A stretch of DNA of 64,000 bases from Sphaerolaimus hirsutus (Eukaryota; Nematoda; Chromadorea; Monhysterida; Sphaerolaimidae). Under the pieces are notes generated by a model. It was not told the DNA's origin, did not search any database, and saw only the letters and a list, made by a program, of their open reading frames with translations. The position numbers and the translations under genes were made by a program. Where the stretch lies: positions 26,237,785 to 26,301,784 of the forward strand of contig OZ038452.1 of assembly GCA_964036195.1 (NCBI GenBank), given 5' to 3'. Below are positions 1-64,000 of this stretch, piece by piece. The first letter of the stretch is position 1, and each line of letters starts with the position of its first letter.

Positions 1-175
1 CAAGACAACGCAGTCACTGCACGCACTAGTTTACCAATGAAATTGGAAAAACTCGGTCAACTCATAATCGTGATCGGCCTTGAACGCATTTGAGTTAACT
101 GGAATGAGTTATTTTTTACTGTACGTTAACGGCAGTTTGAAAAAACTTGGTCAACTGATACATCGACATTGCCAA

Positions 176-339
176 CACACACTCTAGTTTACCAACATGA
201 AATGCTCGACCATTTTGGTAAACTGTTTTGACAAAACACTACGAAACACCGTACAACTCTGTACAGTGTTTCGTAATGCTTTGTCAAAGCACTTTACCAA
301 AATGGTCGAGCATTTCATGTTGGTAAACTAGTGTGTGTG
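176..339. repeat. Near-perfect palindromic MITE (CACACACTAGTTTACC arms)
   Basis: The two halves are inverted copies of each other almost to the centre; only about 6 bp around 255-260 are unpaired. Arms begin CACACACTCTAGTTTACC on the left and end GGTAAACTAGTGTGTGTG on the right. The outer ends (CATTG...; ...GGGCCCAATG) resemble the GGGCCCACACAC ends of the PIF/Harbinger-like MITE at 40736. Flanking sequence at 79-145 is repeated imperfectly at 347-412, so the palindrome lies between two copies of an older repeat. No coding capacity. Confidence 0.75.
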
Positions 340-775
340 GGCCCAATGAACGCATTTGAGTTTACTGGAATGAGTTCTTTTTACTGTACGTTAACTGTAG
401 TTTGCAAAAAAACACTTAATTCTCGTAAACTCAAATGCAATTCAAAGTTAATATATGAGTTTACCAAATTTTTTGTTTACTGGCAGTAAACTAGTGTGTC
501 CAGCGCTAAAATACTCTCCTGAGTCAAAATTACCCGCGTGCGAACGCCCACGCGCGCACAGCCAGAACCTAACTTGTACTTACCCGACAGTTGTTTTCGG
601 GCAACCCGATTAGGTAGTTGTGCCCGACATTTTACGCGTTACGAATAGCCCGATTCAGTATGGTTTTGATTGCTTGTCGTAAAGTTTGAGATAGCGATGA
701 TCTGGTCGCCAAATCCCGCTACAGCTGCTATAAAACTGAGATTTCGAGAACTTCAGACGAATCGTGAGCTTTTTT

Positions 776-1150
776 TCCAGTCCCGACCCACTCCAATCCC
801 AATTCCGACATCTCAATCCCGACCGTATCCCGACTTGACAACATTGCAACCCCGATTCCGGAAGCCCAGTCCTCTTAATCGAACCATACCTAATTCCTAT
901 TATACCTACCTCGCTGATCTGCAACATATTTATGTTCGCATCAGTAATTACGGTAGAATTGTTGCCGGAAAAGTGCAATCAGTAAATACCGTTTCTCCTC
1001 GAAATACACCCCCTCGAAATAACACCCCCTTGCAGTACCCCCTCGAAATATCCCCTCCCCAAATTGAGTGTAAATGACAAAAGCTGCGGTTTGTGGTCCG
1101 GGCAACGCAGAACAAACTTTTTAAATTTCGAGCGTCAGAGAACAATTTTC
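776..1150. repeat. Fragments of two MITE families (CCCGAT-rich, CCTCGAAATA-rich)
   Basis: From 776 to about 870 the sequence is a degenerate run of AATCCCGA-like words, related to the GATCCC element at 46771. From about 981 to 1150 it carries several CCTCGAAATA words followed by the core (GTAAATGACAAAAGCTGCGG) shared with the copies near 12200, 14830, 16640, 34940 and 45560. Neither piece has both ends. The open frames across it follow the repeat words and are not taken as genes. Confidence 0.5.
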
Positions 1151-1267
1151 CGTCAGATCCAGAACTTTGGTAGCGGTTATTTTAAACAGCACTTAGGTAA
1201 ATAAATACGCACAAAATCTGTGTCATTATCGCCTCGCCACAACTAAGCGTACGCGGTATTTACCATT

Positions 1268-1424
1268 AACTTAGTGATTAGTGATTGAAAAATTGACTGG
1301 AAAATGGCGCCATGCGATATTCAAGAAAAGGCTTTCAAAGGAATGGCGCATGCGCCACAGAAAAAATGTGCCCTGAAGTGTCTCTGGCGCCCCGAATTGG
1401 CGCTATTCCATCACTGCTGATAAA
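1268..1424. repeat. GGCGCC-rich foldback MITE
   Basis: Ends resemble TAGTGATTGAAAA on the left and TTCCATCACTG on the right, with GGCGCCATGC and GCGCCA words facing each other inside. It belongs with the TAGTGATG...CATCACTA elements at 33100, 42580, 53121 and 54877. I could not define an exact target duplication here. Confidence 0.5.
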
Positions 1425-1847
1425 TACTATTTAGTTAAGCAAAAATACAAAACAAGAACAAAGTATAAGTCAAAGTAAAACATAAATAATACAAGATGTA
1501 TTAATGCAAGAATAAACACAAAACGGTCATAACCAAGCCTAAAATCTCCAGCCCAAATAAAACCAATGATAGCAAGACATAAATCAGTAACATGAACAAA
1601 TTTTTTGAGCTTTTCAACAGCGCTTCAGGGTAAAAATCGTAAAAATACAATTGATTCAATGAATTTTATATTTTTATTTTTATTTTGAATATTGAAGCTG
1701 AAGTTAAAGTACAACGAAACGCAGTAATAAAAATACCTACCTACCTATCTAGGTACATACAACCATAATATCACATTTTATGTGCATTGTAAGATTCATT
1801 ATGAATTTTGCCCACAACACAATTTTATAAAAATATATACTGCAGAG
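1425..1847. other. AT-rich stretch with nothing recognised
   Basis: Low-complexity AT-rich sequence with short ACCTACCTACCT runs near 1735-1755. I see no exon, RNA gene or repeat boundary. The last 8 bases are the left target duplication of the next element. Confidence 0.4.
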
Positions 1848-2409
1848 CATAGTTGTCCAAAGTACTTAACTTTTTTCAAAGTATACGTAAACGTAAAGTA
1901 TTTATTTTTAGACACCCCCTGAGTACAGAAAACGTAAAGAAATTTTTTTATACTTTTACTCATGAGTAAACATGAGTAAACGTACTTTTCACCTCAGAAA
2001 ACGTAAACGTGAGTACTTTTGAGAAATGTCGCCACAATTTTCACTCAAAATTACTCATTTTCAAATTTTCGTAACTTTTTGCCTATTTTATGCAATTTTT
2101 TACTATAAATATATTTGGTTCTGTACCCATTTTGATCTGTACCCATTTTGATTTGACCAGATCTGTACCCTGACTAGTTTCCCATATTTTTTGCATATTT
2201 TCGCCCTTTTCCCTTCTATGACTTCAAAAATCGATATAAAAGACGATCTGAAATACGTTTTCTGTACTCGGGTACTTTCAAAAAGTATACGTATAAGCGA
2301 GTACCGGAACTTTTTTCGGAGGAAACGTAATTTATTACGTACTTGTATTTACTATGTACTCGACTATACGTATTTATCGAGTAAAAGTAATTACCTTTTA
2401 ACAACTATG
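1848..2409. mobile_element. hAT-like MITE, AAAGTATACGTAA word family, perfect 8-bp TSD
   Basis: The element starts CATAGTTGTCCAAAGTAC and ends CTTTTAACAACTATG, and is flanked by an exact 8-bp duplication CTGCAGAG (1840-1847 and 2410-2417). The 8-bp duplication and the CA-G-rich ends fit the hAT superfamily. Inside, words such as AAAGTATACGTAAACG and CGAGTAAAAGTAATTAC repeat in opposite orientation in the two halves. No transposase frame. Related copies are at 7978, 36370, about 46400, 51102 and 56412. Confidence 0.85.
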
Positions 2410-2636
2410 CTGCAGAGTGTGCTTGCAGAGATTGTTATACTCCAGTTACTTTACACCCTACACGCATGGTTCCCGCTGGAAGCGTGCCAACGATTGTTTT
2501 ACGCATGAAATTTTCATAAAAAGTTTAAAAAAATTATCGTTGTCATAACGCTAAACGTTAACTTAGTCACATCTATCAATTTTATCATCTTATATACAAA
2601 AATCGCATACTTTATCATCATTGGCATGCTTCCAAC

Positions 2637-3179
2637 TGTTATGACCGCGAATTTGCGGTCATAAATATTTTAATTTAAGTTTGTTGATTTTTTAAGATGC
2701 CAAGGCCAACGGGGTTCAAACCGGCGCTTTATTCAGCGAAAACGGTTCACAGAACATAAGTTGGGGGTGAAATAATGTAGGTAGATATTGAGGAAAAATA
2801 ACGAGTCAAAATACGAAATCATTGACTGCCAGCCGATTCAAAATATCGGCTGGACACAGTAAAATATCGGGGGGCACTTACTCAACCCATATAGAAAAAC
2901 GGCAGCGACAGAATGTCTACTAGGCGCAAGAGTACATAGTGAATACGCGCCATACATAACAATGAAAAACGGAACACCTAAAACGGCACGCGTGAACGGT
3001 TCCGCCGAATATGAGTACATAATGCATACGCAGAATACATAGGCACATGAAAATGCAACAGCGCTGCGCGGGGGGGAATACCTAGGCAATGGCGCAACAC
3101 AAAACTTGTTGTAGTTTGAAAATTCAAATCTACCATAAGAAAATGAATGTAAATGTGCCTACAATACGATGGCATAACA
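2637..3179 (-). repeat. 3' LTR
   Basis: 543-bp second copy of the LTR, preceded in element sense by the purine run GGGAGGGG. Open frames inside it are the same in both LTRs and are not coding evidence. Confidence 0.92.
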
Positions 3180-3180
3180 G

Positions 3181-3188
3181 CCCCTCCC
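3181..3188 (-). other. Polypurine tract before the 3' LTR
   Basis: Element-sense GGGAGGGG lies one base before the 3' LTR, the expected place for the plus-strand primer in reverse transcription. It is short but fits. Confidence 0.6.
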
Positions 3189-3465
3189 ATGACAACAGTT
3201 ACACTACCTACAAAAGAAACACTAGTGGAACTGGAAGTCAGATAAAAGCTTACATAAAAGCTACAAAAATTTCAACCACAAAATCCAGTGGAATTTTGAA
3301 GTTACCCAACTGTAACAGTAAGCATTCAAATTAAAAGCATAATCCAGAATCACAAATGGATCAGATTGCAGTGTAATTATAAAAAAACAATTTGAAGTGT
3401 ACATTTCACAATGGACAGTGTTTCGAAATTGACAAAGCTACGCCCTAAAATCATGCTAGCTCTGC

Positions 3466-6063
3466 TTAGCCTGGATTCCACTGGGTGCTGGAGCTAAGCC
3501 TCGCCTTGTGCTTGCGGCGCATGCAGGGCTCTCCCCGAGGGTTGGTCACCAGTTGACCATCGGATTTTCCAGGGTTCACCAACATGAACTTGGCATGTGG
3601 TGAAACGCGTTTGGCAGAATTGTAAAAACATTTCGTGGCAGACTTTTTGCGTGGGGGCCTGCCGTATACCTTGCTGCCCTTGGCGCTTGGCAGTGTAGCG
3701 GGCTTCGACGAGTGCGATTTCCGAATGCCAGTAAATGGTGCCAATTCACAATGTGATAGTTTAGTGACTACTGATTGTGTTAGCATTTCCCCCTTAGTTG
3801 GAGACCGGCAGGCGCGAATTGATTCACCCATGGCCCTGGGCGTGAAATTGGCTTCGAGTCGCTGGAGCTCAGAAATAGCTGTGCGATTCATTTTTAGAGT
3901 GCCATAGAGTGCCTCGTGGCCAAATAAAAGCGGGCTCAATGTGCGCGGGAAGTGCGGTTTTCGTTTAACCACAGCCCAGATGTCTGCCGATTGCTGTTGT
4001 CCACCGGGTGTGGTATGCAGCAAATGCATTCTGTAGAGCGCCAGGTGATGCCCTGGAATCGGCTTGCCGGCAGTCCCCAAAGCTGAATCAGGGTATGACC
4101 GGTACTTTGCCTTCTCCATGCTGGCATTGCACTGTGCGCGTTTCCAAACATCCTCGAGCAGGTGCTCCTCGATGATGATCCCCTCCTCACAGCCACTATC
4201 GAGTGTGCCTGTGAGTGTGCAGCCCATGAAGTCCACCTTGGCCAGTGGGCGATCACAGTGGGCGTGTTGCACACTTGATGGGTTCATGGTGCAACCCATC
4301 TGCTTGTGAGCTGCGTAGCCGCTAGGGAACCACGTTTCAAAATCATCGGGCTCGGAATCGGATGGCGGATTAGAAACATTTTTAGTCAATTTAGTAGACG
4401 GATTGCCACTAGGTTCGGTGTCAGATTCAGGGGCACTATAGATGTGCTCATCCACTTTCAGATTGAGTTTGCCACACTCAATGCGCATATTTTTCTGAGC
4501 ATCGTGCTCAGTCTTGCCAGCCTTACGCAGGAAGTCTCGGGCTCGTTCCGCCTGATCCAGTCGATAGGCAGGAGAATCAGGATTCAAATAGCATTTTGCC
4601 GGCTCATGCGGCATGGGTACACAATGCATGAAATAGGTGCACCATGGACCCTGATGCGTCATTGGGTCAAATTTTGACTGCCTATCCCAGCCATCATTTC
4701 GACTGCCAGATCGACCCGAGGCATTTCTGGATGCAGCCACAGCTGGTGGGTCATTGGACCATGCAGCATTTCCACCGTTCGACGGATTCGGTGCACGATT
4801 AGCATTACGCTGCTCATTTTGTTCAGCCCGATAATGCAGATTTTCCTCACGCGTGATGTCGAGGCGTCCAACAGCATCAGCCAATTCGATCTGACCATCT
4901 TGCCATTTCTCACGCCACGGATACCAGAGCGACATTGGCAGCATTCCTCCAATCTCGAGGAACAATTTATCGCCAATCATTTTCTCGCGCTGTGAGTCGT
5001 CAATCTGCTCACTAATATAGTGGAATGTGCTGCACAATCTGCTGTACAGTGTGGCCACAGAATCAGTAGGTTTAGCTGAAATTCTATACCACTCAGCGAC
5101 GGAATGCGCCTTGCGGTCCACTCGGAAAACACGAGCCAATTTGTCGAGAACATAAAGCACGGTATTGCGCTTATCCAGGCGAATAGAAATGTAGTGCGCC
5201 TGTGCGCTTCCCTTCAAACATTGCTGGAAAACATTGGTCCAGAACAAATGTTGGTATGGCGGGGGAACGTTCAGAGCCTGTAGTGCCACATTGTGAAGCC
5301 AAAATTTAAAGGGCCCCGATGGCGCGCTCGAATCCCCGTTGAATGGTGTCTGCTTGCTAGCGACGGTGGCTACATGGCCGCCACTCATGCGATCACTGGA
5401 GGAAATTTGTGCCAGCGCATCCACGAGCGACGGAAAGCCATCGGCTGGGACCATGACATATTGGTCAATGTAGGCGGCAATTTGACCGATCAAACCGCCA
5501 GGCGATGATGACACAGCCTGCAACCTTGCTTCAGTTGAATCAAGTGGCTGGTTATTAGATGTAGTAGTGGGGGTCCTCAATGGACAATGATTGTTTGCGC
5601 CAGGTGCCGGTATCGAGTGCGAACCCGCGGGCGCATTTTGGACCGGTGCCGTATGTGCCGGCACCGCTTGTGAAGCCAATTGTTGGGCGATTGCAGCCGG
5701 GAGTTGTTGGATAGCTGACAAAAGATCGACCATTGTCGGTGCTGCAGTTGGCTGGGCAGCGGCGACACCTTGAGGCAGCGTGGGGTCGTCCCCAATGCCT
5801 CTGGGTGGTACTTGATCATCCAGGTCAAGCACCAATTCTAATACGGTGTTTGCATCTGTGAAATATAGATCCATGCACCGCCACACATGCCGAATCAATG
5901 GCCCAGTTCCGAGGCGGGGTGGATCACTAATCGTAGGCCACTCATCGTCATCAACTCGAAACTGCAAAAGCACACTTAGCAAGCGCAGCAATTTCTGCCG
6001 CTCAGTGCGCTCGACCCACGACTCGACGATCGGTTCCAGTTCCACTCGCGTATATTGCGACAT
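3466..6063 (-). CDS. Gag-protease polyprotein of the LTR element
   Basis: 865-residue ORF filling most of the element. Residues ~80-220 are Gln/Pro/Ala-rich and look disordered. Residues ~255-370 contain a retrotransposon Gag capsid-like helical region (FKFWLHNVAL...; later VAEWYRISAKPTDSVATLYSRL). Around 470-500 lies a Cys/His cluster spaced C-x5-C-x4-H-x4-C, a loose version of the CCHC zinc knuckle. Around 610-640 the segment VDFMGCTLTGTLDSGCEEG matches the retropepsin pattern, with DSG as the aspartyl protease active-site triad. The rest is basic with no recognised domain and there are no RT motifs. The start is the first ATG after the leader. An uninterrupted frame with identical LTRs suggests a functional protein. 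Confidence 0.85.
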   Translation of the reverse strand: MSQYTRVELEPIVESWVERTERQKLLRLLSVLLQFRVDDDEWPTISDPPRLGTGPLIRHVWRCMDLYFTDANTVLELVLDLDDQVPPRGIGDDPTLPQGVAAAQPTAAPTMVDLLSAIQQLPAAIAQQLASQAVPAHTAPVQNAPAGSHSIPAPGANNHCPLRTPTTTSNNQPLDSTEARLQAVSSSPGGLIGQIAAYIDQYVMVPADGFPSLVDALAQISSSDRMSGGHVATVASKQTPFNGDSSAPSGPFKFWLHNVALQALNVPPPYQHLFWTNVFQQCLKGSAQAHYISIRLDKRNTVLYVLDKLARVFRVDRKAHSVAEWYRISAKPTDSVATLYSRLCSTFHYISEQIDDSQREKMIGDKLFLEIGGMLPMSLWYPWREKWQDGQIELADAVGRLDITREENLHYRAEQNEQRNANRAPNPSNGGNAAWSNDPPAVAASRNASGRSGSRNDGWDRQSKFDPMTHQGPWCTYFMHCVPMPHEPAKCYLNPDSPAYRLDQAERARDFLRKAGKTEHDAQKNMRIECGKLNLKVDEHIYSAPESDTEPSGNPSTKLTKNVSNPPSDSEPDDFETWFPSGYAAHKQMGCTMNPSSVQHAHCDRPLAKVDFMGCTLTGTLDSGCEEGIIIEEHLLEDVWKRAQCNASMEKAKYRSYPDSALGTAGKPIPGHHLALYRMHLLHTTPGGQQQSADIWAVVKRKPHFPRTLSPLLFGHEALYGTLKMNRTAISELQRLEANFTPRAMGESIRACRSPTKGEMLTQSVVTKLSHCELAPFTGIRKSHSSKPATLPSAKGSKVYGRPPRKKSATKCFYNSAKRVSPHAKFMLVNPGKSDGQLVTNPRGEPCMRRKHKARLSSSTQWNPG

Positions 6064-6370
6064 GTTAGAAAATGTGGGGTCACTAAATCTGCACTAGCAC
6101 AATTTGGTGCAAATATGGTGCAGGAGTGGCCACACACAACTGGAGCAGTCGAGCATTTGAGTGGCAAAGTACACTCAAAATTGATGCAACAATTGGCGCG
6201 TCCAGTGGCGCACTGCGGCCAGCAAGTGGGCGTGCAATTCCGTCACGCTGACGCAGCAAAAACGTTTGGCGCCAATAACCAACAAATTGGAACAGGGCCA
6301 AGCGCCTACGAAATTTGAAACTGGCCCCCAGTGGCCAGTTAATGAGATGGCACTCAGCGCAGTGGCAAAA

Positions 6371-6801
6371 TGTCACTGGCCCCAGTGGCTCAGCGACAGG
6401 GAAAACCGAAAATTTCCGATCAACCCCAGTGGCTGATCGGGGTCGGAAAATGTGCGGCAAAAACGTGCCGCGAAAACCGGGCAGAAATCGATCAGGGGGC
6501 CCGTCGAGTTGCGTGTCGCTGGCCCCAGTGGCTCAGCGACAAAACGAAATTTTCCGGCCAGCCCCAGCGGCTGATCGGAATAATGGTGCAGCACCTCGCT
6601 GGTCATTCGCTGGCCCCAGTGGCACAGCGAAAACCGTTGGGTTCGATCAGCCCCAGTGGCTGATCGAGTTGATAAAGCGGCGCGAAGCTGCGCCGCAATG
6701 TCGCTAGCCCCAGTGGCAAAGCGACACGGAAAAACGATTTCGATCAGCCCCAGTGGCTGATCGAAGGAAGTGGTCGGCCGGCCGCGCAGCCCCAGTGGCT
6801 G
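6371..6801 (-). other. Array of nine hairpins in the retrotransposon leader
   Basis: Nine inverted repeats share the loop core CCCCAGTGG on the plus strand (CCACTGGGG in the RNA). Two stem types alternate. Type A (TCGCTG...CAGCGA-like): 6371-6398, 6515-6540, 6606-6631, 6699-6726. Type B (GATCAG...CTGATC-like): 6416-6440, 6552-6580, 6643-6667, 6739-6765, 6787-6801. Outer pairs differ between copies but stay complementary (CCGATCA/TGATCGG, TTCGATCAGCC/GGCTGATCGAA, GTCGCTG/CAGCGAC, TTCGCTG/CAGCGAA). That looks like covariation and points to selected RNA or DNA structure, for example a packaging or dimerisation signal; the function is inference. Confidence 0.85.
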
Positions 6802-6920
6802 ATAAGCGGTCGGCGGCAGGCGGCGACGAATGCCGCGGTGTTGCCGAAATTTGGCAGCACAAAACGCGGCGAAATTTGCCGCTAGGCCGGGCGGAACAGG
6901 AGGCCCGGGGTCGATTATTT

Positions 6921-6942
6921 GGGAGCGAAATTAATCGCTCCC
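6921..6942 (-). other. Perfect hairpin next to the primer site
   Basis: GGGAGCGA at 6921-6928 pairs with TCGCTCCC at 6935-6942 around a 6-base AT loop. It overlaps the last bases of the primer site, so pairing could control primer access. Confidence 0.6.
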
Positions 6943-6955
6943 AGTACAGTCACCA
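6938..6955 (-). other. Primer binding site
   Basis: Directly after the 5' LTR, with no spacer, element-sense sequence reads TGGTGACTGTACTGGGAG. The leading TGG complements the CCA tail of a tRNA. I did not assign the tRNA. The site overlaps the edge of an 8-bp stem hairpin at 6921-6942. Confidence 0.6.
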
Positions 6956-7498
6956 TGTTATGACCGCGAATTTGCGGTCATAAATATTTTAATTTAAGTT
7001 TGTTGATTTTTTAAGATGCCAAGGCCAACGGGGTTCAAACCGGCGCTTTATTCAGCGAAAACGGTTCACAGAACATAAGTTGGGGGTGAAATAATGTAGG
7101 TAGATATTGAGGAAAAATAACGAGTCAAAATACGAAATCATTGACTGCCAGCCGATTCAAAATATCGGCTGGACACAGTAAAATATCGGGGGGCACTTAC
7201 TCAACCCATATAGAAAAACGGCAGCGACAGAATGTCTACTAGGCGCAAGAGTACATAGTGAATACGCGCCATACATAACAATGAAAAACGGAACACCTAA
7301 AACGGCACGCGTGAACGGTTCCGCCGAATATGAGTACATAATGCATACGCAGAATACATAGGCACATGAAAATGCAACAGCGCTGCGCGGGGGGGAATAC
7401 CTAGGCAATGGCGCAACACAAAACTTGTTGTAGTTTGAAAATTCAAATCTACCATAAGAAAATGAATGTAAATGTGCCTACAATACGATGGCATAACA
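6956..7498 (-). repeat. 5' LTR
   Basis: 543 bp, identical by eye to 2637-3179. In element sense it starts TGTTATGCC and ends ATAACA, with 7-bp terminal inverted repeats TGTTATG/CATAACA. Its 3' end is a 10-bp stem palindrome (TTATGACCGC, 5-base loop, GCGGTCATAA), two bases from the primer site. Confidence 0.92.
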
Positions 7499-7579
7499 CA
7501 ACGTGAGACATAAATAAGTGCGAGGGCAGAGTATCATGTCCGCCGAGTATACCATATTTCTAAGCATAATGTGATATAT

Positions 7580-7786
7580 TATGCTGTACCGTGAATTTAT
7601 TGTGAGGAAAGTCAATGTTTTGTGAGGAAACATATCCGCAGCGTTTTGTTTACGTTTCGGTTGGATAGGATACTTAACCTAGGTAATTTCAGTGCATGGC
7701 GCAAAAACGAGCCGTTCTATTGGAATTTGGAGGTGTCGTCCTATCGGAGGTATGTCATTCTATTAGAAGGAATACGGTATAGGTAT
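7580..7786. repeat. TTAGAAGGAATACGGTA-end MITE (damaged)
   Basis: The right end (TATTAGAAGGAATACGGTA) matches the ends of the copies at 30920, 33860 and 49567, whose termini are TACCGTATTTCTTCTA and its complement. The left end begins near GTACCGTG and is degraded. Confidence 0.5.
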
Positions 7787-7977
7787 ATCTTGCTGGAATT
7801 GATATTTCCTGGCCCACAATAAAATTTTACCACAGCTGAGACAAAATCGTTGTAAATATTTTTTGCAACCAAAATTTGCAAAAAAAATCATGGCAATTCA
7901 TCACATTCAATGCTGCCACAAACTTGCACCATGCATCGCACACATAAGATAAACTGTTTCCAATCTCAAGAGCCCAT

Positions 7978-8804
7978 CAGAGTTGTTAAAAGTACTGAAC
8001 TTTTTTTCAAAGTATGCGTAAAAACCAAAAGTATTTCTTTTTAGTCACTCCCTGAGTACGAAAAACGTAAAGTATTTTTATCAACTCACGAATTCACATG
8101 AGTAAACGTACTTTTTGCCAGGAAAACGTAAAAGCGAGTATTTATCATTGATAAGTTTTGTTCAAATTTCCACTCAAAATCGCTTTTTGCACGTTTTCTC
8201 ATTCAATTTCACTAGTTCATGTGCTTTTTTACCTATTTTCGGCTATTTTTGGCTATAGGTATTATATGAATTTATATAGGTACCCAATTTTTTTCATATT
8301 TTCTCATGTAAAAAGCATATAGGTATACTCGGCGGACTGCAAAGTATGCGCCCAAAATTATTTATGTCTTGGTCGATAACGCGAGAGCTGGATACTTATG
8401 TATGCACCTTCACAAAAAATAAAAACATTTTAAAAAAAGAATAAAGCGGAGTCGCGTACATGGGGAATGTTTTTTTACATCATGGTTTTTTTTGCAGGAA
8501 TTATGTTTATTTTTTTAGTGATGATGTCATGATGGAGTGTTTCCTTCAGAAAAATGTATAGCATGCTATATATAATGCAATGTGGTAAACCGTAGTATAA
8601 CCGCATGATGCGGTCCGCCGAGTATTCATAAAAGCCTGAAATTCTGAAACGTTTTCTGTACTCAAGTACTGTCACAAAGTATATGCACAAGTGAGTACAG
8701 GTACTTTTTTTCAGGGAACACGTATTCATGTAACGACAATGTATTCACTCAGTACTCGAGTATATGTATTTTTCGAGTAAACGTAAATACGTTTAACAAC
8801 TACC
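7978..8804. repeat. hAT-like AAAGTATGCGTAA MITE with a nested element
   Basis: Starts CAGAGTTGTTAAAAGTAC and ends ACGTTTAACAACTAC, like the intact copies at 1848 and 56412. It is split by the CGGCGGAC MITE at 8334-8625. No matching 8-bp duplication is evident, so one end may have changed. Confidence 0.65.
8334..8625. repeat. ATACTCGGCGGAC-end MITE, nested
   Basis: Inverted ends TATACTCGGCGGAC and GTCCGCCGAGTAT. The interior (AAGTATGCGCCC..., GTCTTGGTCGATAACGCG) is shared with 44866-45124. Family members sit next to TA, but the target duplication is not certain. Confidence 0.7.
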
Positions 8805-9078
8805 TATTCAACTTAAACGCTCCAACAATCCATACTCGCAGGATGTCTTTTACATGCTTTGCTTTGCTGTCCCAGTTTTTTTGATGGATTTTGGTATAAG
8901 ACAGATGCAGTCTTGCGCATATCGTGACTGTTCCATGGATGCATGGAATCTTGCTTCTACACATATTTATATAAATAGCCTTGATGGTATTTATGCATGT
9001 GCAGGTTGCAGTTTTTGTTGGTCCTTGAACAGGGTAGACTGAATGAAATAAACAGTGATGGGTTGCTTGATCTGGGGA

Positions 9079-9254
9079 CGGTCCCAAGCCCTGTAAAGTG
9101 TAAGTAAAGTGTCAAATGTCATGTAAAATGTAAAGTAAAGTCTCAATTGTAATGACAAATGCAAAGTAAAGTTCAGTAATAAAATCTTTTTTTTTGATTG
9201 ACGTTTTACTTTACATTTGACACTTTACATTACACTTTACAGGGCTTGGGACCG
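9079..9254. repeat. TGTCATG/GTAAAGT foldback MITE
   Basis: Ends CGGTCCCAAGCCCTGTAAAGTG and its inverted complement enclose a run of TGTCAAATGTCATGTAAAATG words that reverse strand at the middle. The same words and the CCCAAGC end recur in the 1-kb elements at 10636, 13466 and 47516. Confidence 0.75.
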
Positions 9255-10627
9255 ACACCTGTGCATACATAACTGGTGGAACATTTAAATGAGAAATCAG
9301 GTACCTCATTCTTCATAACAATCTCACAGAAAAACGTGCAGCCCAATATGGCTACCATTTGTTGTGGGGGTGCCCACAACATTTGCCTACATAGGTATAT
9401 GCCAAAAGGCACCCCATGGCACCCCCCTGTTCTGCTGCTACAGATTGATGAAGATTTTTTGCCAATTTTTCCATGGAAAATATAAATGAGAATTTTCAAA
9501 AAACCACACAAAATATAGCTGTGGTGAAGTGTGCAGCCATTTGACCCCCTGCCCACTCCCCCACACAAAAATTACCCCCAATATACAGACATGTGCCACG
9601 GAGCCATGTCAACAATGATTTTAAACTTTGTGATTACCTAAATTGTGGTTGTGATTAAAAAACTGTGATTTTTGAGTTATGGACATGACCTCTTTATTTG
9701 TCTGGCCCACTTACACTAGATACAGGGCACATTGCCCATTGGCCCGTATAGGTTTTTATCAGATAATTAGTGCCCACATTGAATGGGCACAAGTATTTTG
9801 TAATTTGCATCACGACACTGCAGGTGCTGGACACGCTGTCACGCGAGTGCCCTTGTTACACAGGGCTGTTTCTATCGTTTGCTATATAAAATACTTACGT
9901 GCAAAAACGGGGCCCAGGAGCAACCATATGTTGCCCCTGACACTGAGCGAGCCAATTCTGGCCCCCATGTACTCCATAAAAAGCTTGGGATAGTGGATTG
10001 TCCACTTTTTCAAACCTATGTTTTTCTCAAAAAATTTTTTTTGATTTGATCAACAATGCCATCATTGTGTGGGGCTTATGGGGGTTCTGGGGGTAGAAAT
10101 GTTTAACATACTTACAACTTACCAATGTTAAAAAAACTTTTTGGTCTCAACCTCAAATGTCCAGAAAAAAACGATATTCATCGTCAGGAACAAAAATGTG
10201 TATGAATTCTCATTTATATTTTCCAGAAAAAATGTGAAAAATTTTTTTTTTCTGCAGCAAGGGTGGCCTGAGGGGGGTGACCCCTAGGGTATATATAGTA
10301 AATACTTGGGGGCACCCTCACACAAGATGAGAGCCTAACAGGTTGCATGTGGGATTTGTAAAATACAATAATGTGATTTTCTCATTTATATTTTCCACCA
10401 GTTTACATGCATTATGTGCATGGTGATTAGTGGAAGCTAAAAGTGAATGCATTTGCAATTTAGGATGCGTGACGCTTGACATGTCCTAAATATATAGCTA
10501 AGAGACTGCTGTTCCCTCATCGACATGGAATTAATTTATTTATAAGTTTAACGCTCAACTATAATATAAATGTGTGCAAGTACCGCACGTATCGAACTTT
10601 AGCCTTTATTCTTTAGAGTTTGAATGG
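9255..10627. other. Unassigned intergenic stretch
   Basis: No exon, RNA gene or complete repeat recognised. There are repeated phrases such as CTCATTTATATTTTCCA (about 9475 inverted, 10210, 10380), suggesting a decayed foldback repeat. Short open frames here have no coding features I can support. Confidence 0.35.
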
Positions 10628-10635
10628 GGTATGAT

Positions 10636-11625
10636 CAGGGTTGGTTTTATAAAAATTCATTTTAGTAAAATTGTATAAAAATTGTATAAAAATTTTATTT
10701 TATTTTTATTTTATTCTTGTTTCATTTTATTTTATTTTATTTTATTCCCAAAAGTCATTAATAAAATAAAATGACACATTTTACAAAAATTTTACAAAAA
10801 TTTTACAAAAAATCAGAAACATGCATTGAAGGCCAGAAAAATGTTCTAATTAGACCTATACATGAAAAACCTGTGACAAATTTTTCCCTTACATTTCAAA
10901 AGTTGCATGCAATATGTATTGTTAGCTAGCTGCAAGTTTAAAGTTACAATTATAGATAAGAATGGTTTGCATTTTCAGTAGAAGGACTACTGGAGTGTGC
11001 TGGGCACATTTGTAAAATGTCATGCAAAGTGTCAATTGTCTGACAAATGTAAAGTAAAGTATCAATTGTCATGCAAAATGTCAAGTGTCATGTAAAATTT
11101 CAAGCAAAGTGGCAATTGTCATGACAAATGTCATGCAAAGTGTAAATTGTGTATCCAAATCTTGTGTTCTTGTAGATTTGGATCCAATTTGGATACAAAA
11201 CATAAGATTTCGAAATAAAACATGAGATATGAACACAATTTGCTTGACAATTTATACTTTAATTTTTACATGTCATGACAATTTACACTTTACTTTTCAT
11301 TTGTCATGACAATTGACACTTTGCATGACATTTTACATGACATTTGACACTTTACAATGCTTGGGACTGCCCCCAGATCCATGAATAAACAGATAGAGAC
11401 TCAAGCAATGAGAGAAAATTTTACAAAAAATATGAATTTTTATACAATTTTACAAAAATACGAATTTTTATACAATTTTACAAAAATTTTACAAAAATTC
11501 GAATTTTTATACAATTTTTATTTTTATTCTTAAATTTTCCATTTTATTTTATTTTATTTTATTATTGAATATTCCATTTTATTTTTATTTTATTTTTATT
11601 TTTTTCTAAGATTTTGCCAACCCTG
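10636..11625 (+). mobile_element. 1-kb hAT-like MITE, copy 1, perfect 8-bp TSD
   Basis: Starts CAGGGTTGGTTTTATAAAAA and ends GATTTTGCCAACCCTG, flanked by GGTATGAT on both sides (10628-10635, 11626-11633). Order inside: TTTTATTTTA-rich arm, unique core around TAAGAATGGTTTGCATTTTC, TGTCATG array ending GCTTGGGACTGCCCCC, then a second TTTTATTTTA arm. Copies 2 and 3 have the same order. The CAGGG ends and 8-bp duplication fit hAT. No transposase. Confidence 0.9.
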
Positions 11626-11744
11626 GGTATGATGAATACAATCAAAGTCTCAATGTTTTTATATTGACCTCACATTGCACTCAAAGGTTAAAAAAACATT
11701 TGAAAAACGTGCTCCCGCTAATATCCAGAACACATATTTTTCAA

Positions 11745-13190
11745 AACTTCTAAATACATAGATCCTCGAAATACCCCCCCCCCCCCCCTCAAAATACCCC
11801 CCCTCAATATGGGCACTATGTATTTGTGGTCCGGGAAATGCATAACAGTCATTCAAAACACTTACTGTGCTATGTTAGAACATCGTTTTTACCATCTACA
11901 TCCTTATATACCGTATTTCCTCGAAATACCGCCCGGGGGTGATTATTTCATAGTGCTCCCCGAGAGGGGGGGGGGGGGTTAAACGAGGGGGGGGGGGGTA
12001 TTTCGAGGGGGGGGGTTATTATTTCGCCAGATTTTTTTTGAAATCCTAGTACAAAATCGTTGTTTGTGATGTGCGCTGGGGTAGAAAAATGCATCAATAA
12101 CTGACATGTAAAGACTCCTGTAGACTAATATTAGTATGGTATAAACACTGTTCTAACGTGATTCCGACATTGTTTTAGCGTGTGTTCTGCACTACGCAGA
12201 ACACAAACTGCAGTATTTGTCATGTACGTTCTCTTTACACTCAATCTGGGGGGGGGTGTTTCGAGGGGGGTGATTGTTTCATAGTGGTCGCGAGAGGGGG
12301 GGGGGTCAAACGGGGGGGGGGTATTTCGAGGAAATATGGTAACGCTGTAAAAACTTATAAATGGTGGTTATTGTTGCATTTTTCACGTTTTTCTCTCAAA
12401 ATTTCCACTCTAAAAAAATAAACCCCCTTGGGGTATTTCGAGGAAATACGGTATTGAAAATGTTTTTTAACGCTAACGATGTTGCTATTTAAAGAAATGC
12501 TCATCATAAATTATGAAAGGATGCACGCACTGCAGTGCAGTTGTGTTAGTGCGCCATGACGCTACACTCACACACATACCGTATTTCCTCGAAATACCCC
12601 CTGGGGGTGATTGTTTCAGAGTGAGAATTTTGGGGGGGGGGGTTAAACTAGGTGGGGGGTATTTCGAGAGGGGTGCTTATTATTTCGCCAGACATTTTTT
12701 GAACTTCCAGCTTCCAGTACTGATTTATTGTTTGTAACGTACGTTTGTACATGTCAAAAAATGCAACAATAGGCACCATGTGTAAAAGTCTATAGACTTA
12801 CAAAGTATGTAGATGGTAATCTCGGCGGACATTACAGAAGTCAATAATCCTCAAAACTTTCCTCAAAATTTGCAGGTATATTTTCATCACACTACATACA
12901 CATGTACATCCAATTTCCATTTGTAATGCACATTCCATTGCATTTTTGCACACCGGATGTGCTGCATTTGTAATCGATGAATCACTCCAGGCACAGCTTT
13001 TTTGCTTGGTTTCATTTCATCGATTGTTTTTTAAAAATATATGTGCATTATCTATCCTCTCATTTGGGGGGGGGGGGGTTATTCATGTGGGGGAATTATT
13101 TTTTCCTCACTCGTCTAACGGGGAGGAATCATTCGAGGGGGGGAATTATTCAAGTGGGGGGGATTTATTCGAGTAAATACGGTATGTGGA
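11745..13190. repeat. Cluster of CCTCGAAATACCCC MITE copies
   Basis: At least three partial or nested copies: about 11745-12455 (with an internal end at about 12330-12345), 12577-12810 and 13055-13190. Ends are CCGTATTTCCTCGAAATACC and its complement. Long C or G runs and repeated GTATTTCGAGGGG words fill the subterminal parts. The core includes TTGTCATGTACGTTCTCTTTACAC. At about 12820 the second copy gives way to a CTCGGCGGAC sequence. Confidence 0.65.
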
Positions 13191-13465
13191 GTTATGTCCA
13201 GTTTTTTGACCATTTTTTTCCAGGAACAAAACAAACAATCTGTACCTAACTCAACGTAAATCAACTTCTAAATGGTGCAATTCAATCTGAAGCAAAACCA
13301 ACTAAAAAAATTGAAAAGCCATGCGAAAAAGTACCCCGACCTTAATTTTTTAGAGATAAGGAGCCACCCACCCATATTCGAAACAAAATCATTTGAAAAT
13401 TCACCCACATACTTTTGGAATGAAAGTCTGTTTTTGTATGGGAATTCTGACCACCTCTTCAGAAG

Positions 13466-14484
13466 CAGGGTTGGCAAAATCTCAGAAAAGAATAAAAATA
13501 AAATAAAAATAAAATGGAAAATTGAAGAATAAAATAAAATGGAAAATTTCAAAATAAAAATAAAAATAATATAAAAATTTGAATTTTTGTAAATGTTTTG
13601 TAAAATTATATACAAATTCATATTTTTGTAAAAATTGTAAAAAAATTCATATTTTTTGAAAAAAATTTTTCTGTTGTTTATAGTTCAACCTGTTCATTCG
13701 CGGAGCGGAGCTGGGGCAGTCCCAAGCCATGTAAAGTGTCAAAATGTCATATGAAATGGAATGGAAAGTGTCAATTTTCATGAAAATGTTAAGTAAAGTG
13801 TCAATTATCATGACAAATATAAATTAAAGTGGAAACTGTAAAGCAAATTGCATCCAAATCTTATCTTTTGTATCCAAATCTTGTTGTTTTTGTAACCAAA
13901 TCTTATGTGAACATTTGGATACAAAAACATAAGATTTGGATACCAAAATATAAGGTTTGGATACCAAAACATAAGATTCAGATACACAATTCACACTCTG
14001 CACAACATTTGTCATGACAATTTTACTTTTCTTGTAATTTGAGAGGCCAATTGACTCTTTACTACATTTGTCATGACAATTGACACTTTGCATTATGTTT
14101 TACAAATGCGCCCAGCACACTCCAGTAATCCTTCTACTGAAAATGCAAACCATTCTTATTGATAATTGTAACTTAACACTTGCAACTAGCTAACAATACC
14201 TACTGCATGCAACTTTTGCAAAGTAATGGAAAAATTTGTCACACGTTTTTCATGTTTAGGTCTAATTATCACATTTTTCTGACCTTGCATGCAAGATTCT
14301 GATTTTTTGTAAAATTTCTGTAAAATTTTTGTAAAATTTTTGTAAAATGGTCCATTTTATTATTTTATTATTATTTTGGAATAAAATAAAATAAAAAGAA
14401 ACAAGATTAAATTAAAATAAAATACATTTTTATTACAATTTTTATACAATTTGTATACAAATGATTTTTATAAAACCAACCCTG
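13466..14484 (-). mobile_element. 1-kb hAT-like MITE, copy 2, perfect 8-bp TSD
   Basis: Same family as 10636-11625, opposite orientation. Starts CAGGGTTGGCAAAATCTCAG, ends AAACCAACCCTG, flanked by TTCAGAAG (13458-13465, 14485-14492). Contains the TGTCATG array and repeats of TTTGGATACCAAAACATAAG near 13910-13980. Confidence 0.9.
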
Positions 14485-14726
14485 TTCAGAAGCATGTAAA
14501 TACTTTTGGAACATTCGATGTGAAAATTGTGTTGTTGTTTTTTTTTGGAAAATCTGGGCTAATTTCCCAGGAACGACATCGACCATTATGCTATTGCTTG
14601 TTCTCTTGACAATGCATCAATAAAAAAACACAATAAAAAGTTAAAATAAACAATAACGCGATTAACGCTAGTAATGATCAAATATTTGGTCAAAGTCTCA
14701 TGCTTGAAAGATAACGACTAGTCAAT

Positions 14727-15159
14727 TACCGTATTTCCTTGAAATACCCCCCCCCCTCAAAATGGCGACTATGAAATAATTACCCACCCCCTCGAAATAC
14801 CCCCCCCCCCATATTGCGTGTACAGAGAATGTACATGCCAAAACTGCGGTTTGTGATCTGGCAATGCGGAAGTATATGTTAAAAGCAATGACTGTGTCAC
14901 ATCAGAACAGGGTTTAGGTACACCATCTAAATACATATTAAAATAAGTGTATAGACCCTTATACATGGTGCTTATTGTCGCATTTTTCGATGTCTGCGTA
15001 CGTTACAACCAACATTTTAGTACTGGGGGTTCAAAAAATTTCTGGCGAAATAATAAGCCCCCCCCCCCCCCCTCGAAATACCCCCCTCGTTTAACCCCCC
15101 TCAAAATTCTCACTCTGAAACAATCACCCCCCCCGGGGGTATTTCGAGGAAATACGGTA
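14727..15159. mobile_element. Complete CCTCGAAATACCCC MITE
   Basis: Runs from TACCGTATTTCCTTGAAATA to GGTATTTCGAGGAAATACGG-TA, with TA at both edges, which may be the target duplication. Each half repeats the end word (CTCGAAATACCCC) two or three times. This is the clearest full-length copy. Confidence 0.75.
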
Positions 15160-15388
15160 AATGATTATTATAATACCTACTACCTGTTTTGAACCAAATC
15201 ATCTTTTAACCAACAATTATAGCAAATTATATATGATTAGCGCCGAGAAACCCTTTCTCAGTGAAAACTCCTTTTTAGCCCAACGGAATCAAATACAAAA
15301 CCACAGAGTTTATAAGTAAATTATAAGTTTTGTAGCCTACTGGAAATAGGGGAAAAAATTCCTATAAAGCCCCTATTGGCCCTGCGCA

Positions 15389-17090
15389 GTGCGCACACCA
15401 GGCTTGCAGCTCAATTCACACGTTCACACATTTTTATGTAACACACATAAATATTACCGACAAATACAGAAATTTTCGGTTGCTCATTATTTGTTTATTT
15501 TATCTGGGAGGTCAAATCGCGCCCCGAAAAATAACACAGTAATGGTGTTTCGGTATTAAAAAGCGATTCCCGCTAACACACAACAGGCGCACCGTAAAAA
15601 ATTATAGTGTGAAACTTATTAATGCTTACGCGATCGTGATTTGTCGGGTAAAAAATTCACACACTGAGTAAAAATGACATTTTCGGTAAAATGTTATTTT
15701 AACACCATAACAGGGAAAAGTGAAAATGTGTGAATTTCATATTTTTCGGCAGAAAAATGTGACATTTAGTGAAGGGACAGGGGGAAACGGAGGGCGAAAA
15801 TGAACATGAATCTACTCTTATGAATCATGAATGAACAGGTAACAAATGCACAGTTGTTAAAAGTACATTTAACGACCTAATTCCATTTGTAACCTATAAA
15901 ATGCACACTTATTCTACTAATTAAGAGTTAATTCATTAACTAATTAACTAAGAGTATCAATGACCTATGCACTAATTATCAGTACTAATGATTGCAATTG
16001 TAATGTGTCAAATTGCAATGTGATTAGATGCAAATGTGTAATTACCAGCTAGTATAGTGGCAATTAGAGCAGGAGTTAATTAGTAGTGCAATCATAGGCC
16101 TATAATTATTATACTTATTTGATAAACTGTGCAGTTGGTAAGATTTACATGCAATTAATGATTATCTCCAGTGTATTCACTTCAAAGTGCATAAAATTAA
16201 ATTAGTAATTACTCTTAATTAGACAATACTGGGTTTTGTTTATCAATCTACCTATACAATATGAAAATCTGTTATTTTTTATACTTATGGAAATCCAACA
16301 TTTTTTACTGAGTTTTTTTTGGGGGACCACCATGCATGCACTTGAGGGCCTCGCCACCTTTGATCACATGATTTCTGCCGCTAATCCTACCCAAAAAATG
16401 CCACATGCCCACCCACTTATCTATCATCGAAAATGCAGATCCCATTACAGCACAATGAAATGCCGTGTGCCCAAATTTTCCTAGTGAAAACAAAATGCTA
16501 ATCCCATGAGAAAATACTTTTTGGGCCCAAATGGCATAGCAGATGGGTCTAATACTTTGTATAAGAGTATATAGACTTAGGTAGGTATGTAGATGGTATA
16601 AACCCTGTTCTAACATTGTACAGCCATTGTTTTTAAAACGTGTTCTCCACTGATCACAAACTGCAGCTTTTGTCATTTACATTCTCTTTACACTCCACAT
16701 TGCATAATATTATCCTACAAAACTTGAACTTCTACTTGAAATTCTACACTGTATTGAAAATATTTAGTTAATTTTCACACATTCACACGAGAAAAAACCC
16801 CCAAAAAGTGATGGGCAATTCACACATGATTTTTTAACACACTGTTGAGGCACCGACAAATCACACACAAACAAATGAACACATATGCGTCTGTGTGTTT
16901 TGTTTGACCCCTAAGAGAACCCGACTTTTCACACGTGCAATCGATACCGTTATTATTATGTGTGTGAATCCTACACATGGTAAATAAATACGTTAAATCG
17001 TGCCCGACAAATGTAAAAAATTAACACAGTCCCAAATTCACACAATATTTCACACACCGAAATTGGAAGCTGCAAGCCTGGCGCACACTA
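15389..17090. mobile_element. 1.7-kb inverted-repeat element with TTCACAC words
   Basis: GCGCACACCAGGCTTGCAGC at 15391-15410 is mirrored at about 17071-17090 (GCTGCAAGCCTGGCGCACAC). Next to both ends are degenerate TTCACAC/GTGTGAA words. The middle (15840-16230) is rich in TTAATTA. No coding frame supported. The right end abuts another inverted end that pairs with about 18166-18199. Confidence 0.55.
16545..16720. repeat. Core fragment of the CCTCGAAATA MITE family
   Basis: Matches the internal part of family copies (TATATAGACTTA..., GTAGATGGTATAAACCCTGT, TCACAAACTGCAG, TTACATTCTCTTTACACTCC) without either terminal word. Probably a remnant. Confidence 0.5.
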
Positions 17091-18199
17091 GTTTTCACAC
17101 GAAATTTCGAAAACACATAAATGAGCTTTGAATGTTTTTTTTCATTTGAACAACGATACCACGGGTGGCTACATGAGTCATGGATATAAACAACATAACA
17201 AAGAAAAAGAGCTATTGTGACATACGACTGGTACAATGTGAGGGTAGGTAGGTAGGTGGACTGGTGAACTGATAAACGATCAAAAGTTACAGTAGAATAA
17301 CCAATTATAGCGTATTGCAAAGTAATAATAACCGTAATTAACGATACCAAGGCCTTGGTTTTAATAAAAAATTTTCAATAACAAGCCGGAATAACAGTAC
17401 AAGAGTCTATTGTGAAATTGACAAGTGAGGTAAGATTAGTAAGATTCAATAATAGAGATAATTTGATAACCGGTTTTATGATTGAGACATTTATAAATCT
17501 CCCACAGGTTTTCTTAATGTTTGCATCAGATAGAGACATATGTTCTGTTCAACTGTGCAGTTTTGCGGGAGTGATCAGATATCGTTCCTTGTGCTAACTG
17601 TGGTCACATTTTTTATGCTATTTTTATTTTTGTTAGCACAATACCGGCATATTTGAAGACATGAGGTACTATCTTTTCCGAGTACTTGCATGCGTTTCAC
17701 TCCCTCAATATGCAGTTAATATATTCACATACCTCAATCTAACATATTAGTGTGGATATTCACTGATACATTAACTGTGTGTCAATTTGTCACTCTGGGT
17801 CACAAGAATTTTATCAAGGGCAGACAAATGTGTGGAGAATATTGAGCAAGATTTGGAGCAGCCAAACCCTTGGATTGTCCTACACCGATCTATGGGTGCT
17901 GCATTCACTACGTTCCTGCAGCACATATTTCCACAGCAGTCTGTAGTCAATGCTTTAAATAGCAAACTTCTGAGAGTATACCGATCGGGAAGGTTACCGA
18001 TCGGGATTCCCTCCAAACTTCTCCATAGAGTAAGAGTTGTATGCGCACAGGCATACACACGTGTTTGAGTTTCCCACAATGAGTCATTTTTAATCTCTGT
18101 CAACTGTAGTTGACGCCCACCTCATTGTAGAAAACTCAAATGCGTTCAAAACTGATTTGTGAGTTTTCGAAATTATGTGTGAAAACTTGTGTGCGCAGG
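17077..18199. repeat. Inverted GCGCACACTAGTTTTCACA ends enclosing 1.1 kb
   Basis: Left end near 17081-17110 (GCGCACACTAGTTTTCACAC, then GAAATTTCG) mirrors 18166-18199 (CGAAATTATGTGTGAAAACT, then TGTGTGCGC). The right end lies inside the direct repeat at 17839-18361 and so also occurs at about 30533-30560. Nothing inside is recognised except the open frame noted for that direct repeat. Confidence 0.4.
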
Positions 18200-18361
18200 C
18201 ACATTGCAGCATAACGAAAAATAGCGCTGAAGTGTAAAATCGACCTTGGCTGTAAAATTGATATACTCCACCAGTGACTTAACACTTAACAGCTTGCACC
18301 TGTGGTACACGCTGGAACACTGCCAAAGGTATGGCAGTCCAAGACTTACCTAGTTGCACTT
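17839..18361. repeat. Left ~0.5-kb direct repeat
   Basis: Matches 30252-30723 from ATATTGAGCAAGATTTGGAG to TACCTAGTTGCACTT, almost base for base. It has 51 extra bp (a 43-bp segment plus a second copy of CAAACTTC, near 17967-18020), so the extra piece sits between 8-bp direct repeats. An open frame starts before the left boundary and crosses it (17787-18068, ILSRADKCVENIEQDLEQPN...). The 51 bp keep that frame. I do not recognise the peptide. Confidence 0.85.
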
Positions 18362-19546
18362 TTTTTTCAATTCAAAGTATCAAGTATGGATGCGATAAGA
18401 AAAGTAACACAATTATATCACCTCTCTATCATGCAGCTGCCGCTTGGCGGTTTGCCACTCCATGCTGCGATGCGTAGAAGTGCCAAGAAGACACCCCCAT
18501 TTACACCGCCCATAAACCTGTGTGATGATACATTTATTTTACAGGTGGCATAAGATCAATGGTATGCATGACCTTTTTTTAAATGCCGAATCTAATGCGA
18601 CTATTCCAAACATATCGTATATTTACGTTGAAGTGGTCGTAAATTACGTGCATGAGTAGCCGTAATGCATATACGATATCAGCCCGAAATGCCTATCCCA
18701 TCTACGTTTTACATAGTGGTCAGAAAACATTGTCCAGTCGTCATGTCTCGGCTTGACAATACTTTCAATCACTATATAAAATTAGAGTGGCTTGATCATT
18801 GCCACGTTACCCAACCTAAGTATACCCGTACCTACCCATATCTAGAAACAATCGATATTTATTTTACCGCATCAAATTTACGCTGTCTAGATGACACACG
18901 AATATTTGAGTGCCGTTCTATGGCAGTTGGAGAGGCCCGGTATGAACCCAACCCATATAAAGCCATCCATAAATACTGTATTTAGATCCATATTCGATTT
19001 TCAGGCGATTCGCATTCGCAGCAGATGTCAACGGTGCGATAGTATCAATCAAGATTTCCGTTGTCCCGCTATCGTTTCACCACTGGGAAGCGCCTGAAAA
19101 CCAAATTGAGGTTTGATTGTACATAGTTGTACAACTGAAAGGAAATCCCCAGTCAATATTTTCAATTTGCCGTAACCCCGCAGGGACATCTGTCTACGGT
19201 CGTTATGCCTATAGAGTTTCCTTGCGAGGCCTTGGCTACACCTATGATCAAGCTAATAGAGACACATTTGAGTGAATTGCATTGCCTCTCTGTCGGCATT
19301 AAGCCTCTGTTGCGTTAGCATTTACAAATATTTATCCCAACGATGGCAAGTGTGAGATAGGAATTTTAATGGCAGGGCTCTTGAGACAGTAAGTAGCTCA
19401 AATACACAAGGGAACAGTCTGACTGGGGAACTTCCAGCCTCTAACCATCTCCCTAAATCTGTATAAGTACTACAATTTTGCTTTCAGCCTCAGCCATATT
19501 AATATCCCTACGCTCACACATGCATGCGTATTTTACTTAGCTGTTG
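18362..19546. other. Region between left repeat and RT stop codon
   Basis: About 1.2 kb downstream of the RT ORF, presumably its 3' untranslated part. Overlapping plus-strand frames at 18665-19097 have no recognisable domain. I see no A-rich LINE tail directly after the stop codon. Confidence 0.4.
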
Positions 19547-22500
19547 CTAATCTGGTGCCTTACAACCCTTTAAACCGATATAGACTAACTGGTTAAGCAT
19601 TGATTTGTGTATGCTACATATGTTGGCATGTAGCCAATCCTTTGAATTAATACAATCTGACGGACATTTGCGACCTCGTATCTTTTGTCGGATCTCATCT
19701 AGAAATGGACAGATGTACATTATGTGATGTGTAGAGGTTGGAACAGATATATGCATATTTGAACATTTAGTACAAATTTTCTTCCCTGACTTTGTGTATA
19801 GATTTAAAGAGTTATGTCGCGCCGCAAACCAAGACAGATGATTATAGTGAAGGTTTTTAGGATGCAGCTGTGATCCCATATCCCCTCTGTTTGTCTCTAT
19901 TTTTTGAAGTTTTAAATCGCCTAGTAGCATTTTTGTACGATTATGGCGAGTTGCCAATTTAACATTTGTTTTGGTAAGAGTACTTGCAACTTTCTCATTC
20001 AGCTGTATGTCCTTACAGCAAGAACTGAATAAATTGGACGAAAATTGATCCGCAGCTAACCTGTTTGAGTGATTATAGGCCAAATCAATTTTGTATGCCT
20101 TAGATAGTAATCTAGTAGCTGGTAATGATTTCGCATAATTATTATAAGTAATCACCATTTGTCTGTATCTGTCTGATGGCAATTCACCTCCCACATCCAT
20201 CAGAAAGCTTGCTGTGCTTGTATGATTTGGCAGAAAAACACACTTTTTCAAAGTTTTTGCATAAATTTTGTCTATCTTTTGTACAATTTTTCTACCTACT
20301 CCCGTAACTTCTAATCCATACATTGAGGCAGCCTCAATGTACGATTTGAAGGCAATTTTAGCATATAAAAGTGGTTTACTAGATCCTCTGCTAGAAAGCA
20401 TTGCAAGTGAACTATGTTTCATGAATTTTTTGTAACAATTATCTCCATGTAATTTAAATGGTTCTTTATCCGAAGTAATAGTTATACCCAAGTATCTTAT
20501 CTCATCAGTTTCGTTAACTGTACCTAGATTTTTGAAATTATCGTACCCTATTTTCCATTTGGTACCATTTGATTTTTGTCCCCATCTTAGTACAAAAGTT
20601 TTTTGTGTGTTAATCGATACATTCCAAGCCCACCCCCATTCAGTAAAGGTAAGCATTAAATGCTGTAATTCGTATTCTGTGTTGGCCATTAAAACCACAT
20701 CATCAGCAAAAAAGAGACCAGGTATTTTTTCTTCATTTCTACCCAACTTAGCCCCCTTACCTGTGCTTCTCAATGTTTCAGCCAAATCATACATGTACAG
20801 TGCGTATAGTGTGGGGCTAAGAGCACATCCCTGTGCCACCCCAATAGGATAATCTAACTCATCACTAGTGTACTCACCATAAGTCATATTCACCTTTATG
20901 TTGTTATAGGCATTTTTTATAGCATTGACTAAAGTAGGTGGTATCCCAATATTTTCTAACTTTATCCACAATTTTTCCCTATTAACTCTATCAAATGCTT
21001 TAACTGCATCCACAAAGCAAGTATAGAAGGCGTTTCCATTACATTTAGCGTAAATGTTACATGATTTCAGTATCTGAACATTATCACAAGTTCTCCTATT
21101 TGGTCTGAATCCCCCTTGTAGTTCTGTTAAAATATTGTTGTCTTCTGTAAACTGTATAAGTCTATTATTTAACATTATCATATACAGTTTTTTCACATTG
21201 CATGAAATACCAAGTGTTCTGTAGTTTTTCATGTCATTTTTGGGGCCCTTTTTGTGTAGTAAAACCAGCTTGCAAATTTTTGCTTCATGAGGTATCTCCT
21301 CTCCTCTCAGCCATGTATTAAAAATATTCAAAAGAGCATGTTTAAAGTTTGGTGTCATTTTTTTCAGTATTTCGTGACAAATATTCGATGTACCTGCTGA
21401 TTTATTAATCTGCAGTCTTTTGATTGCACTCTCAAGTTCACATATGCTGAAATCAATGCCTAGATAGTGCACACAATCCAACATTGAGTTATGATTGCCG
21501 TCATCAATAATACTTGGCAAATCTTTTGAACCAGGATTTGGATGCATTATGTGGGACCATACCTCTTTCATCTCTGTATTCATACTAATCCTATCATCCA
21601 GCAAAATACCATCAGCATTTTGCAATGTACATAAATTAGATTTTTCCTTCCAGTTCTTATTTATCTGTCTATATACATTTTTTATTTCCATCCCAGGTTG
21701 TTGCTGAAATTTTTCTATTTCTCTATCCCTTTTTTTGTATAGTTCTGCCTTTTTTGCAGATGACAATTGATTTTTAAATTCTTTTAGTTGTTCTGTCAAT
21801 GTATATAGACAGTTGGCTTTCATTTCAGAGTGTATACCCTTCTGTTTTAGTTTACCTATTTTTTTCCTTACTTTTGCCAAGTTGCGATGAATCTTTTTAA
21901 TGTGCAGAGGCACAGTTTTAGCTTTTTTAACCTTCCCCCTATTTTCTATGGCTTTTTTTGCCGCATTCTGCAAATCAGATACAGCCTCGGCATAGGTAGT
22001 AGGGGTATTGTTATCAATATAATTCTGAAAGATTTCCCATTCTTCCCCCCTGGGTTTCAAAGGCTCTGGTCCTTGAGCCCTTTTCACTATACTTACATTT
22101 TCTATTCGTAATATTACGGCATGGTGGTCAGAAAGCAAAGGACATGTATCCCCATTTTTATCTATTTTGCCAGATATGAAGTTATATTCAGAGTCCGAGA
22201 AACATAAGTCTATAGCTGAGTTCGCATTTTTTCTTTCATATGTCCAAAGTTCTTTAAATGTACGGTTAACTAGGTATGGTCCATACAATCCCATCCAATC
22301 ACGTATCAATTTGCCGTTCACATTTATTTCGGCTTGATTTCCTGGTAAACCTAAAATATCATCCCCAATATGTCCATTAAAATCACCTACAATCAAACAT
22401 ATTTCCTCCCTAGCTCTAGATCTGGCAAGTATTTCACCTAATTCATCTAATATACCCGCATTTTTGTTTTGAATATTTATAGAGTTTTTACTTTTAGAGT

Positions 22501-23815
22501 TATTTTCAAGATAGCAGGTTAATAGGTTAATTTTTTGATCTCTAGATCGAATAGTTACCCCCATGATATTGTCTGTATCACTCAATGTAATTTCTTTAAA
22601 TTGTAAATCATTTTTTAAAAATATTGAAATACCACCTGCTTCAGTACCTGTTTTATACTTATGTATACCTATGTAGTTAGGTATCTCAAATGTGTCCGCA
22701 TGACATGTAAAATGCGTTTCAACAAAGCATAAAAGTGACGCAGCACTGTTTTCAATAGCTGCAAGCACTTCAGTACCTTTTTTCCTCAGATATCTTGCAT
22801 TTTGGTAAAGTATAACCAATGGCAATGTTCCAACTGTATAACTGTCAAGTGTGTCTTCGGCATATTCATTTTCACCTGCTGCCAAATCAAATAATCCAAA
22901 AAATACAACCACAAAAATTTGCCAAAATGATAGCCGAAATGTTGAACGGTAGTTTCTAGAAAATTGAACAAAAACGGACATGTATGTCCCCGAGTGGGAT
23001 ATAAAACGCCAAGAAACAATGGCCCATGGCCCAGCACCTGAGATAAATGCACATAAGTGAGATCCCAAAAAAAATGCCAAAGAAAACCCTCTTTTCAAAC
23101 TCGAAACAACACCACAGAACACACCACTTTCACAAGTAACCCTATTGCCTTCACCACAGCTACAAACGTTAAAAAAAACTCGTATACGTGTAAAAATATC
23201 AAAACATTTCCACATCTGTTCAACAGTAACTGTACCCGCCCTAAAAAACAAATTTACGGCAGTCTTTGAAAATGGTGTGTTATCGGTTGAGTTGTCTGTC
23301 CGCTCACTGTGCCAGTAGGTTTCGCCGCTGCTGCCTGTGAGCATGTAAAGTATTTTGTGCACAGATGTTAAATGAATGTTTAATTTATCGACATTTTCAA
23401 CCTCAACTGACATTTCTATCAATCGCCGCCTACTCAGCTCACAAACGATTTTGTCGCATGTTGGCGAGCTGTGCAGCCCGTCCCAGGTCATGCACGCCAA
23501 AAATGCATCGATCTCATTATCGAAACCTAGTAAAGTGTACTCCCGGCGAATGAAACCCATGATTGTCAAAACATCCACATTTTCAAAGTGACAGGCAATC
23601 AAGTCACAAATAGCGGATTCTAGCTTACTCCAAAAACCTATCAATTCAGTTATCAACTCATTCGACCAAGTGTGCGACATATCATAGGGCATAGTCGGTC
23701 CAATTAATGAAATCAACAAACGTCCGCAAGGCAAAAATTTCACACAACCACTCGAGAAAAAAAACTCGCAGACATTCATATAAACCCTCCAAAAAGTAGG
23801 CGTCAACACAATAGT
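19547..23815 (-). CDS. Endonuclease-reverse transcriptase of a non-LTR-type retroelement
   Basis: ORF of about 1,420 codons; numbering is from the GTG at 23809. Residues 1-320 show no known domain and include a hydrophobic stretch near 300. An APE-type endonuclease follows at ~330-565: YQNARYLRKK, VETHF (catalytic Glu), IVGDFNGHIGDD, LSDHHAVIL. The reverse transcriptase spans ~800-1080: LVLLHKKG, FVDAVKAFDRVN, GVAQGCALSPTLY and the catalytic FADDVVLMA. The C-terminus (~1340-1365) has CTKCSNMH...HHIMYIC, a CCHC-type cluster usual in such elements. All key motifs are intact, so it could be active. No ATG opens the frame; AAATTTCAG stands just before codon ACT at 23815, so it probably starts by splicing from the upstream gene. 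Clade not assigned. Confidence 0.9.
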   Translation of the reverse strand, partial: TIVLTPTFWRVYMNVCEFFFSSGCVKFLPCGRLLISLIGPTMPYDMSHTWSNELITELIGFWSKLESAICDLIACHFENVDVLTIMGFIRREYTLLGFDNEIDAFLACMTWDGLHSSPTCDKIVCELSRRRLIEMSVEVENVDKLNIHLTSVHKILYMLTGSSGETYWHSERTDNSTDNTPFSKTAVNLFFRAGTVTVEQMWKCFDIFTRIRVFFNVCSCGEGNRVTCESGVFCGVVSSLKRGFSLAFFLGSHLCAFISGAGPWAIVSWRFISHSGTYMSVFVQFSRNYRSTFRLSFWQIFVVVFFGLFDLAAGENEYAEDTLDSYTVGTLPLVILYQNARYLRKKGTEVLAAIENSAASLLCFVETHFTCHADTFEIPNYIGIHKYKTGTEAGGISIFLKNDLQFKEITLSDTDNIMGVTIRSRDQKINLLTCYLENNSKSKNSINIQNKNAGILDELGEILARSRAREEICLIVGDFNGHIGDDILGLPGNQAEINVNGKLIRDWMGLYGPYLVNRTFKELWTYERKNANSAIDLCFSDSEYNFISGKIDKNGDTCPLLSDHHAVILRIENVSIVKRAQGPEPLKPRGEEWEIFQNYIDNNTPTTYAEAVSDLQNAAKKAIENRGKVKKAKTVPLHIKKIHRNLAKVRKKIGKLKQKGIHSEMKANCLYTLTEQLKEFKNQLSSAKKAELYKKRDREIEKFQQQPGMEIKNVYRQINKNWKEKSNLCTLQNADGILLDDRISMNTEMKEVWSHIMHPNPGSKDLPSIIDDGNHNSMLDCVHYLGIDFSICELESAIKRLQINKSAGTSNICHEILKKMTPNFKHALLNIFNTWLRGEEIPHEAKICKLVLLHKKGPKNDMKNYRTLGISCNVKKLYMIMLNNRLIQFTEDNNILTELQGGFRPNRRTCDNVQILKSCNIYAKCNGNAFYTCFVDAVKAFDRVNREKLWIKLENIGIPPTLVNAIKNAYNNIKVNMTYGEYTSDELDYPIGVAQGCALSPTLYALYMYDLAETLRSTGKGAKLGRNEEKIPGLFFADDVVLMANTEYELQHLMLTFTEWGWAWNVSINTQKTFVLRWGQKSNGTKWKIGYDNFKNLGTVNETDEIRYLGITITSDKEPFKLHGDNCYKKFMKHSSLAMLSSRGSSKPLLYAKIAFKSYIEAASMYGLEVTGVGRKIVQKIDKIYAKTLKKCVFLPNHTSTASFLMDVGGELPSDRYRQMVITYNNYAKSLPATRLLSKAYKIDLAYNHSNRLAADQFSSNLFSSCCKDIQLNEKVASTLTKTNVKLATRHNRTKMLLGDLKLQKIETNRGDMGSQLHPKNLHYNHLSWFAARHNSLNLYTKSGKKICTKCSNMHISVPTSTHHIMYICPFLDEIRQKIRGRKCPSDCINSKDWLHANICSIHKSMLNQLVYIGLKGCKAPD

Positions 23816-26800
23816 CTGAAATTTTCAATGCCTCATAAAATTCGGCATCCGTACTGTCTAAAACGGCTCTAATTATCACAGCGTCATAGCAAACATCTAA
23901 TTTTATCTCACTCAGGCACGAAAAAATGGTGGAAAGCCGTTTTCCCGAAAAAAGACCCTTGGTACCATGTAACACCACTGCCATATTGTGCGCCTTAAAA
24001 TCGGAGACAAAAATGTTCGAGAGCGAACAACTAGTAGAATCACCACTCAAAAACACTGTATAAAAATCCCTGTAAGGATCGACACATTTTTCGCCAAAAA
24101 ATGGAATAACGGAACTCAAAACCGGTTTGTAGTTAACCTTTCTATAGTCACAATGTGGACCGAAATCAACCGCATTGTGTAGATTGCGCAAAACATCCGC
24201 AACTTTAACAGGGATCGCGCCAAAATAGGGGTCGACAACCGTACTATTTTCCGGGTATGATGCCTTAGATTTTACAAAATTTACAAAAATTTTTGAGCAT
24301 TTTGTTTTCACAGAATTTGTCAAATTGCCAAAGCTGAATTTCTTGATTGCATTCGATTTTCCGGGTTTGGCTTGGTTGGACGCTCGAATCTGTTTGAATG
24401 GGGTACCCTTGTAGGGGGGTCTTAAAAGTGTCATGTAAAAATGTACCTGTGCGTATCCGCCGTATGCACCGGTCTGCTTTTGGCCCGATCCGCTAGCTGC
24501 CCCCCCCGATTGGCCATGAGCTTCATCGATCTGACGCTGCAGTTGCTCCTGTTGTTTTAGCAGCGTGTCCAAAGTGTTTCCCGTTGCCGTCGGAATGTTG
24601 GTGTTTCTGTAAAAGCACATGGATTTGTCCATAGATTTGGATATCCGTTTGCTGATAGAGTGTAACCATTAGCATTTTCTTTAGATATTGTTATATGTAC
24701 AACTCTTTTAAGTAAAGATATATTTACGAAATTGGTATTATGCATCTTTTTTAAAAAAATAAGCTCTTTTAAATATTCACTTTTTTAAAAAAAAAGCTAT
24801 TATAGGTAGTTGTCGGTCAACCTTTGCATTTAGGTCTTTTTTTAAAAATTTATTTAAAAAAAAAAAAAAAATTTACCTTTTTTAAAAATAGATATTATAA
24901 GTACTTGTATATTTGGATAGATGTTTGGCCCATAGTTTGGGAGGGAAGATTATTATAAAAAAAGATTCACTTTCCAAGAACAATGACGTAAGGTTCGACC
25001 ATGACTTACCAATATGCAGTATTTCGTCATCGTCTTCATAAATGTCGTCATGATCGGCAAAATCATTCCAATTTGCATCTCGCAACGGTTCTTGATCGTT
25101 TTGCAGCAAGTTTTGCGTTTGCTGGTGAGCAGAGCGGGGACCCGGAATCGGTTGCTGGTTGCCACGCCCTGTACGTATATGTATTGGTTTTATACAGAAT
25201 TTCTTACAGTGAAAAGTAGTGTTGTTACAAAAAATTTTAGCTTTGTTGAAAGCGTGTTGATGTGTGCTACAGTTGATATTTTTAAGTCCGATTGACATGA
25301 AATTTATGAGATTTGTTGTCTTTACAATTTTCCTCAAAATCGTAATCTTACCGCGATTGAAATTTTGCCCTCTGATATTTCCGCGCCCGCGCCCACGACC
25401 GAAGCGCCCGCCACGGCCAAATTGGGATCCCCGGCTGCGCGCAGAGGCGTTGGATGCCTGGCTCGCTTGCGTTGAATCGACTTGTTGATTGTCTTGGGCC
25501 TCCATGGCCGCCATGCCGCTCCGCAACGCCGCTTTGCGTTTTTGCTGAAATGAGTTTTTTTTAAAAACTGCCAGATAAGCAACATCCACATTTATTGTAG
25601 GTCTATTTGTGTTTGTTACAGTATTTTGTTGAAAAAATATTTTTTTTTAAAAGATACAGTTTTTAAAAAACTTTTTTTTTTTAAATGTTTTATTCTTCGG
25701 CATATCGTGTTACCATGCCCTCTCACAGATGTTATTCTTATTGTTAATATTTCTTTACGGTTGTAAGAATGTGTTATGCACTCTCGTTTTGAAAACGCCA
25801 GTTTGTTTTTAGAATATCTAATATTTTTAAAAAAAGTCATAGTATGTTGTAGTAGGAGGGAGTGTGAAGTCGTAATGGAAACAATTGATATTTTTTGTAT
25901 ATTTAGAATTATGATGGGTTTTTTTAGAAAATATTCAGATATATAATATTTATCAAACATAAACAACGAATTTCCCCATACCTCTGTTAGGTATTCTGGT
26001 GGGGGTATTAGGCATTCTTGTACTTTCGCGTATACCCCCTTCCTGTCCAGGGCATCGAAATGCTGCTCGTCGTCAAATTTTTTGAAAACTCCCAGGTCAT
26101 TGACGCGCACAGTAGCTCCGTTGTAAGTGCGCCGGGAGAAAGCCATTTCCTCTGTGATGACGTCTCTGATCTCCATTAGGGCTTCACTGTACAGGCTCAT
26201 GTACAGCGCGCGGAAAAATTTGCCAGCCGAGACGGGTAGCGCGCACTGTGTGGTTGAAGTAATGATATTTATATGCATGGCTAGTTTTGAAAAGCACATT
26301 ACAAATAGAACATGTTTGATTTGAATGTATTTTTGCATCCTCAATTGTTTGTAAATACTTTTGATGTCATAAAAATGAGATATTCTCACTCTTTCGGTGG
26401 TCGACAAACTGTGAGTTGTAAAAAGTATCCCCAAGCCAACATCAAAGGTACCCTTCGTGTGTCCACACACGAGCGCGCCTCGCCAGCCGCTGGCGGGGGT
26501 ATCTCCGGCGCACCGAATCGTTCGTTCTGTGTGCACCCAATCCGATCCAATTTTGACTTTATCTGAGCACCATAGCATTTGCCTGAAAGCGAGGGTTCGA
26601 ATATTAATTGAATAAATTGGTAAAGAATGTATACTACGTGAGTTAGATGTTATCCTAGTATTATTTATCGATAATGCGAGTTTTGTGTTTTGCCAAACTT
26701 TTTCTCGTGTGCGACGAATATTGTTAATAACATATAAGCGGGGTATTTTTAAAACTTTCCGAAGATATCTATTTAATTTTATTATACTAGCAGGTTTTAC

Positions 26801-29701
26801 CCTTGTACATTGTTTTTCTACCTTATATTTAACCGACCTAAACCCCAGATTGTTTTCAGCGGCATTTTTAACAATCATCCTGAGTGTGATGTACGCGGGG
26901 GTGTTTTTCGCCGCCTCAACGCTGTCGTACAATTTTCCGTCTCTGTCGTTCTCGCGTCCAGTCCCCATGGCAAACCACGTGTTTGACGTGTCCACACTTT
27001 GCGATTGCAGGTAGCGGAAAATCATACCCCAGACCCGCTTGCAAGCGCGCTGGTATTCATGAAAGGCAGAGTCGAATGCCCCGCCAGTGAATTTTGCGTA
27101 GAGTTGGTGCAGGTTTTGAGCCAGACTTTGGATATTCTGCGTGGCCGTCGCCCTCGCCTCAGCCTGAGTATGTGGTGTAGATGCAATATAGAATACTTTC
27201 GATCTAGCAGTGTTCAAGTGCCAGATAAAAATCTCAGATTTTGAATATTGTTGGAAGTGTGCCAAAAGCTGGGATATTTTCCCATTTTGTAAATAGAAAC
27301 CCAAGTAGTAGTAATGTGGCAGAACCCATCTAACATAAATCATCGCATGCAGAATGCAATCAAAGCGATGCCCATCAAATTTCACTTTCCACGGGTAGTA
27401 CCCGCCGAACGGGTCGGATGGGTCGTCTAGCACGATGACGATGTCCGGTCCAGTGGCGTTGCCCTGCACGACCCCCGCCGCCGCTGGCGTGTATGGAGTG
27501 GTTTGAGCCTGTATTATAAATTTTGCTGTAATTATGTGAGTAGCGTCCCATTTTAGAATATTTGTTGGAATTGTGCCAGGTTTTTTATCGACATGTAATT
27601 TTAGTAATGTAATTAGTCTAAGTACTTGTTCTAACTCTAAAGTTACCCTCCAGCACGCAATTTTTGGGCTTATGAGAGTATAACTTTCGGTGGCATGTAT
27701 AACTAGTTTCAACAGATGTTCCTCAGTTCCGTCATATACTAGTAATCCAAATTTGTACAAACCCACTTTTACCTCGGGTGGTGTTTCCACGTTTTTCGCC
27801 CGTTTTGGTTTGGCCAATGTTGTATCGATTGCTATGTCCAATCGACGCTTTGGCGGTACCGCAACCGGTGTCGTGCATGTGGCCAGCTCGCGTAGTTGTT
27901 GTATTTCGTCGCGACATTTCTCCGCCAGCGACAATGCCTTTAAATTTTGTGTATTTGTAAATGTCATACCAGAGCTCAGCACGTATAATTTTGATGGCAT
28001 TTTAGTGTTTATGCATCGGTATTTTGATATAGTACACTTTGGAATGAAAATTTCATGAAAGAATTTGGCTCGATAAGCCTGTGTAAACCCCAAATTGATC
28101 AAATTTTTACTCACGGTCTTTACGTTGTCAAAAGCGTCGCTTTTTTCAACCCTATTCAATCGGCGCTCGATTGATTCCAGCGTTTTTTTGTTCAAGTCCG
28201 CTGCTCTGTATGCATAGCCCGCCGCGCGTCCGCATTGAATCTCGAGCTGCCAAGAAAATAAATGTTCATAAGTATTATAACAGTTATGTATATAAATGAT
28301 CTTAGATCCAAATTTCCTTAGTTTTATTTTATATCGCATAAATTTATAAAGATATTTTTGCATCATGCCAAAGTTGTTTGGGAAAGTGTTGGGGATACCC
28401 ATGAAAGGGTACTGTAACATAACCTCACTAACCAATTTTATTTGTTGGGACATCATGAGCCGTTCCTTTTCCAGATGGCGCACCACCGCAACTAAGTGGC
28501 CAATTTCCATCGCATTCGGGGTTTGTGTTGGATTGTCATTCAATTTGGCCCAAAATTTTTCGCATAATTCGTACGGGTGCAGTGTGGTTGACGGGAGCGT
28601 AATGTCACATCCCAATTTGCTCGTAATAGAGTCCCAGTCGAGGAAGTCGGCCCCTATTTTCGATTCTGCGTTATAGATCGATAAATTACTAAGTGAAGGA
28701 GTATTTTGCAAGACATATTGATACGTTATACAGAGGCAACCCATGTATTTATATTTTAACACTATTTTATATTTGTGCTCGAAATAGTAGACCGATCTCC
28801 TGATAAAGGAAAAAAAAGTATCGATTGACTCACTCAGTTGATTGGCCATGGCTGAGACCATCTGCTTTGGCTCTGTGTCCGGTTTCAAAGTTACACCGCC
28901 ATCGACCGTCACTACCTTCGATCCTTGATACGCACCCTTTTCATTTTCTGGCTCGAAGCCAATACCGAAGTTATCCACTGATAACGGGTCGGCCGCATCT
29001 GTCTGGGTGGCTTGCCCATCAGTCACGACCTTTTCCACCGCTTCTCTGTTCTCCGCCGACTCGTCAACCGTCTGAATGGCCATTTGGCTAGTTGCCAACA
29101 CTGTCGCTGTGCTGTCTGAAATGTGGAAGTGTGCATAGTCGTTGTTTATTGCATTGATACCTAAATGTTTTTTTCCGTGGTATAGAAGGTATACACTAGT
29201 TGGGTCTAGAAGTGAGTATATTCCCGCAGTAAGTAGTTTACGCTGGTCACCCCCATTTAGGTTTTTGTTTGTATATGTATGCTCGGGTCTGGCATTCTTC
29301 CAGATAGTACATATGCTATAATAGCTTGTAGGTATGGACAACTCTGAACCCAAAAACCTAAAGTATCCCCGTATACCGATTTCGGGTTCCGAGCCTTGTG
29401 TACTATTGAGTTGCAAAGTGGTCTGGCCAGGTGCCAACGACTTCCTCTTCGAAGGTACCAACGCTCTCTTCGTTTTGGCCGATCTGGTGAGCGCGCCAAG
29501 TGTGTCCAGGTTATCGCCCGTGGTGTTGCTGGCATTCGTATCGCTTTGAGCACCGCGCATTTTACGCCCGTTCGGCCCCGCTTTCTGAATTTTGATGCAT
29601 AGAAACAATGATAGATGTTGACAGTTGTGAGACATAGGTATATATATAACATCATGTAATATGATAACAGAAATATTTACCGGAGTTCTCATTGTCGCCA
29701 T
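23682..29701 (-). CDS. Intron-rich upstream gene (ORF1-like, RGG box, coiled coil)
   Basis: Proposed exons: 29701-29681 (ATG, MATMRTP), 29584-29377, 29115-28834, 28665-28433, 28246-28115, 27937-27773, 27508-27335, 27163-26844, 26582-26441, 26245-25982, 25544-25352, 25168-25010, 24606-24447 and 24389 to a stop at 23682. Donors include GTGAGT (twice), GTAAGA and GTAAGT; acceptors are mostly CAG. Exon 2 is Ser/Thr/Lys-rich, exons 4-5 look helical, exon 11 is an RGG-type RNA-binding segment (GRGGRFGRGRGRG), exon 12 ends acidic, exon 13 has a Gln-rich coiled coil (LLKQQEQLQRQIDEAH). Together these resemble an ORF1 nucleic-acid-binding protein, but I recognise no named family. Exons 12 and 13 do not join in phase, so a small exon or change is missing there. 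The last exon overlaps the RT frame. Confidence 0.6.
24390..29680 (-). other. Eleven stop-free, 3n-length introns
   Basis: Between the proposed exons, introns of 96, 261, 168, 186, 177, 264, 171, 261, 195, 183 and 57 nt (numbers 1-9, 11 and 13) are all multiples of three and have no stop in the exon frame: 2,019 nt or 673 codons. Frame 30142-25616 is therefore open over 1,508 codons across nine introns. Only intron 10 (437 nt) and intron 12 (403 nt) break the rule. The introns are clearly AT-richer than the exons. Splice sites were chosen to fit the phase, so phase agreement is not independent evidence. The alternative is that these segments are simply coding. Confidence 0.6.
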
Positions 29702-30189
29702 TTTCACGATCACAAACTTTGCAATTATGTGTTTTTCAAAATTTGCTAATTGTCTAATTTGTTGATTATCGATTTTTATTAATTGGATACAATAGTCCGT
29801 ATTTAATTCAGAGTGTACTCTAACTAAATGATGTTGCTGTGGCACGACCACATAATATCGGTTCTCCTCGGATCGAGCAGTAAAGCACTCGTTTTTCGTA
29901 ATAAGAGGAGTACGCGTCTGTTGCCACAGCAACTGCGGACCTCTATTGATATTTCTCGTATTGTGAGATTTGACCCAAAATATTTTCATTTGCACACGGC
30001 TAGCAGTAGCATTTTGGCACTCGTCCAAGCATACTGTTTTTGGCGCGTGAGCAGTCGATACAGTCTTATATCGCTGGGGAAAGCTGTATGACAGTTGCCC
30101 TTGAGGCCGGAGGTTCAGGAGGTACACCGCTAAACTCACCACAAGCAGCGAGAGCGACCGAATCGTTATGGATCACCGATATGGAAGGA

Positions 30190-30251
30190 AAAATTTTTTT
30201 TCACTTTTTTCCTTTTTTCCCTTTCACTTTTTTCCTTTTTTCCCTTTTTTC
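30190..30251 (-). other. Polypurine tract (minus strand) beside the right repeat
   Basis: Plus strand is TTTTTTCCCTTTCACTTTTT-like for about 60 bp, so the minus strand is nearly pure purine. It lies inside the unit, next to the upstream repeat. A retroviral purine primer would lie by the downstream repeat, where only a short GAAAAAAAAG occurs, so I do not call it one. Confidence 0.5.
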
Positions 30252-30723
30252 ATATTGAGCAAGATTTGGAGCAGCCAAACCCTTGGATTGTCCTACACCG
30301 ATCTATGGGTGCTGCATTCACTACGTTCCTGCAGCACATATTTCCACAGCAGTCTGTAGTCAATGCTTTAAATAGCAAACTTCTCCATAGAGTAAGAGTT
30401 GTATGCGCACAGGCATACACACGTGTTTGAGTTTCCCACAATGAGTCATTTTTAATCTCTGTCAACTGTAGTTGACGCCCACCTCATTGTAGAAAACTCA
30501 AATGCGTTCAAAACTGATTTGTGAGTTTTTGAAATTATGTGTGAAAACTTGTGTGCGCAGGCACATTGCAGCATAACGAAAAATAGCGCTGAAGTGTAAA
30601 ATCGACCTTGGCTGTAAAATTGATATACTCCACCAGTGACTTAACACTTAACAGCTTGCACCTGTGGTACACGCTGGAACACTGCCAAAGGTATGGCAGT
30701 CCAAGACTTACCTAGTTGCACTT
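30252..30723. repeat. Right ~0.5-kb direct repeat
   Basis: Second copy, without the 51-bp insert. It lies directly after a long pyrimidine tract (30190-30250). In the direction of the retroelement genes it is upstream, where a 5' LTR or promoter would be. Beyond it the sequence continues AGGGACTTTGGTTTGGAGTC, a short hairpin. Confidence 0.85.
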
Positions 30724-30919
30724 AGGGACTTTGGTTTGGAGTCCCTTAGTTTTTATTTACTAAAATTAATCATTGCACATATTTTTCACCAATGTATAAC
30801 AACGACCTCTCGATTAGAAAAAGTCATAAATATAAATACCTATGTAGGTATTTACGTTTTGTACCAAGCACATAAAACGAAACCTTACACCAACTTTGCA
30901 AGACGGTTGGATTCCTAAA

Positions 30920-31187
30920 AACTACCGTAAATACCCTTCGAACATGCCAAATATGTACTGTATTTCTTCTATTAGAGGGACGCCCTACTATTTTTTTTCG
31001 TCACCTTTTTTACCCGCACTCTTCTATTGGAGAAACCATTCTATTGGTAACGATGGCAAAATGGATTTGAAAATTCGAAAAATTTTATTCGTAAACATAA
31101 TCCTTTCTACATATTTCGCGGCCCAATTAATGTCAAAAAGTGTACCTTCTGTTGGAGATGCCCTTCTATCATATGAAATACGGTAAA
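30920..31187. repeat. MITE with GTATTTCTTCTATTAGAG ends
   Basis: Left end near 30958 (TGTATTTCTTCTATTAGAGG) and right end CTATCATATGAAATACGGTA are inverted forms of the 49567 family. Words like GATGCCCTTCTA face TATTGGAGAAACC inside. Confidence 0.55.
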
Positions 31188-31867
31188 TATGTCTAGCAAA
31201 CGGTGTCAGCGCGGAATGTGGAAAACAAAGGTCGTTCAAATGCATTTCCAAGTTGACAATAAAAAAGCAAATTACATGCGGCCCTAGCGCTTTTGCGTAG
31301 ATGTGAGCATACTCGGCAGATTTTTGCGATGCAAGTTTGTTCCACTTAGGTACGAATAGTTATGTCTTAAATTCGAAATCGAAATTGGGAAAAATTATAT
31401 TTACCATAAGAATTACCTAGATTTCAAATCAATTTCAGTTGCTGAAGGTTCAAGTTCAAGTTCGTTCAGGTCAGTTCAAGTTGCTGAAGGTTTTTTCGAT
31501 TCAAATACAATGGGTGAGATCGAGATGGTACTTTTGTGAAAACTTGTCATTTTTATCATGTGACACAGCCAGCATGTAGCATCTTGGTTGGCAATGGTGA
31601 TCAACATGTCAAAAATGTTAAATGCCAAAACTATTTTACATTATTTGTGGAGCATCTACACAAAGCCAAGTTGTCACCTGAAAAAGTTGCAATAATAACA
31701 ACTGAATTGACAAAAGTGTTTAAGATTTCCAGTTGTCAATCAGTGCGTGCAGGACCATTGGGTGCCATATTTCTTACCATATTATCTTTTATACAAGGAC
31801 CTCTTATTTGAATACTGTCTTTCAATCACTACTTAAATATAATGTCTGTTTTCAGTATACAAACAAT

Positions 31868-32553
31868 ATGAAGGGTGTGCTTCTAAAAGTACCGATCTAC
31901 AAAAAATCGATTTTGAGATAATCGCGATTGAAAGTTTGGAGCATGCAATACCCATACATGGGTATTGGGTATGGGAATTTTGGGTAAGGGTATTTCGGCC
32001 ATATTGTTGGGTATCCACATGCATGGGTATAATCATTGATTATACACGTAACACTAGCTATATAAAATTTAGGGAATTGTATTTTTGCAGTACAGTACAT
32101 TTGAAAGGAACAAATTGGTAATAGCGTGTAGATCGGTATTTTTTAAAGCACAAAATCAGAAAGCTGTAGATCGGTACTTTTACCCATAATAAAAAAGCAC
32201 AAAATGAGTTTTTGCGCAAGCGGACGCCGATCTGACATCGGTACTTTTAGAAGCACAAAAAATAATGTGCAGATCGGTACATTTCAAAGAACAGTTTTGA
32301 AAAAAGTGTGTAGATCGGTACTTTTAAAGACACAAAAGCTGAAAAAGCTTGTAGATCGGTACTTTTAAAATTTCAAAAACTGTAATTTGCGATTTTTTTG
32401 CTTTTTTCGACCCCCCATATCTCAAAATTGAATTTCGCACCCCCCACATATTATATATATTTTTGAAGCGCATTTTTATGGGGACCCCAAAAATGGTCCT
32501 AACTCAAATTTGAAAAATTTGTAGATCGGTACTTTTAGAAGCACACCCTTCAT
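31868..32553. mobile_element. GTAGATCGGTACTTTTA word-expanded foldback element
   Basis: Inverted ends ATGAAGGGTGTGCTTCTAAA and its complement (to 32553). The word GTAGATCGGTACTTTTA occurs at least seven times from 32120 to 32545, and once inverted at the left end. A second palindromic element of ATACCCATACATGGGTAT type (about 31941-32047) is nested in the left part. Target duplication not resolved. No coding frame. Confidence 0.7.
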
Positions 32554-32555
32554 AT

Positions 32556-33099
32556 ATCGTTGACCTAGATCTTTTTGTGAAGCAGTTGATTGAACCAATC
32601 TATCACAATTCTACAGATTATTTTGCTGTTTATCATTATTGTGACTAGGTTTAGGTAGAAATCTATTGAACTAATCAACCACGATAGACTGGCTTGCCGT
32701 TCATCATTTTGCAAATGGAGATGGAGCTTTTCAGAGAATTGAGATTTATGTCATTATATTTTAGAGCATTTGACCATTCTGATTTAAATAGTTAATAAAT
32801 ATAAGTAATGTCTCCTCCCTATGCACAGAAAACATTATCATTTTTTACGCACAACACATGAGAAGCTGTGTGATAAATACATAAATAACTTCAAAAAACG
32901 TCATAAATCTTAATTGAATTTATAAATATTTAAGGCAGTAACGAAATGTATTATATTTACCTACTTGTTTCCAAAATTGTATGCAAATAATGTTTACCAG
33001 TAAATAACAAATCCTGATCCCACACAGTCCCAGTTAAACTGCATTGTTACCACACTTTTTTCACACCCACTATATTTCCTTGCAACGTCCACAGTAGTG
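32556..33099. other. AT-rich stretch with nothing recognised
   Basis: No gene or repeat boundary seen. A short imperfect duplication of TTGA(A/C)CTAATC-type words occurs near 32590-32690. Confidence 0.35.
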
Positions 33100-33322
33100 A
33101 AGTGATGAAATGGCGCCGGCGCTGGCAATTGGGCACCAAAGTGTGCTTCATGTGGTGGTGACCTTTGCGCGTAGTGAACTTTTTCCATGCTCCACAGTCC
33201 ACAGCCTTTCAAAATGGCGCAAAACATTGGCGCAAGCACTGGTATAACTGGCGCATATTGTGGAAGAGCACCATGGCGCCCTTCATTCGTGGTGCCATTT
33301 TACTGGCGCTTTTCCATCACTA
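33100..33322. repeat. GGCGCC-rich foldback MITE
   Basis: Left part reads GAAGTGATGAAATGGCGCC and the right end GGCGCTTTTCCATCACTA. GGCGC words face GCGCC words. Same family type as 42580-42744. Confidence 0.6.
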
Positions 33323-33859
33323 ATCTTCACTGAGTGGTCGCTATCTTGAGTTAGAAAGCTTCCCGGCCTGCAAATTGATTTACACTAGCCACTTACCTAG
33401 CCTTTGTGCACAATTGGCGATTCTGGTTCAAATTGCATTATTTGTAGGCATGCCAAAATTGAGTCACAAGTTTGTCGTTCGCTTAGTAAAAAAGCGATGG
33501 AATGGAAACTATTGTAAAATCTAAATCTAATCTGAATTACCCATGTATTTCCACGTTGAACTGCAATTCGGACATAAAACCCCCCGCGGAAGTTATATTT
33601 GTGAATGAATAATGGCGTCGTGTGGACTGTGGAACCGGCGCCAGACAAAAAGCGCTAAAAAGTGGTAACGGGCTGCTATTTATCTAGAAAACAGACCCGC
33701 GCAGATCGCGTACGAGGCTGAATAACCTTTGGTTTGAATAATTTATTGCATCCTTGATAAAATATGAAATATGAATGTGTGTGCATAACATTTGCAGCGA
33801 TTCCATCGCATACATATTTAATTGGCTTTTCCATAAATAGTAGTCTGAGACAGATGCCG

Positions 33860-34063
33860 TACTCGTCCATCTTCTAACAGAATGGCATACCTCCAATAAA
33901 TAGAAGATCACCTCCAATAGAACGGCAGATTTAGAAGCGTTTGTGAACTCACGAAAACAATACGGCACCCCCCAAGCTCCAATTGAACGGCAGTCTACAA
34001 TAGGTAAACCAGTTGATGAAAAACGAACGGTGGTCTTCTATTAGAAGAAATATGGTATCTACC
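33860..34063. repeat. TTAGAAGAAATA-end MITE, CCAATAGAACGGCAG words
   Basis: The right end TCTATTAGAAGAAATATGGTA matches the 49567 family. Inside, CCTCCAATA(A/G)A and AACGGCAG words repeat. The left end is not intact. Confidence 0.5.
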
Positions 34064-34227
34064 GTATAACCTCGAACAAATCCCACTCGAATTGACACCC
34101 CCTCGAAATACCCCCGTCTTGAATGATTACGTCATGCATGCAATGTACATGATGTATTAATTGTTGCCAAATTGCATCGCAGCCACATAAATATATTTAA
34201 AGTTTGTGTGTATGCATGCCTATACAT

Positions 34228-35405
34228 TAACGATGGCAAACAGTCGGAAAAAAAGTATTTAAATTTTTAAGTGTTTTTTCTGAAATGAATTTTCGAATTT
34301 TCGAATTTTTCTTCAAAATAATTTTCGAATTTCGAATTTAATTTTCGAATTTCGAATTTTCGAATCTTTTTTGGCAATTTTCGAATTTTTTTGGCTAGTT
34401 TTCGAATTTTTTCAAATAATTTTCGAATCTTTTTGGAAAAATATTGATTCTTAAGCTTTAAACACAGAGTTTGGACTGTCTTCATGTTCTGCTCAGTTGT
34501 TATGACCTTATTTTAACCATAAATAAGCATTAAAAATGGTGGAATGAGTTATGCAAATGTGTGTGCTGCTTCTTCATTTAATTCACACATTGATACATTG
34601 AATTCACCAACAGAGCGAAGGCAATAAAAACAACAATTTAAATATTGGCGTCAAATAAAATATCAGCATCAAATACAAAATTGGCTTTAAATATTATTTT
34701 TTCAGAGTGGAAACTTGGGGGGGGGGGTAAACGAGGGTGGGTATTTCGAGGGGGGTGTATTATTTTGCCAGAAATTTTTCAAAATCCCAGTACTAAATTG
34801 TTGTTTGTAGGTAACACAGATGTCAAAAAATGCAACAAAAACTGCCTCTTATAAGACTCTATATACTTATATTACGTAGATGGTACAAACCCCTGTTCTA
34901 CACAACACAGTCATTGTTTTTAACGTGTGTTCTGTGTTTCCCAGATCACAAACTGCATTACGTTCTCTATACACCAAATTGGGGGGGGTGGTATTTCGAG
35001 GGGGGTTTATAAATTAATAGTGTAAATTTTGAGGTGGGTATTTCGAGGGGGGAATATTTCGAGGAAATACAGTATAAAAAACGGATGTGTCGAAGTCCGC
35101 CTCTTCCGCCATGGATGACATTTCAACGTTTTTTTTGTTACGTTTCGCTTTTCCATACGCGCCGCGTATCAATTGTTGATTTATTTAGCACGTTGAACTT
35201 AACAGTATGTTTTGCTGCCTTGAATTCCCTAAAAAATTCGAAAACTATTTTCGAATTTTCGAATTTTTGAATTTTCGAATTTTTTGAAAAATAAATCGAT
35301 TTTTAAGTGTTTTTTCTAGGGGCAAAATAAAAATTCGAAAATTCCGAAAAAATTCGAAAATTCGAAAATGTTTTCGAATTTTCGAATCTTTTTTTGCCAT
35401 CGTTA
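34228..35405. mobile_element. hAT-like TTCGAA word MITE, perfect 8-bp TSD
   Basis: Starts TAACGATGGCAAACAGTCGG and ends TTTTTTTGCCATCGTTA, flanked by CTATACAT (34220-34227, 35406-35413). Both ends are made of AATTTTCGAATTTCGAA words. The middle has been filled by a CCTCGAAATA MITE (34695-35075) and other sequence. Relatives: 41097 and 57929. Confidence 0.88.
34695..35075. repeat. CCTCGAAATACCCC MITE nested in the TTCGAA element
   Basis: GGGTATTTCGAGGGG words flank the family core (GTAGATGGTACAAACCCCTG, TCACAAACTGCATTACGTTC) and it ends TTTCGAGGAAATACAGTA. Its place inside 34228-35405 shows it is the younger insertion. Confidence 0.65.
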
Positions 35406-35499
35406 CTATACATGTATCTCAAGTTTGGTCTTATTTAGAACCAGTTTTGGATATGTTTTTTCCCATTCTTTACTAGGTTTCTTTACGAAATTTTCTGAC

Positions 35500-35612
35500 A
35501 AAATAATAACCCCTCATCCCTTGAATAAACGCCCCCTCGAATTAACCCGCCCCCAACTCAAATGCAGGCGAAATAATAAACCCCCTGGGGGTACTTCGAG
35601 GCAATACGGTAG
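35500..35612. repeat. CCTCGAAATA-family end fragment
   Basis: CCCCTCGAATTAACCCGCCCC and GGTACTTCGAGGCAATACGGTA resemble one half of the MITE. It lies just after the TTCGAA element. Confidence 0.45.
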
Positions 35613-35768
35613 CCTAATCTAATCTTGTTTCTAATTCTTTAAAGGTTAGTAGAATGGCGCCGCCGCTTGTGCATACACATCGTAGGAAGTAATAGTCAAA
35701 TGGCATAGCAATTAGGATTTCCAATCGGCTGTTTTCTTGCACTATTTTTGTAGTTTATGGGTGCCGGC

Positions 35769-35947
35769 TAGGGTGTCAAATTTCCGTTTTCCGTTTTCGT
35801 TTCCGCTTTCAGCAGGCAATTTTTTTCCATTTTCCGTTCCGTTTTCCGGCAAGTGCAAATATTTTTCCGTTTCCGTTTCCGTTTTCCGGCAAGTGCAAAA
35901 AATTTTCCGTTTCCGTTTTCCGTAAAAAAAACTTTGTTGACACCTTA
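35769..35947. mobile_element. TTTTCCG word hAT-like MITE, perfect 8-bp TSD
   Basis: Starts TAGGGTGTCAAATTTCCG and ends TTGTTGACACCTTA, flanked by GTGCCGGC (35761-35768, 35948-35955). The 179-bp interior is almost only TTTTCCGTTTCCG words. The duplicated target is itself part of a CACACTAGTTGAC-type repeat, so this is nested. Confidence 0.88.
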
Positions 35948-36127
35948 GTGCCGGCACACTAGTTGACAATTGTGTGTCAACTGCTCTGTGTCAACTCGGA
36001 TTTCGATTTCGCGTGACGCTGCTGAGCGATCTCCAAATGCACATGCGGCAATGTTGAACAATAAAAATCACTGCATTAAAAGATCGCTCTGCGGCACGAC
36101 ACGTGAAGCCAAAATCTAATGTTGCAT

Positions 36128-36369
36128 GTTTACCAGATTGGCAGAAACAGAAAAAAGATAGTTGAGCCAGAAAATGGAAAATGAGGTGGAAAAACACAGA
36201 AAATTTGATGGAAGTTTTACCAGAAAATGGAAAATTAAGTGGAAAGATGGCAAATTGAGCCAGAAAACAGAAAATGATCTGGGAAAAAAGTAAATGGAAA
36301 AAAATTGCAGCTGGAAAATGGAAACAGAAAGCAGAAACAGTAAATGGAAAATGGAAATTTGACACCCTA
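36128..36369. repeat. GGAAAATGGAAA foldback remnant
   Basis: Runs of GGAAAATGGAAA-type words end GGAAATTTGACACCCTA, the inverted form of the 35769 element end. The left limit is uncertain. Confidence 0.5.
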
Positions 36370-37046
36370 GCAGAGTTGATATAAATACTGAACTTTTTTC
36401 AAAGTATATGTATATGTAAAATACTTTTTTACCTACACTGTGAGTAAATTACTTTTTTCTCCAGGAAAACGCAAAATTGAGTGCTTTTTCTGCATAAAAT
36501 GTGGAAACGAGTGTTTTTCTTCATAGAATATGTAAAAGTGGGTACTCCTTCATGGAAAATGTAAAAAGCTACTACTTTTTACATGTGAGAGCGATTTTTA
36601 CACTTGGCAGGCATGATAGATTTCATTATTTTAGTGACAAAAAATTGTGATTTGGATTTTTATAAATACATTTTCTGTAGATGTGTACTTTTCAAAAGTG
36701 TGCATACAGGTGAGTATGGGTATTTTTTTAAGGTATATGTATATGTATTTACAAAGTATACTCGGCGGACATGATACTCTGCCCTCGCACTTGTGTTGGA
36801 AGCGTGCCAATGATTATAAAATCATGCGATTTCCGAAAAAGATGAAAAATTCATCGATGTGAATATGGTTATGAATAAGAGTATAACAACAATCAATTTT
36901 ATCATCTTTTTGTGAAAGTCGCACGCGTTAACAATCGTTGGCACACTTCCAGTGGAACCAAGCGTGCAAGGTGGAAAGTAAATGGAGTATACTGGATTAT
37001 ATGTATTTTTCGAGTAAATGTAAATAGGTATGTACATTTTAACAAC
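36370..37046. repeat. hAT-like AAAGTATATG MITE with nested CGGCGGAC MITE
   Basis: Starts CAGAGTTGATATAAATACTG and ends ACATTTTAACAACTG, as in the 56412 family. It is interrupted at 36757-36991 by a CGGCGGAC MITE. Confidence 0.6.
36757..36991. repeat. CGGCGGAC / CCAGTTACTTTACA-type MITE
   Basis: Starts GTATACTCGGCGGACATGAT and ends GTAAATGGAGTATA. It shares GCCCTCGCACTTGTG and GGAAGCGTGCCAATGATTAT with 39997-40246 and with the MITE that received the LTR element. Confidence 0.7.
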
Positions 37047-37054
37047 TGACAATA

Positions 37055-37357
37055 GACTCCTCGAAATATATAATATAAATATATTTAATAATATAATTCA
37101 GAGTGCAAATTTTTAGTGGGGGTATCTACCTAGAGGGGGAGGTTTCCCCATAAATTTTCGAGACATTGTGTAATAAAAACGGGCTTTCACATACAATGTA
37201 GATGGCTAAAAACTAGTCTAGTATCGTGTAGCTGCAATGCAAACTGGGAACAATTGATACATCATGTAAATACATGTACATTTCATACATGATGGGTTTT
37301 TTCCAGGCGGCGGTATTTCGAGGGGTTGGGTTCATTCAAGGGGGTATTTCGAGGAAA
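37055..37357. repeat. CCTCGAAATA MITE, right end interrupted
   Basis: Words CTCCTCGAAATATA and GGGGGTATTTCGAGGAAATA bound it. The expected CGGTA end is replaced by the next element, which begins exactly there. Confidence 0.5.
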
Positions 37358-37939
37358 TACCGGGTGGCCCACGTCAGGCGCACGGTTTTGATTGGCCCCC
37401 AACACATCAATTTTGAATGAAAACCGCTCGAATTTGGTATGGGGGTAAATAAATGTAATCCATTTGTTCTGTTAAGTGCACGGTTTCATATCGCAAGATT
37501 TCGTGTCAGAACATGAAAGAGTTTCATATTTATGTTTTTGAATGTGTCTCATTGTAGATGGTCCTGTGGAGTGACGTTGTTTTGCATACGATGTGATAAA
37601 TGTGAAAATTTATTAACATATTAAATAGATTATTAACATATTAAATAGATGAAAACATATTAAATAGGGTAAATTGATCTACTGTCATGCCAAATTTGGA
37701 TTATTTTTATGAATAATTGGTGCTTTGGTAGACGATTGCCTGACATGCGCCACGCTCAAACACGTATCAAACTTTATTCGCTTCACGTTCCGACATGAAT
37801 TTTTTTGATGTGGAACCGTGCATCTAACACAACTAATGGGGTACATTTATCTACCCCCATACCAAATTTGAGCAGTTTTCATTAAAAATTGACGTGTTGG
37901 GAGCCAATTGAAACCGTGCGGCTGACGTGGGCCACCCTA
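37358..37939. mobile_element. GGGTGGCCCACGTCA inverted-repeat element, copy 1
   Basis: Starts TA-CCGGGTGGCCCACGTCAGG and ends CTGACGTGGGCCACCC-TA; TA at both edges may be the target duplication, as in Tc1/mariner-like elements. The inverted arms are long (to about ACCAAATTTGAGC). The middle has a three-fold tandem AACATATTAAATAGAT (37612-37668). No transposase frame. It is inserted in the end of a CCTCGAAATA MITE. Confidence 0.7.
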
Positions 37940-38074
37940 TAGTATCAGGAATTTTTGAAGTTCAAATTCAAAGTAGTGTTTAGTGCTTATTATTTTTGAG
38001 GGTGCACTGTTTCGCACATATGCCTGTTTCGCACAAACGCCCGTTTCGCACATGCATGAAAGCCGTGTCACACA

Positions 38075-39011
38075 TAGTGATGTTAAAGGCACCGGGAAAA
38101 ATGGCACCGCACCGCACCGGCACCTTTGCCAACTCATGAAAAGGGCACCTGGCACCCTGGGGCACCGGTCAGAAAATAGCACCGCACCGCACCGGCACCG
38201 GTGCCTTTTGGAAAAAATGGCACCGGCACCGAAGGGCACCGGCGGGTTGCCGGTGCTAGCACCGAAAGGCACCGTACTGGGCTGGAATTTCTGAAGTAAA
38301 TACTGGGCAGTTTCTCAGTGGTCTCACCTTTGAAAGTGCATATTTCCATGAATTTTCAACCGATTTTGATGGTTGAGCACTTAAAATGATCAGAATGATG
38401 TGGCAATCACTTTTATGAAGCAATAACAATGATTACAAATGAAAGATAAAATATTTAATTCACTGCAATGTCCATAGCCACTATTGTCTACTGATCAGAG
38501 TCGTTGCTGTACAGAGAATGAAACTATCTCTGTCATAAACTGACAACAAATTTTGAACAAACAAGTAAGATAAATATAAAATATAAAAATGATTTAAAAT
38601 TCAACAAAATTTTAGATTCGCTCATCAGATCACGTATCAGATATGATGGATTTCACAGTAGGTATATTTATTTGATGGGAGGTTTACAAAATAGGCAAAA
38701 ATGGTTGGGTAAATATATTGCTGTTTTTTGAAATATGAATAAGCACATACTATGGACAAAATTGCACGGCACATGAAGCCTTGGCTGGTGCCTTTCCCGG
38801 TGCCTTTTACTTTGGCCCTGGTGCTAGCACCTTTGGCACCGGAAAAAAAATGGCACTGCACTGCACCGGCACCAGTGCTATTCTGAAAAAAATGGCACCG
38901 GCACCGGCATGGCACCCCTGAAGATTGCAATGGCACCGCACCAGCACCGGTGCTGGTGCCCTTCGGTGCCCAGCACCGGGGCATCGGTGCCCCGGTGCCT
39001 TTACATCACTA
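38075..39011. mobile_element. GGCACC word hAT-like MITE, perfect 8-bp TSD
   Basis: Starts TAGTGATGTTAAAGGCACCG and ends GGTGCCTTTACATCACTA, flanked by GTCACACA (38067-38074, 39012-39019). Both arms are GGCACCGGCACC-type words. The centre (38290-38780) is unrelated AT-rich sequence. The ends match the GGCGCC elements except for the internal word. Confidence 0.88.
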
Positions 39012-39996
39012 GTCACACAAACACCCGTTCCGCACAAAAATGATGCCTGTGCGAAACAGGCCTATGTGTGGAACAGGCATATGTGCGGAACAGGCGCATG
39101 TGCGGTACAGGCGTATGTGCAAAAGAGGCCTATGTGCATGTCACCAACTGGCGCATGTCCGGGCACCCCAACTTTACCCCCCCCCCCCTTCCCCGCAGCA
39201 CAATGTGTTCCAGGTAGCGCCGGCTTTCTGAAGTTTCATTTTGCAAGGAATTTTCCATGAACTTTGACACTTTGCATGACATTTGACATTTTACATGGTC
39301 AAAAGTCATGGAAAATGCCCTGTCACGGAACAATGCGGCACTAGCATTGGTAAAGCCAACCCAAATACCTGATTTTTGTGTACTGTTATTTGGGCCAGTA
39401 TTTACTTACACTAGTGCCGCTTTTTCCTGTGAACAACGCGGCACTAGGGTTAGGAAATCAGAACCGAACTTCAATAGCCGAAACAGTTTCGGGTTTAGTT
39501 TAGTTTACCAATGCTAGTGCACTTTCCATGTTCTAAATGCACTAGCGTTGATAAATTATACTAAACCCAAAACTGTTTCAGGTACTGAAGTTGGGTTCTG
39601 GTTTCCCAACCCTAGTGCCGCGTTGTTTGCAGAACATTACAGCACTAGCATTTGTAAATATTGACCCAAATACCGGTACACAAAAACCAGGTATTCTGGT
39701 CGGCATTTACCAATGCTAGTGCCACATTGTTCTGCAAACAATGTGGTACTAAGGTTGGGAAACTTGGACCAAACTTTGGTACCCGAAACAGTTTCAGGTT
39801 TAGTATAATTTATCATTGCTAGTGCACTTTCCATGTTCTAAATGCACTAGCGTTGATAAATAATACTAAACCCAAAACTGTTTCAGGTACCAAAGTTGGG
39901 TTCAGGTTTCCCAACCCTAGTGCCGCGTTGTTTGCAGAATAACGCGGCACTAGCGTTGGTAAATACCAACCCGAATACCAGTACATGCAAACCAGG

Positions 39997-40246
39997 TATA
40001 CTCGGCGTACATGATACTCTGCCCTCGCACTGATTTATGTCTCGTGTTGGAAGCGTGCCAATGATTATCAAATCATTTGATTTCCGTAAAAAGATGAAAA
40101 AAAAGTCATCGATGTGAATATGTTAATGAATAACATAACTCCAACAATCAATTTTGTCATTTTTTTATGAAACTTGCACGCGTTAACCATCATTGGCGCA
40201 CTTCCAGTGGGAACCATGCGTGCAGGGTGTAAAGTAACCGGAGTAT
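39997..40246. repeat. CGGCGTAC MITE: intact relative of the LTR target site
   Basis: Starts TATACTCGGCGTACATGATA and ends GTAACCGGAGTATA. Contains GCACTGATTTATGTCTCGTG then TTGGAAGCGTGCCAATGA without interruption, which is the empty-site version of the place where the LTR element sits. Confidence 0.75.
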
Positions 40247-40735
40247 ATTCGGGTTGGCTTTACCAACGCTAGTGCCTCGTTGTTCCGCGACAGGGCATTT
40301 ACCATGACTTTTGACTGTGTAAAATGTCAAATGTCATGCAAAGTGTCAAAAGTCATGGAAAATCCCCTGCAAAATGGAAACTCATACAGCCGGCGCAACC
40401 TGGAAAACATTGAGAAGGGGGAGGGAAGGGGGGGGGGGTGCGGGTTCACAGTCACACGCCAGTCGGTCGCACACGCCTGTTTCGCACATACGCCTGTTTC
40501 GCACATGGGCCTGTTCCGCACATGCGTCATTTATGTGCGAAACGGGCCTTTGTGCGAAACGGGTTTCCTCCATGCGCGAAACGGGCGTATGTGCGAAACA
40601 GGCGTATGTGCGAAATGGGCCTGGCTCGTGCATTCATTATTTTTCACTCACTGGTAATGTCCAAACTTGTATTTATGTACACGTCATACTATCGCTGCAC
40701 TTAAGCATAGTAATAACAACAATAATTGATAGTAA

Positions 40736-40897
40736 GGGCCCACACACGCTAGTTGACATCGACACCAAATGTCAACTGGTGCCGATACCGATTCAAATTT
40801 TGCTGACGAGTGAACGAACGACGTTCAAACGCAATCTTTCAATTAGGAGCGGAACCAGTTGACATTTGGTGTTGATGTAACTAGCGTGTGTGGGGCC
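40736..40897. mobile_element. PIF/Harbinger-like MITE
   Basis: Inverted ends GGGCCCACACACGCTAGTTGAC and GTAACTAGCGTGTGTGGGGCC, with TAA on both sides (40733-40735, 40898-40900). A 3-bp TWA target and GGGCC ends fit PIF/Harbinger. Inner arms also pair (CATCGACACCAAATGTCAAC / GTTGACATTTGGTGTTGATG). Confidence 0.75.
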
Positions 40898-41096
40898 TAA
40901 AACCTTCACATTCATTTCGAAATGTAAATATGTGTTAATGTTTACTTTGTTACTGTACCCATGACTCGCGGAGCCAACTGTGGTATGTTATTGAAATCAA
41001 ATAAAATGAAAATGAGTTTCTCAATGATTTAGTAAGCGTCGTCCAACAAAAAACGATGGAACCAAAATACTGACTCGTTTTTTACTTCCCTTTATG

Positions 41097-42020
41097 TAAC
41101 GATGGCAAACATATGAAAAAAGTTTAGATTTTTAACTGTTTTCCAAAAATGACTTCTCGAATCAAGTATTAATTTTTATCCAAAAATGGCTTTCGAATTG
41201 AGTATTCGGATCTACGAATTTTTTTAAATTTAAAGATAGTACCGGGTGGCGCACGTCAAGCGCACGGTTTCAATCTGCTCCCAACATGTCAATTTTTTAT
41301 GAAAAGTGCTCAAATTTGGTATGATACTAGACAAATGTTCCCCATTTAGTATGTTAAGAGCATGTCTCATATCGCGAGGTTTTTATTTCGGAATGTGAAA
41401 CATGGTAAATCGGTATCTTCCTTTGGGACTATTTGAAGGAGAAGGTCTACAGTTCACCATGGCCCAAAATGATGGACATTTAGCAGTTGAAACATCAGAT
41501 TGTCCAGCAGTTCAAAGAAATTTTGCCTAGCATGCATATGAGTGCTGTGGGTGAAGTGCTTGATCGTTTGCATATTGTTGTAGTGCGATAATGGCGTTTT
41601 TCGCATATAATGTGATCCTTTGTGAAAATTTTGAGTGCGTGCTCTTAACATACTAAATGGGGGACATTTATCTACTATCATACCCAATTTGAGCACTTTT
41701 CATTTAAAATTGACATGTTGGGAGCAGATTGAAACCGTGCGCCTGACCTGCGCCACCTGGTACTTTTTGAATTTTCGAATTTTTTTCACTAAATTATTGC
41801 ATTTTAATATTTGTCTGCTCAATTTTGAATTCCTACATCTTTATGCTTTACGGTTCTCCAAATTGTTACCACAGATTTGTGTTCTGCTGCTACAAATAGT
41901 TCGATTTGAAATTGATGTTTTGATGTGCGTTTCTGCATTTTCGAATTTCGATTTTTCGCATTTTCAACCAAAAACACTGAAAAAATTCGAAAACGTTTCT
42001 AGAAAAAAATCAATTTATAA
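41097..42020. repeat. TTCGAA word hAT-like MITE, split by a nested element
   Basis: Starts TAACGATGGCAAACATATGA, the end of the 34228 family, and continues with TCGAAT words on both sides of the insert at 41240-41762. The right terminus near 42020 is decayed. Confidence 0.6.
41240..41762. mobile_element. GGGTGGCGCACGTCA inverted-repeat element, copy 2
   Basis: TACCGGGTGGCGCACGTCAA at the left and TGACCTGCGCCACCTGG-TA at the right, with TA edges. Shares the arm sequence of 37358-37939 (GCACGGTTT, CTCAAATTTGGTATGATA). Nested in the TTCGAA element. Confidence 0.7.
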
Positions 42021-42184
42021 ATGTTCTAAATTAGGTTAAATAAAATAAATTCTTGTATTATACTGAAAACGATGTGTACGTCATAGGATGGTAGGAATCG
42101 CTCAAAAGTATTTCCGCCGTGGAACTGGCGCGGCCTTATGGCCCACGCATTCTTCACTCACATCTATCCGAGCTCCGCGGGATT

Positions 42185-42465
42185 GAAAGTTATCTGTCCG
42201 AGACTCTGCAAAATACCCTGTAAAATGTAAATTGTCATGCAAGGTTTCAAAGGTCATGTAAAATGCCCGACAAAATGACTGCCCTGCAAAATGTAAAATG
42301 TAATGCAAAGTGTCAAAAGTCATGTAAAATGCCCTGCAAGATGGAAAATGTCATGTAAAATGCCCTGTAAAATGGCTGCGTGACATCTGACATTTTACAG
42401 CGCATTTTACATGAATTTTGACACTTTGCATGACAGTTGACATTTTACAGGGTCTGGGAGTAGCA
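42185..42465. repeat. TGTCATG word foldback repeat
   Basis: Repeated GCAAAATGTAAAATGTCATG words on the left and CATTTTACAGGGTCTGGGAG on the right, inverted near 42375. Like 9079-9254 with different ends. Confidence 0.55.
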
Positions 42466-42579
42466 CCTGCACACTGCCCCGCGGCAAACGAGCATGTTCA
42501 CACGCGACCGTTAACAGTGAGATGAAGAAAATTCCCGGAAAAGCGTGGAGCGGAAAAGTCTTGTGGGCGGACTTGCGAT

Positions 42580-42744
42580 TAGTAATGTAAAAGCGCCATG
42601 GCGCTGGCGCTTGGCAGTAGCGCCAAAGCAAAAGGCGTTATGGCGGGCGCTTGGCGCTATTCTGCTGTGGCGCCATTTTGCTCTGGCGCCATTGGCGCTT
42701 CGCGCTGTGGGTCGGAAAGCGCCATGGCGCTTTTCACATCACTA
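42580..42744. mobile_element. GGCGCC word hAT-like MITE
   Basis: Starts TAGTAATGTAAAAGCGCC and ends GGCGCTTTTCACATCACTA. Flanks are CTTGCGAT and TTTGCGAT, an 8-bp duplication with one change. The 165-bp interior is nearly all GCGCC/GGCGC words. Confidence 0.8.
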
Positions 42745-42752
42745 TTTGCGAT

Positions 42753-43617
42753 GGAACATATTTAAACAGTGTTTTGCTTGCAACAAGTGCATTGATATTT
42801 AAGTGCATCCATGCGCGTTGTAGTGTATGCCTTTTATTTTGCGCACAGCCATAGGCAAAAAAGAATATAAACCTTATAACATATTGTCAATTATTCTTAT
42901 GGAGTAATCCTGCTATATTTAACTGTTTGTTTATTGTTTACTACATAGCTACATAACATATTTACCAATACAGTACATTATTTAAACTTACGACTCGCGG
43001 GAATATTGAGGAAACTACGTAATTTCACCGTACTGGACTCAAATAAATAACGCAAAAAGCTTATTAATGTGTTTTTCACTTCAAAACAGAATAAGAAACG
43101 GTTCGCTCGCACCTAGTTGTTATTCAACAGAAATCAAATGCTTTAGACAATCAGAAACCATATTAGCAGAACATAAATAGCAAAGCATTCCACTAAAATC
43201 TGACCGTATTGTGCACCAGCTCCGAGCAGCTGTTGTGCTCACACATGTTTTACTTGTTCCTAGATCAACCATTCATCAATGCCAAAGTCTAAATGCCTAC
43301 ATTGGAAGAGCTTCTAAATTTTCTAAATTCTAAATCTAAATTCTAACATGCGGAGAGTTTCCAAATCTTTGTTCTCAATTGTTTTCAAAAACTTTGAAAT
43401 GTGGACTCGTTTAAAAAAACACTTAAAAATTCGAAGACTTTTTTTTGCAGACAGCTTGCGATCTCTGCTGCCTGTTAAATTCGGCTCAACATGTGTTCCT
43501 AACTTTTGGCCAGAGATTCTAATCATTAAAAAAATGATTGAAATGTCGTGCATCACTTTTGACTGTGCGCCAAACACATGGTGCTTGGTTGCGTTGTGTA
43601 CCGTGCGTCAATCTAAA
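42753..43617. other. Intergenic stretch with nothing recognised
   Basis: No exon with splice signals, no RNA gene and no repeat boundary seen. Overlapping short frames at 43323-43629 lack recognisable features. Confidence 0.35.
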
Positions 43618-43931
43618 TACCGTATATGATGGGAAAAACCCATCGTATAACTCCCCTGGAATAATATCCCTGTTATCTGGGTGAAGAAAAAGTAATCCCC
43701 CCTTAAAAAAACCCCCTCTGTGACGGGTGGAAATATGTTAAAAATTGAAAAAAACATCGATAAGGTTATTTTCCTTGATTAACACCCCCTTGATTAACTC
43801 CTCCTTGAATAACTCCCCATTGAAAAATTCCCCCTTGAATAACTCCCCCTTGAATCAGCCCCTTGAATAACCCCCCACAATTTTTTTTAGGAAAACAACT
43901 ACCATGAGGTCCTATTCGAGGATATACGGTA
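43618..43931. mobile_element. Variant CCGTATATGATGGG MITE with CCCTTGAATAACTCC words
   Basis: TA-CCGTATATGATGGG at the left and CTATTCGAGGATATACGG-TA at the right. Right half repeats CCCCTTGAATAACTCC about six times. A divergent relative of the CCTCGAAATA family. Confidence 0.65.
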
Positions 43932-44355
43932 CGCCATTTTTCAAGGCTCTGCTTCCAACTGTTTTTTCGCACCGTGTGCCGCCCACGTCTCAAAACAGGT
44001 TCACATTGACATAAGCAGGTTCACTTAAAACAGGTCCACATTAGCACATCACTGAAACTGATAAGTTAGCTTTGAAAGTACCCATTTGAGTTTAATGGAA
44101 TGAGGAGTCCGTCAACGACAGATTGAAAATGATTCATTCTGGTAAGCACAATTGTGTTTCAAACAAATTTATCAGACCAAAACATGGTAACTAAATTTTC
44201 TTTTAAAACTCGAAACTCAAACTAGGTAGTCCTTATTGAAGAACTTTGAAACACGGAAACACCTAAATGTAACATTTTTGAGCGTTTCGAGAAATTCAAG
44301 CATTGCAAGCAATTTAAGCAAGGCACTTTTTATGGGACATGTGTGTCAACAGTGT

Positions 44356-44411
44356 TGTTAAAAGTACCAACCATTTTTGAGTAAATGTAAATACATTTTG
44401 ACAACTGTGCA
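44356..44411. repeat. Miniature deletion copy of the AAAGTAC hAT-like MITE
   Basis: Only the two ends remain: GTTGTTAAAAGTACCAACC and GTAAATACATTTTGACAAC, 55 bp apart. It suggests internal deletion down to the termini. Confidence 0.5.
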
Positions 44412-44865
44412 ATGTGGTAATAGTCTTTGGTAAACAGGTAAACATGTACTTGGATAAAAAAGCACAAGGATGCTTATGTAATTAGATTACAGAACATAAA
44501 TGCATACGCAAGGTAACGAACTCACAAAATAACAGTAGGTGTTTTTTAACCTTAACCACACATCATCTCATCATTGAACATCGCAACTTTTTCTTAAAAT
44601 AGATATTTTTTCAAAATCACAAAATGAATTTCAACAATTCCTATTGTACAATAAAGAAAGACATTCTAATACACAAGCACATGTACTCTGTATTCATGAT
44701 GTTCAAAGACATAAAAAGTATGCGTGATTCGTGAAATACATTAGTTGAAATACATTTGTGTTAGAGATTGCTTCAGTTGAGTCCTGTCCCTTAGGGAGCA
44801 TAAAATAAACCCTAAGCTAGCTTATCTAAGCATAACATGGAACAGCGGATTGTAACTTTTTATGT

Positions 44866-45124
44866 TATACTCAGCGGACCACAAAGTATGCATCCTAAAT
44901 CACTTATGTCTTAGTCGATAACGCGCGAGCATGATACTTATGTATGAACTTTCCCAAAAAGAAAAATATTTTAAAAAAGAAAAGGCGCAGTCGCGCACAC
45001 GCGGCTAATGTTTTTTCCAGGAACGTTTTTTCTTTTTTTGGAACAATTTTTATTTTATTTACGATGACGTCATGATGGAGTGTTTCCTTCAGAAAAATGC
45101 ATAGCGTGCGGTCCGCCGAGTATA
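44866..45124. repeat. ATACTCAGCGGAC-end MITE
   Basis: Starts TATACTCAGCGGACCACAAA and ends GCGGTCCGCCGAGTATA. Interior matches 8334-8625 (GTCTTAGTCGATAACGCGCG, GATGACGTCATGATGGAGTG). Confidence 0.7.
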
Positions 45125-45417
45125 CGTAAAATTTTTTCATTCAACCTTACACAACACAACCACAGCGAGAATAATGTGCTTTTGCTGGGCAAAATTGCAC
45201 TTATTCATTCGGACCGTTTCAAACTGCTGCACCATGTAAAAGTGACAGGTTGAGTGAAAAACGATATTAAAAACGATTTTCAACTGTCAAAAGAACGAAA
45301 GACAATTCAAAATGGAGGCGCGATTTTCTGCAGAAGTTTACTTTAGATGCAAAATGGGACATTGCTTTCTATGCTCTGAAATATGCACTATACACTTGAA
45401 TGGGTCTATTGGGGAAT

Positions 45418-45745
45418 TACCGTATTTCCTCGAATCAACCCCTTAAATTGACCCCCTCGAAATACCCCCAGGTTTGAACGAGCTAGGGAAATTATAGACC
45501 CTCCTCCCTTGAAACACCCCAATGCAAATCTAGTGTAATGATAATGTGAATGATAAAACTGCGGCTGGTGATCTGTGTAAAGCAGAAAACATGTAAAAAC
45601 AGTACTTGTACTTACATGTCAATAAAATGCATTTTTTATTTCTTCTATTGTTGAATTTTTCTACATCTGAGTATGTGGCATTTCGTAAAATTTCTGGCGA
45701 AAGAATAACCCCCTGGGGCTGGGGGTATTTCGAGGAAATACGGTA
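45418..45745. mobile_element. CCTCGAAATACCCC MITE, TA edges
   Basis: TA-CCGTATTTCCTCGAATC to TATTTCGAGGAAATACGG-TA. Short arms, with the family core (GATAAAACTGCGGCTGGTGA) and few C/G runs compared with 14727-15159. Confidence 0.7.
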
Positions 45746-46099
45746 ATGCTTTTGTTCAACTACGTATTTTGGCGGCACTTTTTCGGTCGGTCGAGGCTTG
45801 AAACTTTTTTCGTCAGTATTTCTTTCAGCATAGATAAGGAATTATATATAGGTAAGCCATGTAGCTGTACGTTTGTACTGGCTATGTTGCTGAGAATTTT
45901 CCATATTGAAAAATGTAAATACTCAGCAGATGCGAGAAATGTGAGAAATAAGGTATATAAGCTGCAAATGCGCCGATAATAAATAGAAGCGATGTACCTT
46001 ATGTAATGAGAAAACAATAGAGAAAGATTTGGTTCCTAATTCGGATGGGTGTGCATCATTTCAAATGCTAATCATTGCGTATGCTGCGGAAAAGCTCAC

Positions 46100-46172
46100 T
46101 TCAAATGCTGTAGTGCTTTATTTCAAATGCTACAGTGCGGTTCAAATGCTACAGTGCGGTTCAAATGCTACT
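46100..46172. repeat. Tandem TTCAAATGCTACAGTGCGG
   Basis: Three adjacent copies of a ~19-bp unit, with looser copies (TTCAAATGCTGTAGTGC) just upstream. Confidence 0.65.
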
Positions 46173-46399
46173 AGTGTATTTCCGGCATGAAATTTTGTCA
46201 TTCCACTCATTTTACACACTAAAAATACCATATAGTGCCAACTTAAAATGATCAATCATGCTTCCTTTTGTCATGAATTTCACACTTTCATACATATTTT
46301 TAGGTGAGATACTAAAAATGTAAAGTGCATTCAAAGCAAAACCATGTGCGATATGGTGCTGCAAAGGAGCCCGTGCCATTATGCACATAAACCGATTAT

Positions 46400-47305
46400 G
46401 CATCTAGTACCCTGTACTCACATACTTTTTGAAAGTATGTGAGTACATAAAACATATTTTAAGGGACAGAAAATGTCATTTTGCCAGACAAAAAGTGACA
46501 AACATAGTACATTTTCTTAAGAAATACTTATCTGGAGAGAAAAACACATCTTTGGTGTATTTCAGGGTAAAAATTGCAAAAATACCAATTTTTACGTTAT
46601 TTTGTTAGGAAAATACATTATTTTAGTTCTCTGTGAGAAAATATCCATTTCTACGGTTTCCCTGGGAAAAATACTCAATTTTATATTTTATCAGGAAAAC
46701 AGTATTTTACTCACCTTTTACGCAGTGTAAAAGTAAATATAAAATACTTAACCTTTTCTGTACTCAGGGGTAGGGTTCAAACAGGATCCTGATCCCGATC
46801 CCGGATCCCGTGAAATTCCGGGATTTAGCAGTCTCGATCCTGATCCCAACCCTGAAAATTTTCAAATCCTGATCCCGATCCTGAGAAACTGCAAAGTCCG
46901 GGATCCCGATCCCGGAAAAATTTGTGGAAATTATCAAAAGTGAAAAAATGACATTTTTGCATGTAAAAATGTGAACACAAACCCCCAGCATTCATTTTAT
47001 GCCACTTTTCTGGCATCCAACAGTGTTTTAAGACCTGTATGAACAACTGTGGATGCCAGAACATTGGCCAAAAGCTCTATCCCAATACCCCAATCCCAAT
47101 CCCAAAAAAATGCCAATCCCAATCCCGATCCCGATCCCGTGACCCCAATCCCGGCCAATCCCGATCCCGATCCCAATCCCGAAATCTCAAAAAACCAATC
47201 CCGATCCCGAAAAGTCAATCCCGTTTGAACCCTACTCAGGGGTGAGTAAAACAAATATACTTTACATTTACGTTCCCTTTAAAAAAAGTTCAGTACCTTT
47301 AACAA
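46400..47305. repeat. hAT-like AAAGTATTTA MITE hosting the GATCCC element
   Basis: Left part has GTACTCACATACTTTTTGAA and GGAAAATACTC words; the right end is CAGTACCTTTAACAACTCTAG. Split at the CTCAGGGG duplication of the nested element. Confidence 0.6.
46771..47234. mobile_element. GATCCC word hAT-like MITE, perfect 8-bp TSD
   Basis: Starts TAGGGTTCAAACAGGATCC and ends CCCGTTTGAACCCTA, flanked by CTCAGGGG (46763-46770, 47235-47242). Arms are GATCCCGATCCC words in opposite orientation; only about 120 bp in the middle is unique. A solo end lies in the cuticlin intron at 57413. Confidence 0.9.
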
Positions 47306-47310
47306 CTCTA

Positions 47311-47402
47311 GTTAGATGCATAATTTGTCTAGATGCATAATGGGTAGAATTAGGCGCATGATGGGGATAGATGCATAATCGGTTTAGATGCATAATGAGT
47401 CC
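47311..47402. repeat. TTAGATGCATAAT word cluster
   Basis: About five spaced copies of AGATGCATAATNGGT within 90 bp. Not a strict tandem; similar in style to the word-expanded MITE arms. Confidence 0.5.
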
Positions 47403-47515
47403 TAGTCCTGCAAAGTGCAAGAGGAAATGCTGGCATGTGATGTGATGCTTTATGGCATCTGATGTATCGATTTTTGGTGGCATACAAAACGACCAGCATT
47501 TGAAGTGGTCTGGAC

Positions 47516-48519
47516 CAGGGTTGGTTTTATAAAAATCATTTGTATACAAATTGTATAAAAATTGTATAAAAATGTATTTTATTTTTATTTTATTCTTGAT
47601 TCATTTTATTGTATTTTATTTTATTCCAAAATAATAATAAAATAATAAAATGGACCATTTTACAAAAATTTTACAAAAATTTTACAGAAATTTTACAAAA
47701 AATCAGAATCTTGCATGCAAGGCCAGAAAAATGTGATAATTAGACCTAAACATGAAAAACATGTGACAAATTTTTACATTACTCTGCAAAAGTTGCATGC
47801 AATAGGTATTGTTAGCTAGCTGCAAGTGTAAAGTTACAATTATCGATAAGAATGGTTTGCATTTTCAGTAGAATGATTACTGGAGTGTGCTGGGCACATT
47901 TGTAAAACATCATGCAAAGTGTCAATTGTCATGTCAAATGTAAAGTAAAGAGTCAATTGACATCTGAAATGTCAATCAAAGTATGATTGTCATGACAAAT
48001 GTCATGCAGAGTGTAAATTGTGTATCCGAATGTTATGTTTTGGTATCCAAACCTTATGTTTTGGTATCCAAATCTTATGTTTTTGTATCCAAATGTTCAC
48101 ATAAGATTTGGCAACACAAACAACAACAAGATTTGGATACAAACGAAAAGATTTGGATACAATTTGCTTTACAGTTTCCACTTTACTTAACATTTGTCAT
48201 GACAATTGACACTTTCCATCTCATTTCACAACATTTTGACACTTTATATGGCTTGGGACTGCCCCAGCTCCGCGAAAAAACAGGTTGAACAATAAACAAC
48301 AGAAAAATTTTTTTACAAAAATTATGAATTTTTATACAATTTTTACAAAAATATGAATTTGTATACAATTTTACAAAAAATTTACAAAAATTCAAATATT
48401 TTTTCCAATTTTTATTTTTATTTTGAAATTTTCCATTTTATTTTATTTTATTTTATTCTTCAATTTTCCATTTTATTTTTATTTTATTTTTATTATTTTC
48501 TGAGATTTTGCCAACCCTG
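47516..48519 (+). mobile_element. 1-kb hAT-like MITE, copy 3, perfect 8-bp TSD
   Basis: Starts CAGGGTTGGTTTTATAAAAA, ends GATTTTGCCAACCCTG, flanked by GTCTGGAC (47508-47515, 48520-48527). Internal order as in copies 1 and 2, including TTTGGATACAAAAACATAAG-type words at 48020-48160. Confidence 0.9.
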
Positions 48520-48529
48520 GTCTGGACTC

Positions 48530-48795
48530 ATTCAGATGGGATTGTTATTCACTGACAAGTGTACATTCACTAAAATATATCAATGTGTCAAGCCTGGCTG
48601 GGTGCGGCTTCATTCCTTCATCCATTTTATGCAAACGGTTGTCGTATTTTTTGGATTACCTCATCATTTTGGCGAATTTCATAATCATGTCAGAAAAGGG
48701 GGGTCTAATCAAGGGTTTTTGGCTTCGCTTGACTTCCTCGGGGGTTCATCTAGGGGAGTTATTCGAAGGAACGGCTTATTCAAGAATATACGGTA
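48530..48795. repeat. Half of a CTTGAATAACC/TTATTCAAG MITE
   Basis: The right end GGCTTATTCAAGAATATACGG-TA resembles 43618-43931, with AGGGGGGTC and CTCGGGGGTTCATCTAGGGG words. No matching left end found. Confidence 0.45.
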
Positions 48796-48967
48796 TTTAT
48801 ACGTAGAAATTATCCAAAGTGGCTTCCCTTGAAATCTCGGCTGACGGAAACATGACACTGAACAAAACGCAAGCAGCAAAAAAATGTCAACTGTTGTTTT
48901 TGGTTTCTGCCGCCGAACTAAAATAAGATGAACTGAGAAACGACTTGCTTTTTAGCATTCGCGAGCT

Positions 48968-49162
48968 ATATACTCGGCGGACATCACACTTAGTATGGTA
49001 ATCTACCATAACCCATCTGAATAATGAACCAAAGATTACACAGTTTTTCCACCATGATATTTCGTTTTTACCACTAAATAATTTATTACGAAATTTATCA
49101 CAACATTCTATTCATTAGATTATGGTATGATTCTGCGCATACTTTGCGGTCAGCCGAGTATA
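48968..49162. repeat. TATACTCGGCGGAC-end MITE
   Basis: TATACTCGGCGGACATCACA at the left and GCGGTCAGCCGAGTATA at the right. The interior has TAATCTACCATAACC facing GATTATGGTATGATT. Confidence 0.7.
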
Positions 49163-49566
49163 CTTCACACTGAAAATCGGTGCACTCAATTGTGTCGGGC
49201 TGCGATTGAGAAATTGCTGTAAATACTTTTATTTAGGTACAAAAAAAAGCCGAGCGAGGTATTTATTTAGTTCCCACGAGTGTTGATAAATAAAACATAG
49301 CTACAGCTAGGAGTATCCAAATTCCGTAGACAAGAATAACGAAATGAAATTAGCTCGATAGCGTTTTTGGTGTTACCATTTCCATTTTGCAGTTGGCTGA
49401 CAGCCAAGCGACAGAAGTTTTTTTTCGTATTTACAAAGCAGTCTCGGATTTTTGGTGCAATTTTTGTGGACACTTGACATCACATTTAGCATGTAAATGT
49501 GTATTGTAGCTTCTTTACCTAATTACACTCATTGTTACATATAAACAGCGAGATAAGCTGCAAAGT

Positions 49567-50008
49567 TACCGTATTTCTTCTAGTAGAAGAGTGCCGATCT
49601 ATTTTTCGTCTCAGTTTTTACCTGCCGTTCAATTCGAAGCTGCCGTTCTATTTTTTCCACAATTTTAACACATTTTTCATTCGAAACAATAGTTTTATTT
49701 TTCATGCTATTTCATCAGCATTTTTATAGCATACCTGAGCATCAATTCAAACAAAACGAAACATGAAATCAAATAGAAGATCTAAACTATCGTTTGGAAA
49801 ACTGACTGAACATTCTCGCCATCTACCTATTTTTGCAATAATTTTGTGTATTGGCTCTCTTCAAACATAATCTCTACAAGTAATTCTATTGGAAACTGCC
49901 GTTCTATTGGAAGCTGTCATTCTATTTTTTCGTGACTGTAAAATAAGTATTTGTAAACCAAAACATCTCCTATTGGAGGTATTCTGATTTTATTAGAAGA
50001 AATACGAT
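49567..50008. mobile_element. CCGTATTTCTTCTAGTAGAAG MITE
   Basis: TA-CCGTATTTCTTCTAG at the left and TTATTAGAAGAAATACGA-TA at the right. Subterminal words GCCGTTCAATTCGAAGCTGC and ATTGGAAACTGCCGTTCTAT face each other. Best copy of this family. Confidence 0.65.
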
Positions 50009-50617
50009 ATCAATAAAACATTGAAAAATCGTCATGTTATCAACAGAAAAATAAAATTTTGTGCTCTTGAACATTTTCCCAGGCATTCGTCAAACATTTG
50101 TAAAAAATTTCGCAAATACCTAGGTAAACCTAAACACAGATTCAACATAAGGAAAAAACGGTCAAAATCGCATCGCATCTCAGCGAAAATCGTCTTGTTC
50201 TTACCGAAAAGAACGCGTCGGTAATAAATAAATATGCACGGCATTCTTTCGTTTTACCTGTCCATTTTGATTATGAGATCAAATGTGGTGATAAATGGTT
50301 AGGGCAAAGTTCAGACGCGCAGCGCACTTGCGTTAGTGAGTATCCCCCCTCCCCTAAAAATGAAATGTGTATCGTGGTTAGCGTTCCAAAAATAGGTGTT
50401 TTTCAGAAAATAAAATAAAATATAATCTCAGAAAACCTCGCAAAAAATAAAATAAAATACAATCGCTTCGAAAAAACGCAGAGAAAGTATAAATACATAT
50501 AAAAATATAAATGAGAGATTATATAAACTTTATTTTCTTAAAATAAATATAATTGAACCTCTCAGGAAAATTCTGGAGAAAATGTCATTAAATCTTGTAT
50601 TTTGCAATACCATATTA
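50009..50617. other. AT-rich stretch with nothing recognised
   Basis: Contains AATAAAATAAAATACAATC runs (50410-50470), like arms of the 1-kb MITE but without its ends. Overlapping open frames at 50021-50244 are on opposite strands with no support for either. Confidence 0.35.
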
Positions 50618-50762
50618 CCTTGGAATAACTGCCCCCCCCTCGAATTGACCCCTGCTCGAAATAATAAACCCCCTTGAATAAAATCCCCTTGAATTACCCC
50701 CTCAAAATTTGCTGGGGAAATAATAAACCTCCTGGGGGTATTTTGACGTATTATGGTATTTT
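50618..50762. repeat. Compact CCCTTGAATAA / CCTCGAATTGACC MITE
   Basis: Left CATATTACCTTGGAATAACTGCC, right CTGGGGGTATTTTGACGTATTATGGTA. A 145-bp relative of the CCTCGAAATA and CCCTTGAATAA families. Confidence 0.5.
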
Positions 50763-51101
50763 CTTATATGTTCAAAATACAAATATCATAGAGATTTTTA
50801 GAACGCTAGGTAATCATGGATGGAAAAAAGTGGCGTGTGCAAAAATGTGCAGTGGCGCACGGGCATTCTATTTATGTGATGTAACCATATACCTAGTTAT
50901 TGGGATGGGATAGTTAGTCCACCTAATTACCACCTAATTATGGGCGACTTAGTCGCCTAGGTGACTAATATGTATTCGGATGATACCACACACCCACATG
51001 ATCTTTAGGTTTCATATGCTTAATACCCTTTACTAACCACTAGTTTGATCCAACTAAAAACTAGTTCCGTGTTGCAATAGATGGTTGACTCTGAAAAAAA
51101 T

Positions 51102-51564
51102 CATAGTTGTTAAAATGTATTAATGTTTAAACGACAAATACGGATACTCAAGTACTGCGTAAATACATTCACGTTTCCTTCTGATAAAAAATACCGGTAC
51201 TCACTTACTCGCGTACTTTTTGAAACTACGCGAGTAGAGAAAATGTATTTCAAACAGGTTTTGTAATAGACTTTTTCAAGCCATAAAGGAACCAAAGGGA
51301 GAGAAAAGCTTGAAATATGGACAAAATATTCTAAATAGCATAAAAATAGGCAAAAACACATTAACCAGTGAATTTGGTGGTGAAGAAGTTCAAAAAGTAG
51401 CGATTTTGAATGAACATTGAGTTTCATTGACCAAAATACATCGGTCATTGGTCATACGGTCATATGGTCATTACATACACGGTACCAAAATGCGCACGTG
51501 AGTAAAAAATAAATACTTTGTTTATGTTTACTTTTGAAAAAGTTCGGTACTTTCAACAACTCTG
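51102..51564. mobile_element. hAT-like AAAGTATACG MITE
   Basis: Starts CATAGTTGTTAAAATGTATT and ends GGTACTTTCAACAACTCTG. Flanks AAAAAAAT and AAAATAAT agree at seven of eight bases. Interior words as in 56412-56926. Confidence 0.75.
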
Positions 51565-52537
51565 AAAATAATGGCGTCAGCGCTGTGGCGATTTCATATC
51601 ACTAGAGTTAACAGACATTTGGGGTTGCAGTGTGGTTCATGTCACATAAACCGAATTTAAATCTTCTATGAAAATATATTTAAATGGTTGCTATTTAATT
51701 TGATTTGAATTTCCCGGCTGCACTGGTCAGCTTGAATGAATCTGTGGAATAAAAGGCAAAAACAGCATTTTTGGGCAAGAAAAACTACCGTATGAATTCT
51801 GAATGAGGCACACAGCAGAATCAAAACCACTGAAATGTGTCCGAAACACATTTTTTTCTTTGAAAATGATACGTCGGTGAACGTGATAAAAATGCTTCGA
51901 TGAATTCACAGCGAAACATAACTAATGGAATCCGTACGACAAAAAACACACGAAACATTGACCTATTTGGGTCACCCTGCAAAAAGGTGAAGTCTGTGGA
52001 ATGGAGGGGGTGGAGGGGGGGGGGGGGTTGTAGTAATGCGGTCATTCATTACGACCGCTGTCGTAAAAATGTAAATAAATGTATGTAATCCCGCGAAATG
52101 GCCGCAGCTCCGTTTTATATCACAAACGACGTATATCATAAAGTATTTACATTTTGACAAGAACAATACGCAACTGTGAGTGGATGCGGCTTTGATTTTA
52201 TCCGGTGATAAGAGATTGATATTTATCATGCCATGATATTCCTCCGGCACTTGAATTGACGCAATCACGTTTCTGCACTGATTTTTCGATCAAAGCATTT
52301 GTTATCAAGCCTTTGTTAGTTTTTTTGTTAGACATTTTCTCATTATTCATCATCATCAACGTGTTATTGTCCTCTGCGGTTGGCACATGTTTTGTGCATT
52401 TCTACCTGCTTTTTCAGGAAAAAAATTGTCCACATTTATGCGGAAATATCTTCGCAATCAATGAATACCGACACCGAGTACGCCTTACCGTAACGATAAA
52501 GTATACATAAATTTACCGGTACACTGATTACGCGGTC

Positions 52538-52951
52538 GCTTCCTTATATTTGTTTGGATAACTATGGGTGACATATAAATCCACTGTTCTTATTGTGTTT
52601 TCGAGTCCATCGGAGGCGATGTAGTTCACTTTTTGGCGATTTCTTATCGTAAAAATTCGCCCCGAAATTATGTCACGCTGATAGGATGTGCATGTTTTAT
52701 AGTCGAATTTCACTGCCATTCATCCACCGTTAATTTATTAAATAGACAGATTACCGTATTTCACCACATAAATGCCAATTTGCATTACAGTGGAGACATT
52801 TAAATTCACCAGAATAATTTCCATCTTGAATTGTTTTTTCATCCAAAAATGCACGTAGTTCAATCTCGGTGAAAAGAGCACAAAGTGTGAGAGACTGTCG
52901 CAGAATCTTCCATGGAGATAATAACTCCACAGGGGCATTATTCAAGGACAT
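52538..52951 (-). CDS. Possible two-exon gene with Cys/His cluster
   Basis: Exon A from ATG at 52951 reads MSLNNAPVELLSPWKILRQS... and has CLHCNANWHLC, a possible zinc-binding cluster. A donor at TGTG|GTGAAA and an acceptor ATGGCAG| at about 52718 would join in phase 1 to exon B (KFDYKTCTSYQRDIISGRI... to a stop at 52528-52538). Composition and residue use look coding, but I recognise no family. Without splicing exon A ends after GEIR. Part of exon B is repeated at 53411-53451, so the locus may be a fragment of a mobile or duplicated gene. Confidence 0.35.
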
Positions 52952-53120
52952 AGTGTAGCCATCATTTCAAAGGAATATCTAAACAAATCCAAATCTCTTT
53001 TTATTGTAATTTTTGTCAGTATATGATGTAAGTTTCAGATGTGGGCAGATATGTCGGTCAGATTTGGTAAATTCTTCCTTGTGATTTTTATAATGGTGTA
53101 ATGACGCCATGGCCCATGGG

Positions 53121-53610
53121 TAGTGATGTGAAAAGCGCCAGGATTTTGGCGCAAACCATGGCGCTTTTCCAAGCCCTAGCGCCAAGCGCCAATGGTGCTA
53201 GATCAAAATGGCGTCAAGCACCAGAAGCGCCATGGCGCTTTTTGCTTTGGCGATAGTCACAGCAAAAAATGGATGTGTGATGCGACGTGAAGCATCGTGA
53301 AGTGTCGTCATGTCGACACTTCACGATGCTGTGAAGCGCTGGTTGACACTTGAAGGCACTTCACGAACCATGCAAAGTATGCTGTAATAGTTTGTGAAGT
53401 GCAAATATTGTCACGCTGATAGGATGTGCATGTTTTATAGTCAAATCTTTTACAAATGAACTGCCAACAAGCGCCAATGGCGCCACAGCAATATAGCACC
53501 AAGCATCAATGGCGCCACAGCAATACAGTGCCAAGCACCAAAAGTGCCATGGCGTTTTTTGCTTTGGCGCTAGCGCCAGGCACCAGCGCCCTGGTGCTTT
53601 TACATCACTA
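53121..53610. mobile_element. GGCGCC word hAT-like MITE with foreign centre
   Basis: Starts TAGTGATGTGAAAAGCGCC and ends GGTGCTTTTACATCACTA. Flanks CCCATGGG and GCCATGGG differ at one of eight bases. The centre (53270-53460) has CACTTCACGAT words and a 35-bp copy of the sequence at 52675-52715. Confidence 0.75.
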
Positions 53611-53618
53611 GCCATGGG

Positions 53619-54397
53619 AAACTGTGTTTTGCAGTGCTATGGTGCCATTGGTAGTTGGCAGATGGCAGTTGACTTAACAGTTGCCTTTTTTTGTCAGGGA
53701 TCCCCCTTCTAACCCTGACAACATGCCCAATGCTGATACCATTTTACAGTAAAGATTATGAATTTATTGTCATATTTCATTTCTGACACAATTGTGCTAT
53801 ATTTGGCAGCCAAAAATACTGAAATGCTGATGCCTCTCATGAAATCTCATGCCTCTAACGCCACAAGAAGGAATGTAATGTTGTATTGTATGGTACATTT
53901 CAATGATTTAAATACTTTCTGCTTTAAATAAATGACGTCACTACTGTAATCTGTTTACTGGGAACTAAGTAGACATTAACTATGGTTATGGTAGGTCAAA
54001 AACCGTGGTATTCTGCTAACCAGCTCTAGGTGTGTGATGCCACTGCCACCCTCCCAATGCAAAAGTGGGTAACCCCCCCCCTGTCAAGTGTGCAACTTTC
54101 ACTGTGTCGGATGAAGGTCGTTCACGAGTTGCACTGTGCTGACCGCCATCTTGGCCGATTAATTTATTGGTAATATTGCCCGTTTTGAAGGATCTATTGA
54201 CTTTTCTAGACTAGTGTCGCGACATTTCATGTTGAAATAATTTGATAGTTTCTTTACAATGGTATTTATACATTTCGGCTGTGATTATTTGTATTGTTGT
54301 ATTTTACCTTGATCTAAGTGAGTTGTAAATATACGTGTGCATTTTTGTTTTGTCAAATTTCGGCCGATGCTTTTAGTTCTTGTGTGAATTTGCCTTC
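53619..54397. other. Intergenic stretch with nothing recognised
   Basis: No supported exon, RNA gene or repeat boundary. CATTTCATGTTG-type words near 54225 are isolated. Confidence 0.35.
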
Positions 54398-54627
54398 CTA
54401 AATGCTGTTTTTGGGGTTACTGAACTCTGATTTTGTTGCCACTTTCATGACGTTGTTTTTATTCACCGAAACTTGTTCTTTTGTTTTCATCGTTCCGATC
54501 CGAGTTACTTTTTCAGAAATGTGAAGGCTGTCGATTTTGACAGCGCGTGGATAATTCGGTTTAAAAAACGCATTAGTAACTTTCACCAAGTTCCGCGCAT
54601 TTTTAGGTTGATATGAATTTCTATGTT
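54398..54627 (-). CDS. Possible terminal exon, unknown protein
   Basis: After an acceptor-like TACACAG at about 54628 the frame reads HRNSYQPKNARNLVKVTNAF... to a stop at 54398, about 76 residues, basic and without Cys. The upstream part of the same frame (to 54781) is AT-rich and looks intronic. No partner exon was found, so this may be chance. Confidence 0.25.
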
Positions 54628-54876
54628 CTGTGTATTTTGTTTCATAAAAAAATATAAAAAAATATCCGAGTATTGAGTTTATTTGCAATGAGAATTTACA
54701 TTTTTCAAACCGTGAGAGAAACTGTTTGGTTTGGTAGTTGTTTTCACGAAAATGTTGTCTTTGAAAAAGGTAACACAACATAGGTAGTCAAAGTTTTTCT
54801 TTTTTTCCACGCCTTCCACATAGCTGACCCTGACCAAACCGTCACATTTACATCTAATTACCTACTTATATTTTTT

Positions 54877-55069
54877 AGTGATGTAAAAAACGCCAACACA
54901 TTGGCTATAAAAGCGCCATGGTTTTTTTCACTTGGCGCCAGCGCGATCACGCTTTTACAGAACCAGTGATGTAAAGCGCTTGGCGGCGGCGCCATTTTGC
55001 TATTGGTTGGAAAAACGCCATGACGATATTGGCACTTTGCGCCAAAATGTTGGCGCTTTTAGCATCACT
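54877..55069. repeat. GGCGCC word foldback MITEs, two adjoining
   Basis: TAGTGATGTAAAAAACGCC at 54877 and CAGTGATGTAAAGCGC at about 54965 both face GGCGCTTTTAGCATCACTA ending at 55069. One copy probably inserted beside or in another. Confidence 0.6.
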
Positions 55070-55196
55070 ATACGCAACTATTTTTTCACATCAGCCACTT
55101 TTTATCAAATTCACAGCCCACCATCCATCTATCCAAAAAGACCCCCTCCCCCCCCCCCCCAAAAAAACCCCCCCCACCCTCAACAGAGCCTCCAAA

Positions 55197-57853
55197 ATGC
55201 ACCTACCATCTAGCATGCGAGCCTACTCAACCTTCTCGCTGATATTCATAGTGCACCTGGCATTTGCCAGCGATCAGCAACTAGCTAGTTGGCTGATGAA
55301 AAGGCAGAAAAGACAGAGAGAGGTCACCTTGGAGGACAGGGTGCGGCACAAGGATCACGATATTCCCGAGGAGCAGGTGGGTTTTTTGGGATTTTTTTTT
55401 TTTTGTGTGTGTTGAAGTTTGACTGATTTTTGAGTTGAGATACTGGTTACGGTATTTCTTCGAACTACCCTTCTCGTCTGATTCACCCTCAAAATTGGCA
55501 CTATGAAACAATAAGTCCCCGGGGGGTATTTCGAGTAAATATTTACGGTAGCTGGATCAGATTACCGTTTACCTGTAATTACTCCCTACACCCACCCTCG
55601 AAATACCCCCAGATATGGGTGAGTACCGTATTTCCTCGATATACCCCCTCGATATACCCCCCTCAAAGGACACTATGAGTTTTTAAACACCCCCCCCCCT
55701 CGAAATACCCCCCCAATATATTGTATAGGGTATTTATATGGGGGGTATTTCGAGGGCGGTTTATCAATTCATAGTGCCCATTTTGAGGGGGGTATTTCGA
55801 GGGGGGGGGGGGTAATTCGAGGGGGGTATTTCGAGGTAATACGCTATGTAGGTCTATAGAGTCTTATACATGGCAGTTTTTGTTGCATTTTTCGATGTCT
55901 GTGTACCTTTTTCGATTTTTCACAGACAACAATTTAGTTCTGAGATTAAAAAAAATTTCTGGTCCAGTTTGAACTCTATAATTAACCCCCTCGAAATACT
56001 TCCTCCCTTTATTTCCCCTCCCCCTCAAAATTTGCACTCGGAAAAATATACTCCATCGATCGAAAAAAACGAAAGAAAAATCTCTTTTATCAATTACAGG
56101 TAATCCAATTACCAGTTGGCAGATTTCCAGAACCGCAGTGTGATTATTCAGTGCACTGGAATAATAGAATTGGTCAGCCGATATCTGGGTGAGTATTAAA
56201 GGTTGTACCTAAGCTGATTTTTTGTGCTTTGCACTTGAGGTTCTCAAAAATGAAGTTTTTTTATAGAAATATTTAATACGTCTGTGACACAAAAATAATA
56301 CACATTTTCGTGTCAGTGAATGCAAAATTGTGCAGAACTTCACCAGACCACACATTTTAATACATTATTTATTATAGTAGTTGATTAAACTTTTTAGTAG
56401 TAAGTTCAATCCATAGTTGTTAAAACGTATTTACTTTTACTCGATAAATACGTATAGGTACTCGAGTACAGAGTAAATACGTTTACGTTTCCTCCAAAAA
56501 AAGTTCTGGTACTCGCTTTGACGTATACTTTTTGAAAGTACTCGAGTACAGAAAACGTATTTTAGACCGTCTTTTATATAGGTTTTTGAAGGCATAGAAG
56601 GACAAAAAGGGAGAAAATGAGCCAAAAATATGGGAAACTAGTCGAAAATTGGTATAGAACCAAAAATACAGTAAAAATTGCGTAAAGTAGGCAAAAAGTT
56701 ATGAAAATGACTGATTTTGAGCGACATTTCTCAAAAATTTTGGTGACATTTCTCAAAAGTACTCACAGTTACGTTTTCTGCTGGCTAAAGTACGTTTACT
56801 CATGTTTACTCATGAGTAAAAGTAAAAAATTTTACTTTATGTTTTCCGTACTCAAGAGTGAGTAAAAAATAAATACTTTACATTTACCTATACTTTGAAA
56901 AAAGTTCGGTACTTTTAACAACTCTGGTTCAATCAACTACTAAATTAGAATTCTTTTCCAATAGAATGTGCTCACCGATGCTAAACACCTCCCATATTTA
57001 CATTCTCCAAACAAAACAGCTCAATATATTTCCTGTCCATTTCAGTGTTGTTCACATTGGCGACCCACTTTACCACAAATGGGAATGTCTATATCCACAT
57101 CTCACAATGAACATCTATTGCATGATGGTCTATAATTGCTTGGTATGTGTTTGTTGGTATATTTCAAAATCATTTTAAAAAGTACTTCACTCTGTTTTTC
57201 TACTAAAAACACAAAATACAGGTGGGAGATGGGCATGAAACTATACCAATTATCGACAAAAATGGCTGCACTCTGTATCCGGATATTTTACCAAATGTGC
57301 AATACCATGGAGACCTTGAGGTTAGATTGCGTTCTCGAATTGTGAATTATATTTGCATTATTTTTGATGACGTCACACGAGTTCTCTGTATCTTAACAAA
57401 TGTCCACGGTTCAGTAGGGTTCAAATAGGATCCTGATCCCGAGTCACAATAATTTGTGGGATTCAGTGATCCCGATTCCATGAAATTTGAAATGCAAAAA
57501 AACAACGTAAACCCTCACACAAGCTTCATCCCAAAGAGCAACTCAACCATTTTGAGGATCTTCCCCAATGTATTGAAGAATTCGTGAAAATTTGAATATT
57601 GCAGTTTGCAAATGCAAAGTTCAAACTATTTTGGACCATCCTGGGAGTATTGAATTTATCCAATGACTTGTTGTTGCTACCTGAAAAGTTCAAATACGGT
57701 AAGCTAAAAGATAACTTCACACTGCAGGCAGGAATCGCGAGCCAGGTATTTGCAATGACAATTGATCAAATTACGGTGTATTTCAATTGTTCCATTCGGC
57801 TGTTGATCAAAGAATTTGGCACTTGTCCAAGGCCTCAATGCCCGACTAGATGA
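55197..57853 (+). CDS. Cuticlin-like secreted protein, ZP-C half only
   Basis: Five exons: 55197-55376, 56100-56188, 57046-57142, 57222-57320, 57728-57853 (stop), 196 residues. All junctions are GT-AG and in phase. A signal peptide (MRAYSTFSLIFIVHLAFAS, or from the ATG six codons earlier) is followed by a basic KRQKRQRE segment. Exons 2-5 match the C-terminal half of nematode cuticlin ZP domains: HIGDPLYHKWEC, YCMMVYNCLVGDG, IIDKNGC, DLEAGIASQVF, VYFNCSI and a final GTCPRPQC, with eight cysteines. Cuticlins are extracellular cuticle proteins that polymerise through ZP domains. Missing compared with usual members are the ZP-N half, a furin-type site and a C-terminal membrane segment. It may be a short paralogue, a regulator of ZP polymers or a decaying copy. 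Introns 1, 2 and 4 hold MITE sequence. Confidence 0.82.
55448..55850. repeat. CCTCGAAATA MITEs in cuticlin intron 1
   Basis: Two adjoining copies: about 55448-55560 and 55625-55850. Words GATATACCCCC, CTCGAAATACCCCCC and GGGTATTTCGAGGGG flank a short centre (ATATATTGTATAGGGTATTT). C/G runs are long. Confidence 0.65.
56412..56926. mobile_element. hAT-like AAAGTATACG MITE in cuticlin intron 2, perfect 8-bp TSD
   Basis: Starts CATAGTTGTTAAAACG and ends GGTACTTTTAACAACTCTG, flanked by GTTCAATC (56404-56411, 56927-56934). 515 bp, arms of GTACTCGAGTACAGAGTAAA and TAAATACGTTTACG words. One of the cleanest copies of this family. Confidence 0.9.
57413..57500. repeat. GATCCC element end in cuticlin intron 4
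   Basis: TAGGGTTCAAATAGGATCC followed by GATCCCGA words, matching the left end of 46771-47234; the right end is absent. Confidence 0.55.
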
Positions 57854-57928
57854 TATTAGTGTGAATTAAACAAAATGCACCTGAAGCCAAATCCGCAAGT
57901 GGGCAATTGCGGTCGCGGGAAAACTGCC

Positions 57929-58233
57929 TAACGATGGCAAACCTTCTGGAAAGAGGGTTAAATTTTTTAAGTGTTTTTTCTAAAACGGTTTTTGTAATTT
58001 CCAATTTTTTCCAAAAAAATAGTTTTCAAAATTTTTCGAATTTAGTTTTACTTTTTTTGGAATTTTTTCCACTAATTATTGTATTTTTCAATTTTTCTGC
58101 TGTAATTTTCTTTTATACCACAGACACATTTTCATAATTCTTGTTTTCAGCCAGAAATAGTGAAACCATCAATTTTTAAGTGATTTTCTAGGCGTATTTA
58201 CAAGAAAAATTCAAATTTTTGTTTGCCATTGTA
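57929..58233. mobile_element. TTCGAA-family hAT-like MITE
   Basis: Starts TAACGATGGCAAACCTTC and ends TTTGTTTGCCATTGTA. Interior is AT-rich with TTTTCGAATTT words, weaker than in 34228-35405. No clear 8-bp duplication. Confidence 0.6.
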
Positions 58234-58245
58234 AAAAATGACAAG

Positions 58246-58400
58246 TGGTATACTCCAGTGACTTTACTTTGACCATATGGTTAATGACATTCAGGCTGGA
58301 AGTGTGCCAACCGTCTGGTATATTTCACGCATAAAATTTTCAAAAAAATACAATTCGGTACCACTAAGGTAGGACATTACCACCTGTCACTTTCGCGTCG
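58246..58400. repeat. Fragment of the CCAGTTACTTTACA / GGAAGCGTGCCAAC MITE
   Basis: TATACTCCAGTGACTTTACT and GCTGGAAGTGTGCCAACCGT match the left half of the MITE at 2435; the CCGCCGAG end is missing. Confidence 0.55.
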
Positions 58401-60635
58401 ATAGGTAGTCCACTTGCGGAATTGTGCCTGGCATTGTTTTGTGAAAAGAAACCAATCTCTATTCCTATGCATTTCCCTACCAATTTTATACTACCATTTA
58501 ATTAATTCACTTCACAATTTTTTTGTACTTATTTTTTCAACACTTATGTTTATGATATAGTGTCATGAATCCGTGTATTCAGCTGTTTTTCGATTACACG
58601 ATTCACGAGGTTTTTTACCGCACTTTTCCCTCTATTCCCACTTCACCGGCCGCTTGCCGCTGCAGTGCACTGCACTGGGCCCGGAGGTCCAGATTATAAA
58701 TGCGTGTTGTAAATTTTAAGGAAACGTGTCCGAAGACGGTAGGTTTTCCAGAACGTGCGATGAACCACTCGGTGGCTCACGCTGTTCCGTTTCCCGCAGC
58801 ACGCACAGCACTTACACTCAGCATAAGCAGCGCGGTAATTAGAGCAGTTGTTAATTAGCTAACTGAGGGAAAAAGTTAGTACTTAGTGCCAATACAAAAG
58901 GGGGTCCAAGTTGGGTTGAGAAGAGAGTTTATTTTGGGCGATGGAAGAACAGTAGCGGCAGAGTAGAAGCAAAATTAGCTTACGTCGCATCGACGAAGTT
59001 GGGGAAAAAGACAATTTCGGCTACTTATAAGGCAATCAAAACTACCATAATTGACCCGAATAAAAGCTAAAAAAGACATAAAATTGCGAGGTTACAAAAT
59101 CACTTTCAAATCACATAAGCTCTGATGTAAGCACTTAGTAAAATCGTACGTAACGCAACTGCTTATAAAAGAGTACTAATTAAGATCAGCTAACAAAAGT
59201 AATTAAAAAGCTTCATGCGACATGGGGCTAAGCCTATAAGTTACAAGCTTATTCGGTGCAACAATTACTCACTTCCATAATTACCTATAAATCCCTACTT
59301 AATATAAAACGACCTAACACAAATAACAATGCAGTGCAACGCATTCTTACCAAAACGGAGTGAACAAAGTATGTACAAAGGCAATTACGGCATCATAATC
59401 CAACATAGCAATTTAAGCTAATCAATAATTAGACAGCTAATACATGCTTACAACTAATGATAATTAATTGAGATACAGAACGATTAATTAAGCTCGTGGG
59501 AATGAAAGGCATTGGCGTGAAACGATCTGTACAATAGTTTCTACATGTCACATGGAAACTTTGCTTGGGGGTTTTGTATTCATTAGTTACGGTAGCTAGA
59601 GAATGCTCGCGGGCGCGAAGTGCTTATCACCTCCAGTCCCGCGACCCACTATTGTGACTATCCGGTCAGCTAGCGCCCGTGAGAAAGGTTTCAGCCCGAT
59701 GGCCACACCCTTCCGAGCGCGAGGAGATATTTATGCTAGGGCGGCGGAAAAGTATTTTTTTGGACTGCGACTTGTCACTTGGGGCGTTATCAGAAGCTGT
59801 TCCTACCACCCACCGATACTAGATGACGCACGACAATCTAGTCAACATGGGGAGGAACGCGGAACAGTGCTTTTGTATTTTTTTGAGTGAAATTCATTGT
59901 TCCTGGCTTCCGGTCGCCACCTACCTATCAGCCGTCAGTCTCCGCCTCTGCCCAAAGATAAGTAAAGGGTAGAATGTGCTTTAGACCGCCCAGAGAGTCA
60001 CAACAGTGTGCCGGCGAGCCCAAAGGCGGCCACACGCCGCGCCGCGGCATTTCAGAGTGAAAAATGTGAAATTCCCCTCTCACCTTATGCCATGTGGAAT
60101 GCAGTTACACCTAAGTTAGACATAACCTAGCTAAATTGACTTAAATAGATTTGGCGCACGAAAATAGTAATTAAAATTGGGGGGTAAGGAAACGAAATTG
60201 TGCAGAGCACTACAACCACTATAAAACATGGCGAACTCGGTCAGCCCATGTAGCGGCGTCGATCTTGCGATGCAGTGCTCTGACGGGGTACTGCGCAGCC
60301 CACTGCAGGGCTGTGCATGCCATGCAGTCCCCGTTGCCGTCGAAAAGCCGCCGTAATGTCTGAGAAAGTTTGCCCAAATTTAGTTTACAAAATACCTAGT
60401 AGTTTACGTTCCGTGAATTATTATTGCATTTGTTTGTCTAAAATTTTGTGGGGTGGTGTTTTTCCCATCGTAAAAACGCTCTTACAACCCACCAGCCATT
60501 GCGGTTTACCTCCTGGCTAAACTATTGAGGTGTGACCGGTGATTATTTTTACGATTGCATGCACAAAATTTTTCGTTAAATATAAAAGTTGTTCATCTTT
60601 TCGAAATTTTCAAAAAGAGGTTGTTTGCATGCAAA
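58401..60635. other. Gene-poor stretch with GC-rich patches
   Basis: GC-rich patches lie at about 58630-58860, 59600-59870 and 60000-60060, with AT-rich TTAATTA-type sequence between. TATA-like boxes occur at 58695 (ATTATAAATGCG) and 59728 (AGATATTTATGCT). No repeat family from the rest of the window recurs here, and I found no inverted ends or supported exon. It could hold promoter or terminal sequence of the helicase unit, or exons I cannot recognise. Confidence 0.35.
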
Positions 60636-60975
60636 ATGGCTTGCGTGTATTTCACAGTCGAAAATCAAATTCCGAAACGTGGCTGGCAACTACAGAAATG
60701 CAATAATAAGCTGAGAACGGTATGGGAGTTAATCAACTGCCCTGCCTTTTGCAGTCGTGACTTTATAATGGAATTGCCAATTGGGTTCTGGAGGTATTTC
60801 CATTTTCAAAATTATTTTGCTCTTTTCAAATTTACAAAAAACTTTGTTTTTTATTCAGAAAAGTGCCAATTTTGGACGGTCAACTGGGGGCGGCGGTTAC
60901 GTTCGTCAATTCGGGGGGGCAAAATGCGGCCATTCGGTGCCGCAGCGAACGTCTTGGAAACTATTTGGTGTGTGA
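60636..60975 (+). CDS. Possible small two-exon Gly-rich protein
   Basis: Exon 1 at 60636-60719 begins ATG (MACVYFTVENQIPKRGWQLQ) and stops at an ACG|GTATGG donor. Exon 2 at 60859-60975 follows TTTTTATTCAG and continues in phase (KSANFGRSTGGGGYVRQFGG...) to TGA. The product would be 66 residues, basic, with a Gly-rich centre and three cysteines. The acceptor is strong and the two pieces look coding, but I know no family for it. It lies tail to tail with the helicase gene, 113 bp apart. Confidence 0.4.
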
Positions 60976-61088
60976 TTTCGAGATACTTGGTTAATTGTTT
61001 TGTTTGTTTCATTGTTGGTTATAGTTTCCATTACGTTATCAGTTTCCAAAAACTTTCAAAAAACTTGCAAAACAAAAATGTCCTGGTT

Positions 61089-64000
61089 TTACACTCCCTC
61101 GTCGGTGCCCTCCATCGGCACGTCTTCTTCGGCAGCAACCTCGGGCTGCATGTCGTCCTCTTTAGCCGGCGCCGGCGCGGCGACCGCCACGGGCTCATCG
61201 GGCTCGATGTCGCCGTCGTGGGCTAGCGGCGCCTCCTCTTCCGGTGCGGAGAACGTGGCGTCGTCGCCATCGCCATCGGAGGTGCTGGCGATGTCCTCGA
61301 CCTCATCCGTGGGGTCGTACGGCAGCGGCTCGTCCGCCGGCTGGGGCGCGTTTTGTACGTCCACGGGCTCGTCCATATTGACGTCCGGTTGGGCGAGCTC
61401 GGTCTGGGCGGCTTCGTCGTCATCGTCGTACTGGTGCTCGGGGCAGTGGGCCTGTGGTCTCCAGTCGGGCGACCAGGTCCATATCCTGGATCCCCAGATT
61501 TTTTCTGCGTGGTACTGGTAAAGACCAGCCGAAGCGAATTCATACGAAAAGAAAATGTGGAAGAAGTCAGACCACAACAAGGTCTCCACGTTGGCCACCA
61601 CGACTCTGGCGCAACGCGAGCGGGAGGTGGCCACGTTTCCACGCTCCAGCTGGGCCACGAAGCCGACTCGAGTGGTCTGCTGAGAATACTGGGTGGTCAA
61701 CCTGTCGCGCGCGGGCGGCTCGCTGCTGCGCACACACGACACGATGGTCACCTCAGCTTCTCTGGCTTGCGCTTTATCGGCGGTGAGCACTCGAGTCGCC
61801 CAGAATTCTCGCCCGTAGTGCTTCAATGACGGGTCGGTTGCCAATTTGTCGATCAGCGCGCGCTGCTGCGCCGCATAAAAAGTGACCACCAAAATGGCAT
61901 CCGCCCGACTCAAATCACTCCAGGGCACGCCGCCCTGGTTCGCCAATTCGACAAAATGTTTAACCAACTGCACTACGATGAGCTGCTCGGGTACGTTGAC
62001 GGTCGACGTGCCCTCCTTGGTCTCCAGTCCGGTGTGGTTGATGACCGTGGACAGCGGGATCGGGACGTTGTCGCCCGGCAGGCGCGGCAAGTTGTCGTCC
62101 CGGCACGGCGATTTCTGATGATAGGGGCGGAGCCGGCCCTCGTACGCCGCGTGCGAGTTGGCGTTGATCAGCTGGGGGTGCCCACGGAAAACCGTTTCCA
62201 GCCGCAGCAAGGGGCACATTTTGGACGCTGTGAGTCCATCAATCAAAGATGGAGAGGGATTAAGGAAGGGTTCAACCCATCGCTGGGTCTGAACTTTGCG
62301 GGTGAGTTGCTTGCTGTCGCCGAACAGCAAGACTAAGCCGTTGTGGGGGAGCGACACGGGGTTCAACGCTGTGACCATGGAAATGTTCGTGACGAGCGAC
62401 GCTTCGTCCACTATCATGGCACAGTACCTGATGTGCTTGATGCGCACATCATGTGTCGAATCGACAGTGACGTGGATCTGTCCTGGCTGCAACAAATCCA
62501 GAACGTACTTGTGCAGCTTGACGGTGCCCTTGGCGTACCTCCGGGCGGCCCGGCGCAGCACGCGGCCCCAGTCCGTGTCCTCGAGGTCCGGGTCGTTCAC
62601 ATCGACGCCCGTGCGACCCGCTACGACCTCGTCGTTGTCGTCGTCCCATTCTTCGTCGTCGTCCTCGCCAGTGACGACCAGGTGCGGCACCTTCTCCATT
62701 AGCGCCTTCATCACCTGCTGGGGGGTTTGATTGGGACCTGCGACGATGGAGTGCACGGTCTCGTACTCAGTTTTCACCTCCCAGTACTGGTCTACCAGCT
62801 CTATCCACTGGGCGTCGATCCGCGCGACCGAGAAAGGGGTGTCCTGCGCTATTTTGTGCAGCGCGGGCAGGTCGTCTACAGCGAGGTCGCTGTAGACCTC
62901 CTGGGTTTCCAACAGGGGGCTCAGCACCCTTACAGCGAACGCCGCTCTCAATTTCAAATATTCGACGTACCCGGGCTCTTGCAGCATGTCCTTAACTTGT
63001 GCGGCGGGCAGTTCGGACCACTGCTTGCGGCCCAGCAGCAGGCGGCGCACGGCATCGTGCACGCCGTCGCAGCCGGTGCGCTGCATGTTTTGCAGAGCGC
63101 GCCTGGCGCTCTCGTCCGTCGCCGAGTTGACGGTGCACGTGACGATGGTGGAGTGGTACTTGGCGTTGGAAGTGATGTCGGAGGAAAGGGTGGAATTACT
63201 GTCTGGGAATGGGCGACCATTAAACTGGTTGAAGTACAACGAGCACATGTACGCCACCTGGTTCTGCACAGTGGTCTTGCCAGTGCCGAACGGGGAGTCG
63301 CACATGAGCAACAGCGGCCACGCCAGCTTCAAGGCGGCTAAAACGGCCGCCAGGGTTTTCGCCTGGCCGCCCAACGGCTTGAACTCGCCGGGCTTACTCA
63401 CCAGCAGCGCTTCGGACGTGCCCTGACGGATTTCGTCTTCTAGGGGCGCGGCCGTGGCGCGGATGTGCGACCACTGGGTGAACGTGTCGGACAACCGATC
63501 ATCATACACAATGGCAATGGCGATCTGGTCACCCAGTTTTAGGACATTGCCCGAGCGTATGTTGGACGGTCTCCAACCTTCGTTCAGGCGCTCGATAGCG
63601 CCTTGCAAAGAGCGCATGGTTCGCACATAGTTGGGCGACTCATTGGTGGTGCGCACCATGTAGTCGCCGTTCTCGAGCTCGGACGGGAGCGCCGCCTGGC
63701 TCAACTTCAAGTCCAAATTGCCCACAATTACAGCCCGCTCCGGACTTACCTCTAAGGTGGCCACTCGCAGTTGCAACTTTGGCTGCGTCGGGTCGGGCCT
63801 GTCGTCGTCGGGCATCGCCTTGGTCAACGTCAGTACCGACATCGGTCCGGCGCCGACCAGCAGCTGAGGTAGCGCGTTGATTTGCGCGTTCGCGCGTCTC
63901 TGCTGCTCGTCCATCTGCTCCTGCTCGTCGTTGACGGCGTCGGCCAGGTCCGGCCTGTTGATCGTGATGCACGCCTTGGTACCTGCGTCGGTCGCTTCCC
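61089..64000 (-). CDS. UPF1-like superfamily 1 helicase, 5' partial
   Basis: The frame stays open beyond the ATG at 63914 to the window edge, so the true start is probably outside; numbering here is from that ATG. Motifs in order: I CDSPFGTGKTT (~205), II MIVDEASLV (~503), III LVLLFGDSKQL (~533), IV-like LETVFRGHPQLI (~572), V/VI VSCVRSS and VGFVAQLERGNVATSRSR (~745-765). This order and GDSKQL/NVATSR identify the UPF1/DNA2/NAM7-type helicases, ATP-driven 5'-3' translocases on RNA or DNA. About 295 residues separate motifs I and II, including an acidic EDDDEEWDDDNDE run, and an acidic tail follows residue 800. No CH zinc domain is visible in this part. It is uninterrupted for 2.9 kb and far more GC-rich than its surroundings, which suggests recent transfer, retroposition or a mobile-element origin. 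Confidence 0.88.
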   Translation of the reverse strand, partial: EATDAGTKACITINRPDLADAVNDEQEQMDEQQRRANAQINALPQLLVGAGPMSVLTLTKAMPDDDRPDPTQPKLQLRVATLEVSPERAVIVGNLDLKLSQAALPSELENGDYMVRTTNESPNYVRTMRSLQGAIERLNEGWRPSNIRSGNVLKLGDQIAIAIVYDDRLSDTFTQWSHIRATAAPLEDEIRQGTSEALLVSKPGEFKPLGGQAKTLAAVLAALKLAWPLLLMCDSPFGTGKTTVQNQVAYMCSLYFNQFNGRPFPDSNSTLSSDITSNAKYHSTIVTCTVNSATDESARRALQNMQRTGCDGVHDAVRRLLLGRKQWSELPAAQVKDMLQEPGYVEYLKLRAAFAVRVLSPLLETQEVYSDLAVDDLPALHKIAQDTPFSVARIDAQWIELVDQYWEVKTEYETVHSIVAGPNQTPQQVMKALMEKVPHLVVTGEDDDEEWDDDNDEVVAGRTGVDVNDPDLEDTDWGRVLRRAARRYAKGTVKLHKYVLDLLQPGQIHVTVDSTHDVRIKHIRYCAMIVDEASLVTNISMVTALNPVSLPHNGLVLLFGDSKQLTRKVQTQRWVEPFLNPSPSLIDGLTASKMCPLLRLETVFRGHPQLINANSHAAYEGRLRPYHQKSPCRDDNLPRLPGDNVPIPLSTVINHTGLETKEGTSTVNVPEQLIVVQLVKHFVELANQGGVPWSDLSRADAILVVTFYAAQQRALIDKLATDPSLKHYGREFWATRVLTADKAQAREAEVTIVSCVRSSEPPARDRLTTQYSQQTTRVGFVAQLERGNVATSRSRCARVVVANVETLLWSDFFHIFFSYEFASAGLYQYHAEKIWGSRIWTWSPDWRPQAHCPEHQYDDDDEAAQTELAQPDVNMDEPVDVQNAPQPADEPLPYDPTDEVEDIASTSDGDGDDATFSAPEEEAPLAHDGDIEPDEPVAVAAPAPAKEDDMQPEVAAEEDVPMEGTDEGV

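Follow-up and report, generated by a model that had tools for sequence, protein, structure and literature searches.

Background

Retrotransposons are expected to lose their introns, since their RNA is spliced before being copied. Moreover, the reverse transcriptase (RT) of a LINE tends to copy the RNA from which it was translated (cis preference). In retroviruses the unspliced genomic RNA is also an mRNA and is translated across regions which the spliced RNAs lose as introns, and in the Drosophila P element splicing serves as an on/off switch. A 3' microsatellite end is typical of CR1/L2-like LINEs.

An SGNH-type esterase lies ahead of the endonuclease and RT in CR1/L2-type LINEs such as ZfL2-1 of zebrafish (PMC3905857), and stop-free introns which are translatable when retained have been described as exitrons, about half of the known ones having a length that is a multiple of three (PMC4484396). 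Penelope-like elements are retroelements able to retain or spread introns, for which a route through an antisense template has been proposed (PMC3846280). In addition, the RNA of the L1 LINE can carry functional splice sites, and the resulting spliced copies (SpIREs) have been called evolutionary dead ends (PMC5860796).

The element described here lies in a window of 64,000 nucleotides, the whole stretch of DNA that was analysed, from the nematode Sphaerolaimus hirsutus (assembly GCA_964036195.1, contig OZ038452.1, positions 26,237,785 to 26,301,784). It resembles the esterase-bearing CR1/L2 LINEs in having an esterase before the endonuclease and RT, and in its 3' microsatellite end. It differs from the ZfL2-1 type in that its most open copy forms one giant ORF, over about 12 kb of element, with a large N-terminal gene carrying 13 apparent introns and an antisense gene in the 3' part. 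As in exitrons, the introns have, with few exceptions, no in-frame stop, but here this applies to nearly all the introns of a mobile element, which are AT-rich and open family-wide, and their peptides are near neutral; the exon-like, constrained coding sequence by which exitrons are recognised was not found. Penelope-like elements carry a GIY-YIG endonuclease, whereas the one found here is of the Exo_endo_phos kind, and GIY-YIG is absent from the Pfam matches of the window copy and of a further copy, L010. Unlike in the L1 SpIREs, the splice sites are conserved and the introns are kept readable. The unspliced RNA is proposed to be an mRNA too, as in retroviruses; in contrast to these, the RT is of the non-LTR type, the thirteen introns are short and their sequence is little constrained. 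To our knowledge no known system combines an esterase-bearing LINE, spliceosomal introns and stop-free, readable introns. Among open-licence PMC papers, no title or abstract in the top-ranked literature matches refers to stop-free introns in a LINE, and neither the excerpts of two transposon reviews (PMC6431247, PMC5718144) nor the passages of the Penelope-like paper (PMC3846280) mention such introns.

Results and discussion

General organisation of the element

Judging from its sequence, the intron-rich gene on the minus strand is the 5' part of a LINE-type (non-LTR) retrotransposon of about 12 kb. The whole copy occupies 18362..30251 (minus strand), where both ends (5' near 30251 and 3' near 18362) are approximate and correspond to the limits of similarity among copies. 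Inverted arms at 17839-18361 and 30252-30723, about 90% identical to each other, abut the ends. The layout is common to the fetched copies: the intron-rich N-terminal gene is followed by an esterase-like domain, a variable linker, the endonuclease and the RT.

The RT domain (RVT_1, 20477..21244, minus strand) was recognised by Pfam with an E value of 9.5e-32 and was present in all 11 further copies for which downstream DNA was fetched. By sequence, its best PDB matches are the R2 and L1 ORF2 proteins, and its relatives in the protein database comprise 74 matches with 22-35% identity. The AP-type endonuclease (Exo_endo_phos, 22187..22795, minus strand) sits N-terminal of the RT; against a Pfam cut-off of 24.5 bits it scores 24.4 in the window copy, just below, and 26.7 in L010.

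The esterase-like domain (23372..24386, minus strand, limits approximate) was located by tblastn and is frame-broken in the window copy. It has no Pfam match. The model of its 317-residue relative in L010 resembles SGNH/GDSL esterases, with a mean pLDDT of only 51. The single Foldseek match at E<=0.001 is an SGNH acetylesterase (4.9e-04), and six of the top seven matches are SGNH/GDSL-type enzymes, some of them judged by their titles. An SGNH esterase in ORF1, as in the CR1/L2 type, is therefore a predicted feature of the element at the level of the modelled fold. The linker between esterase and endonuclease (23372-22900, minus strand) is poorly conserved and, on visual inspection of the window copy and of L010, hydrophobic and possibly membrane-spanning.

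At the 3' end (TTGA)n or (ATTGA)n was found in all five copies inspected, these coming from two near-identical groups, and repeats related to it end most other copies in the alignment. The common 5' end is where the alignable sequence of the copies starts. Within the two near-identical groups the identity over the element is 92-99% and the alignments end at the same places. The element ends of three copies share no exact string longer than 8 nt in inverted sense, and a search for target-site duplications in four copies returned only short or repeat-confounded matches.

The product of the N-terminal gene has no match in Pfam (long ORF and joined L010 protein) or in the PDB, and no homologue among 7,993 scored candidates from 5.8 billion proteins. 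When its conserved core was modelled with the intron peptides left in, the outcome was uninformative (mean pLDDT 31). To the eye one exon resembles a NADAR-like motif, to which Pfam gives no support. A phage origin was also considered and rejected: a tblastn of the endonuclease and RT region against phages was empty, and the assembly measures 348 Mb.

Copies in the genome

A DNA search of the 348-Mb assembly gave 106 matches, which correspond to about a dozen further copies and ten stray single-exon matches. The copies match mostly exon by exon, with about 67-85% identity. A few matches cross one intron at 68-69% identity (for example in L011, L016 and L018), so that the intron bodies are mostly, and not wholly, unalignable. 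No intronless copy was recognised in this DNA-level search. A distant sister family, represented by L036, was also detected; its two strongest tblastn matches have 33 and 36% amino-acid identity and all matches fall within 24-42%.

The open frame of the window copy

In the window copy an open frame of 1,518 sense codons (25619..30172, minus strand; stop at 25618-25616) runs through the leader, the exons, introns I1 to I9 and most of I10. AT-rich segments alternate with GC-richer ones along it, and the other two frames of 30172-25619 have stops throughout. The borders of the introns were placed from the exon flanks conserved in other copies, those of I2, I6, I11 and I12 being accepted by hand. 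Nine introns within this frame, all on the minus strand, are stop-free and a multiple of three in length: I1 (29585..29680, 96 nt), I2 (29116..29376, 261 nt), I3 (28666..28833, 168 nt), I4 (28247..28432, 186 nt), I5 (27938..28114, 177 nt), I6 (27509..27772, 264 nt), I7 (27164..27334, 171 nt), I8 (26583..26837, 255 nt) and I9 (26246..26440, 195 nt). I11 (25169..25351, 183 nt, also a multiple of three, within the open frame 25649-24884) and a 57-nt segment, I14 (24390..24446, GTACAT..ACAG), are not part of the long ORF but of a different open frame on the minus strand. On the other hand, I10 (25545..25981, 437 nt) and I12 (24607..25009, 403 nt) are not multiples of three and contain stops in this copy.

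An earlier note, made from the sequence of the window alone, had described eleven of thirteen inferred introns as stop-free and frame-keeping, and this count is borne out, as is the loss of frame in the remaining two, I10 and I12. Its lengths also stand, with the exception of a second intron of 261 nt, I8, which measures 255 nt when placed by the conserved splice sites.

The reading frame of the window copy is interrupted in I10, I12 and the esterase region; homopolymer runs occur at or close to these breaks, so that an assembly error is possible there. I10 (25981-25545, minus strand) and I12 (25009-24607, minus strand) contain long runs of A and T, and in I10 of L010 a run-rich unit is present twice. 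The leader (30172-29701, minus strand) precedes the first exon (MATMRTP) and is open in frame in the window copy too; in eight of nine copies it is open to near or beyond the 5' end of the element (L015 is the exception and L018 was left out); the positions of its in-frame ATGs vary among copies.

Introns are nearly always open across the family

An intron instance was counted if both exon flanks were recognised (a score of 20 or more out of 30 for one flank, no matter which, and of 16 or more for the other) and if its length was 31-1499 nt, by which I3 of L013 (2,114 nt) was excluded; I2 of L016 was dropped by hand, I11 was not used in the family counts, and I6 was scored by the script in the window copy only and by hand in L010 and L036. 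For I1-I9 this gave 91 instances, of which 86 are multiples of three, the others being I5 of L013, I7 of L012, I7 and I9 of L017 and I8 of L020. From their composition about 445 in-frame stops would be expected in the 5,713 codons of these 86 instances, and only one is present (I4 of L012). By comparison, their two other frames contain 1,010 stops in 11,344 codons (Fisher P about 8e-184), and this refutes chance or an artefact of composition, an explanation whose probability is negligible; the earlier claim that the lack of stops exceeds chance is thereby upheld. In ten representative copies, with near-identical ones removed and I6 left out, 64 of 68 instances are multiples of three and one stop is found in 4,150 codons, where 368 were expected. 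The finding that would have counted against the earlier note, homologous introns full of stops, was looked for and the opposite was obtained.

I10, rich in A/T runs, is a multiple of three in 6 of 12 copies, and in these six it has three stops in 883 codons (about 81 expected). Among 11 I13-bearing copies looked at, an in-frame stop within this intron is found only in L012, the stop of L017 lying just before the donor. The lengths of the introns vary among copies in steps of three and their mean GC content is 0.32.

The clearest case is L010, which is open from close to the 5' end of the copy for 2,933 codons; the adjoining L024 adds 750, so that 3,683 codons can be read through I1-I13 up to the end of the RT. 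Its I1-I13, 3,150 nt when summed, have no stop in 1,044 codons and 205 in the other frames. Similarly, L019 and L023 are open over 2,969 and 533 codons. In the sister family, all 1,499 codons fetched for L036 can be read without a stop, and its eight hand-placed introns, annotated as I4-I11 (I8 being 243 nt by its CAG acceptor), are stop-free; in L035, another member, the 4,501 bases include frames of 1,009 and 406 codons.

The antisense gene as an internal control

The element also carries, on the opposite strand of its 3' part, a three-exon gene (18743..19318, plus strand; exons 18743-18939, 19005-19110 and 19184-19318, introns of 65 and 73 nt), which was found in 12 of the 12 copies examined. 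Its product has 139-152 residues in 11 of these and 46 in L029, where the frame fails; one member tested (the protein has about 145 residues) has no Pfam match. The 24 antisense introns, from 12 copies some of which are near-identical, are 56-90 nt long with ordinary splice sites. Only five are multiples of three, and 19 have at least one in-frame stop, with 34 stops in 522 codons. As these introns are ordinary, openness is not a general property of the introns of this host or element. On the sense RNA they lie beyond the stop of the RT, and the constraint thus belongs to those introns that the sense RNA must cross to reach the RT.

Sequence signals of probable splicing

The open segments could be ordinary, fast-evolving coding inserts of a plain giant ORF that is never spliced, as would suit a frame of 3,683 codons in which nearly every segment is open and a multiple of three. 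Nevertheless the borders argue for splicing. In I1-I5 and I7-I9, where neither GT nor AG was set as a condition of the count, all 90 donors have GT and 87 of 88 acceptors have AG, in agreement with the usable ends noticed earlier; at the same borders the acceptor reads CAG in 84 of 88 (C at -3), and the donor has G at +5 in 77 of 90 and T at +6 in 76 of 90. All three codon phases (0, 1 and 2) occur among the introns and share one nucleotide consensus, GTNAGT at the donor and YNCAG at the acceptor, which therefore does not reflect a conserved amino acid. This consensus is moreover kept while the bodies of the segments are mostly unalignable. The aligned proteins of eight copies consist of near-invariant exon blocks with mostly unalignable intron peptides between them, and the borders are sharp.

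In addition, I13 is missing, apparently exactly at the splice sites, in the window copy and in L009, as expected if spliced RNA is occasionally copied. Mapped onto the RT tree, the two absences require two changes, and no bootstrap tree out of 200 can do with one; the well-supported forks by themselves demand only one. With such borders in all three phases, the introns look like real spliceosomal ones, and an unspliced giant ORF is an improbable explanation. The suggestion that the segments are coding insertions which only resemble introns is disfavoured on the same grounds.

The 57-nt segment fits the unspliced ORF better. Its length is identical in 11 of 13 copies (L022 would be a twelfth, as judged by eye, and L013 has a deletion there), and its donors are non-consensus, for example GTACAT, GTAAAT and GTATAT. 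Given this constancy and the poor donor, it may simply be coding DNA. Listed earlier among the introns, it is indeed open and a multiple of three; as an intron it is doubtful, and it is not counted here as a proven one.

Selection on the intron peptides

The most closely related copies, L016 and L019, have a dN of 0.0437 and a dS of 0.043 in their introns, a ratio of 1.02 over 504 codons, whereas the 199 exon codons compared have no nonsynonymous and five synonymous changes (dN/dS 0). The dN/dS of introns and exons is 0.58 and 0.03 for L012/L014, 0.57 and 0.05 for L013/L014, and 3.34 (on 14 changes) and 0.17 for L012/L013; for L012/L015 the introns give 1.58 on few changes. Constraint on the intron peptides is thus slight or absent, even though stops and frame shifts seldom occur in the introns; the ratios of 0.57-0.58 would still allow a degree of peptide constraint. 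In the introns of L019 about 5% of random changes would create a stop and none of 64 did, where 3.3 were expected (P 0.03). This test within the closest pair is weak by itself, and the deep comparison carries the weight.

These values bear on whether intron retention gives a second functional protein, in which the intron peptides matter. Such exitron-like diversity would share the published signature of stop-free introns, about half of them multiples of three (PMC4484396), and it could draw on the ratios of 0.58 and 0.57 in two pairs. Against it stand the ratio of 1.02 in the closest pair and those of 1.58 and 3.34, on few changes, in two more, together with peptides that are unalignable among subfamilies, lengths that change in steps of three and a mean GC of 0.32. 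We regard this explanation as very improbable. Optional splicing, one of the possibilities raised in the earlier note, fits the data, but the second functional protein that was attached to it is unsupported, as the intron peptides are under little or no constraint.

Proposed mechanism and its meaning

The best supported of those possibilities is that unspliced genomic RNA must stay translatable, the RT being downstream, and in frame in L010, and related copies keeping their introns open. On the sequence comparisons above, we consider it likely (with a probability of roughly 0.7) that ribosomes read unspliced genomic RNA across the introns and so produce the RT, and that splicing takes place as well. 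A gene with 13 introns would be fused in frame to the esterase-like domain, the endonuclease and the RT, and its sense RNA would have two fates. Once spliced, it would give a compact protein; left unspliced, it would serve both as template for new copies and as mRNA for the RT. Since the copies examined retain their introns, copying must use intron-bearing RNA, and with cis preference the copied RNA is likely to be a translated one, which would require open introns. Only elements with translatable introns would then propagate with their introns, selection within these removing stops and frame shifts and otherwise having little effect, and splicing of the sense RNA would be frequent enough to keep the splice sites.

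However, in L010 the spliced frame also reaches the RT, and cis preference alone should therefore yield intronless copies. The spliced RNA may be limited to some tissue, or may be missing a signal for copying that lies in the introns. Alternatively, splicing could act as an on/off switch, one tissue retaining the introns to make a transposition-competent polyprotein and another removing them to give a different or repressing protein. This would explain why spliced copies are unseen although the spliced frame reaches the RT, and it agrees with most introns being multiples of three; thirteen introns are nevertheless more than a switch needs, and we consider it rather unlikely.

If translation of the unspliced RNA is the correct reading, the reason for having introns may be regulation, or protection from the surveillance of intronless transcripts. 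In human cells HUSH silences long intronless transcripts as foreign, and introns protect from it even without splicing (PMC8770142). By analogy, the introns might be a disguise as a host gene, whose price would be that they have to be translatable so that unspliced RNA makes the RT in cis. This idea is tentative and in our judgement rather unlikely; under it the strategy would be old, the sister family, at about a third amino-acid identity, having the same open introns.

A dozen introns kept over deep divergence, open and little constrained, point to selection on the translatability of the unspliced RNA. The element can offer one natural system in which to test cis preference, intron retention and the surveillance of intronless transcripts. 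Moreover, stop-free introns with lengths in multiples of three and near-neutral peptides are a genomic signature that can be searched for elsewhere.

Other features of the window

Two other long frames were noticed on the minus strand of the window. The one at 61089-63914 is a GC-rich single-exon ORF of 941 codons with an AAA_12 helicase domain, and has only two weak relatives among the scored protein-database candidates. The other, at 3466-6063, has 865 codons and is gag-like by eye, with no Pfam match over the cut-off. The mitochondrial COX1 of the same assembly, at 1905-3239 of a contig (C762) of 14,754 bases, indicates that the host is probably an invertebrate bilaterian: TGA must be read as Trp, and AGA occurs at positions where Ser is usual.
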